Of a stretch of 64,000 bases of DNA, positions 1 through 64,000 are shown one piece after another. Location of the stretch: assembly GCA_012845835.1 (NCBI GenBank), contig JABAKD010000021.1:13122295-13186294 (forward strand), given 5' to 3'. The notes under the pieces are model-generated. The model was given only the letters and a program-made list of their open reading frames with translations. It ran no database searches and was not told where the DNA came from. The translations under genes and the position numbers were made by a program. The stretch comes from Undaria pinnatifida. Its lineage: Eukaryota; Sar; Phaeophyceae; Laminariales; Alariaceae. Each line of letters starts with the position of its first letter. Position 1 is the first letter of the stretch.

Positions 1-3000
1 TAAGGCTTGTGAATATCAAGGTATCCAAAATCTGATACCGAATCAAATTTCATAGACGGGCAGAAAATACCCATGTTTTACATTTCGTGATTACAACAAG
101 TGAAAAATCTCACGTCCGCGCCAGCCAGACCTGAAAGCCACTTTCAAACGGCCAACGATCCATTTATAAAACACAACAAACAGCAGCTACACGAATATCC
201 CCGACCCCAAAACCACGAGACATTGGCACGACCAACCAAAAACACACTGCCCGACCCTTTTTCTCAACATATCACCTAGGATCATTCATACCCAATGGGT
301 GTGGTTCAAACAAAGTGACAGTTACGGCTTGTGGATATCAAGGTATCCAAAATCTGATACTGAATCCAATATCACAGACGGTGAGGAAATACCGCATTTT
401 GTTTTTTTCACTTACAACAAGTGAAAAATCTCACGTCTGCGCCAGCCAGATCTGGAACCCACTTGAAGACGGCCAACGATTCTTTCCCAAAACACCTCAA
501 ACAGCAGCTTCACGAACTGCCCCGACCCAAAAACCACGACACATAGGCACGACCAACCATAATGCACCCACTACCCAACCCTTTCCTCAACGTATCACCT
601 CGTACCATTCATACCCATAAGGTGTGGTCCAAGCAAAGTCACGGTTGCGGCTGGTGGATATCAAGGTGTCCAAAATCTGATACTGAATCCAATTTCATAG
701 ACCGTAAGGATAAATGGCACTTTACATTACATACTTTCAACAAGTGAATGATGTTGCGTCCTTGCCAGCCAGATCTAAAACTCACTAGTAGAAGCCCACG
801 ATATTCTCCCAAAACACCTCAAACAGCAGCTTCACGCACTGCGCCGACCCCAAAACAACGACACATTGGCACGACCAACCAAAAACACACTGCCTAACCC
901 TCTTTCTCAACATATCACGTAGGACCATTCATACCCAATGGGTGTGGTCCAAACAAAGTGAAATTTCCGGCTGGTGGATCTTAAGGTATCCAGAATCTGA
1001 TACCGAATACGATATCATAAACGGTAAGGAAATACCTACTTTTTTCATTCCTTACTTACAACAAGTGAAAAATCTCTTCTCCTCGCCAGCCAGACCTAAA
1101 ACTATCTGGCAGACGGCCAGCGATCCTCTCCCAAAGTATCTCATCCAGGAGCTACACGAACTGCCCCCACCCCAATACCGCGACACATAGGCACGACCAA
1201 CCAACATATACGCCCTACTCAATCCTATTACTTAACATATCACCTCGGACCATTCATACCCAATGGGTGTGGTCCAAACCAAATGACAGTTAAGGCTTGT
1301 GGATATCAAGGTATGCAAAATCTGATACCGAATCAAATTTCATAGACAGGCGCAAAATACCCTTTTTTTTCATACCTCACTTACAACAAGTAAAAAATCT
1401 CTTCTCCTCGCCAGCCAGACCTAAAACCAACTGGCAGACGGCCAACGATCCTTTCCCAAAACACCTTAAACAGCAGCTACACGAATATCCCCGACCCAAA
1501 AACCACGACACATAGGCACGACCAACCAATAACAAACACTACCCAACCCTACTTCTCAACGTATGACCTCGGACCATTCATACCCAATGGGTGTGGTCCG
1601 AACAGAATGACAGACACGGCTTGTGGGAATCAATGTATCCAAAATCTGATACCAAATACGATCATGTAAACGATAAGTAAATTTTGACTTTTTTTTCTTC
1701 TTACAACAAGTGAAAAATCCCTCCTCCTCGCAGGCCAGACCTAAAACTCACTCGTAGACGGCCAACGATCCTACCACGAACAGGAGCTACACGAACTTCC
1801 CCGACCCTGGGAACACGACACATAGGCACGACCAACCAACATACACGCCCTACCCACCCCTATTGCTCAACATATCATCTCGGACCATTCATACTCAATA
1901 GGTGAAGTCCAAACAAAGTGACAGTTACGGCTTGTGGATATCAAGGTATCGAAAATGTGATACCGAATTTAACATCATAGACGGTAAGGGAATGCCGCAT
2001 TTGATATTTTTTACTTACAACAAGTGGAAACTCTCTCCTCCTCGCCAGCCAGACCTAAAACTCATTCGTAGACGGCTAACGATACTCTCTCAAAAAACCT
2101 CAAACAGCAGCTACACGAACTGCCCCGACCCTGAAACCACGACACATAGGCACGACCAACCAACATGCACCCACTACCGAACCCTTTCCTCAACGTATCA
2201 CCTTGTACCATTCATACCCATAAGGTGTGGTCCAAGCAAAGTCACGGTTGCGGCTGTTAGATATCAAGGTATCCAAAATCTGATATTGAATCCGATATCA
2301 AAGACGGTAAGGTTATATTGCACTTTACATTACATACTTACAACAAGCGAAAAATCTTAGGTCCTTGCCAGCCAGACCTAAAACTCACTAGTAGAAGCCC
2401 ACGATCATCTCCCAAAACACCTCAAACAGCAGCTTCACGCACTGCGCCGACCCTAAAACCACGACACATTGGCACGACCAACCAAAAACACACTGCCCAA
2501 CCCTTTTTCTCAACATATCACCTAGGACCATTCATACCCAATGGGTGTAGTCAAAACAAAGTGAAATTTTTGGCTGGTGGATCTCAAGGTATCCAGAATC
2601 TGATACCGAATACGATATCATAAGCGGTAAGGAAATACCTACTTTTTTCATTTCTCACTTACAACAAGTAAAAAATCTCTTCTCCTCGCCAGCCAGACCT
2701 AAAACCAACTGGCAGACGGCGAACGATCCTCTTCTAAAGTATCTCATCCAGGAGCTACACGAACTGCCCCCACCCCAATACCGCAACACATAGGGACGAC
2801 CAACCAACATACACGCCCTACTCAATCCTATTACTTAACATATCACCTCGGACCATTAATACCCATGGGGTGTAGTCCAAACCGAATGACAGTTAAGGCT
2901 TGTGGATATCAAGGTATGCAAAATCTGATACCGAATCAAATTTCATAGACGGGCAAAAAATAACCTTTTTTTCCATTCCGTGCTTACAACAAGTGAAAAA

Positions 3001-3392
3001 TCTCACGTTCGCGCCAGCCAGACCTAGAACCCACTTGAAGACGGCCAACGATACTTTCCCAAAACACCTCAAACAGCAGCTATACGATCATCCCCGACCC
3101 CAAAACCACGACACATAGTCACGACCAACCAATAACACACACTACCCAACCCTACTTCTCAACGTATCACCTCGGACCATCCACACCCAATGGGTGTGGT
3201 CCAAACAAAGTCACAGTTACGGCTTGTGGATATTAAGGTATTCAAAATCTGATACCGATTACGATATCATAGACGGTAAGGAAATACCGCATTTAACCTT
3301 CCATGCTCACAACAAGGAAAAAATCTCACCTCTTCGCTTACCAAACCTGACACTCACGCGTAGACGGCCAACGATATTCTCCTAAAACACTC
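1..3392. repeat. Satellite array, ~320 bp monomer, 1603 bp higher-order repeat
   Basis: Tandem monomers are recognised by a recurring GTGGTCCAAAC-like anchor followed by a GGCTTGTGGATATCAAGG-like segment. Anchors lie at 301, 624, 944, 1269, 1593, 1904, 2227, 2547, 2872 and 3196, so monomers are 323, 320, 325, 324 and 311 bp and the same length order then repeats. Every anchor recurs exactly 1603 bp later. Monomers five apart also share private variants, for example 944 with 2547 and 1269 with 2872. The partial monomer at 1-300 resembles the fourth type rather than the expected fifth, so the order changes at the left edge. Open frames of 60-150 codons inside the array are by-products of the repeat. 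Such arrays are typical of centromeric or other heterochromatic satellites; which applies here cannot be told from the sequence. Confidence 0.95.
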
Positions 3393-3892
3393 NNNNNNNN
3401 NNNNNNNNNNNNNNNNNNNNNNNNNNNNNNNNNNNNNNNNNNNNNNNNNNNNNNNNNNNNNNNNNNNNNNNNNNNNNNNNNNNNNNNNNNNNNNNNNNNN
3501 NNNNNNNNNNNNNNNNNNNNNNNNNNNNNNNNNNNNNNNNNNNNNNNNNNNNNNNNNNNNNNNNNNNNNNNNNNNNNNNNNNNNNNNNNNNNNNNNNNNN
3601 NNNNNNNNNNNNNNNNNNNNNNNNNNNNNNNNNNNNNNNNNNNNNNNNNNNNNNNNNNNNNNNNNNNNNNNNNNNNNNNNNNNNNNNNNNNNNNNNNNNN
3701 NNNNNNNNNNNNNNNNNNNNNNNNNNNNNNNNNNNNNNNNNNNNNNNNNNNNNNNNNNNNNNNNNNNNNNNNNNNNNNNNNNNNNNNNNNNNNNNNNNNN
3801 NNNNNNNNNNNNNNNNNNNNNNNNNNNNNNNNNNNNNNNNNNNNNNNNNNNNNNNNNNNNNNNNNNNNNNNNNNNNNNNNNNNNNNNNNNNN
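3393..3892. other. Assembly gap of exactly 500 N
   Basis: Exactly 500 N characters follow the last, incomplete satellite monomer. The round length suggests a placeholder gap. The true size of the satellite array is therefore unknown. Confidence 0.99.
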
Positions 3893-6300
3893 ACGAAACC
3901 CTATAGAGCGGAGACGATGGCCGTTATTGTTTTGTTCACTCTTGGACAACATCGACAAAAGCAGCGAAACCCCTGTATCGCGTGGAACACGTACCCCTGG
4001 CCAACCACACACGATCTAACCCTAAATGCCTATGTTTGTAGATGGTGTTGTTTGAAAGACTTAGACCGATGACAATGGAAAGCCGAGAGTTTTGCCAAAA
4101 AGTCGACAAACGATTTTAGATGATATTTGGTCGAAATATTTCGGGTATCGTCGCTGTGGTCACCCCAACGCTTCACAAAAGAAGAAAATGCTTCTCTTGT
4201 AATGTTCATGAGTTCAAACAAGTCAAACTGTCTATTGTGATGAAGACTTGACTAACGCAGTCCACCAAACATGGTTGATATTCGATGTCGAGATGCAGAA
4301 AACCCATGGTCCGTCACCCCTCTTTCTTGAGCCCAAGTTCACTAGAGTGTAGGGCAGGGTGAATTCCGATTACTCGGTACCATGCCTTAAATCGTGATGG
4401 GTTGCTTGTGGCGACCAAGTCGTCCTCCGTCACATCCTCTCTATGTGGAGGTTCTTGTCGGCTGCGCGACCATCTAGCTTTCGTCCCTGCTTTCCACACA
4501 ATGTGTTCGTAGCAAAAACCCGATCGCGGCCCGTCACAAAACACCGGTGCTAGACTGAGTGCTCTACACCGTTAAGAGGTGGTACCCCCCTGACGAGCTC
4601 GCCACACTGTCACATGGGCAGTTAAAGAAGCAGTCGGCGTTGATCTCTCGGAACGAAGTGCATTATGGAAAACACAAAACTACGCCGCGCTCAATCTAAG
4701 ATCTGATTGTTGAGCAGATGTTGGCCAAGATGATCGCAAATATTCGTTTTTTTTTTTGCTGGAAAAGTAGACTGTTCAAGAAGAAAATGTACAAAACAGG
4801 CCCCACCTAGGACCGCCAGGGCACAGTTTGGTTGTGTCCTCCGGCGATGTTGAGCGTTTGGTCTTCCATTGTCACCGGTCTTGCGACTGTGTTTAAAAAA
4901 TATAATGCATACCTGGGTTGCAAACACATATTTCGGTTTCGAACGTACGAGCCTAGCACAAAAGGCTCCCTATGCGGACTACCAGTAAATTGGCATACTT
5001 GTAACTCATCAAAGGCACATATATTTTCAAACAAGCGCAGAAAAACGACGCGATTCGCGAGCGTTTGTAGTTTTATTTGGAATGTTAAACATGAACATTA
5101 TACCAAGGTACCGAAGAAGCTACGAAAGTAGTTGCGTTTGTTCCAATATCAAACTGGGAAATGACCGACAACTTCACAGAGACCGTGGAGTGGTACGGGA
5201 AGGGAAACGAGAAGTACGTACGTACGCGCATAGTGGTACGGGATCTGCACCTAAAAACAGCTCATCAATGATTCCAACACGGTGGTGGCGAAGGATACCA
5301 CTGTGGCCAACAAAACAAAACAACACCTAAAACCTGGCACGTTTGTACCAACAGGAATATATGCATATGTACCATTTTGATTTTTTTGCCTAGTCCGTCC
5401 CTTTTTCTCCGCCGGCGCAGAGTTTTTTTGTGTGCTTTCTTCTGCAATGCGATCAGACTACCCGTCGGTATATTATCAGCCGTGTGCCGGGCTCATGGGA
5501 CGTCCGTGGCGCGAGCTATGGCCGCGGAAAGCCGCCGAGACTGGCTCTATTTTGCGGGGTATGAGACGCTTCTGTCCCCGGGCAACCACACACTAGACGT
5601 ATTTAAGCCTCGAGGTTAGGTCTTAAGTACTTCCAACTGGAAGAGCTAGGCCATTCGATACTTCGACCTTAAACGCATAAAAAAAACACCATATGTCTAA
5701 AACTCGAAATAGTGGTCTCTTTCAGTACGCATAAAAAGAAAAGCCGAGGAAAGATCAAACTACTTGAAAATAGACTCGTATGATATTTCTGCACTACTCC
5801 AGACGCAGATGGCAAGACGAGGATTTATGTCATGAGTCAGCACATGAGTGGGTGGAAACTTCGAGAAAGACCCTCCCCTGCCCATGCTGTGCGAGCTTGA
5901 ACAAACGGCAAAAACAAATAACTGGTGCCTGGCAAAAACATTGAGTGCTTCGTACTCCATACTCGCTTCATATGTAGGATACCTCGCAGGCGTTTGCCGC
6001 CTTCGGTGTGCCTCAGTGTGGCAGTCAGTACAGCAGCACAGCAGGACTGGCCCTCAACCCGGTTCAATTTCCACCCTCGAAATGTAGGCATCCGCGGGAA
6101 AGAGGCAACAGGGTTGTAAACTGCAGCAGCAGCTCCGGCCATGCGCTACGTCGGGCACAAAAACCAAACAAAAAAAATGTGTCATCGAAAAATGACAGCC
6201 TCTCAGGACGAGAGAGCAGGAGCACGAGCGCGCGACGAACCACGTCAGTCCCAGTTATCTGACCGCAGAGAACGCCAGGGTAGGAGGAGTCTCGCGGGCG
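3893..6300. other. No supported gene
   Basis: Unique-looking sequence after the gap. Short open frames exist on both strands, for example a 99-codon plus frame at 4832-5131 and a 63-codon minus frame at 4030-4221. None shows a motif I recognise, and no exon chain could be built. Confidence 0.6.
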
Positions 6301-6309
6301 TTTTCCACC

Positions 6310-6405
6310 GGCTAGTTGTGCTGTAGTTGGGTTGGCTGTTGGGGTGCTGGTTGTCTGTGTGTTGTGCTGTGTTGTTTTGTTTTGTGGTGTGTTTTGTGTG
6401 TGCGC
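6310..6405. repeat. GT-rich low-complexity tract
   Basis: A run of imperfect GTTG, GTGTTG and TTTTGT units covers about 95 bp, with almost no A or C on this strand. It looks like decayed simple-sequence DNA. Confidence 0.7.
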
Positions 6406-6692
6406 TCGATCCTCGTGAATGAACAAGGACTCCTTTTCAAGTAACAGTACGTAGAGGCATGCCGCTCCACGAGAGTGGGTCGCCTCTGACCACCGCCAAC
6501 GTTTCTGATGGTGTTGTACACGCAGGTTGATTAACCCGGGTTGGGGATACACCAAGCGGCTTGCTAGGTTGGGCGTTGCAATTACTGCGTGGGTGTTGTG
6601 CTGTGCTGCTGCTGCAGAGTGTCTGATGTTTCCTCGAGCTTTTGTCGTCTGAAATGCTGTTGTTTGCTGGAAAATACTCGGAAAATTGCTTC

Positions 6693-6733
6693 AAATATGC
6701 ACTTGGGCCAAAATGTGCCCAAGTGCATATTTT
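6693..6733. repeat. Near-perfect 16-bp hairpin
   Basis: The arm ATATGCACTTGGGC is followed by a 9-base spacer and then GCCCAAGTGCATAT, with matching A/T bases extending both arms. No transposon ends or flanking duplications were seen around it. A transcribed stem-loop or the core of a small palindromic element are both possible. Confidence 0.7.
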
Positions 6734-6739
6734 GGGAAA

Positions 6740-9700
6740 ATCCACATCTCACCGTGGTCTGCCGTGGTCGTTAGGTCGATAAAATAGACCTATTTTTTAG
6801 ACATTTAAAACACGATAGGGCTTAATTTGGTTTAGAGCCAAAAATATAGGCATATCGTCAGGCTTAAATACGTCTACTACTACACACGGTGGAACTTTAG
6901 TCCTCGCACGTACATCGGGGTGGCACCAAAATGTATTTGCGAGAGAATTTTCCCGCACTGCTCGACGCGGGCGCGGTGTATATGTACCCACTGCAACGAC
7001 GTGAACTATGTCATTACTGTGAGTTCTCCCTCACAATTGACACGGTGGTTACCATACAGCAGTAGCGAAACCTGTATAAAGAGATATAAAGTAGCAACAC
7101 AACTCAAGCAAAAGTAACGATGTGCACACAACAGACCATATCGGCAACAAACATCGGTATAAACTGTTTAACTGTTTAAGCGCGCTGGGAAAAATACTGG
7201 ACACAGAAAACAAACAACAAATTGACACCAATGATTCCTCTAACAGCAGCGACAGCAGTACAAACGTAGAATTAATTGCTGCCACGCAGTTATACGGAGT
7301 GGACTTTCGAATAACTTATCACACCGAGCCTCAGCAATATCCCAACCCTCCTCCTCCAAATGTCTGTGATATCTTATATTATCCACATTCTTTCCACTAC
7401 GCATCCCTCCGATATACACCTTCTGCATAAATACTTCATCATCAGTTGTAGTCATTCGACTTGCGTCGCCCCCGGGAGGCACGTGTCCACCTCCCGAAGG
7501 GGAACCTTGTATATATGTACCACAGTGGAGGCGCACAACCTTGAACTACTACTTCGCGTTCTTCAGCCTGAGCGGAGTTAACGTAACGTTCTTTGCCTCC
7601 ACGCCGACGTCGAAGTCAAACGTTAATATATAGTCTATATGGAGACCTGTCCAAACGTTGCTTCCAAAACTCCCTCTATTCTAACTTGCGTCGTGCTTGT
7701 TGGCTATCACGCGGCAGTGGCAAGCAGATTTATCGGACTCACACGCTCAGGTTCAGCAAGGAAGCTCGGATGTGCTCAACGACCACTACCAACCCACCCA
7801 GTCACTGAGAGTTGGATTAAACACCCGAACGCAGGAGCCGCTGCAACAGCTGCACTGCAGTAGGTAGTGCAGCAAACCATTGAGGTCATTTGCTGGTGAA
7901 CCGGAGGTCGATGTCTTGAATGACGGATGTTTCACGTCGTGTCGCTTGCTCGCTCCCTGCTCGTATAATGTGTCTGTTCCGGGGTGTATTTGTTCGAGAA
8001 GCATGTGGTGCCGAATCATGTACATCAAATCTAGAACTAATAATCATCGTAAGTACGATGACATGATTTCAGCTACCAAGTAGACGGTTTCATACCGGTA
8101 GCAGATATTCACACATTTTGCTGAGACGATTCGCCGGAACTCGGAGGTTCGCCAGAGAGGGAACTCCCACGGCGCGGGGCTGCCCCCCCCCGTTTGACCA
8201 GGGTAGGGCGGCGGAGTATCAAAATGATGTACCTTCTCTGTGGTGCTGCTGCTGCCGTCGTGGTTTTCTGGCGACCACCAGGAAGCAGATGTCGTGTTCG
8301 AATGTTTGGAGTCGTGAGCGTTGTTTACGTGTTCCCCGATAGGGAAAACTGATGTTGTGCGGTGAGTTTACTGCTGTTTCGATATTAAAGTGGCGGTGGA
8401 TTTCGTGGAAATGGTAGGTACACTACCGTGTTATTGATTACAAAGAACAATGATACGAAACTTGTCGAACAGATTCGTCGGGACCAAACAACGGCAGAAC
8501 CTGGAACTTAGAACACGGATACCACTCTCCCATACCGCCGGCCGTGGTAGCAACCCAGGGTGAAGGTGAAGAACCACACGTAAACACATGGTACGATAGA
8601 GGTATCAGATTTGTTCTGTAATGGTTCTGTACGACATCTCTCCGTCCGCCAAAACCGCCTAACCCTGAGATGTATTTTTGCAAGACTTCGTTGTATACCT
8701 GGGCATTGGGTTTTTCCATCCGGTACCCTTCTTGTATCTCTCGTCATCAATTGTTGTTTGGAGAAGTCTTCAGCTGCTAAATTGAGGAAACCCAGAAAAA
8801 ATGTGATGCACCTTCGTTGCACGCGTCGGCGGTAACTCCGACGCGTTCCTCGTACAAAGAAGGCTTACGCGTAGTGCCCCGTGCTTTGAGGTCGTACTCG
8901 ATCCCCAAATTGATATGCATCACTTGCAATTCACGTTCAAAACTTTGCATCCAACCCGCTGGTGTCTGATGCTTCCGATTGATGCCGGGAACATATGACC
9001 AGAAACCTAAACCGACTGTTGACAGAGTTGTGTAACCATCAGGCGCATGAGTTTTGACTAATCCTCGGTGTGCATAGAACAGCGAATATTTTCACCCTTT
9101 GGCTAACGAAAGTGATGTAAGATGCCGAATTCACGAGGTTGTCTCTTGCTTTGCGTTTCGAATGTTCTCTTTGCTGGTAAACACTGCTGATATATAATAT
9201 ATATGCGGTGTGTTTTCATTAATACGGAAATCAACTTTCGCTGCATTCTGCATGATACATATACAACCACTCTATGTACGTGTTGACGAGTGTGATGTGA
9301 TGATGGAAATCGAACTGGCTGTACCGGCGAAGAGGGATTAAGGAGTTTGCCCATGAACGTCCGCCGCGCGCCCCTCGCCCCTTCATTAACCGAGGAAGAT
9401 CCGGGCGGGGACTCATGAACCAATGACAAGGGTGCTCGGCGAACGCAGGGACGAAATGAATATGCCTCATTTTCCCGTAGCTTGCTCTGTACATGTTCTT
9501 AGGCATTTCAATGTTTCTCTAAACCCTATATTCTCCGTTTACGTCCAACTCTTGCGCCGTGTGAACCCTCCTACCCGCCTATCTGTAAATTCAATCCATG
9601 GGAGCCATCCACCGGCTGCATTATACCGCGTAATTACTGCTTACGTCAGTGGCCACTCCCGGTTTTCATTTGGGGCGCTTGGGCCGATCTCGATTACAAC

Positions 9701-9790
9701 ATTGCGATATATTTGTACCAGGACGTCACAATATTTCTGTTGTCTCGGTCCTCAAGTGAGCGCACCTACATCGGACGATCTTGATCACCA
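6740..9790. other. No supported gene
   Basis: Short, overlapping open frames on both strands, with no recognisable domain, RNA gene or tandem repeat. I see nothing here that can be named. Confidence 0.55.
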
Positions 9791-9796
9791 CAGATC

Positions 9797-10174
9797 GTGT
9801 TATGCGAGAGTGCAGAGGATACTGTCATTGCCGCCGCCGACAACGCGCTTGACAATTGGGAACAAGTCAAAAAGTCCGACGGACAATCCAATCGAATAGA
9901 CCTGGACCCGGCCAAGATACAGACTGTCCTACCGACTGCCATGGGCAACGCTACTTTCAAAAAGGTCCGCGAGAAGCCATACCTGCCGCCTTACGCAGAC
10001 GATAGGTGTCGAGAATTCTTGGACAGCCGACCCGCTCCCTTCAGCAATCCAGGCGCCCAAACAATATATCGATTCCTACCCTGGGACAGCCGTGGAAAGC
10101 CGCTTGGAAGACGAGCTGACATCGAACCAGCCGCGCGCAAATTGTTACCCGGCATTGATCAGAGCGCCTGCTAA
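9797..10174 (+). CDS. Unassigned exon-like open frame
   Basis: I do not recognise this frame. It runs 125 codons and reads like real protein: acidic and basic residues are mixed, there are no long homopolymers, and there are motifs such as NALDNWEQVKK and REKPYLPPYADD. The codons are mostly GC-ending, unlike the random frames around it. It could be an exon, a worn-down gene, or a fragment of a mobile-element protein. No splice partners were established, and neither start nor end is fixed. Confidence 0.25.
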   Translation: MLCESAEDTVIAAADNALDNWEQVKKSDGQSNRIDLDPAKIQTVLPTAMGNATFKKVREKPYLPPYADDRCREFLDSRPAPFSNPGAQTIYRFLPWDSRGKPLGRRADIEPAARKLLPGIDQSAC

Positions 10175-10966
10175 CGACCTTGAGCCGTCGTTGGGGAGGA
10201 AACCCGAAGATACGGTGGAGCGACACCCCAGTACTAACGCGCCTTTTCCTTGGAGTGGGAAAATGACAGACGCTACTCGACCTTTCGGTGAATAAACGCG
10301 GCAATCGGTAGAACGCCCTCTGTCCCGGGCAGCTCCTACCATGGCGTTGGTCCATGACCTGGCACGGTACTCAGTGATGGAGACATGTTCAAACGAAAGA
10401 TAAACGTTACGGCAGTGACGCCCTAGGTGTTTTATGGCGAGATGTACGTATCGGACAACAGCGATACACGCGTACATCCTAATCGACCTCGTACTAGGTC
10501 TATGGAAGTCTTCAGCGTTAGACAGCCGGACTCGCGTCGTGGTTGGTGATGGGCAAGGAGCCTTCCATGGGCCGGAAGACTGCTCCTCCCTCACCACCCA
10601 CCGTGCCCGGTGTGAAGCCACCCAACTGCCACCCTCGCAGGTCAAGAACTTCCTAAAGATGGGACATGTTGGTACGCTGGCATGTGTTCGTGTGAACCTG
10701 ACAGGGACAACATACTATCGAATACAAGCCTAAATATGTGGGAGGAGGCGGGAGTTTATACGTACAAATTTGATTGCACCATCCGGGAACTGCGGCGAGG
10801 GCGATACTCAAGTGCACTTCTTACGACCGATGGCAGGTTCTGTTTACGTTCCGTCTGAAGTTTCTCGTCGCTAGTCCCTTGTAGTTTGACGCACAAGATT
10901 ATATTTGTTCATAGAAAGCGTTGCACAATGTAAACGAACTTAGAAGCTTCCCGAGAATCTAGGAAA

Positions 10967-11317
10967 TTGGCACGCATTGGCGTTCACGACAGCGATGACG
11001 CACAAAGCATCAATACGCCCTCATTTTTCCGCCTCTGCCTCCAACTGATTCAGAAGCGACCATATTTCCCCGACGTCTCCTTGACAACGTTGAACATGAA
11101 CCTGGCAGCACTTCGTCTGGTCGACTTGGTCACCAACTCTCCCCCGCAATTCGATGAAGTCGCCTTGGACAAGTCGGCAAGCAGTGTCCACGACAGCTTC
11201 AAGGCGTACATGCTGGGCAACGGACGGCCTGTGGTACATTGCAACGGACGTTATGTTTGCACAGGCTGTTGTGACTTCAAGTATCGCCAGCTGTACAGAC
11301 ATTTTTGTGTTATTTAA
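10967..11317 (+). CDS. Unassigned exon-like open frame
   Basis: I do not recognise this frame. Between about 11040 and 11250 the codons end mostly in G or C and the translation looks natural, with segments such as QKRPYFPDVSLTTLNMNL and FDEVALDKSASSVHDSF. Composition drops back to background after about 11250, where a splice donor or an erosion point could lie. The antisense frame (11021-11335) is also open and cannot be excluded. Function unknown. Confidence 0.25.
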   Translation: MARIGVHDSDDAQSINTPSFFRLCLQLIQKRPYFPDVSLTTLNMNLAALRLVDLVTNSPPQFDEVALDKSASSVHDSFKAYMLGNGRPVVHCNGRYVCTGCCDFKYRQLYRHFCVI

Positions 11318-11319
11318 GA

Positions 11320-13140
11320 CACCCCATGGTAGCAATGCCGAAGCTAACTGTACGCTAACTCCAAGAAAGTCAACTTGTGGCGCGTCTCAAGTTGTTGGGG
11401 ACAACAAGGCAGACCCGTCCATCCGTCATGGTCATGAGAGCAACGATTTGCGCACGCTAACCAGACCCAGCCTTTGTCGGTTAAAAATAAACAGTCTTGA
11501 CGGCGGAGATTGCGAGTGATCCCGACGACAAATGGAACACCTGCCTCTAAGGTAAGACGATCGCTTTGTTTTTAAATATTCACAGACCAACATCAATATA
11601 TGTACACAAGAACCCAATTAGAGTCCGTTGCCAATTGAACGCCGGTGTTTCAACGCAATATAATCAAAACCTTAGCTAAGCAAACTTCGCTGATAAGAAT
11701 TGCTCGACGTCGCTATGGGGTATTCACGTTTAGATTATTTTTACATAACCTTCCTTGTTGTTCTGAGAATAGGCCGAACCCTTCAGTTCACATCAATTTT
11801 CGGTGAATTCCGCGGACCTTAGTATACCTTCTGTGGGGGGAGACACCCCACGCTCAATCCTGTTACGTATGTACAAGGTCACATGAGTGCACGAGACAAC
11901 TCTGTGGATGTCATCTTGATCGATGTCTTAGGCGTGGGACGTTGACTTTGCCGTCCTGTGGTCTCCCGCCAACCCATCCTCAAAACTCATGCTAATATTT
12001 TCCGTTGCTGGTTGGTTGAGAGATGTTGTACATCATTACCACACACCAGACGCCGGACGCAGTTTTATAATTAGCTGTTTCAATGGGCGCCCGTGGTAGA
12101 AATCTCCGGCGAAATAATCATGCACCGTACACTTGATGAATCGGAGCACCTTGTGCAACCCATTCGCACGCCGGGATACTGTCGCCTAGCCCTAAGAACA
12201 AAATACGTCGAGCACTCAAGAATACGACGCGTCTAATCCAACTTCTGGTTCTGCTAAAGTTGTCCAGCACGAAGTTTCCAATATCACCGTCTGACAGCGG
12301 TTGTATCCGGAGGTTCATGAGTCGTCAGGATCAACCACTCTATATCGTTAGGCCAATTGACATCCTTCCAGGAAAACCTTAGGTTGGGTGTTACAAATAT
12401 CACGTATCCCCCCAAACACTCACTTTCCGTTAGAATTACGAAGGGCGTAGCCGTGAAGCATACTCCAAAAAATGTCAAAGAACTGATCGCGTTCACCCTT
12501 GCACACGCCACCACACATGTTGCAGGACCACCACTGGTAAGGTTTAATACCCACCAACACTTGCCGATGGATGCGCCATTGCTCTTTTGCTTTGTTAGCA
12601 GATTACTTCCTTTTAGTAGTAGAAAATCCGAGCAGACGTCTTTACCCGAGCCACGAGGCCTTAGAAGCCGTTTTTGCCGAACGGGTGCACCGCAGTCGAA
12701 CAGGCCGGTGCTCATCGCTTTTGACCAATGCAGCGCCCGGACCGAGGCGTGTGCAATACTCCGGCTGTCATGCATGGTATACGTAGAGTGTGCGCCGATT
12801 CCGCATGTTGGAAAGGCTCTAAACGCGACTTGGGCACAAGCAAAAACGCGCGTAGATCGTATTGCCGTTTCCGGAAGTGAATTACTAACTCGCTTTGATC
12901 TGCTCTGACGACATGTCGTTCACCGCTAACCGAGGCTTGGGATGAACATGGACGCACGGTGCGTAGCCTGGTATGTCGTGCGCCGACTTGTTAGGGCTGT
13001 CATAGTTACCGGGAAAATGTCATACTATGTTGTGGTGCAACGTGCTTGTTGCTACTCGGCGCGGCGTGGATAAGACAGGACGACGAAAATGACCTCTTTG
13101 GGAAAGCGTTCCAGCGTATGTCCGTTTTGTGTGGGAACGG
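11320..13140. other. No supported gene
   Basis: A 183-codon plus frame (12357-12908) and an overlapping 163-codon minus frame (12284-12775) are the longest here. Neither shows a domain motif, and their overlap means at most one could be real. No repeats stand out. Confidence 0.5.
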
Positions 13141-13144
13141 ATTG

Positions 13145-13538
13145 AACAGAGTTTTCAGAAAAATGGGAACGGAGCCTAAAATGAGAACGGAGGTTTTTTT
13201 CAGAAAGCAAACCAATTGTGTAGAACACGAAAAAAAAAAAATGACAGTCCTGTGGGGCTGTACAGCAGCCTTCGAATGAACTGTCACTCAGGCTGGAAGT
13301 CCTCGGCATCGCCTCGGTAGCCAGCATCTAGAGAAATCACCATAGAGCCAGCGTATATCGCTTTTTGCGCCCACCCGGAGGCATGAAATGGAGCACGACC
13401 GTTCTGACGAGCTCCTCTCACAGGGCTGGCCAAGGGGTTTCGCAGGATCATTTCGGTTCTCTGATACACCACATGGTTCTGGAGATAACGCTTGGTTCTC
13501 ATTTTAGGCTCCGTTCCCATTTTTCTGAAAACTCTGTT
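13145..13538. mobile_element. MITE-like element, 394 bp, 4-bp target duplication
   Basis: The ends are inverted repeats of about 42 bp that begin AACAGAGTTTTCAG and contain GGAACGGAGCCTAAAATGAG. The element is flanked by ATTG at 13141-13144 and again at 13539-13542, a perfect 4-bp target-site duplication. It has no transposase coding capacity, so it is a non-autonomous DNA transposon. A second copy in the opposite orientation, with its own different 4-bp duplication, lies at 61659-62326. The superfamily is not clear; a 4-bp duplication is known for Sola and some other groups, but these ends alone do not decide it. Confidence 0.9.
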
Positions 13539-14039
13539 ATTGGCCGTTTTTTTGAACTCAACCTAGGCCGGCAGGCGCACTATGCAAGAGTCAACGTCAC
13601 AGTTCGCTGAAGTCGACTTGGTGGCCTTCATATAGTTCCTCTATGACCCTTGCCCCGGTGCGTAGATTAAAAGCAATAGCTCAAACTATATTTTTACAAG
13701 GCAATTGGTGCCAAGCGTTTCGGGGGGGCTATAGAGACATTAATGTAAATATGGTAAATCAGGGTGGCGGGAAACTTCTAGCGTTCCAACGGGTGGTTTG
13801 AGTAGTCAAGCGCTTGACGGGGCGGCGGGGGGTGGTAATAGTTTAGGAGGATGCGCGCTGTATCGCCCTTCATGGAGACCCTATAGCACCCTAGTTGCAA
13901 TGTCCTTTTGTTACGGACCATACTATATCACCCTTTATAGGGACCTTTGTCGCCTTTGATAGAGCACGAATATCATCTTTGGTGTAGTACGTACATACTA
14001 AAGTGTCGCTCAAAATATTTCCTGTTATAATTTGTCTCT

Positions 14040-16420
14040 AAGAGTCTCAGGGGGGCAATATCACAGTTGATATAGATGTAGTATATCAGATATCCATCGT
14101 CAAGCTTTTAAGTGTGGTGATTTAAATCGCCATGCGATTCAAGGGGGAGGGGGTGTAGTATTTATGGCGGGTGGGGGTCTAAATCAACCTTGATACAGTG
14201 TGTCGGGAGATGGGCTAAATCACTCTTGATGTGCAGTATACCCCTTTATACAGTGTGTCAGTGGGGGAGGGGGAGGGGGGCTGTATCACCTATCACCCTT
14301 GCTACGTTGTATTGGGATCTGGGCGGGGCAGCAGGGGTTCGCTCATTCCCCTCACACAGTGTATTGGAACGTTTGGCTATATCACCCTTGATACAGTATC
14401 AAAGGGGGGCCTATTTCCCACACTGTGCAGAATATCGGAGGGAGGGGAGGGTCTAAGACCGGTGATAATATACAAGGGGCTACTTTTCACCATTGATGTA
14501 GGCAATCATCCGGCTGATTGATGGATAGGGGGGGAAGGGCGGGGGGGCTTATTGGTTTGAAGGGCGCGATGTCTTCCAAGGGGCTGATATTTTTCCGAGG
14601 GGCGGCGGCCGATATTTCTGGTGTTGGTTGGGATTTTGAAGGTGGGGCAATACACTTCAGAGGGGAATGATATGTTTCAGGCAGGGGACTAAATGAAACA
14701 ACGGAAGGGATGATATAGTAGGCGGGGGCTATATATTTTTTTGGGGGGGGGATGGTTTGAAGTGGGGTATCACCCGTGAATCGGGGGGAGGGTGCTGTGT
14801 TGCAATTAATACGGTGCATGCAGGGGGGGGGGGGGGGGGGTAAGCAACACCCCTGATACAGTGTTTTGGAAAGGAGGGAGGGGGGGGGGTCTGTATCACC
14901 CCTTATACAGCGTATCGGGGGAGGGGGAGATCACCGTTGATCGTAGACGAAGGGGGCATACTTCACCCTTGATATAGGTAATAAGCCGGCTGTTTGAGTG
15001 GGACCGGGGGGACCTCAATTTTTTTGGAGACGATACTTTTCACGAATAGTTGATATTTGTTCACGGGAGTGACCGGATATTTCACGGGGGCTGATAGTTT
15101 GAAGGTCCTAGCGATAAATTTCAAGGGGGGGGGAATATGCCTCGAGGAGGGAAAATATATATTTCCGGCGTAGTGTAAAATGTTCAAGCAGGGGATGATA
15201 TGTTTAGAGGGGGGGAGGATATTGTGAAGTGGGGTATCACCCGTGATGCAGCATACCTGGGAGAGGGAGCTGTATCACCCTTGATACAGAGTGTCTTGGG
15301 GGGAGCTATATCACCCCTGATACAGTGCATCGGGGGCGGGGGATATTTTGCGTTGATAGCATACTACCACCCGCTGAAAAAAAACATGCCCCCCTGAAAT
15401 CTCCGATTGTTTCACCCTTGAAAGTGAATCGTTGGGGAAGGGGCTATATCACCGCTGATGCAGAGTACCGGGGGGGCAGGGGATATACACCCGTTGATAG
15501 TTAGCTACCACCGGCTGAATTATATCACCCCCTCTGCAAGACATGATCCCCCTCTGCAATATTTCACCCCCCGTTCCTGAAAATCCCGAATATCACCGTT
15601 GATACATTGTATCGGGGGAGGGCTGTATCACATGTGATACAGTATGTAGGGCGGCGGAGGGTATATCACAGTATGAAATATATGATCCCCCCCTGCAGGC
15701 GGCTGTATCAACCCAGATACAGTATATCACCGACTGAAATATATGATCCCCCCCCTGCAATACCCCCCCCCCCCCTCCCCCCCTCTAATACAGTGGCGGC
15801 TGAATCAACCCAGATACAGTATACAACCGGCCGAAACATATTATCCCCCCCTGTAATATACCCCCCTGCCCCCTGATACAGTGGGGTATACATTACCCCT
15901 GATACAGTATATCGGAATACAACAGGCGTCTGAAAGGTATCACCCCTTCTTGAAATAGATCATCCCCTCCCGAAATATTTAATTGCCCCCTGCAATATCC
16001 GGCTATATCACCGTTGATACAGTATATCGGGGGGGGCGGCTGTATCACCGACAGAAATATACTTTCCCCCCCAAAATATATTGTCGGGCTTTATCATGCT
16101 TGATACAGTACCTCGGAGGGCGAGCGGTATATCACCGACTGAAATATATCATCCCCCCCTGAAATATCGGGCAATTGTCATCGTTGATACAGTGGGGGGG
16201 GGGCTATATCACCCACCAGATAGATATTTTGTTTAGACTTATCGCCCCCCCCCCCCCGCCCCCTCGGTTTGTGGGATTCCTTCCGCTGTATCCGAGAACC
16301 ACGTAAACATACCACCCTGCTCGTTGATATAATACATGGGGGCTATATTTCACCCTTGTATGTAGGTAATCATCCGGCTGTTTGAAGGGGAAGGGAGGGG
16401 GATTATTAAAATCGGGGGGG
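14040..16420. repeat. G/C-run minisatellite with GATACAGT core
   Basis: An irregular tandem of short modules: TATCACCCTTGATACAGT, ATCGGGGG-type runs, and CTGAAATATATGATCCCCCC-type units. G runs dominate the left half, including an 18-G run at about 14822, and C runs the right half, including long C runs near 15765 and 16240. The modules vary too much for a single period. Open frames here are artefacts. The G runs could form quadruplexes and make assembly error-prone. Confidence 0.85.
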
Positions 16421-16560
16421 GGGTGATACCATTCAGGGGGGGATGATTTATTTTAGGGGGGAAATACATATTGAAGAGGGAGTTCGGATATTGCCGGAGT
16501 GATCCCATGAATCGGAGGACCCGATAAATCGCAACACGCGGGCAATTGTCTACTACTGAA
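16420..16560 (+). repeat. Block shared with the Gypsy fossil leader at 29.6 kb
   Basis: About 80-100 bp, including TTCGGATATTGCC, a GATCCCA-containing segment and GGAGGACCCGATAAATCG, match 29640-29725 with scattered differences. At 29.6 kb this stretch runs directly into recognisable reverse-transcriptase sequence. At 16.5 kb it does not, so this is a short relic of the same repeat family at the edge of the minisatellite. Confidence 0.65.
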
Positions 16561-17369
16561 GATTGGCGTCTAGGTCACACCGGGTTAGCGGGCTGAGAAC
16601 CGTCAACAACTAGTGGGTATAACGAGATGTGGAGGGGGCTTCGGGTATACGCATGATTGGTGTTGAAACCGATTAATCCACCGAGAAGGTTGGGAAGCGA
16701 CCGACCGTGGGAATAGATATTGTATACGATAGCCTCATTCAGGATAACGAGGTTATTATCACGAAGAATAGGCAGGCCTGACCATGAGCGAAAACATACA
16801 AACATCCCGGCGCACGAACGATGGGTGTGCGCAGATCACCAGGGGCTGTATTACACTCTCAGGTACATGTGTAGTACATACGAAGAGTTATTTCAGAGTC
16901 ATAGGTACATGTTCCGCGTCAATCCGAGCAGCACATAGCAGATCATGATCATCGCGGAGTAGACGGCACAACCGCGCATGAAAAGTTTGTCGGGTTTTTA
17001 CTTCATGGTATACTGCATGCAGGAGCGTAGGAGGCAACATGGTCTGTGGGTAACGGTGCATAACAATTACGTGTATGTATATACTTCCCGCTACGCATAT
17101 ATTCCGGAAAATCAAGTATGACATACGCAATTGACCACAATTTAGTGGCCACTGTGGAGTACGCAATCAGGTATCACTGTCCTCAGAGCATACAGGAATG
17201 TACACCATAATATGATGCAATACAAGATGAGTCCTTCATGTGAACTCCAGTCGGGCATACGTGGAGCATGAAGACGGGGGATAGACAGCTCGCGGGTATG
17301 GAGTTTAGCTACCAATAGCTGAAGAAGACATGACTGGAGCTTCACAGCAAAATATATATGGTTCCGGTC

Positions 17370-17442
17370 GCCCCGGTGGCGTATCAGGTTATCCTCGAGC
17401 CTGGTATAGGTCAGTTTCGTGAGTTCGAGCCCCGCCGAGTGC
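17370..17442 (+). other. tRNA-like relic, possibly a SINE head
   Basis: An A-box-like TGGCGTATCAGG and a B-box-like AGTTCGAGCCC are spaced as in a tRNA gene, about 73 bp overall. The T stem pairs at four of five positions. The acceptor stem pairs at only about four of seven, and no good anticodon loop could be drawn. It is therefore more likely a pseudo-tRNA or tRNA-derived SINE head than a working tRNA. Confidence 0.3.
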
Positions 17443-18209
17443 ATACTCGTATAAATTCGTTGGGACTTTTTCTTGTGCACAAATTGACTTGCGGAAAGCG
17501 CGAGAGCGTGAGTTGGCAACATTCGATGAACAATCGACGAGCAGTGGGATTGCTGAACCCTATGCGCGATAAAAATTGAAGGGAAGAACCGGGGAGGAGA
17601 AGGGATGACACCTGTGACCACGGCTTGTCCATGAAGCTGGAAAGTGAAAGTGTGCTAAATATATATATATATATGTATGTACAACGTGGGTAGTACGTGA
17701 CATGCATAGGTACGAGAGGGGTACAATTACGCAACACGTACTTGACATTGCCGTATCACGGGAACTGTACCGTGTTACATCATCCCGGGATATACATCGT
17801 AATTCGAGTAAGTGGCCAACAGGGAGAAGTCCACAGGAACAAGTAACACGCACACACGTATAATATAGGGCAGTCGACACAGGCACCCAGAAGATATAAC
17901 ACGAAGGTTTGACTCTGTGTCCAAAATTTTGAGGATACCTGGTGTTTTACGGAGCATGGGGATCACACCACGTACGTGTAAGTGAGCAAATATATTAGTC
18001 TATGGATAAACATCAAGGCGTTTGAGGAGACTGAATGAATGCATGTACCTGTATAGGCGACGATGATCAGACCCAATATCGGAGAACGGTGTAGACATGA
18101 GTTGGTGGAGACGAACGATACCGCTGATATAAACTTGGTGCCCGTAGCGGGGTATATGTTGACAATGTGTGCGGCCAGCCAACATTGAGGATGTTATATA
18201 ATTAGTATG

Positions 18210-18700
18210 ACTTACAGAATATACATGATAAACTGGTGCACTCTTTCCGAAACCGTCACAGTAATCCCCTTGAAAGATTTATAGTTTCCATGCGCGGATT
18301 GAAGCTGCCTCGCCTGCCCCCCCCCCCCCCCCCCCGCCCCGCTCCCCCCCGCCCCGTCTCAATCAAATCCAGGCCCCCACGTCCTTAAAACCTCCGCCCT
18401 CTTCTCACCGGATACTTTCTACTTACAGCATTCACTTGATAAACTGATGCATTTCTTTCCACAGCTGTCAGATTTTGTCCCCCTCAAAAACGGGTTTTAT
18501 AGTTGCCGCGCACAGACCGACTAACATCACCGTGTTGACCCTGATAGCTACACTCTTGTTGTAAGGGGAGCCGCCGACCTATATTCTGAAAAAGGAAACA
18601 CAACCCGTAATACGCTCGATCGAAGTATCACAAACAGGTTGTCAAGATGTGTTTCGACAAAATCTTCGATCTCACAGGTGGAGTGTATTTTCATCTTCAT
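18210..18700 (+). repeat. Truncated copy of the composite repeat
   Basis: Only the right-hand ~490 bp of the family is present: the ACATGATAAACTGGTGCA segment, a poly-C block at about 18319-18345, the TTTATAGTT segment, the TTGACCCTGATAGCTACAC segment, and the terminal TTCGATCTCACAGG. The same order is seen at 25.5-26.1, 46.6-47.2, 50.0-50.5 and 60.2-60.5 kb. Confidence 0.8.
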
Positions 18701-18756
18701 ATACTATAAAAAATAAAATAACACTCCAGCTGTGAGATCGAAGATTTAGTCGAAAC
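18651..18756. repeat. 36-bp inverted repeat at a composite-repeat end
   Basis: The family's terminal segment at 18651-18686 is repeated in reverse complement at 18721-18756, matching at 34 of 36 positions across a 34-bp A/T-rich spacer. It is the only place in the window where I see the family end in inverted orientation. A head-to-head junction of two copies or a fold-back end are both possible. Confidence 0.85.
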
Positions 18757-21700
18757 TCATATTTACATATTTATATATTTTGTTTTTGTGTGTGGAGTCA
18801 TCCCATCCCTCGTGTGTATATGATACACGGAGATCGGCCTTGGCTAGCCAAGGTTTACAGGTGTGCGTGCAGTTATTTTTCGGAAAGTGATTGCAGCACA
18901 ACAATCGCATAATAATAACCGACGTGAGACCAATCAATTACTGGGGATCCATATTGGGATCTCTGGTGTAACTATGGAAAAAGCAATTTAATCGACTTTA
19001 GGGGGATACAAACGTCGATCAATAATGACGATAGAATAGCCAAGAAATAGTGAAGCAATTTAACATCGAATTTTCGGTTTCGCTGACACCACGACTGGAA
19101 CGTCGGAATAGGCCTTTTTCGCAATTGGCCAAAAGGCGTAGCTCCTCCCGGATCATAACATACGTCGTCGGCCGATGTTAGGAGTAATGCCATCAACAGC
19201 CAAACACAATTACAATGGAGGGCCGGGTAGTAAGTACGTCACCACAACGGAGCGTGAAGGCGTACTCATCCAGACAGTTACCACGGCAAGCCCGACAAAT
19301 GTTACCACGGTGTGTGTCGGGGAGCCAATGACGACAAACAGTCATATAATGGTCAAACAAAAGCACGGGTGACGTTCAGATTGGTCGATTTGAAAAATAC
19401 TTCACGATTGCGTATAGAGGGAATTGCGAGGGTGGGGAGTTTCAGGGAGTTATTTTGGCAAGTCCGGGAAGATACTCCATCAAAGGGATGACGGAACACG
19501 AGTCGGATTATAACAACGATACCTAACAACGAAGCATCTGGTATGAGCCGAATACGCTGTATGATACTGCTCATTTTCCGCGTAATGAGGACATAATACA
19601 AGATGGGCATGTACCAGGTAAGCGACTAGCATTAATAAGCGAGAACTACACGGTATACATATAAAATGTATGTGTTCCCGGTTGCTATTCACGTGAAGGC
19701 ATTATGATAATCCCAAAGAAGAAAATACTTGCGTGTCAGGGTGAAACACGTCGATCCATGAATGGCAAGGGCGATATAGGTGATACCAGCCAGGAGAGAC
19801 ACAACTTTTCGCATAACGTAGTGAGGACCAGGCATGTATACATAAAACAGGAGATATGCAGTACTGCCTCATGAACGCCAGGACATTGTCCACGGAGCTA
19901 CTATATACATGCCTAATATACAGCATGCGGTGCTTACTATATAAAATATGAGGTCGTTCAAGAATGGCAACAAAACGTGATGACGACAAACAGCACTTGT
20001 TTTCCACCAGAGCAGGGGACGACGAGGGGAACAAGTGCGGTGTACTGGGCGTACACCTTTAGATACAAACCTGGTTCAACAGGTACAGAAATATTTTTTG
20101 TCAACGCGCGTACCAAAACTGTGCGAGAGAGCGAACTACAAAAGTACTACCTTGGGCGTATTACATACAGACACACATGTCAGTGTGATTCGGTCGCACA
20201 AGGGCGAGGACCCGGGGCTACATAGTGTCTAGTGCCACGTTAATACATCAGAGCCACATATCCCAAGCTGTATCAACTAGAAGCGTGCATGCTTTATTTA
20301 GGGAGTGAATTTATACTTCATGTAAATTCTCTGGGGCAATTTGTAGCTGGCAAAATACCGCGCGACGATCGAATCAAGTTTGGGAATGAATATAACACCA
20401 ATAACCGCAGCGTGGAAGTACTATGGAGCATCTTGATCATTGTGCGGCAAGTCCGACGATACTTCAATAAGTGGCTATAGTGTCAACTCGGTCGTCAACA
20501 AAGTGAAAAGGGGTTCGAGATAGCACAGTTTCACAAAGGGGGGAGTCTGATAAATATGGCACAACCAAGGACGGACGCGTGAAGGTATGTAGACTTATCG
20601 AGAATCTTAAACCCGCAAGACGTAAATGCCGACGAAATGCACCACGTAGGGAGACTGTTTGACGATACCACAGTCTAAAGGGAAATGGAATGTGTTCACG
20701 GAGATGTTAATCTGAACAATACTACAATAGACACGAGCAAGCACGGACGAGCGAGAGCGGTCTGGTTCCGAGTAATCTCGAGTCCGACGACAAATGCTGC
20801 GATGTGAAAATATTTTGAATTGGTTCGAAACATCGCACTTGGGTGTGTTCGAGGAGGTGTGTCTAGCTGCATACTACTCGACAACAACAACGGGCAAGTG
20901 ACGGCGGACGTATCCAGATTACAGCATACATAGGGTCACAACGGCGTAGTACGTTAAAAGAGGTGTCAATCAAAATAACACTTAATCGAATCAATAGTGC
21001 CATCTTGCGGGAGGGTACAACATTTTGGGTTTGGGGCCAAACGTGTTCATGACGAACAGAGTTTTGAAGGGCGTCAGTCCACGGACAGATGGGTCGATTG
21101 GAAACGTTTTACACAAAACATTTCGAGAGCCCGCCGTGACCGTTGTTAATCTAGGAAGCAACATTTCTCCAACTGTTGGGGCACTGGTTACGACAATCAC
21201 ATCCCGGCTATGCAAGGCGGACATGCTGAACGTGCAACAGATGCACAAATGCTATAACGCTACGAACGGCAGTGTTGGATTTCGCTGAACGTTTACATGG
21301 GTGGCGCATTGCATTCGCCAGCGTAACATTTGTCGATATCCAAGGGGCACACATTTATACTGTTTGCTGTAGGCAGTCAGGAAATTAAAGTGACTGAAAT
21401 ATCTCGGAGAACGGATACGCGGACGGCCAATCAAAGGACACCGATAAATAACTGCAAAAAATATAGAAGAAACAATAGATGCCTGATGTTATTTGAACAC
21501 ACGAACAGCGGATACAGGATGATAATAATTGCGCAGTGGACGACACGAAGTACTGCTCCATATATCAAACGACATAACGGTAAGAGGATAGACGGGCTGA
21601 TATAGTAGATGTGTATACCAGCGACATGTAGACGCAGATACTGGTATATATATACAGTTGTCAACGTTGGTTATTGCATGCTTAGGTTCAGGGATAAACA

Positions 21701-21870
21701 TGCCTTTGGCCATACTTGACGAAAGCCGTGAGGGGCAACGTTGAAATTCCCAAACGTCCCTCGCAACTTCGTTTTAGCGGCCGAAGCAGTTTTTTCGCTG
21801 TACAAAAATACGTTTTACAGATATGCGCAACAGGCCTACTTGTCACAACCACTGTAAACCAATACGTGCT

Positions 21871-22590
21871 CGAAAACACCACTCTAAAAACACTCTATAC
21901 CGAAGCGTACAATATCACCCAAAACATACACGTGTAGGAAACAACCACACGGACTCAAAATAATATGTACCAGGTATTCGAAAACACCAGTCTGAAACAA
22001 CATGATATCGAAGTCTAGAACATGAACCAAAACATACACGGGTAGCAACAACCACGCGGACACAAAATAATATGTTTTCGAAAACACCATTCTCTAACAA
22101 CACAGAAACAGTAGTCTAAAATATCAATCAAAACATACACGTGTATCAACAACCACCCGCACCAAAAATATATTTGTGTTCGAAAACGCCATTGTGAAAC
22201 AACACGATAACAAGGTCTATAACATCAACCAAAACATGCACGGGTAGCAACAACCACGCGAATACAAAAAAACATGTATTCGAAAACACCACTCTGAAAC
22301 AACACGATAACGTAGTCTAGACGAACAACCAAAACATACAGTGTACACGTGTGGCAACATCCACGCGGACACAAAATAAAATGTATTCGCAAACACCACT
22401 CTGAAACAACACGATAACGAAGCCTAGAAAATGAACCAAAACATACAGTGTACACGTGTAGCAACAGCCACGCGGACACCAAATGATATGTATTCGCAAA
22501 CACTACTCTGAAACAACACGATAACGAAGCCTAGAACATGAACCAAAACATACACTTGTAGCAACAACCGCGCAGACACAAATTCTCAGA
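21871..22590. repeat. ~100-108 bp tandem repeat, about seven copies
   Basis: The anchor CGAAAACACC or CGCAAACACC occurs at 21871, 21979, 22079, 22181, 22281, 22388 and 22495. Each unit also holds AACAACACGATAACG-like and CCAAAACATACACGTGTAGC segments. Copies differ by scattered substitutions and small indels. The antisense frames of 60-92 codons across the array repeat the same peptide and are not believed. Confidence 0.9.
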
Positions 22591-22830
22591 TCAGAAGAAT
22601 GTTCACACACTAAATCCACGTATACGTCCCCATACGAAACCTAGCCAAAAGATGGAACCCATGTATCGTGGGAGTCAGAATGCACGTGTAGGAACAACGA
22701 CGCGGACGCATGTTTCTAAATCATGAGAATGTTCACACACTAAAACCACATATACGTCCACATACAAAACCCAGTTAAAAGTTTGAGCCAATATACCCCG
22801 GGAGTCAGAAACATCACATAGTCTACATAG
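22578..22830. repeat. Two-copy ~128 bp repeat
   Basis: Two diverged copies, starting near 22578 and 22706, share GAATGTTCACACACTAAA, a CATATACGTCC-type segment and GGGAGTCAGAA. They directly follow the ~100 bp array and share its ACACGTGTAG motif at the junction. Confidence 0.7.
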
Positions 22831-23039
22831 AGTCTTGAAACGCACCTAAAATGCCTCCAAAATGCTCGTTGTCAAATAACAGGTTCATCAAGAACGCAAA
22901 AACGAACAGCACAAGAGACGAGGTGATCAAAGCATGCAAAAATCGTTTTAGCATTTGCCCACCACATCACCTACTTTGCAAGTGGTTTGGGCATCAGCGA
23001 ACTGGTTCCAACGTATGCCCGTAGTGTCTTAGGTGGAAT

Positions 23040-26000
23040 GAGGATCGGTTGTTAAATGAAGTGCGCTGCTCGATAACGTGTTCCTGACCGTCGGTATACT
23101 GAACAATCTTCGGGCCACGTCTCCTCTGTGTCAGGTGTCTGAGGAATTTCATTTTGTCGTTTTCAACAAGCGGTTGCGTTGACATATACTACCTGGCTTG
23201 ATATATGGAAAGGAACCCCACTCAGCGATCATCTACTACACGCTAGGGCTTGGTTTCATGAGCAACAGTAACAAGAGCACCAGACATGGACGCGACATCT
23301 ACTGGACCACAACATCTTCGACGAGAGTGGGGAGAAAACAGGGCGTACAATGGTATACTAGATAATAAAATTTGAAAAAGAAGTGCAGAAAGATATGTTA
23401 ACACTACGGTAGACCACACTACCAACCTTATTACGCAGGGCATTCGTGTCTCCGGCTGTTTCATGATCGCCTGACAACCTCTACCAAACGCAGTTGCATA
23501 TGCCTAACGAAGTAAAGTCACCCTCGCGTTCAATAGTGGTGACATCGCATGCCCACATCACCTCGCTTGTTGTATTTGTAAGACGTATCTCTGTATTAAA
23601 TTTGGTGACCTCAGAGCCCCACATCGGCACGGTAAAATCATGGGCGTAGGATCTTACTTTTGAGACAAGAAAAATGTGAAAAGGAGGCACAGGCAGATTT
23701 GTTAAATTGTAGTAAACCACACTACCAACCCATTGCCCAGGGTATTCCGCACGTACCGTTTGCACGAAAAAACGTGATTGAGCGAGTGTACACTAAGCGT
23801 TCCTGTCAAAACACTGACGATTTGCATTTCTCCTTTTCGTGCTCAATGACGGTGACATCGCATGACCACATCATCTCGCCTGTACAGGCAGCTATGTTTA
23901 AATCGTTGTAAACCACACTACCCACACCTATTACGTAGGATATGCCCGTGCATACCGTCTGCATGATCGGCTCCCAACCTATGGCAAGCGTGTCTTCGCC
24001 TGTTTTATTTGGCAATTATTCACCTCTTGCATATAATTAGCGATGTCAACAAGTAATGGCAACTACATGATTGGACCTATCGATTGAAATATTCTATCCT
24101 TCGTTAAAATTGCGATAAGCCACAACACCCACCTATTACGTAGGGCACCCCCTGCATATCGTCTGCATGATCGACACCCAAACCTATGGCAAACGAAGTA
24201 TGACCAACGAAGCAACGTAATTGAACGAGTGTATACTAGGCGTTCCTTTCAAATTTCTGACGAGTAGCATTTCTCCCGTTCGGGTTCAATGGCGGTGACG
24301 TTGCATCACCACATCACCTCGCCTGTTGTACTAGGCAATGTATGTCTCTTTCTTGTATTTAGCGATATCAGAAACAATGGTAACTACCAAGTACATGTTT
24401 TTATCTATCGGTTGAAGTATTCGATCGTTTGATCCATGTTCAATAGTTCATTATGAATCTTCAGCACGTTGTTTACTCCACCTAAAAACTGGATTGCAAA
24501 CTACATCTAACATCAAACCTTGTTACACCTAAAAGCTGGGTTGCATACCACATCAAACGTCAAATATTGTTACATCTAAAAACTGGTTGCATACTACATC
24601 TAACATCAAACCTTCCAGAACAATATACAATACCAGGCAGGTGATATAAAGGAGTGTCTTTTTCTTGCTACAACCGTCAGATTTCCACCTTTTAAGGGTT
24701 TATAGTTTCAGCGTACGTATTGAAATATCCCGGCCGCCTTCCCCCCCCCCCGATCCCTCTTGTTCAAATGCCCCACTCAACGTAAAAAATCGGCAAGAGT
24801 AGTAAATACTACCAGCCAGCTGATATAACTTCTCACGTCACTATCTTCCTAGCCGTCCATTACGTAACTTTCATTCATCCCTTCCGCCTCCCCCCCTTCC
24901 AACGCCCCCGCCTTTCCCACCACCCGCACGATAGCCTGGACCTAGCACCGCCCGTAAAGCAAGACCCTACGTTTATGATTAGTACGGGCGATCGGAGTAT
25001 CACACACAATGTTGCTAGGAACAGTTTCGATCAACCACTGATCTAACAGCTAGAGTGTATTCTAATATTTTATGTGACCTACACCTCTTGGACCCCCCTC
25101 CTCCCCCGCCTCCCCCCCTCCCCCATCCTCTTTCTCGCTCTTACTCAAACGCCTCACCTAATATCGAAATCCGCCAGTAGCAAAAAAGACTTACACGCCC
25201 TGTATATCACCTTATCAACGTTTTAGACCTATCCATGACGCTGCTGCAATTCCCAACCCCCCCCCCCTGTTCGCAAGACCCCCTCTGTCCCCGCCACCCG
25301 CACCATCGCCTAGACCTAGCAACACGTGTAACGCAAATCCTTACATCTATGAGACCTAAAGCACGCCGCCCCCCCCCCCCCCCCCCCCCCCAGTCCCCCA
25401 TCGCCCCGCCTCCCCACCCCACCCCCACATCCTTGAACACTCCACCCTCTACTAGCTGGTTGTACGATTTACAGGATGTACATGATAAACTGGAGCATTC
25501 TTTCTGTAAACCGTCACATTTATCCCCTTACAGGATGTACACTTTGCACGCATAGATTGAGCTGCCTGCCCCCCCACCCCTCCCTCCCCCGTGCATTGTT
25601 TCCAAAACTGGCGAATTTATCCCCTTGAAAGATATTTAGCTTCTAGGCAAAAGTTGAGCTGCCCCACCAGCCCCCCTCCCTAGTTCCCCCCCCCCCATCC
25701 CCCCACCGCCCGCCCCCTCAATTAAAATCCGGCCGCCAGGTCCTTGCAAACATCACCCTCCCCCCACCGGGTATTCGACTCACGGGATTCACCCCCCTCC
25801 TCTCCAATTTTTCAAAATCAGACTCCCAAGTTCTTCAAAACTCCGCCCTACCTTCACCGGTTATTCTACTTACAGGTTTCACGTGAGAATATGCTGGTGC
25901 ATTATCTTCGACAATTGTCAGATTTTGTGCCCGTCAGAAATAGGTTTTTTATTGTTTCCGCGCACAGACAGACTAGCATCACCCTGTTGCCCCTGATAGC

Positions 26001-26115
26001 TACGCTGTAGTTCCAAGGGGGGTCGTCGACCTATATCCTTTATGAGGACACACTCCTCGTAATACGCGTCATCGGAGTATCACACACAACTTGCAAAGAT
26101 GAGCGTCAACAGAGT
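23040..26115 (+). repeat. Composite dispersed repeat, copy 2
   Basis: A long non-coding repeat with a fixed block order. A left block contains GTTCCTGACCGTCGGTATAC and ACCAGACATGGACGCGACAT. Next comes a series of sub-repeats with CACATCACCTCGCCTG and ACGTATCTCT. Then follow CATCTAACATCAAACCTT, poly-C blocks, the GATCTAACAGCTAGAGTGTATT segment, more poly-C, the TTGACCCTGATAGCTACGCT segment and a terminal ATCGGAGTATCACACACAAC. The left 400 bp aligns closely with 47270-47690. No transposase or other protein domain is visible, so its class is unknown. Confidence 0.8.
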
Positions 26116-28160
26116 GTTTTTTGTAATATACCTGGCAACCGGTCACTATACACACGATATTAATGTCTGGACACTGTTGAGTGTAGACATACACCCGATC
26201 AGGTACCGTCCAGTCGTCCATATAGTATATATGCACCGAGACATACCACACCTAATCCCATATGGACACGAGGCCAGGTGTATGAAACGAAGACCTGCAC
26301 AGAGGCAGCTGCACTACATGTGTATTTTCAGGAAAAGGTGGTGGGGGGCCAGCGCGGGACGTGACCTGTTCCGGAATATTGACCTCCAGAACCTCCGAGA
26401 CTCCATTGTGCGATTGTCTGAGCACACGTTCGCGTCAGGTTTCGTATCGTAGACAAAATTTCGCAGGCTAAGGGGAAGCGGCCACAACGTTGGGGTTTGA
26501 TGCGGATGAGGGAATCAATGAGCTTGCCCTAGTCGATTTTTCCGTGCATCGCAAGGCTACCAGGCCTGGACAAGTTCACGTAAACTAGCTGGTGCCCCGT
26601 TCTTTGATGTGGTAGCTGTTGGGCTTGAGATTCCAACGCATTCCCCGTTGGTCAAACGCGATTTGCAAGAAGTCAGCCGGGCACACTCTACCACGGGCAC
26701 GCCTCGTGGGGTGCGCCGTCCGATGTCGTGGGATATGTTTCTTTAAGGGGAACGCATCATATCCCTACGAGGACAAGGGGGTGGGGTGTTATGACTGTGT
26801 TTAGGTATGAGCAATTCCTTTTTTTTTCAATGCCCGTTCGGACGAGGTGTTCGTTCGGGACTGGGGGCGCGGTGCGCCCGACCCCCGGTTTACCACGGGC
26901 CGACGTAGTGTTTAGCGATATTAACGACCTGCTGGATCGTTTGAAATCCTGGTAGACAGAGAGGATAGATTTCCGGTTCCGCGGTTACAAAGGAGACCAA
27001 GCCGGGGTCGCCAGCGCAATGGTGAAAACACGTGACGAAGTCAGCGGAGCTCGTTCGGGACTGCGATCGGACGGAGTCGCTGTCGTTCTTATCATGAAAT
27101 TGTTGTCGTGGGCCGCAAGGCTTCGCGAACACACCCCTGTCTCGTACGGTCGTTACTTGGCATGACGGCCAGGCGATAAATGCGCTTAGATAGATCGTTT
27201 TGGAGTCGGAGGGAAAACCGGAAAAAAAAGCATGGCATTGTTTTCGAATTGGGGGGGGCTCTGCACTCGCGGCAGGCGATGTAGTGTCGAAGCGAGAGAT
27301 CCAGAAGGAAGGACGATAAGAGTCCGACGCGCACAAGGTACACACACGCAACAATGCGGAGGATGCGAGTCAGGTGTCAAGCAAACTTGCCGAAGAAAGA
27401 AGGGGGTCTCTGAGATAGCCAGGACAGTATACGGTCTGGGGCAAACTGCAACGGTAGCGGGCGACCTCGGATTTGGAGGAGTTCGAAAGATCGGGGACTA
27501 TTTGGGTAGCTCGGTCTTCCGACACCGTGCAGTAGGCCCCTGACAAGGGGGCCAGGAGACGGGAAAAAAAAAATATTTCACGGAAAAACAGCGGAATGAA
27601 CATGGACTAACAGGGATATATCGATTAAAGTTGTGGATACGGTCAATGCCGTCAGTAGCAGGTTACGCAAGCGGAAACCACCTCCCACGTCACAGAAAAA
27701 ACGAAAAACAACAACCCAATTCGCAAGGTAACGGACAAAAACTGAGGATAGTTCATAACATCGATGATGGATGGCATAGCTGCATCGCCGTCACAGCGTA
27801 TATATCTGTATACTTTCGATCGGAAAACTGAAAAAAATGACAGTACGCATTGCGTGGACTCCTGACAGGAGCCCAAATTCGTTCGTTTCGATCAACAAAT
27901 CGATTCGAAGTCAAATCCATTCGCTTAAAAATAACGATTCAGAAGTGTCCTTCGTTTTAAAACGGACGATAATGAGTACCTTTAGAAACCAAAGAAACGC
28001 GAACAGGACCCATCTATACCGTAGTACCAGGTAGGTGTTACTGTATTAATCTACATATACTTCGATGTATGATACGTACTGCTGATGTTCAGCGTTCGCT
28101 CTGTCTCACTGACAAGATATGGCATCATAATTAAGTGCATGATACACTCTTTAGGGTTAA
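26116..28160. other. No supported gene
   Basis: The longest frame is 154 codons on the minus strand (26890-27354). It holds several Cys and His residues, but none in a spacing I can name. A G/C palindrome (GGGGGCGCGGTGCGCCCGAC) lies near 26863. Nothing else could be supported. Confidence 0.5.
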
Positions 28161-28169
28161 ACCTGAATA

Positions 28170-28570
28170 CATTCATGTGGGCTCCCCGGGTACTGTAACA
28201 AAGGTATACCCGTACCCCAACTATGGTGCCACAGTTATGCACAAGTGAAAGAAGTTCCGCGTAAGCGTACGGGATCTTACAAAACTTTCGGAAATTTCCC
28301 GGTACTGTACAGAAGTGTTACAGAATTCGCAGTAGTTCCCTATTTCGTGGCACGGGCCTAGAGAACCCACACATGTTATGTAAGTGATACACCCGCACGC
28401 CGGGTATTTGTGGCACTGGCGCACGGAACTTCCAGAATTTCCTGGTACTAGTATGAATGTCGTACAGAACTTCGAGGAGTTCCGGGCACGGGTATGAGTG
28501 TGCTACAAACGTTACAAAAGTTCTTTGGACGGGTAAATACCCGGGGTAAATGTCCCAGGTATGGTTTATT
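28170..28570. repeat. Degenerate ~80-90 bp repeat
   Basis: Variants of TACAGAACTTCGAGGAGTTCC followed by a GGTACTG- or GGCACGGG-like segment recur about five times between 28240 and 28520. Divergence is high, so the edges and period are approximate. Confidence 0.5.
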
Positions 28571-28574
28571 CGTA

Positions 28575-29520
28575 CCCTACTGAACATAACCTTGCAGATT
28601 TCGACTGTATTTCTAGACGACAGCACCAGCAGCAACCTGCTGCTCGAGGGCATCAACCACCTCTCGAAAGTATTGGACGTTAGAAAAGATCCGGCTGCGG
28701 TTTTGTTGGGACTGTGTAACGCAGCAATATCCAAGCCCTTCCTCCCCACCTGACCAGTCCTGCCCCATGATTGTGCCATGAACTGCTACAAAAACGCCCA
28801 GCGTACAGCGATAAAGCGAGCCACGGAGGGGTCACAGTACGAACCTGCATGCCGTTGCCGATGATATCAGATGTTTGTCTCATGGCAAAGTTTTCATATC
28901 ATCGCGTGCGGTCGACCATCAGTCATGAACTGATGGTCTGTCTACAGCACTTTTGTCAGCCATCTGCTACCTTCAATACAGTGGCCACCACTGCATGGTT
29001 ACAACAAGCGGCCCGCGCGGTACCCCCAGAAGAAGACCCTAATCAAGTCCACCAGCACGTCTTCAATCTTTAGAGGGCTAGACTATATGTGAAGCGTTGG
29101 ATACGACGAGACGTTAGAATCGTTAAAATGTTGACGGCAACATGTTTGGCGAATGGAGACAATTTGGAGCAAATACCTATGCCGCATTACGCTCGAAGTG
29201 TCGCAGCCAGTCGCGTTTCTGGAGAGTTGTCGAGCAGTGTTCGCAGTAGACACATCAAATAACGACGACACAAGTGTGCTTTTATGAAGCTCGTCCGGGA
29301 CCAAGGTCTCTTCTGGCCGGACACCCAGCTGTCACTAGTCGATGTTTCTCAGCGGGGCCGAAGCACTCGCGATCGCACCCTAAGGGATGGGCGCGGTCAC
29401 CACGATGGACATGACATGTCAGCCAGACAGGATAACGTAACTTTGGACGCGTGCTATGATGGAGATGCACAAGAGTTGATATGTATTAGCCCCCCGGGTT
29501 TATGATATCCCTTGGACACT
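28575..29520. other. No supported gene; unassigned frames before the Gypsy fossil
   Basis: Plus-strand frames at 28550-28753, 28771-29073 and 29284-29505 (67-100 codons) look mildly protein-like and point the same way as the Gypsy fossil downstream. I see no gag or zinc-knuckle motif, so I do not assign them to it. Confidence 0.4.
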
Positions 29521-29524
29521 ATCT

Positions 29525-29661
29525 GAACCCCGCTTCAATATCTGATCCCCCCATAAAATATCTAGTCCCTCCCCCTGAGATAAGATATTTTAAGGGGGGA
29601 TCAGATATTTCAGGGGGGAACCAGATGTTTTAAGGGCGGGTGAGATATTGAAGCGGGGTTC
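29525..29661. repeat. Nested inverted repeat ahead of the Gypsy fossil
   Basis: GAACCCCGCTTCAATATCT at 29525-29543 is matched perfectly in reverse complement at 29643-29661. Inside it a second pair, TCTGATCCCCCC followed by TAAAATATCT-like sequence and its reverse complement, spans 541-563 and 583-605 of the same kb. The motifs resemble the GATCCCCCC modules of the 14-16 kb minisatellite. Confidence 0.85.
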
Positions 29662-31450
29662 GGATATTGCCGAAGGGATCCCAAAAATCGGGGGGCTCGA
29701 TGAATCGGAACAGTTTGCAAGCCCTGCTATGGCAGTTGTCAAACCGTCGTCCGGCAAGGCGAAAATCCAGGTAACTCGTCCGGTAGCTTGGAATCGTTCT
29801 GGCAACATGCACGCACTTTATAAACAGGACGATTCGAAGAAATTTCAAAAAGACCCACAGCCTACGTCCATCGCAGGGGAGTTCGGGGGGGACTCCTCGC
29901 AGGCATACCGCCTGGTCATCGATTGCCGCGCTGTTAACGAGTACATAGAGCTTGACCTGCACCCCGTCCTGCTTCTACAAAAACAAGACGCTGTTCTTGC
30001 CGGGTACCCTTTTCAAATGTCTCTCGACATTTACAAAGGTTTGTGGCAAATCTCGCTTCAGTGGCTAGTCCCAAGATATGTTCACGATCATCGCTTCGGG
30101 AGGCGTATGGAAGCTCACCGGGATGCCGCAAGACTGACCTAACGCCCCTGACCACTAGGTGGGCGTCATGGACTACGTTCGTGCGTTCGTCAATTTGGAC
30201 ATCTGTGTTGAATACGTGGACGACTTCGTGATGTTTGCTAAACACAAAAACAATTGTTGCAACGTCAGCGGATGGTTCCTCAGCGTCTCCAACGACATGG
30301 CATGTACACGTCGGGGACAAAAGTGTTTTTTACACCACATAGTTAACCTGGTGTAACTACCTGTGCTCTGCATCGGGCGTGCCCCACGACCCAGCGAGGA
30401 TGTGTGAACTCAATCTCTCCGACGTCCCGAAACCGGCGGCGCACCGCAGCGATTATAAGATGAACACGCATCTGCCGGGGTTGGCCAAGAAAGCCATTAT
30501 CCTTTGCAATTCTCTCACCCTACAAATCATACCAGAAAAAGTACCAATAATATTTGCACTTGGAATTGTGGTCAGCACGTTGTTTCTCAGTTTTACCAAA
30601 TCGCAGGTCGGAGCCTTCCCCTGCTTTGGGGTTAGGGTTAGGTTGTGCCTCCACTCTTCCCCGATTTGACAAAAGAACAAAGCCCACAAAGCAGCCAAAA
30701 AACATCGAAACAGTCAAAAATGTTTCTTACCTTATTGGGGACAAAGCTGGTAAAAGCTAGTCCTCATAGACGCTCCTCTGCGGATCCTCAGGGGTTCGCT
30801 TCTACTAAATTGCAGCCGGCGCACAAAACGCGTGGCCAACAGAGCTGCTATCACAGCGGGAAGGTGGAACACCGAGTGTGGGACCGCGTGAGCCCGCGTG
30901 AAGAAGCTCATAGAAGAATTCGTCTTTCTAACGTAGCCATGGTGACACAAGGACCCAATGCGGATCTCAGGGCGTGGTTCGACTCTTCGGACATGACCCA
31001 CGCCCCGCTTGGCTTCGTCAGTGGGGCTTTCAAGAAGTTCAAGTCGCGGTGGTCCACTCTTGACGAAGTGCTTTCGCGATAGTGGAAATGTTGAAACGGC
31101 TGGAATGTCTGGATTAGGACGGGCCGGTTATTTTACCGACCCCCTCAATCTGATCTATGTTTTCGACACGCACAAAGTGGTATCTACCTAAGGCCAGGAC
31201 ACCAGCCAACGGCTTGAAGACTGGGATAGCTACCTGGGATGGTTTGTAACTCCATCCGCCACAACGCCTTCACCAAAACCTTGTGGGGCCATGTCTTGTC
31301 TCGATGGATCACCCTTCCCGCGTCTGCCCGTACTCTCGCATTCAGCGCACCACTTCCAATCGTACGCATTAAGCTCTTGGTTTATTACCCGTCTGCCGAT
31401 GAACCACCCTGGCACAGGCTTTCCGAATCTCTACGAGACATTCCACGAGT
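29640..31450 (+). mobile_element. Ty3/Gypsy-type retrotransposon pol fossil
   Basis: Pol parts appear in Gypsy order: reverse transcriptase (YRLVIDCRAVNEY near 29910-29945, FQMSLDIYKGLWQ near 30016-30055, and the catalytic-box-like EYVDD near 30210), then RNase H-like sequence (DLRAWFDSSDMTHAPLGF near 30965-31015, FTDPLNLIYVFD near 31130-31165). The sequence style resembles Gypsy elements of oomycetes and brown algae; this is a remembered likeness, not a search result. The element is a broken fossil with several interruptions, and about 300 bp of apparently unrelated sequence (30490-30790) sits between the two domains. No long terminal repeats were identified. Integrase may lie beyond 31.25 kb but is not recognisable. 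Confidence 0.75.
30490..30790. other. Probable insert within the Gypsy fossil, with a telomere-like motif
   Basis: Between the reverse-transcriptase and RNase H-like parts lies about 300 bp that does not read as pol. It includes GGGGTTAGGGTTAGG near 30629-30643. Two repeat units are too few to call a telomere. No end repeats or target duplication were found, so the edges are approximate. Confidence 0.35.
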
Positions 31451-31459
31451 GACCTAGAA

Positions 31460-34400
31460 AAAAACCCTCGCAATAGACCAGCTCACTGCCGGCGCCAGAA
31501 AGCCCTTCCCGACCGACCATGTATGCGAAGAGGGTCGCTCGTGTGGCATGGTGTTGCATTTCCTTGCCGTCCATTTACGGAACAGGATGGTTGGATCGAG
31601 TGACATAGTCGACAACGTATGACGAACCTAACAGACGTCATGGTTAGGCAGATATCCAATGTCTTCTCATGTACCAGGGCGGTATCGGTTAGGTGATGCC
31701 ATACGCGGAGAAGGCACCGACAGCACTATTACTAGAAGAACATGACACTCAACCTTAGAGAACGCGGTTCGGGAAAGGGAACGGCCGCTTCGAAGACAAA
31801 CGGACGCGGTTGACCGAGAGCTTATACCTACTGTGGCGTGGCGAAACAAGCATGAAATTGTGTACCCCCAAAGGAACGTGAGCATCCGCAGTGAAAATCG
31901 CGTTGTTCAGATGTCGTGTCACATGCTTGACAAAAGAAATGCACCTTACAAATGGCGCCGCATATGAACTGAGTTTAGAGCAATGGGCGATGTAGAAGAC
32001 TCCTCCACGGGGCTTATTCGTTTGTTGGTGCTATCGTTGACGTTGATAACAAGTGGTTCACGTATATACTGCATTGTGGCGTAAACCTGAACGAAACACC
32101 CTGATATTCCATGACATTGTAATCAAAGCAACATCCTGTCATGTTGTAGTAATTCAAAAAAAAGGCTTCCCACTGAACACAACGTAGGTCATCACAAAGA
32201 AAAATATGATGAAACGGGCACAAGCTGGGGCTGGAAACGACAGCTCACGAAAAGTGCGTGCATGGATGGGGGTGCACCACCTTGTTTATGAAGCCTCTAC
32301 AACTTCGGGAGCTTGCGATCTCTCCCAAAAACTAATTTGGAGCAAAACAAAGCTTATACCAGATAAAACATTCCATGGCCTAGGTACCCAAAGGAAATCA
32401 CGCACAGGAAATGAGCTATTCCCGACGATTGGTCAAGAATTCCCGTCCTTCAGAAACCATATTATTCAAACGAAACATGCTACCTCTCTCGTAGAAGGCC
32501 TCAACATCTTGTGTGACAACTAAAAACCAGGCAGACCAACATGACGCGCGAATGAGGTCGCGGATACGAAGCTTTCGGTCGACGACATAGAGAGCATGGC
32601 CAAAACCGCTGCACGAACCGCTATTGTCATCCGGTTACCCAGGCCACATCACGCATCACGGTTGGCATGATTGATACCTTCCAGTGCTCTCACCAGAAAC
32701 GCGCTACGGCACACACAGAACGTTCACAGGTCAGTGCTAAAGACGAACCTAGTCATCGTGCGTGGTGCACTCGAGTTCACGCCACATATCTTCCCTCTAG
32801 TGTGAATGGCTTTGAAGATACTACTGGTAACGGGAAGCGTGACCGAGGTGATACCTTCTGAGCGCCATCGCTGAAGGCACCAGGTACAACGAGAACGATA
32901 ATCTTGCACCGGCTGTATCTAGATTACAGACGCATGAATATTGTAACAGTGCTCCTGCAATGTTTCCGGGTATGGTAGATATCGCCAGTGTCGAGGTCAT
33001 GGATACGGCGGCGTCGCATCATACAGTGTGTAGAACGGAGTGTTTCGTTGGGTCGGAAGGCAAGAAGAGAACAGAGTGAAGCTTCAGGGTCAGTAACTCG
33101 TGCCCGCCACGCCACACGTAGAATGTGAGACGTAGAGGTGTTGAAAGGCCATTTACTCCGCGACTCAGGTTTGGACTAATTAAATGACTGCTTCGGTATG
33201 CGAGCGGTCTCTGGTTGACGCTCAGGGTCTTTATTTAAAAACATGCTAGTTGGCCGCGTGTTTCCTCCGACGAAGGTTTGTTCGCACACAGTCTTATTCT
33301 ATCCCGCGCATGTGTTCAATGCGCAGAGAGGCATTTGTTTCGGGCCATCGTCACGTGGCATGTTCGAGACAATGCTCAACGCCCACCTTTCAGACGTCGC
33401 ACAATAATTTGATTTTTACAGTCCATATGATAGGTCCCACCTATCCAGAAATGATGTCCAAGAGGCCCAATGGCTGGTGGTCTATCATAAAGCGGCTACA
33501 GAGGATTCGGTCGTTCAGATGGCTTTTTGGGTTACGATAGTGTAGACCAGAATCGCAGTAAACAAGATAACAACCAGTACAATTGTTTTGCGTCTCAGTT
33601 CCAGCCCATCTTGTACATGAACAAAATTTCCACGTGAGCATGACATAGCTATGCCCACCCAGTTGCGCTGATTGTGAAGACAGCATTGATATCCAAAATG
33701 TATACCGATGAATATTAGTATTTGCCTAAAACATATTGCATGTTTCGACGACATATGGCATGACCCCGCGTAGTCGTCCACTTACGCTCGTAACGACTAG
33801 CGACTCGACAAAGGCCGCTTTTCCCTTCTTCGATCAGAAATGCTCGGACTCACACACGTCGACCGCCCCTTTTTCAACTTTATCCATCCCAAGCGTATGT
33901 TACAAGGAGAGCCAAATAGATCCTTTGTGAACATGCGATACGTTGAGCAAAAGAAGTGACTCATCGAGGACGCTGTGACAACGCACGTTTGGACCTGGGA
34001 GGGGGGGAAGCGACATTCACCGCACACCCAAAACGCAAAATAACGATACAAACTCCATATTATACGGAGTTGAACTACTGTAATATTGTACATCTGCATC
34101 CTTATTCCGCGGCAGTTCATCCTGGACTACACAACAGCGTGGCCCCGGTAAGGACCCAGCAATACGAAGAAAAACAGCAACTTGAGCCATGTCACAAATT
34201 GACGCAAGATCTCTCCTTAAACCGTCAGCTGTGTAAGCCCATGCCTTATGCTCCTGTCATGTTGCGACGTCGAGAGTGCAAGCATTACCTTATGAACTAG
34301 TTATATTTGGGCGAACATAAACTTGAATACCGTATCGTTGAAGGTGGAGCGTTCTCCTCATCACAACTAGACGTATGTCTTATCCGCAAATTTCACGTGC

Positions 34401-35010
34401 TAACGTTTTAAAGTACGTTGTCCTACAGTGTCATCTGAACGATAATATCAACGGGCCCTCAGACGGAACAGTGTTGCCGTGGATTCCAATAACGCCTATG
34501 CCATGCCTTTAGATGATTCAAAAAATTAGAAAGTACAACCCGATTAACAATCATGTTACAAGCTGCTTCGGCACTCGAACAAAACTAGAAGAACAAAAAT
34601 GAACTTTTCGGCGAATGGGCCTTGCCATCCGGAACATTGAACAAAAAAATACAGAATACCAGGTATTGATTCGCACGCGTCGTATTTTGTCCGTGACGTG
34701 GACGATAGCGTAGATGGTTAAGGGCCCAGACGCCAGAAAATTCACGGCATGATGCCGCAAGGGGTGGGGTTCATCTGTCTCTGAAGTATAATGCTATGAC
34801 AAACGCGACCTTCTTCCTTTCAGCACTCGAGTCGCCCTGACTACACACGTTTTCTCGCATATATGTCGTTACCGCAACCACACCCCCACGCCCTTCTACA
34901 CAACGTGTATACCTGGAACACGGCAAAAGACAAACAGTAGAGTGCTGCCAACACTCCATTCAGTGCCGCATGGAGTAGATGTGTGCAGTCACAGATCCAC
35001 GACAACAGCG
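31460..35010. other. No supported gene
   Basis: About 3.5 kb between the Gypsy fossil and the 3' end of the LRR gene. The longest frame is 105 codons on the plus strand (32206-32523), unrecognised. The left part could hold the worn-out 3' end of the Gypsy element. The right part would contain the 3' untranslated region of the minus-strand LRR gene. Confidence 0.45.
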
Positions 35011-35013
35011 ACA

Positions 35014-35939
35014 TTAGGTGGAGCTGTCCTGATTCTTGGTTGCAAGGGCAAAGTCGGTGCTGAGGGAGCATGACACGCGGTAGTCCTCGACAGTTCCACG
35101 GATCGCCTCATACCCTTGCATAACCTTGCGTCCTTCCTTGTCGAGCACCGGGCGGGCCGTCTCACCCAGAATGCCGGTGAGCGATTCGCTTTCCAGAGAC
35201 AGACCGTCCAGGCCTACGTCCATCTGCCAGAACTCCAAGTCGGGGAGAACACGACCATCCCAGTCAAGATCCCCATTGCCTTGGAAATTGGTACCGACGT
35301 TAAGGCGTACCGTGACAGAAGAAGTCACGATTTTGAACACAGAATAGATGGACTGCACATCGGCGAGGTGGTGTTGCGCGACGTACTGCACGCACCAATC
35401 CGGGGCGGCCATGTGGTCGAACCGTAGGATCCAATCCTCGAAGTTTTCCTTCACGGACAATTCGCGCTGGCCCTGAAGCATCTCGTTGTACATCCGGGCC
35501 CATATTGTGTCTCCTCCAAACTGCCGGCACTCCACCGGTAGATTTGACGCCGACACAGCAATGCCGTCAGTAACGTATTCGTCTCTGGAGAACCGAAGCA
35601 GATCGTCTACCTCCTCGCCGTCGACCATCGCACGGAGTCCGCCGTTGGAAAGGCAGGGGGACACGTCGGAGGGGCAGCCGTCGGTTTTGACATCGTACGG
35701 GTTCGTCACTTCGATAACCAGCGAATGACCCTGTGAAATGACGCTAACGCCTGTGATGAGCTGGCGGTCGGGAAACTCCTCGGGTAGAGGGGCGTTGAGC
35801 CGGACGTTGACGTTGATGCTGTTGGTGACATCGGAAACCATGCAGTACCAGCTGTTGTCGATGCCGGACCAATCAATCTGCTGCCCGAGGAGGCCTTGCA
35901 TATGTGGGTCACCGCACAAGCTGGTCCCCGGGTCGCATG
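35014..35939 (-). CDS. LRR gene exon 10: VWD-like terminal domain with stop
   Basis: A 926-nt terminal exon entered in phase 1 after ACTATGCAG. It codes 307 residues and ends at a TAA. It opens CDPGTSLCGDPHMQGLLGQQ followed by IDWSG and NSWYCMVSD. The CGDPH signature and following GQ and W/Y positions are those of VWD-like domains found in several stramenopile proteins. Later cysteines (DGCPSDVSPC, VEC, DWC, VSC) suggest disulphides. The tail (GTVEDYRVSC, then STDFALATKNQDSST) has no membrane anchor. The plus-strand frames opposite it are shadows. Confidence 0.9.
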
Positions 35940-38900
35940 CTGCATAGTTTGTATTGTCGACAAGGCATCAGGACGGAAAACGCGAACGGTGCACAAGAGC
36001 ACCAAGGATTTTGTGCATCTTGAAAAACAGTTTGACTGCACGCAGGGGATTTGCCGGCACGCTAAGGGGACACAGATACGTCGTCTTAAGGGCACAAGAG
36101 TGGCACGCGCTATGATTAGAGTATCATTGTTCGGGCCAACGTTATATGATATACCGGACATACTGAGGTTGGGGGAAACTGGGGGGAGCCCATTGTGGTT
36201 CAAACACCACATGCGTTGTAGAGTTGTTTTCGTTTGCAAAAAGCGTGGTCCTGAGGTTGCAATCCTCTACCTTTTCCGCATCTGTTTTCGGGTGGGGTAC
36301 GCATGTTTTTTGAGCAAGTGCCTCATGTATTTTGCATGCGCTGCCTCTCTCGTCGAATATGCCGTCATACATTTTAGATTCTTCCCGACATCCCGTGAAA
36401 TCAATATATTGTTGCGCTACTGGTGACAATTTAGTCTCCGCTAGGTTAGTCGTGGCACTAGCTATCTGCCCACTAGATACGATGTCAACAGGGAGGGTCG
36501 ACCGCTGGTGCTGCTGATTTTTGGCCATATGACGCCGCTTACGACGCATTTAACCCGTTCCCCGTCAGGATGTAGCACTAAGAGCATCACGACTGGCTCA
36601 TTCACCGGTGCGTTGCTTGAGCGCTTTCTCTCCTCCAACGATGACCGGACGATGCACCGAAGCCTCACGAGTGAATATTTGAAATATTTGAGGGCAACGC
36701 AAGAGGACTCAAAGACCCCGATACAAACAGTTGAAACATTTCAATCAGCCCTTTACAAGAACATCGTTCGTGGGAAGTGAGAAAACAGAGCAGGCATGTG
36801 ACACGTCGCGCCTGTATTGACAACAAATTAAAAACGTTAGGCTTCTTCCGGGTAAATACCTCGCGGGTCGGGTCGAATCTAACCTGACCCGCCCCGTCTG
36901 ACATGACCCCACCAGTAAGAATTTCAAAACGTGTTGACCCGACCAAACCCGACCGGACCCGTGAAAGATTCGAGACGTCTTCACCCGACCAAATGCCACC
37001 GGCGAGATCGTCAACACGTCCGCACCCGACCCAACCCGCGAGATTTGGTTATCATCCTGACCCGATTGGACTCGCCACAATCCTGGTGACCCGCGAGATG
37101 CGGGCTTCATGCGGGCCACGTTGACTTGACATGAGACATCTTTCACAGGTCAAGATCGAAAAGTCTACAGTCAGAGAATGCATACACACGTCGGTCGGTC
37201 AGTTGAATGGTCGTTAGACCTTACTTTCCCCAGGATGTTGTGCTTCATGGTCATTTTTGTCCTTCCGACACTGAAAGCCCGCTACACTGATTGCTTCAGC
37301 ATTTCGTGGTGTTTGTGCAAGAAAAAAATGAAAAAACGCAGCCTGCGCGCATGGGAAAAAAAGCCACGACTCTGGCGCCAGACCACTGCGTCGATTGGTC
37401 GAGAAACCACACGAGCGAGCTAGTTCATCTATGCTGTCTCCAGCCCCAGCAAGCGGCGTTGCTGAGCTGACTCCCGCAGAAAGACCATAAATGGGATGGT
37501 GCATGTGTCGAAAGTGGCTGGGGTCCGCGAGCGTACGGTTTCTGTTGCTGGTGCTTGCTACTGCCAGAGTGCTACTGCTGCTGCGTCGACGACGACTGTC
37601 CTTTCTTTTTCACGTTTGGTCACATTTCGTACTGGTATGACCGTTTTGTTGATTTTGGTTCGACTTCAGCTGGCACGGGATTCGCGTCACACGGTAGGCC
37701 TTGGCACGAGTACCAACAAGTTTTGCCTAGTGATTGTTTTCTACGCTGTGATGACATATGATCGGAGCATCGGCACGAAAGAAGCAGGACGCGGTTTATT
37801 TTGCATAACTTTCGCATCCGCGGGTCAAACCCGCGGGGCGCTTTCATGCCGAAACCTTCAGGTAAAAATTCAAAAATAGCGATTCCGCTCGCCAGATACG
37901 CGGGTCAGCCTAAACCATCTTGTGGACCATAATGGCTTGACCACACGTGACCCGTATCTCGCGGGTCATGACCTGAACCGACCCCTCAGATTTCAAGCCG
38001 CTCAGCTCGATTCGACCGAACCCGCGAGCTTTCGAGCCTTTTAACCCGACCCAAACCGACCATTATAATGTTTAAATGTGATCGGAACTGTCCCGCGAGT
38101 TTGGAAGCTCCTTGACCAAACCAAAGGGCCGGGTCATGACCCGTAAAAACTTATGTTTTCGTTTGCCCTTCCTCATGTCCTTCTGAAGCCAACGTCTTGA
38201 TTTTGCGTTTTATTATACGTGACCTCTTCTACTAGTACCGTAGAAGCGAGAACACCTGTTGATACGCGCCCATGGCAATCCAAGTTGTTAGAGCGATAGC
38301 AAATTTCGAAACCCTTACCGCTGCAGGTGTAACCTTCTGCTCCAGACGCGCACGTCAGACCATCTGCGCACGTCACCGCAGAGGCTGGCGTACACTCTGT
38401 TTGTCAGTTCATGCGTGCGGTAGACATCAGAGCGTACGACGGGGCACAGAGATATTTGGTAAGATTTGAGGCTATTATCGAGCACGTTATCTACAAAGGT
38501 CACACCGCGAACAAAGATAGGGACATCAACTGACGTGGCCGAAACACCCTGGCTGTGAATTATCCTAATACAGTATGCAGTACGTTTTTGGCCCTCTTTG
38601 GACACACGAAAACACAAGATATGAAACAGGAAGCCCCGTTATTTCTCGCGCAACGTCCACGTCAGCCTCCGTTGGTAACGACATGCCGTCGGTGACGATG
38701 GTAAACGTTATTCGTCGCCGAGGGCTGTTGATTGAGGTTGACACTTAGTCCATTTAGGCCCCGCCGGTTCTCACCGCACACGCCATTAGGGTCCGCCAGT
38801 GTAGCTGTAACAGAGTTCATAGGGTCGGCGAAGGTTCTGCGTTTGTTAAACCAATGCACGAGACGAGGGAAAGTGCCGAGGCATGTTTCAGTTGAGGTCA

Positions 38901-41900
38901 GACAGTCGGAAGGGGAAGAGTCGTCCGTGCACGCGCTATCTCTGGGATTCACCGTGATTGATTCCGTCGCAATTCGCCTAAAATCCACAATAGCCAGATA
39001 AGCACGTGTTCTCGAGCAAAACATCCAAACTGACGGTGGAGAATTTAATTTATAATCTGCTATCTCTTTGATGTATTCAACACTGGACGATTGCTAGCAA
39101 TCTAGGCCAAACCATGGGCCGCAAGAAAAACACAAAATACCACACGCAGGCCTACGAGCACCAAACAATCGTCATTCCTCCCTCATCCATCACTTACGCG
39201 GCGGGGATGCATTGCAGGCCTGAGTTTCCAGCAAGATTCCTGAAGGCAGGGAAAGCACGTTTTCGCAATGGCAAAGGTGGAGATACGTTCGTTTAGGGGT
39301 TTGGATGTTACCACGGTAATATGTTGTAGTTGACGAACAAGGACAAAGAGTAGGCACGGCATTGCTCGCCAAAGGGAACACCAGTGGCCGTGTTTGTTGT
39401 TGGCATCTCATGTAAACAAACGGCATGTTGTTGACCAAGCTCGTGTTTACATTGATTTGTTGTCTTGTTCATGGGCAAAAAAACAGGGGAACAGAGATCA
39501 CTTGGGAAAGGGCGTGAAGGCACGTAGCCACGTTCTGCGTTTTTTGCCTGCATGTACTGTCGTCAGAATGATCTATCTACGACCCGATTGAGAGCCACTC
39601 ACAACGTCAGCAAGTCTCCGTTTGACCCCAAGCCATCGAATATGCCCTCAGGTAGCGTCGTCAGAGAGTTGTCATTGAGATACCTGTCAGCTCGAATTGA
39701 ACACGTTGGAGAATACGTTGAGTTAGCAGCGAGGAAACATACGGTCTGGGCGTGGTCCTCGCTATAGGGGAGGGGGGTTGAATGCTTTACCTCTTAAGAC
39801 TTCTAATCAACTAGAAACAAGTTCAGAAAAGCTCGAATTTCTTACGCCCTCCGTACTTTAGACTTTTCCCGAAATTTTTTTTTGAAGGGAAACCCATTAA
39901 CGCCACAGTGGAGCCAACCGGCGCCGTGTACGGTACACAAAGCTAAACATATATACCACATTTATACCAGCAAACATCCATACATGAAACTGCAAAGGTT
40001 TACCGCTTCGGTCTGCCCAGTGCAAGGGGCTGGCAATTTAAAGGGTTCACAGTAGAGCAGTCATTTTCTTCAAGTCCGTACTTCAAACAAAGAGAGCACA
40101 TACATTACACAAAACGGTGAGAGATGCGAAATGTCGAACCCAACTGATTGGAATTTCCCAAAAACATCCACTTCAAGTGCCGCGTACACGACCAACGCGG
40201 CCGGTCATATCCCGCAGGGTTTACGCGCCTATTAGGCATGGATATGTGTGACCGCCTCTTACACGCAGGTTTATTGCGAATCAAGCAATGCTATGGTGAG
40301 CGGGTCGCTTGAGCAAATAATCCCCCCGTTCCGGTATGCATACACCCGTGTCACCTCATCCATACAAAACCTCGTTATTTCCGTGAAAACAGCTCCGGCC
40401 TACAAGAATAGAAGACGTAGCGGCGGTTTTGCCGGCTTTTGCCCTCCCTGCTGGAATACTGTTAAAATCATTGACCGTCCAGTGTGCATGACTTTAGAGG
40501 TGACCCGGTGGTTCGCCTCTGGATCTATTTTAATGTTTTAACCCTTCCTCTCTCCGGAGACGGTATATTAGACGCTAAGATCGCATGTACCAAATTTCAA
40601 TGATGTCGTCTCGTGATACTCACAGCGAGGTCATCGCTCCCAGGTCGGCGAAGATGTCGGGTGGAAGGGATGTCAGTTTATTGCTGCCAAGGTATCTAAC
40701 GCACGTAACCCGCAACGAAACGATGGGAGGGCGAACATGAAAACGCGTTAATAATCATCCATCAGGTAATATTTGTGCGGTGTTGTTCGTGATGGCTCAA
40801 TATCAATGGGGATCAGTGCGCCGGATATCAATTATACATTCGTGTGAGCAGTAAGTTTCACAATTGGGTGGGTGACGATCGAATTCGCCACATAAATGTG
40901 TAGAGCTGAGGCATGAACGGTCGCTCCACGGAGAGTAAGCAAAAAAGCTCCTGCAAAGACGTAAAAAACGCTTACATGCGTTCCTTTTTGATTTGTTATT
41001 TAGCTGACCGTTATTGGGAGCACAGACTCAGCCTGCTTGCCCAAAAAATAGGAAACCTGACGAGACCAGGCTACCGAGTATTATCTACTTTGCCTGACGT
41101 TTTCGCTGTGTTTTTTAGTAGATCGCCTCTCGAACGTCTGGTCTCTTGACAAATACCAGGCGCACACAAGCTAACCGCGCACGTTGCGTTACATTCGGTG
41201 TTGACTTTGTTTTAGTTGAACCTGGGTCTCTTTTTATCGATATTATCAGAAAGCAGCGCACATGGGCGGGGGCCGACTCCCGTCTTGAGGGTAACAAATG
41301 TGGCGTCTGCCACCTGGGCGTGTATGGGAGTAGTTCATTCGTTTAACCGATACCTCTCAGAGAGAAACCCGAAGCGGGGAGGAGAGCGGAAGAATTGCAG
41401 TAGAGTCGGAAGCGAAGACCCGGACGGTTTCGCCTTAGCCGGGCACCACGAGCTCTCGTCACCGTCTTTCGCTTATGCAACACATTCTTTGACGCACACG
41501 TACTAAATAGTTGGCGGAATTCCGGCGCCGAAGTTCCTCGTCTGTGCGCGGTAGCGATACTGACGACGAGGCTGTTTAAACTCGATTTTCTTCGCTCTCG
41601 AGTCTAGTCTAGAGATTTTCGATTCCGTGTTATTTCCTGTTCCTGGGTTGTTCACCGTTGTTGAGGTTGTGTATGTAAGCAAACAATGCAGTTGTCCATA
41701 TACATATTTGGCCACTTGAGGTTGGGCGACGATTGGAGGGAGACACATGACGGCTCGAGTTCCTTACCACGTGCCGGCATCAAGCTAGCTCATGGAAGTG
41801 CTGTTAAGAAACAACGAGACGGGCGTTAAACCTTGAACATTATTGTGTGACACCTGTAGTTTGATTTTGTATCCATGGGGGTTGCGAAAATACTCTCTAA

Positions 41901-44900
41901 CTGACAGGGGAGGTCATTGGCTGACTTGTCTGGCGATGAAATCTGTCTTCTCTGAGTGTGGAAGGAACCATATATTCATGTAATGTTTTGCATTGAGCAC
42001 GGCACATAGCCGGATGGCCTGCCGTTCCATAACGCTCACGTTGGAACACATGTCCATGTTCCACGTTGGAAAACCATAAATTGCGACAGAGAGATGGTTG
42101 CGTTCACGTCGCTCAACTGTCCGCGTGTTTAAGCCTAGTTACTCGGCATTTTTAGATTGCCACGGATGGGGGGGGGTGTTCTTGTGGCTTTCCTTGGCCT
42201 CCTGTATGCAGCGATATAATATATATATATATTTTTTTGGCGAGACGATATGCGTCGATTTACGTCATGAGTCGGTTCTTCGATCGCCTACAGCCTAACA
42301 TTTCCAACGAGATGAACAATTCTTTTGGGAACGGCTAATGACAATTTTTCTGTGTCTGGTCGAGAGGGGTATGGTGTTCGCGGTCAAGTCAACAACCGTC
42401 AGTATTACAGAGGCGATCTAAACAGTCTGTGAGAGAGAGTATGCCTTACGGCCCCAATGGTATGCATGCATCACAGCAAAGACACGACAACACTCAAAAG
42501 GCTTTCCGGGTGTACGAAAATACATAGACACATGAGGAGGCATCCTTTATTACAACTAGTCCAAAACATTGTACAAGACAAAGCCTCATCCGTGTTTGGT
42601 TTTCGTCTTCGGACAGAAACGTTTGACATAGAGATTTTGATCTGAGATACGTCGCCACACTGACCGACGCCACTTGTGTTGATCTCTGTCGATGGAGCAG
42701 CAAACTGCGTAAGAGGTGTCATGCGACCAGGGCGTCACTCGACGTAATCGTTCCTGGGGAGAACTTGTTCGGTCTTGCTGCAACTTACGACGGGGCAGGG
42801 TTGGCGACATATCGTCTTTGTACAGGTCTCATGCTCAGGACTACAAAAATAACAAAAGGGTGGGTTTGTCTGCAATACATGTAACAAACCAAAAAAACAA
42901 AGCAATGAAACCCATGTACGCGCGGTAACGAAGGCAGCACTCTTTGCTGGACGTGAACCGGTTAGCCCGCCGGAGACGGACCTCGTTTTGAGTGTTCCAG
43001 AGGGACAGTATAGGAAAATGATCCCGTTTGCTCACTGTGAGATGGGAGCTGGCGGGGAAGTGGGGAGTAATTAGGCGGACAGGACGGGACGTAAGTCGCT
43101 GATTTCTTGTCCGAACAAAACCATGAAACGAATCGGCACCAGGTCGGGAGTTCTGTCTGGTGCATGTTCTGTACAATTTGTCTGGATATAGTTCAAAAAT
43201 TGGTTGTGAACGATTCGGGAATCGGTCGGGTACCCAGATGGTCGGGGAAACGGTCAGGAACACAACTGGGACATCTGTCGGTAACATAGCCGGAATATGG
43301 CCGGGAGGTGCAGTTCGCAATGGTTGGGAACACGACGTAGAGAGCTGGCTGAAGACGTCAACAACGAACGGTTAACGAGTGGATAATGTTATCAGGTGTT
43401 ATTTGTCAGTTGCTTCAACAAACTTTCGCCGCGTTATTTTCTTTTCGAAACATTCAAATATATCATTTTTACATTTGTTCGATTTGTTTTTGTTCAAAAA
43501 AGAAGTCAACATATATTATACGACTAATGACTGACGTTTAAGAGAACAACCACAAGAGGAAGGGCGGCGAAGTTTAGCAAAATACATGCAAATTATACGG
43601 ACAATCTCCTTCACATGATACCTAACTGAAAGAAGTCAAATGGCAATAATCCAGTTACATGCATAAGTCATATGACATGGAAAAAGACGCAACCTATGGT
43701 AAAAAGGATGGAAACATCTTCCACGCAAATGATATGCGGGATGAGAGAAAGGGTGTGCGGAAGTATGCATGGGATGGGAACAACTGGGCGGACGACGGGA
43801 CGAGAGAAGTCGAGAATGCACATGACGGCGTGACGCAAAGCAATTCTGGACGGGAACAAGATGCCGCAAGTGATGACGGTAGACGGTGGGACAAAGATTA
43901 GGGTCGGGGAGGGGTCTGAAAGTCGCGGTCAGGGTCAAAATACACTAGCGGGTCCCGTTCCCGTCCCGAAAGTTCCCGACTCGACCACATTTTTCCGACC
44001 CGACCAATACCGCGCGTACCTATACGAAAAGCGGTGTTTGTTGAGTTATATATAGAGAAATCAGAATGTCTGTGGCAGGAACCACTGTCACAGGGGATTG
44101 TACAGAAAATACAACAACAGTCCGTGACCAGTCTTGAATGCAGCTGCTCGTCGCGTGCGCGCAAAGACACGCCCATCACGAGCAAGTTTAGGCTCTTGCT
44201 GATACTTTGGGGAAGCATGAGGTAGTAACCGGATTAGCAAGCCAAGCTAGTCACATTAGATTTTTCCTGTTGCCAAGCCAGGTATTTGACACTTGGGGTT
44301 ATACCCACGATCCGGGGATCGATAAACAAGGGCATCTGGCTGCACGTCCGAAGCGGTGCGTGTGGTGTACGTCGGAGCGGCGAGGATAGGGATTGTAGTT
44401 GCTGAAATAGATTAAAAGTGGTTGTTTGTTGTATTGGTGTCCTGCCACCGCAGCACTCGAAAACGAGATGGCGAGCCAAGGGGCAATGGCTAGCGATCTC
44501 AAGGGTGTCAAATCGATCGTGTTGCACTGAAACCTAGTAGTTCACCGTCGGTCAAGGCGAATGGTTGAAAAGTGCCGTCAGTCAAGTGCTGAATGAGCCC
44601 TCTCTTCGCATTTGTCTCACAACAACAGGAAAAGGTGCTAATTTGCTTTGTGATCACACAGTACATGGCCACATAAATCACCTCCCATGTTGTATATGGC
44701 AATACGTGTCTCTGTCGTAAAATTTAGCGATGTCAGAAAATATTGGTAACTGTATGATCGTGGTGACAAACAGTGCATCACCATATCACCTTTCCTGTTG
44801 TATTTGGCAATACGTATCTCTTTCTTATGATGAGCGATGTCAGAAATAAATGGTAACTGCAAATATTATATCCAATTTTCTAGCTTTCGATCCATGTATC

Positions 44901-47900
44901 GTACAACAACAAATTTGGAAGTTTTAACTCGTTATTTAAACTACACTCAAACACTGGGTTGCATGCTTAATCTAACATCAAACACTCTAGAATAGTAAAC
45001 ATTACAAGCCAGATGATATAAATGGATGTCTTATTGCTTTAATCGTAAAGTTGGTCCCCTTTTGAAGATTTTCAGTTTCCGCTCACAAATTGAAATATCT
45101 AGCCCCCACCCCCCTTCCCTGACCCAACGCCCTCTCTTTTCCAACCACCCGCACGACCGCCTAGACCTAGCACCACGCGTATTACAAGCCCCGACACATC
45201 TTTGATCTCACAGTCGAAGTGTTTTTGTGATCAAGCCTCCTGAAAAATCTCCCCTCCCCCTCCCCCCCCCTTATCGCTCTCCCTTGCTCAAACGCCCCAC
45301 CTCATACAGTCGTCCCCGCTTTAAAGACACTTTTCCGAAGGAAACTCCCCGCTATGATAACACATTTTTTTCCCAGAACTTGGTGCCCCGCAGATGTACA
45401 ATAATAAGGGGGGGTACCTTTTCCACTTTGCGCCCCCCCCCTAAAATGGTTTGGCTGGGAACACTGCTGTATAACATCGACAGCGGTCTGCTGCAGACCG
45501 CACTACCGCGTGTGGGTATGCAGTGATTTCTCCCATCTGCTGGCGGGTCGTTAGCTGCCGGCTTGAATCCATGTGGCAAACCCACGTGCCAGTCAAAGTC
45601 TCAACTCGTGTAGGGCGGTCAAAGTTTGGTATTTTTGCCTTTCTCGTGGAATTTAACGTTGGTATTCTTGTTCTGTGTTTTTGCCTTGTGTTGACCTTTG
45701 GGGAAGAACGGTGTCCTCTTTTCAGTGTATTCGCCCGATTTTTTTGTATGTTGTGGTCTGCGCTACCGACCGTTTGCTAGTGTCCTTCTGGGCGGTCGAC
45801 TGGGTTTGTTTGGTCCATATGTGGCGGGTAACTTGCGTCTATCGTATCAGAGCTAGTTCCAACGAACTGATGTGTCTCAGGTGTGTTCGCGATATCTCGG
45901 ACATGATGTTCACCGTGAGGATAACGCCTTGACAATAAGAAAAGCCCGCAACAACACCAGCGCTCTGCCGTACACGTTACAGCATGAGCCTGCATGAACA
46001 ACAGCGCACTGCCGTACGCATTACAATAGCTCCTTCCCGCGATTCGATGGTGGAGGGAAATTCAAAATGTGTAAAGTATTGGAGTGTACTACAGCAGTAG
46101 TGTTGCGTCCTTTTAAATCACGTGTTGTAGTTTTTAGGCAACACAGTTTCGTGGTCGCATTCCACCTTCAAATGCGCGTATTTTGACATATGTTACACCT
46201 CCATTGGCCCCAGGGACGGTGAGTTAGTGGCCTCGGAATTACAAAGACACTTCCCCGCTTTAGGAACACTTCCAGACAAAAAACGCGGTGTGTCTTCAAA
46301 GCGGGGTCGACTGTACCGAAATCCGCCAGGATAAAAAACTTTTCACGAACAGGATATCACCTCATCATCTTTTGAGGGCCATCCATGCAGCTGTTTTCAC
46401 CCCCCTTCCCGCCCCGAACGCCCCTTCTTCCCCACCACCCGCACCATCGCCTAGACCTAGCACCACACGTATAACAAACCCTTCACCTAAAAACCTTTTT
46501 CCCCCCCGCCCCCTCCACCCTTCGCCCTCGCCCGCCCCCCCCCGCCCCCACCCCTCAACTCTCCAAACCCCCCCAAACCCACCCCCTCGAGCACTCCGCC
46601 CTCTCTCTGCTCACTGATTGTACGACTTACGCCAGGATACATGATAAACTGATGCATTTTTGCTAAAACCTTCACATTCATCCCGTCAAAATTATGTAAA
46701 TTTTCCGCGCACAGATTGAGCTGCCCCACACGCACCACCCCCGCCCCCCATAAATAACTGGTGTACTTTTTTTTTTTTTCTCCAAAAACGTCAGATCTAT
46801 CCTTATTAAAAAGATTTATAGCTTACACGCACAAATTGCCCGCCTGTCCGCCCCCCCCCCCCTCTCTTCCTCCAACACCGCTCGCTTTTCATCGTAACAA
46901 AGCCTCCACGTCCTGCAAAACTGCGCCCCCCCCTTCACCGGTTATTCGACTTACAGGATCTACTTGATAAAGGATACATTATCCTCCACAGCTGTCAGAT
47001 TTTGTCCCCCTCAGAAACGTTTTTTTTTTATAGTTTCCGCGCACAAACTGACTTAAAAGACCCTGTTGACCCTGATAGCTACACTGTAGTTGTAAGGGGA
47101 GTCGCCGACTTATATCCTTGATGAGGACACACAACTCGTAATACGCGCGATCGGAGTATCACACACAGCTTGCAAAGATGAGTTTTGACGAAATCTTCGA
47201 TCTCACAGCTGGAGTGTATTTTCATTTTTTATAATACTCACGTGAAATCGTTGGTACCATAGTGGTACAATAGTCTACGCTCGATAACCTGTTCCTGACC
47301 GTCGGTATACTGAACAATCTTCGGGCCGCGTCTTCTCTGTGTCGGGTGTGTGAGGAGTTTCTTGGTCATTTTTCAAGCAAGCGGTTGCGTTGGCATATAC
47401 TACCTGGCTTGATGTCAAGGAAATGAACACCACTGAGCGATCATCTACTACATGTTAGGGCATGTTTTCATGAACACCACTAGCAAGAGCACCAGACATG
47501 GACGCGACATCTACAGGACTACAACATCTTCGACGACAGTGGGGAGAAAACAGGACGTATAAGTGTACACTATATTTAGTCTATAATAATGTGGAAAGTA
47601 AGTACAGACAGGGATGTTAACACTGCGGTAAACCACACAACCAACCTATTACGCAGGGTATTTCGTGCCTCCATCCGCTTACATGATTGCCTGACAACCC
47701 CTACTATTCCAAACGCAGTGGAATGTGCCTAACGAAGTAAAGTCACCCTCGCGTTCAATAGTGGTGACATCGCATGTCCACGTGAGACAACCTTTACGAA
47801 ACGCAGTAGCATATGCCTGACGAAGTGAAGTCACCCTCGCCTTCAATAGTAGTGACATCGCGTATATATGACGATTGCATGCCCACCTCAACTGCTGTAT

Positions 47901-50900
47901 TTGTAAGATGTATCTCTGTCTGAGAATTGGCGACCTCAGAGCCCCACAGCGGCACGGTAAGAATCATGGACGTGAAATCGCACATTTCAAGACAATAATA
48001 AGTTGAAAAGGAAGCACAAACAGACGTGATACACTGCCGACCCATCGCATACCCTCCTGAGACGACCTCTACGAAAAACAGTACCATTTACCTCACGAAG
48101 TAAAATCACCCTCGCGATCAATAGTGATGACATCGCATTATATGACATCACATACCCACCTCGCCTGATGTATTTGTAGGACGTATCTCTGACTTAAAAA
48201 TGACGACCGCAGAGCCCCACATCGACAAGGTAAAATCATAGGCGTGAAATCGTACATTTCTTTGAGACAAAAATAATTTGGAAAAGGAAGCACAGGCAGA
48301 TGTGTTAAAATTGCGGTAAACAACCTTACCAACCCATTACGTAGGGTATTTCGTACACACCGTGTGCATGATCGCCTCCCCACCTATGCCAAGCGAAGTA
48401 TTACTAACGAGGTAACGTGATTGAGCGCGTGTATACCAAGTATGACTAATGAGGTAACGTAATTGAGCACATGTATACCAAGCGTCGATTCGCATCCCTC
48501 CCTCTAGTGCTCAATGACGGAGGCAGCACATGGCCACATACATCACCTCGCATGCTGTATTTGGCAATACGTATCTCGTGCGTATAATTAGCGATGTCGA
48601 TAATAATGGTGACTGTATGATCATGGTGACAAACACAGTGCATAACCACATCACCTCGCCTGTTGCATTTGACAAAACGTATCTCTTTCTTATAATTAGC
48701 GATGTCAGAAAAAAGTGGTACCTACAAATATTCTATAAAATATTCCAGCTTTCGATCGCTGTATCATACAACCACAAACTGTGAAGATTTAACACGTTAT
48801 TTACTACACTTTGAACACTGGGTTGCATGCTGCATCTAACATCAAACCTTCTAGAATAGTAAACATTACAAGCCAGATGATATAAAGGGATGTCTTATTG
48901 CTTCAATCGTCAGGTTTGTCCCCCTTTGGGAATTTATAGTTTCCGCGCACACATTGAAATGTCCCGCCCCCCCCCCCCCCCCCCCCCTCCCCTCCCCCTC
49001 CACTGACCTCTTTTTTAAAACAAACCCCAACCCTTTTTCCCCCCGCCCCTCCGTCCCCCGATCCCCCCCCCCCCCTTCCGCCTAGTCTGTCCAAACGCCC
49101 CACTCACAATCAAAATCGGCCTGAGTAATAAACCACCTATACGCAGTTGATACCACGTCATTATCTTTCTGTCCATCCATGACAAAGGTTTCAATTATTC
49201 CCCCCCCCCCACCCCCCCCCCCCCCTCCAACGCCCCCTCTTTTCCGACCACCTACACGATCGCCTAGACCTAGCACCACGCGTATAACAAGCTGCTACAT
49301 ATCTTTGATCTCACAGCCGAAGTGTATTTGAATATTATTTGTGACCTAAACCTCCTAAAAATCCCCCCCCCCCCTCTTGCTCTCCCTTACTCAAACGCCC
49401 CACCAAATATCAAAATCCGCCACATTAATAAACACTTCACGCACAGGATATCACCTCATTATCTTTCGAGAGCCATCCATGCCGCTGTGTTCCCCCCCCC
49501 CCCCCCCCCCTCCAACGCCCCCTCTATCCCGACCACCTGCACGATCGCCCAGACCTAGCACCACGCGTATGACAAGCTGATACATATCTTTGATCTCACA
49601 GCCGAAGTGTATTTGAATATTATTTGTGACCTAAACCTCCTGAAAAATCATCCCCCCCCCCCCCCTCTTGCTCTCCCTTACTCAAACGCCCCACCAAATA
49701 TCGAAATACGCCACATTAATAAACACTTCACGCACAGGATATCACCTCATTATCTTTCGAGAGCCATCCATGCCACTGTGTTCCCCCCCCCCCCCCCGCC
49801 TCGAACGCCTCCTTCTTCCCCATCACCCCCACCTTCGCCTAGACCTAACACCACACGTGTAACAAACCCGTCACCTAAAGCCCTCCCCCCCCCCCCCCCC
49901 TCTCCCCCACCCCCCACCCCCGCCCCCACCCCCCACCCTCCCCCCCCAACCCATCCCAACCCCACCCCCTCGAACACTCCACCCTCTCTTTACTCACTGA
50001 TTGTACGACTTACCCCAGGATATACACGATAAACTAATGTATTATTTCCAAAAATGTCACATTTATCCCCTCGAAATTATAGTTTCCAGGCACATATCGA
50101 GCTGCCCCCCCCCCCCCCCCCCCCGCCCCAACCCCCCCCCCCCCCCCCCCTTCCCGCCCCCAATAATATACTGGTGCCAAAACCGTCAGATTTATCCCCT
50201 CGAAAGGATTTATAGCTTACATGCACAAATTGCCCCTTCCCCCCCCCCCTCCCCCTCCCCGCCCCCCTCCAAACCCGCTCGCTTTTGATCAAAACCAGGC
50301 CCCCCCTTTCCCTTCACAGCTGTCAGATTTTGTCCCCCTCAGAAACGGGTTTTATAGTTTCCGCGCACAGACTGACTAAAATCATCCTGTTGACCCTGAT
50401 AGCTACACTGTAGCTGTAAGGGGAGTCGCAGACCTATATCCTTAATGAGGACACACAACTCGTAATGCGCGCGATCGGAGTATCACACACAGCTTGCAAA
50501 GATGAGTTTCGACGAAGTCTTCGATCTCACAGCTGGAGTGTATTTAAAATTTTCATAATAGTCTACTGCAACAGGTACGTGGTGTAATATATCGCAGTGT
50601 ACGTACGTACTGCTGTGAACGCGTAAGATATGTCTATTGTGATAATGCTGTAGTTACGTATGGCTGATGTTGTAAACTATGAGTCATGATCATACCGATA
50701 TATTATTTTGTGGAGTGCGTGAACGAAATGGTCGGAGCCCCTCCTGTCGTGTCTGGCGATAATGATTGCAAAATCAACTTCGCCCGGTTGATTGTTGGTC
50801 GTTTCTGCTCTGAGACTACATTACATGGTATAATATGTGATGGTTGGGGCTGGTGCTAACCTTAATCCGTTCATGATGAAACTTACACCAACAAATGCGA

Positions 50901-53900
50901 CGTTCAATCTGCTGATGTGAGTTTGTCGAGGACTGTTGTCAGCGACTTCATTGATAAAAGGTTCTCCTGGGAGCATATATGCGCCAGCGGATGGTTTGCT
51001 CTCGTCAACTTTGCCCTTGATTACACACCTTGTTCGCGGAATGGGGCGACAAATGCACACTTGTCCCGAACCATTCAGTGTGGCTAGAGTGATATGTTGT
51101 TTCATGATGCACGCTGCGAGCCCGCCTTTAATGTACCGGATATCTACTTTATGCACTACCTACTACCTGGGATCACTTCCTAGCGCGCAATGACTAAATC
51201 ATGCTGTTATCGAAACACGTGGTGTGCAGAATAGTATACCATTATACTCTAGAGACATGTTTTGCGTAAAATTTTTACTCCTACAAGAATTGGAGCCGTG
51301 TGAATACTGCGGGCCGACCTTGTTGGCGACAGATATCTACTGTATTATCGCAGTCTAGATACATATCTTCCTACGATATTGGGACATCACGTACGAATTG
51401 AAATCGTGTCAAGTCCTACCAGGTGCGCCATGGTCGTTACACGCCGCAAACAGAATTCGCCACCGTTGAGTCGCGGCGATATCGTGAAGGTGGAGTCGCC
51501 GCCACAGGCTACTTGAAACAACCCGTGTAGTGCACCACAGTATATATCATGGGGCATCTAATCTGTCTTTTATATGATCTAGGATGCATTTTGGGACATC
51601 AACAACGAACGTTTGGCGTACGACTAATGCCTGGCGCAATGATGGCTAAACCACGCCACCAGCGAGAATCGCCGCAGGCGTGGTGGTTGCGTCACCCTCT
51701 CAGGTCGCACGACAGAATCTACATTACGTCGGTGTGGATAAGTTAATCTGTTTTACAGCTAGAAAGGACGGGGGGTAGTTGGCGACTTGTCGTCTTCGTG
51801 CAGGTTTCATACTGCGAACCACGGCATATATAAAGCATACCCTGTACTGGTATGCGGCACTTACAATGTGTGAAGGGATCCCATGTTGTCGAAGAGACCG
51901 GCTTCTACCGACTCGAGAAGACCAATGTCCAGGTCCCTGAGGAAGCATGTGCATGGATCGCAGTCAATGTTAACCGCGTTTCCCGTTCGTGCAGTGCGTT
52001 GCGAGATAGTTAAAGCAAGTTCACCAATTCCTGGTGGTCGGGAAACTTCTTCAACGGTCGACATCGCACAGGCGAGGTATCGGCGATGTTTGCGTAGTCA
52101 CTCATGGTATCAAGTTGTGGTACACACGATGTTTCCTGTAGACTACGCGCAATTTTTGCATTTCGGCTCCACGCGGGAGACTGAATGTTGACGGGTGCGA
52201 AACGTTTCTGGCTGACTCTCCTGTTGTGATCGACACCAAGCAGCTACCCCCTAACGCATGAATTTCGTTTGTTTAATAATGTGTACAACTCCTTTTTGAT
52301 CACCAGCGACATAAATAGAAAAACGTACTCCGGAGAATTTGTTAGGAAGTGGGGTTTTGCGTCCTTTTACTGTTGTTTGGCGTTTTGACCCCAAGTGACG
52401 CAACCAAAGCCAACAGACGAGCAAAGTAGCGTTGGGGCTACAATTACAGGGAAATTGAGGCGTTTCAGAGCGCCCCCAACCTTGGTTGAGGTCAACCAAA
52501 ACATTGGTGGTTGAGGTTTTCCAGTGGGGAAGAAATACAAAAGCATGCTCTGGTAGCTACAAACAACAACGTTTGGTTTCAGTCGAGTAGTTCCACATTT
52601 GTGCACGCCATCCCAACGTACAGCGTGGGGTCCAAAAAGGCTAAATACTATCTCCCGTCGACACTGACAAGACGGAGGCCCTCGCCTAAATCCGTCATTA
52701 CTCATCCCTTCACTCACAAATAGGTCAGGGACGACGCGAAAGGAGAAAAGGCGTCCACGTCGATTGTCGAGAGTTTGTTGTTGTTGAAGGTCCTGCCAGG
52801 CGCGACGGCAGCGCCAACAGAACGACAGAGAAAACATAGGTAACCGGGACCAGAAAGCATGTACTGTTTTACCATGGAGGAGATCAGCCACCGTTCATTG
52901 ACGTCTGTAGCGTGTACAAACTGACAAAAACAACGTCTACGCTGTCGTGAGCTTGAGAGAGCCTACACTGTGATATATTTACTTCGCGTGTGGTATGGTG
53001 ACGGGCGTTTCGCGTTATCCGCTTTTCGCTTTACATACTGGTCTAGAGCCATCCCACGCTAGTGGTGCAGCAGAGGTTTTGGGCCCCTATCATGAGTAGC
53101 TCAATGTCTCAGCAAAAGCATAACTTCGAAGACATATTCTTTGTGGCAATTTGACCAACGTTTCTACCCGCTATTGCGATAACAAGTTATTTACTTCAAG
53201 AATCACGCTAAACAATAGGGCCACGCTTGGGGAAGTCAACCTGCCTAACCTGGTCGGCCCCTGAACCCGCACCCCCCCTCTGTGAGACAAATCTATAGAC
53301 AAAGCATGATATCGTCGTAAGCCAAGGCCATACTGACGGTATGTAGAAAGACGAAGAAACGGGAGTGCTGCTGCTGAGTGACACACGGGGAAGCGGGGTA
53401 GGTAAGGGATAACGGCGGTTAGTTTCAGAATGCATTAAACGTAAACGCCAGCCCCGGACAGCTTGTGAGCCGAGCGGCCTCCTGAGCGGATTTGCCATCA
53501 TTATTCATCACAAAAAAATAGTGGATGCAGAGAAGCTATTAGAATGTGCTTGGGTTACGCTTGTCTCAGATTTACAAAAAAGGGAACCCAAATTTAACTT
53601 TCTCATTATTCAATACATTTCTGGCCACGCCTGACCTTTGTTCGTGCCGTTGAGGTATCCCCGAGATTTTGGATTGAAATCTGTTTATTGAGGCGCTTGC
53701 ACGGTTTTCATGAGCCGGCAGTTGACCTCGTGCACCGCTTGCACTTACTCTGCACCTTGTGACTTGCGATCGGTTCGCCTGAAACTAAAATGTGTCCGAT
53801 CTGTACACGTCAGGGTCGTGGCTTAAGCTGTATTGCAAGCTCAATTATGGTCTAATTGTTTGGAGCATACACTACCAGTGTACTTGCCAAGTAGTACTTA

Positions 53901-55971
53901 TGTGACAATGTTATTTTTTCGACGTTTGCACCCCGAGCCGAAAGCGACGTTCAACGGCACTACCGCATCCCCATAGACCACCCCTACGTATTTCTGGTCC
54001 ACAACGGGACGCTGAGCGCAAAACACGAAATTTGATCATACTACACAAGTATGTAACATTTGAGATGCCAACGTAAAGCAACCTCCGACCCTGGTCCAAT
54101 TTTGCGACCATGACATCGAAGGCAACGTGACCATTCTCGAGAAATTACTTTTGTCGCGCATCGTGTTACGAAATGGAGGTGCTGCTGACTTTTATGTACG
54201 GCTAGAGGGGGAGACTAGAAGTGACACTCACAGCGTCTTCAAAGCGCCCATGGACTGGAACAGATCCGCAGGTATCGTTGTTAGGTCGTTGCGATTCATG
54301 CTTCTGCAAAAAATCATGAATCGCGTTGAGACCAGCGCGGGGAGTAGCATGAAGGTGGGGGAGCAGAAACGCCAGAGACATGTAAGCACGAGAAGAACGA
54401 TAGAGAGATAGGCGGCCGACGCTTGGTTCAACGAGACTGTTTTGTCGTTAGCCCACTGAAGACAATGTATACAAGTTGTCTAATTGCTCTGTCGTCCACT
54501 GGCTCCAGCAAATCACCCACTCCCGCTGTCTTCGTTTAACGAGGCCTGGTGTATTTGCAATCACGACATCACTTGTTGCGGCTGCAGAGAAAGAAGCAAT
54601 GCGGAATACCGAAATAACGATATCGACTTCGGCCATCTGAAGCAGGGACTGCTCAGGCGCAAAGGAAGGAGATGTACGTCGCGTGCCACAGGTTAATGTT
54701 TCCAAAACCGTTGCACGCGCTTCATGCATGAAGGATACGGACGCACTTGTATCCTACTTATGTCGCGATTTATTGCTAGAGAATCATATTCTCTAGAGGC
54801 ATTTTGTGCTGAACAAGATACACCTTACTAATTCCCAACGATATGACACGACGGCCTGTTGCTGTTGCGGTTGTGATTTCAACTACCCATGCTTCACAAG
54901 AAAACGTTTTAGAGTTACTCTCAGCTGCATTTGCAAACCTGTACGAAGAGTTGACACCCAATTTTTGTCATGTCGTTTGCATCTGTTGACCGGTTCCAAC
55001 ACAGCATGGATCGCTATTCTGCTTCGTCGCTTCTTACGATGTTCTGTGCCCGTGACAGCGACACCGTCACAATATCGTTGGCAGTGGAAACTGGCCACAA
55101 CCAAGACGTGATAACCCTCTCTCTTATTAGTGAACTGTTCAGCATTAGGGTAAGCTCGCTTAGAATCGTCGAAAAGAAAAGCCAGGTAAGAGGCAGTGAA
55201 CCCGCAGTTTGAATATTCTACCGCAACAAACCCACTCGAATGTTCCCAAAGACATTGCACGTTCTGGACCAATGCCGTCTTGACGAGACTCTTCAGTGTG
55301 ACACTGACCCGTCTCGAGGCTCTGTCTCCGTCCCAGAGTTGTAGAAGTGGCATCAAAGTGTCTGTTAAGATCATATGTGAGAAAGGAGGAACAAGTTGGT
55401 TTGAAAGTAGCATTTACGTGGCAAAACAATGGAAAAAGACGGGGACACGTACAGGGAGATGATGTCGCTGCGTCCATGAGCGTCAATACACGCCCTGAAG
55501 TCGGGGAGGTCCGCGTCGGTAATCCCGCAGTTATCGAAGGCCCTGCATTATAAAGCACGAATAGAAAATGAGGATGGTCGATGAGTTGCAAGATATATGT
55601 GTGTGGAATATTCCGGGAGCTGGTTGTACGGTTGCCCTTCGAGTAAGTAGCCTTGGCATTGAAGGGCATACCACGACAACTTAAAACTTGGGCACCCTGA
55701 CGATGAGCGTGATTTGCACTAGTGATCATCAGTACGCGTCGACGCTACGTCACCTACGTTATATCTATTTCGTTCCCCTCGTTAGAAAAGCCCTGGTTCA
55801 AGACATATCACTACTTTCCAGCGAAGAAAAGCTATGAAACACTGTCACTCACAAGAAAGTTTGGGGATCACATCCCGAGAGGCAGCTGTTGAGACCTAGA
55901 TCCGGATCAGGCAAGCAGGCAGGGTCACACGTGCATGTGTCGAAACAATGGTTTCGGTCAAACTTCATGCC
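35014..55971 (-). CDS. LRR / EGF-like / VWD-like multi-exon gene, 5' end not found
   Basis: Ten exons were joined by eye: 55853-55971, 55453-55542, 54232-54303, 52718-52792, 51865-51936, 40624-40695, 39603-39683, 38775-38977, 38319-38396 and 35014-35939. They total 1788 nt, or 595 codons plus stop. All nine junctions agree in phase, and all introns begin GT and end AG. Domain order: a Cys-rich cap (residues about 1-70), five LRRs (71-194), a Cys-containing linker (195-261), an EGF-like segment (262-288) and a VWD-like domain starting with CGDPHM at 296. The first exon lacks a convincing signal peptide, so at least one upstream exon is probably missing. No membrane segment is seen, so a secreted or wall-associated protein is likely. 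LRR proteins of this exon style in brown algae have been proposed as recognition molecules; that role is inference here. Confidence 0.85.
36850..37105. repeat. CCCGAC-rich degenerate island in the last intron
   Basis: Repeated variants of GACCCGACC, CGGGTCGGGTCG and ACCTGACCCG over about 250 bp. Similar islands lie at 37810-38140 and 43900-44000. No fixed period was found. These are intronic in the LRR gene. Confidence 0.6.
37810..38140. repeat. CCCGAC-rich degenerate island
   Basis: Second island with the same words in both orientations (GCGGGTCA, AACCCGACCCAAACCGACC, GGGTCATGACCC). Together with the island at 36.85 kb it brackets about 0.7 kb of ordinary sequence, so both could be ends of one decayed element. 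Confidence 0.55.
38319..38396 (-). CDS. LRR gene exon 9: EGF-like segment
   Basis: A 78-nt, symmetric phase-1 exon, acceptor ACAAACAG and donor GTAAGGGTT. It reads CTPASAVTCADGLTCASGAE and then GYTCS. The Cys spacing and the GYTC ending resemble an EGF module, and symmetric phase 1 is usual for such modules. With flanking cysteines from exons 8 and 10 a six-Cys set is possible. Confidence 0.7.
38775..38977 (-). CDS. LRR gene exon 8: Cys-containing linker
   Basis: A 203-nt exon from the acceptor GTGGATTTTAG to the donor GTGAGAACC, entering in phase 2 and leaving in phase 1, which converts the LRR phase to the EGF phase. It codes 67 whole residues, including SACTDDSSPSDCLTSTETC and ATLADPNGVC. 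No named domain was recognised. Support comes from the phase match on both sides (TT|G before, G|AG after) and the open frame. Confidence 0.65.
39603..39683 (-). CDS. LRR gene exon 7: LRR 5 (81 nt)
   Basis: An 81-nt exon, acceptor GAGCTGACAG and donor GTGAGTGGC, phase 2 at both ends. It codes YLNDNSLTTLPEGIFDGLGS and then NGDLLT, which carries three more codons than the 72-nt exons in its C-terminal half. The split codon CT|G with exon 6 gives Leu. Confidence 0.9.
40624..40695 (-). CDS. LRR gene exon 6: LRR 4 (72 nt)
   Basis: Exactly 72 nt, acceptor ACGTGCGTTAG and donor GTGAGTATC, phase 2 at both ends. It codes YLGSNKLTSLPPDIFADLGA and then MTS, the most canonical repeat of the set. The split codon with exon 5 is TT|A, again Leu. 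Confidence 0.92.
40696..44630. other. Proximal part of the 11.2 kb intron
   Basis: I searched the minus strand here for further LRR exons by donor and leucine pattern and found none. An (AT)n tract lies at about 42214-42232. Open frames on both strands are short and unrecognised. Confidence 0.55.
43900..44000. repeat. CCCGAC-rich degenerate island
   Basis: A third, shorter island inside the 11.2 kb intron, with GTCGGGGAGG, CGGGTCCCGTTCCCGTCCCG and CCGACCCGACC. It is much like the two islands at 36.9 and 37.9 kb. Confidence 0.55.
44630..47235 (+). repeat. Composite dispersed repeat, copy 3, interrupted
   Basis: Starts within the sub-repeat block (ATCACCTCCCATGTTGTAT), lacking the left block, and runs through CATCAAACACTCTAGAATAG, poly-C blocks and the end GATCTCACAGCTGGAGTGTA at about 47200-47219. 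A 1007-bp element splits it at 45306. It lies in the intron between LRR exons 5 and 6 and is followed at once by copy 4. Confidence 0.8.
45307..46313. mobile_element. Tc1/mariner-type non-autonomous element, 1007 bp, TA duplication
   Basis: The left end begins CAGTCGTCCCCGCTTTAAAG. The right end, read in reverse complement, begins CAGTCGACCCCGCTTTGAAG. Matching continues into GACAC, about 25 bp in all. TA flanks it on both sides (45305-45306 and 46314-46315). Copies of the host repeat at 25.15, 49.40, 49.69 and 60.05 kb read CCCCACC, then A/T-rich bases, then GAAATCCGCCA without the element, giving natural empty sites. TA duplication and CAGT ends fit the Tc1/mariner/pogo group. No transposase motif is visible inside, so it is non-autonomous. 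CCCGCTTTA-type words recur just inside the right end. Confidence 0.85.
47268..50560 (+). repeat. Composite dispersed repeat, copy 4 (longest)
   Basis: The fullest copy: left block (GTTCCTGACCGTCGGTATAC at 47291), several ACATCGCAT-type sub-repeats, the CATCTAACATCAAACCTT segment, and poly-C blocks. Two tandem ~290 bp units each start with GATCTCACAGCCGAAGTGTA (49309 and 49596). It ends GATCTCACAGCTGGAGTGTA near 50524-50543. C runs of 10-20 or more occur near 48966, 49067, 49200, 49490, 49650, 49785, 49888, 50105 and 50133. Proline-rich frames read through these runs are artefacts. Confidence 0.85.
50560..51864. other. Distal part of the 11.2 kb intron, no gene seen
   Basis: Intron sequence between composite repeat copy 4 and LRR exon 5. 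A GTAAG-type donor with an open minus-strand frame at about 50885-50965 was considered, but it has no LRR pattern and does not match the chain. Confidence 0.5.
51865..51936 (-). CDS. LRR gene exon 5: LRR 3 (72 nt)
   Basis: Exactly 72 nt, acceptor CTTCCTCAG and donor GTAAGTGCC, phase 2 at both ends. It codes DLDIGLLESVEAGLFDNMGS and then LHT. The usual Asn of the LRR core is replaced (IGLLESV), so this repeat is somewhat divergent. It is followed by the 11.2 kb intron. Confidence 0.88.
52718..52792 (-). CDS. LRR gene exon 4: LRR 2 (75 nt)
   Basis: A 75-nt exon after GCGCCTGGCAG, ending at the donor GTGAGTGAA, phase 2 to phase 2. It codes NNNKLSTIDVDAFSPFASSL, a slightly longer repeat with one extra residue before the final Leu. 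Both split codons restore Leu (CT|G and TT|G). Confidence 0.85.
54232..54303 (-). CDS. LRR gene exon 3: LRR 1 (72 nt)
   Basis: Exactly 72 nt between the acceptor TTTTTGCAG and the donor GTGAGTGTC, phase 2 to phase 2. It codes one complete LRR, NRNDLTTIPADLFQSMGALK plus junction residues, with the Leu, Ile, Phe and Leu spacing of a 24-residue repeat. Confidence 0.9.
55453..55542 (-). CDS. LRR gene exon 2: LRR N-terminal cap
   Basis: This 90-nt exon starts after TTATAATGCAG and ends at the donor GTACGTGTC, both in phase 2. It reads AFDNCGITDADLPDFRACID followed by AHGRSDIIS. The two cysteines and the DADLP motif fit the segment that leads into the first LRR, and the split codon CT|A gives Leu. 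Confidence 0.85.
55853..55971 (-). CDS. LRR gene exon 1 of model: Cys-rich N-terminal segment
   Basis: This 119-nt exon opens after GCGCACAG and ends phase 2 at the donor GTGAGTGAC. Six cysteines sit in CFDTCTCDPAC and NSCLSGCDPQ, a pattern that suits a disulphide cap before LRRs. Its last codon is split TT|G, giving Leu with the next exon. It contains a Met codon near its start but no hydrophobic leader, so the true start is probably further upstream. The 5' acceptor is the least certain of the model. Confidence 0.6.
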
Positions 55972-58830
55972 CTGTGCGCATCAGCATGTGACATTATATT
56001 GTTTGCTTCTCCGTCGGGGGATCCGTGCGATTAATGCACACCCTGAAATACCTCGCACAGGTTGTGTCCGCCAGCAGGGGCGCTTAAAACATGGGGGGGA
56101 AGAAAAGGAAAAAATGAGAGGGGCAGACATCTAGCTGGGTCGGTCTACTTCGATCTGCTGACACACCCAGCACTAACCCTGACTCGCTTGTGCTCGACCT
56201 GGTCTTGCTACCCAACTTGTGAGATCTACTCTAGACAGTGAGGGCGGAAGAGGCACCAGGTGGCCTTTTTTTACGCCCACGCCAAAAACCGCATTCCCAG
56301 ACCCAAACAGAAACATGCCCAACTTACCTCGTACAATGAACCATGGCCTGCCTATCGCAACATTTACGGAGCAGACCGTTACTTTTTTCGCCAAGATAAT
56401 ATCCCTTATTGGTTCCTTCTCCGATGGGAGATAGGTTCAGCCAGTACACCCTACATCCTAACACCAACGCGAGAAGGTCATGTGCGCCAGCACGGCTGTT
56501 TAAAAATATGTGTTGTTGGTGTGTCAGTTTCAAATCGTATATTTGTTGTCCTAGGCTCGGAAGGGTCGCAGTACAAATATTTTCTTCTATCGAACTTTCT
56601 CGTGTAGCATTAATACAAGATCAAAATTGAAGGACATGCGGTAAACACAAGACGACTTGGACATTGTTTCTTACCGCTTACTGCGATACAGACAGATGCC
56701 CCCAACGAGGCCGTAAGCGTCTTGGTCAACCGCACCATCGTGAGCCGGGCGTTCGACGCTCAGTTGTGATTCCCTGGAAAGTGCTGTATCTGCCACGCAA
56801 CAAAACCGCACCGGACACCCGCACCCACCGTGCACGTCAACACGCCCGTTAGGACCCACGCGAACGAACAAAAGTAAAAACCTTTCGTCAACGCTGAACA
56901 GCCAATGCATCACAAGTTACTCATTCTACGTCGAAGGGGCACTGTTCATCATCTGAGGTACCTCACAGCAGTTGAGGAGCCCCATACCTCTCGAGGCCAA
57001 GATACAGGTTGTTGTGCAACCTAAAGTGCAGCCCGATGAACAAATCCCATTGACAACAGCCTCCGGTATTCTACACAAAACGATCAGTTTCAACAAGTGA
57101 AACTAATGTCTTCATCGTAGCACGCGTCGAATAAACTACTACATACAAGTAGTGTTTTTGGGGGGAACAAGAATAGGCAGCAAACGTGTGAAAAAAACAT
57201 ACACAATCCTAAAAACAATACAAGCAAGCGGTCGACAGGCGGCACGGAATGGACGTATCCGCCGGCGGACGTAAAATCGGTGCCCAGCGCAAAAATATAC
57301 AACCACTTCTGCATTTACTAGGATGCCGGACTCATAAAAAGTGAGTAAGGAGCTTATACTAAAAAAATAAAATATTTTCAACATATGCTGGCCAAACAGT
57401 ATACTAAACTATTTCCACAATCCGCGATTGCCAGATGTAGAGCAGCAGCACTTGACGCTCGATCAAGAACGGCACCGCGAGCGACACGTTTGACTTCGGT
57501 CGGTGATAAATGTTGCATGACACTGGCACCTGCCGAATCTTGTCCGAACATCAACCGACGTGTGTCTTCTTGGCGTGACGAGTGGTATGATAATAGTTAT
57601 CGCTTTGATTGTGCAAAAATAGCATCGTGGTCAACCGGGTTCTGTCTGTGAATAGGCTGTCAACACATTGGTTGTGTGGAGGTTGTCTTCTATCCGAACA
57701 GAGATGCAGAGGTTTCACCGAAGTGTCTGCTAACATCACTTGTGATCCGGAGTATGAAAACAAGGTTTTAAAAAGGGCGCTTGAGGACAAAGATGGAGGC
57801 GAGAGGAAAGAAGGGATGGAAGAGAGAGCGGTTATCGCGAGTTTCATGACCACTTGATCATCACGGAACAATTCTCGTGGTCCGGTAAGATACCGGGACA
57901 ACGAGACCACCTTATCATACCCGAATTTAGGTTTACATTCTAGGCTGTGGTCATCTTATTCGTGCGAATAGACTGCTCGAATAGGCTGCGCATTATTTTG
58001 ATTTGGATATAATTTCATACTCTTAAGCCACTAACTCAAAATCGTTGAAAGGTAGCACTATTAGTGACGGAAAATGTCCACATCGGCCAGACATGTCCTC
58101 TAGTCCGAGAACCACCCTCCCCCCCCCCCGACACTTAATTAATGCGGGTTGTACAGGAGACCAAATATATCTTCTGCGCTTGGTCTGAAGGTAAGGCTGC
58201 TCACTAGAGTTTGTTCAAGACCAGTGCAAGCAGGAAACACTCGCTTCTTACACGTACACATCATACAGTTCTTATAGAAATATCGTTTTTTGATAATGTG
58301 TTACCGGTGGGCGCAGGTTGACATTCATGTCTTTGAATTTCAGGGATATCTCAATGACAATTATTTTGAATAAATGAAAAAGTGACTTCCGCTACGGCAA
58401 CAAACGTTCTTTCGAATTCGTTGACCCCGGCCTCTCCCCTCCCCAAGAATGGTTATCGGACGACGAAGGAGAAGGCGGCAACATGCTTATGTTCCGAGCA
58501 CACATGAGGTCGTCACTTGCTCGATCCGGATACGCAACGCAATAGATTTGTGGTACATTTAAAACCAGCCGAATTCCGTAGTGAGTGGCGGGTGGCGGGG
58601 AGCTGAATTGCGATTCAACTCCGTGCATCTTTTGCACAACGGATCCGTTGGTGTACTTTGCCTTCCAACACAGTCACGATTGATAACGAATCAATCTCGA
58701 TTTTGACCGTGCATCAAGTCATTAACCTGTGCCAGCAACGATCTGCATGTTTTATGCAACTATCACATGTGTGTCGTTTGCCAAATATCTAAATTAGGTA
58801 TATATATATACCTTTGCGGTAGGCGACACT
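55972..58830. other. Region upstream of the LRR gene model
   Basis: The missing 5' exon with the signal peptide, and the promoter, should lie here or further right. Minus-strand frames with a Met and a hydrophobic stretch exist, for example MLKIFYFFSISSLLTF near 57384, but none could be joined with confidence. No repeat or second gene was identified. Confidence 0.45.
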
Positions 58831-60465
58831 TCTGTTTATAGTGTGCAGGGTATTTGGTCTTACCGTATACATGATCGCCTCTTGCCCTGTGCCCACCGGA
58901 GTAACAAACGCGCTCCCAACGAAGGAAAAAAATATATTATTGCTGTAAAAAACCCTACCAACCCACCACGTAAGGTTTTTCGTACATACCGTCTGCATGA
59001 TCGCCTCCCCACCTATGCCAAGCGAGGTATAACTAACGAGGTAACGTGATTGAGCGCGTGTACAACAAGTACGACTAATGAGGTAACGTAATTAAGCACA
59101 TGTATACCAAGCGTTCCTTCAAAACAGGCGATTTGCATCCTTCCTTCTAATGCTCAATGGCGGAGACGGCACATGGCCACATACATCACCTCGCATGCTG
59201 TATTTGGCAATATGATCTCTCTCGTATAATTAGCGATGTCGATAATAATGGTAAATGTATAATGATGGTGACAAACAGTGCATGACCACATCACCTCGCC
59301 TGTTTCATTTGACAATACGTATCTCTTTCTTATAATTACCAATAACAGAAAATAATGGTACCTACAAATATTCTATAAAAATATTCTAGCTTTCGATCCA
59401 TGTATCACACAACGACAAATTATGAACATTAAACACGTTATTTACTACACTTAAAAACTAGGTTGCATGCTGCATCTAACATCAAACCTTCTAGAATAGT
59501 CAACATCACAAGCCAGATTATATAAAGGGATGTCTTATTCCTTTAATTGTCAGGTTTGTCCACTTCTTTGAGGATTTATTAGTCTCCGGGCACATATTGA
59601 AATGTCCCGCCCCCCGCCCCCCCCCTCCCCTACCCCTTCACTGACCCCTCTTTTTCATATAAATCCCCAACCCTTCCCCCCTTGCCCCTCCGTCCCCCGA
59701 TTCACCCCCCCCTCCCCTTCCGCGGAGTCTGTCCAAACGCCCCACTCACAATCAAAATCGGCTTGAGTAATAAACACCTATGCGCAGTTGATATCACGTC
59801 ATTATTTTTCTGACCATCCATGACGAAGTTTTTAATCTTCCCCCCCCAACACCCCCCCACCCCCCCCTCTCCAACGCCCTATTTTCCGACCACCTGCACG
59901 ATCGCCTAGACCTAGCACCACGCGTATAACAAGCTGCTACATATATTCGACCTCACAGCTGAAGTGTATTTGAATAATATCTGTGACCTAAACCTCCTAA
60001 AAAATCCTCCCCCTCCCACCCTCCCCCCCTCTTGCTCTCCCTTACTCAAACGCCCCACCAAATATCGAAATCCGCCACATTAATCAACACTTCACGCACA
60101 GGATATCACCTTATTATCTTTCGAGAGCCATCCATGGCGCTGTGTTCCCCCCCCCCCCCCGGCCCCCCTCCCCCCCCCCTCCAAACCCGCTCGCCTTTGA
60201 TTAAAACCAGGCCCCCTTTTCCTTCACAGCTGTCAGATTTTGTCCGCCTCAGAAACGGGTTTTAGAGTTTCCGCGCACAGACTGACTAAAATTATCCTGT
60301 TGACCCTGATAGCTACACTGAAGTTGTAATGGCAGTGAGTCGCCGACCTATATCCTTAATGAGGACACACAACCCGTATTGCGCGCGATCGGAGTATCAC
60401 ACACAGCTTGCAAAGATGAGTTTGGGCAAAATATTTGATCTCACAGCTGGAGTGTATTTTTTTTT
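58830..60465 (+). repeat. Composite dispersed repeat, copy 5
   Basis: Runs from the sub-repeat block (GTCTGCATGATCGCCTCCCC near 58991) through CATCTAACATCAAACCTT, poly-C blocks and the GAAGTGTATTTGAATAATAT unit near 59961, to GATCTCACAGCTGGAGTGTA at about 60438-60457. It lacks the left block seen in copies 2 and 4. Confidence 0.8.
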
Positions 60466-60469
60466 TTTC

Positions 60470-61130
60470 GAATATACCACAGACAAAAAACAACTGCTCT
60501 GTCCGTGGGCTTTCAACATCTAACTCGGCTATAAAAATTGTTTGCAACAGTCCTATCAAGTATCTGCCGTGTTAGTGCTTGCATAATCTCATGCGGTCAT
60601 GCGATAACACGAAATGATTTGTCCTTTGAGATAGCATCAAAGTGTAACGAAATGAACTCATATCGATTTCTCTCTCCCTTCGACCTTGAAAATTATGCTT
60701 TAAATATTGGGCATCCGCACGTGACACGCAGGTAGAAAATATCTTTCATCTTCGTACCTCGGAACCATCACCACCATGACCCCCTCTCCCCGCTAGCACA
60801 CACGCACACCGCCCCCCCCGGTCCCCGTCGCTTAACCGAAAAATGAGTCTGCTAGATGATAAACGATACGAGACATGTATATGATATCACCTCTTTACCT
60901 TTTTAGCCATCAATGCCGTAGCCCCACTTATTAACCTCTCCGCCCCCTTCCCCCCCAAAAGAAAACTATGCGCCAGACAAGAGGCTGCCAGCTATTGTTG
61001 ATAGGGCTATATGAAAAAAAGAACAAAAGGGCAGGCTGGAAAAAAACGGGATAACGTTTTAGAAAATATGAACGGAGTTTCAAGTAGAAGCAGGAAGAAG
61101 TACTGTCCACAGAGTGGTGTGACGTACAAT
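60470..61130. other. No supported gene
   Basis: Unique-looking A/T-rich sequence with small C-rich patches near 60800 and 60940. Nothing could be named. Confidence 0.5.
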
Positions 61131-61658
61131 ACAGAAGTCACATTTGTAGAATTTTTTCGAGAGCAATTATGACGCCCTCAGTATATGTACTGCTGTCCGA
61201 AAAAACTGTCAAAAGTTTTAAACAATTCGAAGATCGGTTACGACGGCCGAAATGCTTACAATTGAATACATCTTCTTGTTGTAGATTTCAAAGAAAGATT
61301 ACGACGCCAATAAAGTGCAGAACAGCAATCAAAATTTGTCAGAAAAATGCAAATCCGGATGACAAATTCGATTAGGACGCCCGTAAATGCGTGACGGTGG
61401 AAATTCTATGCGAAAGTTAAAATTCTAATATTTAGGGCTCCGGTAAAATGCGATGAGGCGAAACGTTCTCAATCACAAACAAAAAATATAGCGGAAATAT
61501 CGATTATGACGGTTGTGGTTAAATTCGTCGAGTCCGGAAAATCTCCATGTCAGGAATTGAAAAATTTGCCACAAGATTCGAGTCGGACGCCATTAAACTG
61601 CGTTAGCGATCTTCTGTAAAATGCGTCAAGTAAGGCCGAAAATGTTTAATACAGAAAC

Positions 61659-62326
61659 AACAGAGTTTTCAGAAAAATGGGAACGGAGCCTAAAATGAGA
61701 ACCAAGCGTCATCTTCCGAACCATGTGGTGTATCAAAGAACCGAAATGATCCTGCGAAAGACCCAGGCTACGGTAGGGGGGTCCCCTTTTGGGCCTTTTA
61801 TTTCAGTGGCTAGGGGTCACTCGCGCGAGCAACCCCTTTGTTCCTATGCAATCTTACGTTTTCTTTATGTTTTACATTGACGAAATCAATCCGCAATGCA
61901 AAGGTGATCTAAGCTGCGGCAAACCAAGTTCCTAAACCATTCTCATCCGTAGGGTACAGAGCTACTCGTGCGAGTGGCTCAAACACACCAGTGAAAATGG
62001 GGGTACCCCCCCTATCGTAGCCTTGGTCGAAACCCCTTGGCCAGCCCTGTGAGGGGAGCTTGTCAGGACGGTCGTGCTCCATCTTATGCCTCCGGGTGGG
62101 CGCAAAAAGCGATATACGCTGGCTCTATGGTGATTTCTCTAGATGCTGGCTACCGAGGCGATGCCGAGGACTTCCAGCCTGAGTGACAGCTCATTCAAAG
62201 GCTGCTGTACAGCCCCACAGGGCTGTCATTTTTTTTTTTTCGAGTTTTACACAATTGGTTTGCTTTCTGAAAAAAACCGTCTGTTCTCATTTTAGGCTCC
62301 GTTCCCATTTTTCTGAAAACTCTGTT
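61659..62326. mobile_element. MITE-like element, second copy, 668 bp with nested insert
   Basis: Same family as 13145-13538, opposite internal orientation, with the same inverted ends beginning AACAGAGTTTTCAG. It is flanked by AAAC at 61655-61658 and 62327-62330, a different 4-bp duplication from the first copy. Removing the nested 269-bp element and its 4-bp duplication leaves 395 bp, against 394 bp in the first copy. It sits in the ~70 bp array. Confidence 0.92.
61760..62028. mobile_element. Nested 269-bp MITE-like element, GAAA duplication
   Basis: Inserted in the 668-bp element. Left end GACCCAGGCTACGGTAGGGG. Right end in reverse complement GACCAAGGCTACGATAGGGG. GAAA is present on both sides (61756-61759 and 62029-62032), and the copy at 13.4 kb reads CTGCGAAACCCC with a single GAAA, the empty site. 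Short palindromic words such as ACTCGCGCGAG and ACTCGTGCGAG lie inside. No coding capacity. Confidence 0.9.
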
Positions 62327-62659
62327 AAACTCAAAATTCTAGGCCAACACTCTACTAGGACGCCTGCAAAATGCGTCTAGGCCGAAATATTCTCAGTCAG
62401 AATGTAGAAAATCTGGCAATAAGTACCCCCGTAAATTGGGATAGGGATAAAACGTTTTTTGTACTCGGAAAATTGAAATTTTGCGGAAATATTAATCATG
62501 ACGCCTAGAAAAAAGTGAAGGTCAAAATATCATCAAAAAAGAAAATTGGGAAATGTGGCAAAAAAATCGAGTAGGATGCTTGTGAAATGCGTGAATCTGA
62601 AAAATTTATTCGCCAGAAAATTGAAAATCTCGCCGAAAAAAATGGTGGGCACACCTTGA

Positions 62660-64000
62660 AATAAAGTTGATGCTCCAAAAACCTCTGTCAGAGAAGAGCA
62701 TATTCATTCGAGGAAAGAAAAATATAGCAGTTAGAAAAACCGAAATTCACCTTGCCTTTCAGGAAACCTTCAACAGATACGTCGGGAACTGTGGAAAAAA
62801 TATTCGAGCTGGGGGCGTAGAAGTCACAAAAGGTGCATCCTATGCAAAATGTTTTACCACACTCAATTAGTACCACCACAAAAAGCGTTGTGCGTGTTCG
62901 CAACGCAGTCAGTTAGTGGTGGGTGTGGCTGACAAGGCATCACAGACAACACATTTCTAGACACCGCGGTGTTTTTAGCTGATATCAGCAGGTTCAACCT
63001 GGTGTATCGTAGAGATATGTATCCGAAGCGGCATGATCGCGTACGAGGTTCGCAGGCAGGAGAGTTTTCCTATCTGTGCGTGGGGTATGATCGTTTTGTC
63101 AAGCGCGTCATGTGCTTGCGACGAAAATAGTTACTACTGGTGTACGCGGGCCTACAGTTTTGTGCGCTTTCTAGGAGTTGGCGTCAAGCATCTGTTATTG
63201 TTTCGTTGGGGGACAATAACAAGTTTGTTGTATTCTCTTTGCGTCAGCCAAAGGGTTGTTCGCTTCATCTACATCGGCACTGAACGGAGTTCAAAGGGTA
63301 GATCATGCAGGAGCATCGTGCTTACGTCATGTTCGAGCGTCAAGCAACACGATAGTTAAAAAATCTTACCAGTACGTTATTGATACTAGCGCACGTATCG
63401 TTTACAATGTAGTCAAGCAAGGCAAAGAAAGCGCGCGCGAGAATAGACACGAGATAACGAGTAAGTAGAAATATTCAAAAGCAATGCACTCTGAAAGCAT
63501 TGAAAAAATAAGTAACCCGGGTATAAGATGAATGAAGAAAGTGAACAAATGCATGCTCACTCGAAGGAGTGCAAAAGACCGAGCTGGGTTGAACGGATAG
63601 CTCGGTTGGTCATCTCTTTAACAGAAAACCTGCTGACGTCGCCAAATATAAAGGTGTATCTTGAGGGATCATTGTGTGCATATGGACCTCGGGACGGACC
63701 GGTGTGTCTATCGCGAGACCACAGCTGACGGCAGTACAAACCAGTGTAGCACATTATCTTAGCATTGTTATCGAGCAAGACTTGCTTACTTTTGGTAAGG
63801 ATACAAAAGGGGGGGGAAGACGAGGGAAGGGGTGGAAGCTTGGCTCTGTCTAAGCTTCAAATACCGGCTCTCGCACTGGCAAAAGTATCCCAGCGTCATG
63901 TGACGTGGGTGCAAGTTGGTAACTGTCTACGTCGGCCGCTCTTACAAGTTCACGTGTGTGACCCTTTGTATACTTCAAGTTGAAGAAACTACGCGGTGCA
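62660..64000. other. No supported gene
   Basis: Short frames on both strands, for example 63033-63359 plus (108 codons), without recognisable motifs. Nothing could be named. Confidence 0.5.

Follow-up and report, generated by a model that had tools for sequence, protein, structure and literature searches.

A spread-out one-LRR-per-exon gene model with an unclassified C-terminal tail in the brown alga Undaria pinnatifida

Genes that carry each LRR on a separate exon, with a constant intron phase, are an established type. In brown-algal ROCO genes each LRR is encoded by a 72-bp exon, which is termed 'phase 2' in PMC11378527 (2024; Zambounis et al. 2012 as cited there). That paper also lists 15 Saccharina japonica sequences outside the ROCO genes that have such exons, most of which consist of LRRs only, and points to the gonadotropin receptors (LHR), whose LRR exons are of similar size and share the same intron phase 2. 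LRR genes of Tetrahymena are characterized by 90-bp exons, phase-2 introns and large recent arrays (PMC6564038). Ectocarpus and oomycetes have LRR receptor kinases, stramenopile proteins whose LRRs are extracellular (PMC3268121).

Here we analysed a stretch of 64,000 nucleotides from Undaria pinnatifida (the window), in which an earlier note had proposed a spread-out minus-strand gene with one LRR per exon. This proposal was supported, with an 11-exon open frame and with all five LRR exons beyond chance. Like the brown-algal ROCO genes of PMC11378527, the locus has a single LRR per short exon and a fixed intron phase; unlike them, it lacks a ROC-COR GTPase and its LRR exons are mutually diverged. 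The codons of the ROCO exons are placed at nt 3–71 there, versus nt 2–70 here; the splice registers differ by one base if the numbers of that paper are taken literally, and are the same if its 'phase 2' label is. From brown-algal NB-ARC-TPR genes the model differs by having neither NB-ARC nor TPR in the Pfam scan, from gonadotropin receptors by the lack of a seven-helix membrane domain and by a Cys-rich exon and an unclassified tail, and from the Ectocarpus and oomycete LRR receptor kinases by the lack of a kinase domain and of a strongly hydrophobic stretch. With the Tetrahymena genes (PMC6564038) it shares short fixed-length LRR exons and phase-2 introns, but here there are five diverged exons of 72–81 nt. 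The LRR sequences resemble those of IGFALS, LRRC15, the Nogo receptor and VLR, whereas the present cap is unrecognised by Pfam, there are only five full LRRs and the C-terminal part is another one. With the search terms used, the open-access literature yielded no LRR-EGF-VWD gene in algae, and no description of one LRR per exon combined with a downstream Cys-rich exon and such a tail was found there. Genes split in this manner have precedents; what is unusual is the tail.

Exon structure of the minus-strand gene model

Exon joining on the minus strand between positions 55971 and 35014 yielded a single open frame that ends at a stop. The model comprises 11 exons and 10 junctions over 21 kb. Counted from the ATG at 55968 it has 561 codons; counting from the acceptor at 55971 gives 562 residues. 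The joining in frame at every junction had been claimed before; the open frame bears this out, although with eleven exons and ten junctions instead of ten and nine. The previously given length of 595 residues was not reproduced; a linker that starts at 38935 rather than at 38836 would give this length, counted from 55971.

Along the model, the order is cap, LRRs, linker, Cys-rich exon, long final exon and stop, with all exons on the minus strand. Exon 1 (55853–55971) encodes the Cys-rich N-terminal cap, contains the ATG at 55968 and has an acceptor-like CACAG ahead of 55971. Exon 2 (55453–55542; 90 nt, phase 2-2, donor GTACGT) contributes the LRR-entry segment FDNCGITDADLPDFRACIDAHGRSDIIS. The full repeats follow as LRR1 in exon 3 (54232–54303, 72 nt), LRR2 in exon 4 (52718–52792, 75 nt), LRR3 in exon 5 (51865–51936, 72 nt), LRR4 in exon 6 (40624–40695, 72 nt), which lies 3′ of an intron of 11,169 nt, and LRR5 in exon 7 (39603–39683, 81 nt), each of them phase 2-2. 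Exon 8 (39198–39239; 42 nt, phase 2-2, acceptor TTCAG, donor GTAAGT) adds a half LRR or LRR end, NLAGNSGLQCIPA, and exon 9 (38775–38836; 62 nt, phase 2 to 1), which was picked for frame, forms the linker TFADPMNSVTATLADPNGVC. Exon 10 (38319–38396; 78 nt, phase 1-1, donor GTAAGG) is Cys-rich and reads by eye as EGF-like, CTPASAVTCADGLTCASGAEGYTCS. Exon 11 (35014–35939; 926 nt, stop TAA) encodes the unclassified tail of 307 residues.

The linker is the weakest exon of the model, as several candidate acceptors preserve the frame: in addition to 38836, in-frame starts exist at 38935, 38941, 38977 and 39082, giving five acceptors that all use the same donor. An alternative frame for exon 10 (VYASLCGDVRRW...), which can be extended into the final exon via another acceptor, drops the cysteine pattern and was rejected by reading. 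The donors read GTRAGT in 7 of the 10 cases, the others being GTACGT, GTGAGA and GTAAGG, and the acceptors are CAG in nine cases and TAG in one. The splice sites outside the LRR exons were picked to be GT/AG, so their consensus is no independent evidence, whereas the ends of the LRR exons are set by the repeat. The cap, entry, half-LRR, linker and Cys-rich exons, which were added by frame or by eye, have less independent support than the LRR exons.

No stop-to-stop ORF of the window is longer than the one that contains the final exon (frames across N runs excluded). GC3 of the exons is 0.683, compared with an intron GC of 0.483. In a codon-bias scan that was trained on the same gene, the sole passing segment of the window is located within the final exon, and none of the short exons passes. 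Phase-matched scanning of all ten introns for extra exons (for intron 5, sizes of 60–99 nt only) returned open mini-exons, none of which was LRR-like or EGF-like by eye. On the opposite strand, a 212-aa open frame (35788–36423, plus strand) runs antisense to the start of the final exon and to the preceding intron; among the stop-to-stop ORFs of the window it ranks second in length.

Intron 5, with 11,169 nt, is contrasted by the remaining nine introns of 310–2,379 nt. Within it (44677–50563), segments near 44.7–47.2 kb recur near 48.5–50.6 kb; they are mostly 3.3–3.9 kb apart and mostly 74–93% identical, with poly-C-rich units, and a tandem unit of 285 bp occurs at 49207–49865. Repeat expansion may thus explain the size of this intron.

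Repeats were also observed elsewhere. A satellite-like array at the left end of the window (4–3390) has a 325-bp unit in about 10.5 copies with 77% matches, and a tandem array at 21870–22582 consists of about 7 copies of a 107-bp unit, for which a 202-bp unit was reported as well. Ten of the 39 ORFs of at least 125 aa were scanned for family matches. Nine had none, and a 129-aa ORF on the plus strand (9785–10171) weakly matched a Tn5 transposase dimerisation domain (E 0.0067) and PAS_5 (E 0.0029) below cut-off, perhaps by chance. Rfam gave no match over the window, and no tRNAs were found in it with the bacterial code.

The five LRR exons

Each of the five LRRs occupies an exon of its own with constant phase 2-2. 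The exons measure 72, 75, 72, 72 and 81 nt, in 5/5 cases the cut falls after the second base of the same leucine codon, and all five are preceded by AG and followed by a GTRAGT donor. Only three of the five have exactly 72 nt.

To judge these exons against chance, open phase-2 mini-exons of 60–102 nt between YAG and GTRAGT were collected from both strands and scored with a general LRR pattern, which is the textbook one; the weights were chosen after some of the exons had already been seen. The minus strand contains seven such mini-exons, five of which score 11.7–14.7 and the others 5.5 and 4.0, the latter being an internal part of LRR4. On the plus strand a single mini-exon was found, with a score of 5.5, hence none of at least 11. 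When a 64-kb strand was simulated 100 times with a second-order Markov model, scores peaked at 10.7, short of 11. The five LRR exons are thus far beyond what chance yields. In a six-frame scan of the unspliced sequence, LRR1, LRR4 and LRR5 ranked at the top, while LRR2 and LRR3 were not distinct from noise.

An independent test of the LRR exons is provided by Pfam. The joined protein matches LRR_8 with an E-value of 5.9e-23 and 80.8 bits (cut-off 27), and LRR_5, LRR_4 and LRR_1 likewise exceed their cut-offs. Taken singly, LRR1 (E 0.01), LRR2 (E 0.079), LRR4 (E 5.4e-4) and LRR5 (E 0.01) give weak LRR_8 matches below cut-off, and LRR3 has no Pfam match.

In pairwise comparison, the LRR exons are identical at 32/72 to 43/72 positions of their DNA (44–60%) and at 4/23 to 11/23 positions of their protein sequence. 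Both strands of the window were searched for a further LRR exon of 60–102 nt with YAG and GTRAGT flanks, and none was found. Near-identical or expanded LRR exons, as looked for in exon-shuffling recognition genes, were thus not found within the window. Shuffling predicts similar or expanded exons; these are diverged and without extras, which gives them the look of old, settled repeats.

Cys-rich exon, C-terminal tail and localisation

The modules downstream of the LRRs had been read in the earlier note as EGF-like and VWD-like, and neither family assignment was borne out. Exon 10 reaches the cut-off of no Pfam family. The EGF profiles stayed below it (hEGF, E 8.6; EGF_laminin, E 0.57), as did the best weak match, DUF7630 (E 0.056). 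Seven PDB matches of the Cys-rich piece, the best being granulin (E 0.054) and one being notch (E 1), were set aside. The label EGF-like, a reading by eye, is to be treated as a lead rather than a finding.

The tail starts with CDPGTSLCGDPHM and contains CGDPHM near its start and GILGETARPV near its end. The motifs CGDPH and GILGET resemble motifs of VWD domains and of the plant Root_cap family; no Pfam match was obtained, so the tail was not assigned to either. With the tail and its pieces, no Pfam family was listed up to an E-value limit of 10, a search in which the HMMER filters remove most matches above about 0.1. In particular, no profile match to the VWD domain (PF00094) was found in the tail, and NCBIfam and PHROGs gave no match. 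Against the PDB, the whole tail had one match (E 0.93) and the CGDPH piece matched two pH 6 antigen sequences (E 0.17), all of which were taken as chance. An AlphaFold2 model of the tail, computed from the single sequence and no alignment, had a mean pLDDT of 32.3, too low for the fold to be read from it. Relatives were sought in the collections viral_contigs and genome_contigs, of viral and prokaryote sequences, respectively, by a single-sequence search that detects close relatives only; one pattern match in the former and nine in the latter were obtained, and none was confirmed. Three patterns of the tail motifs hit 20 loci in viral_contigs (2, 8 and 10), and reading the motif frame in 20/20 loci classed all by eye as chance. 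VWD-like is therefore a lead and not a finding. Of the earlier expectation of an LRR or VWD family match for the translated exons, only the LRR part, with its LRR_8 match, was confirmed.

Among the best 60 of 312 distinct PDB sequences matching the model, IGFALS (7.2e-40) ranked at the top, followed by LRRC15 (2.5e-38). The others among these 60 include LRRTM, the Nogo receptor, LGR4, LGR5 and lamprey VLRs, as well as designed LRR proteins and SHOC-2. We take IGFALS, LRRC15, LRRTM and the Nogo receptor to be extracellular LRR proteins, and SHOC-2 to be cytosolic. These similarities support the view that the LRR protein is closest to extracellular ones, as judged from its sequence. A strongly hydrophobic stretch is absent from the model (19-residue maximum 1.22), and none of its 22 cysteines falls within the five full LRRs. 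Both features are consistent with secretion. There is no N-glycosylation sequon in the 561-residue model. The cap exon had no match in Pfam, and its five PDB matches (best E 0.17) were discarded. The Pfam scan of the model, with a limit of E 1, returned LRR families only and no ROC-COR, NB-ARC, TPR or kinase domain.

A candidate signal-peptide exon, MVRLTKTLTASLGASVCIA, is located at 56682–56738 on the minus strand, with donor GTAAGC and phase 0, and fits the phase-0 acceptor at 55971. The real stretch contains three such candidates, and simulated DNA of the same length a mean of 1.1, with at least one in 59% of 200 runs. As simulated DNA yields similar candidates, the exon at 56738–56682 is no better than chance and no evidence for a signal peptide. 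The suggested secretion thus fits the hydrophobicity profile and the cysteine placement, and the signal-peptide candidate adds nothing to it.

Proposed function and alternative explanations

The locus is probably an intact eukaryotic minus-strand gene, and its product a presumably secreted, soluble binding protein of the LRR type whose tail is unclassified. The exons would be spliced into one transcript. The solenoid of five LRRs with its entry and end segments would bind a partner outside the cell by its concave face, and the Cys-rich module and the tail may anchor the protein to the wall or matrix, or allow self-association. Several observations weigh against this reading: the model lacks an N-glycosylation sequon, its PDB matches extend to designed LRRs and the cytosolic SHOC-2, the signal-peptide candidate is at chance level, intron 5 is long enough to separate two genes, exon 9 was selected for frame from several candidates, and neither the tail nor the Cys-rich exon reaches the cut-off of any family. 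Skipping of any one of exons 2–8 would preserve the frame, since all seven are phase 2-2. A further-reaching version appears unlikely to us: a secreted recognition or adhesion protein, its LRR number variable via in-frame skipping of the seven consecutive phase-2 exons, built on a polymerising, VWD-like wall domain not described before, which would make it the soluble equivalent of the ROCO and NB-TPR candidates inside the cell.

It has to be weighed against this gene model whether the locus belongs to a fast-evolving system of brown algae that creates diverse recognition receptors by shuffling LRR exons or splicing them alternatively. The single LRR per short exon, all phase 2-2 as in brown-algal ROCO genes, and the 15 non-ROCO sequences with such exons in S. 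japonica would fit (PMC11378527 for both comparisons). The model, however, is without a ROC-COR or NB-ARC domain, its LRR exons are 44–60% identical in DNA with two of the five not 72 nt long, and no further splice-flanked LRR exon was seen in the window nor, by eye, in the introns. We consider membership in such a system unlikely, and inside the gene the idea of fast-evolving recognition by exon shuffling found no support, given the same divergence and the lack of a further LRR exon in the window.

The 11-kb gap raises the question whether two genes have been joined, a 5′ LRR gene of exons 1–5 and a 3′ gene with LRR4–5, the Cys-rich exon and the tail. This division, which we regard as quite improbable, draws on the 11,169 nt of intron 5 versus 310–2,379 nt for the other nine, but both phase and LRR register agree across the gap, and its duplicated repeats can account for its size; the codon scan marks no long coding segment there, but the same scan passes no short exon. 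The repeats within the large intron, together with a signal-peptide exon no better than chance, would fit a decaying pseudogene or unexpressed relic. Against such decay stand 561 codons over eleven exons with 0 stops and 0 frameshifts, consensus splice sites exactly at the repeat ends in 5/5 LRR exons and a GC3 of the exons well above the intron GC, which leave this explanation very unlikely.

For the intact gene, confirmation by transcripts would make it a likely extracellular addition to the one-LRR-per-exon genes, and its tail may then define a new domain family. It would also show that LRR genes composed of far-apart exons of roughly 72 nt can evade ORF-based annotation, and that counts of such genes in genomes with long introns may be too low.
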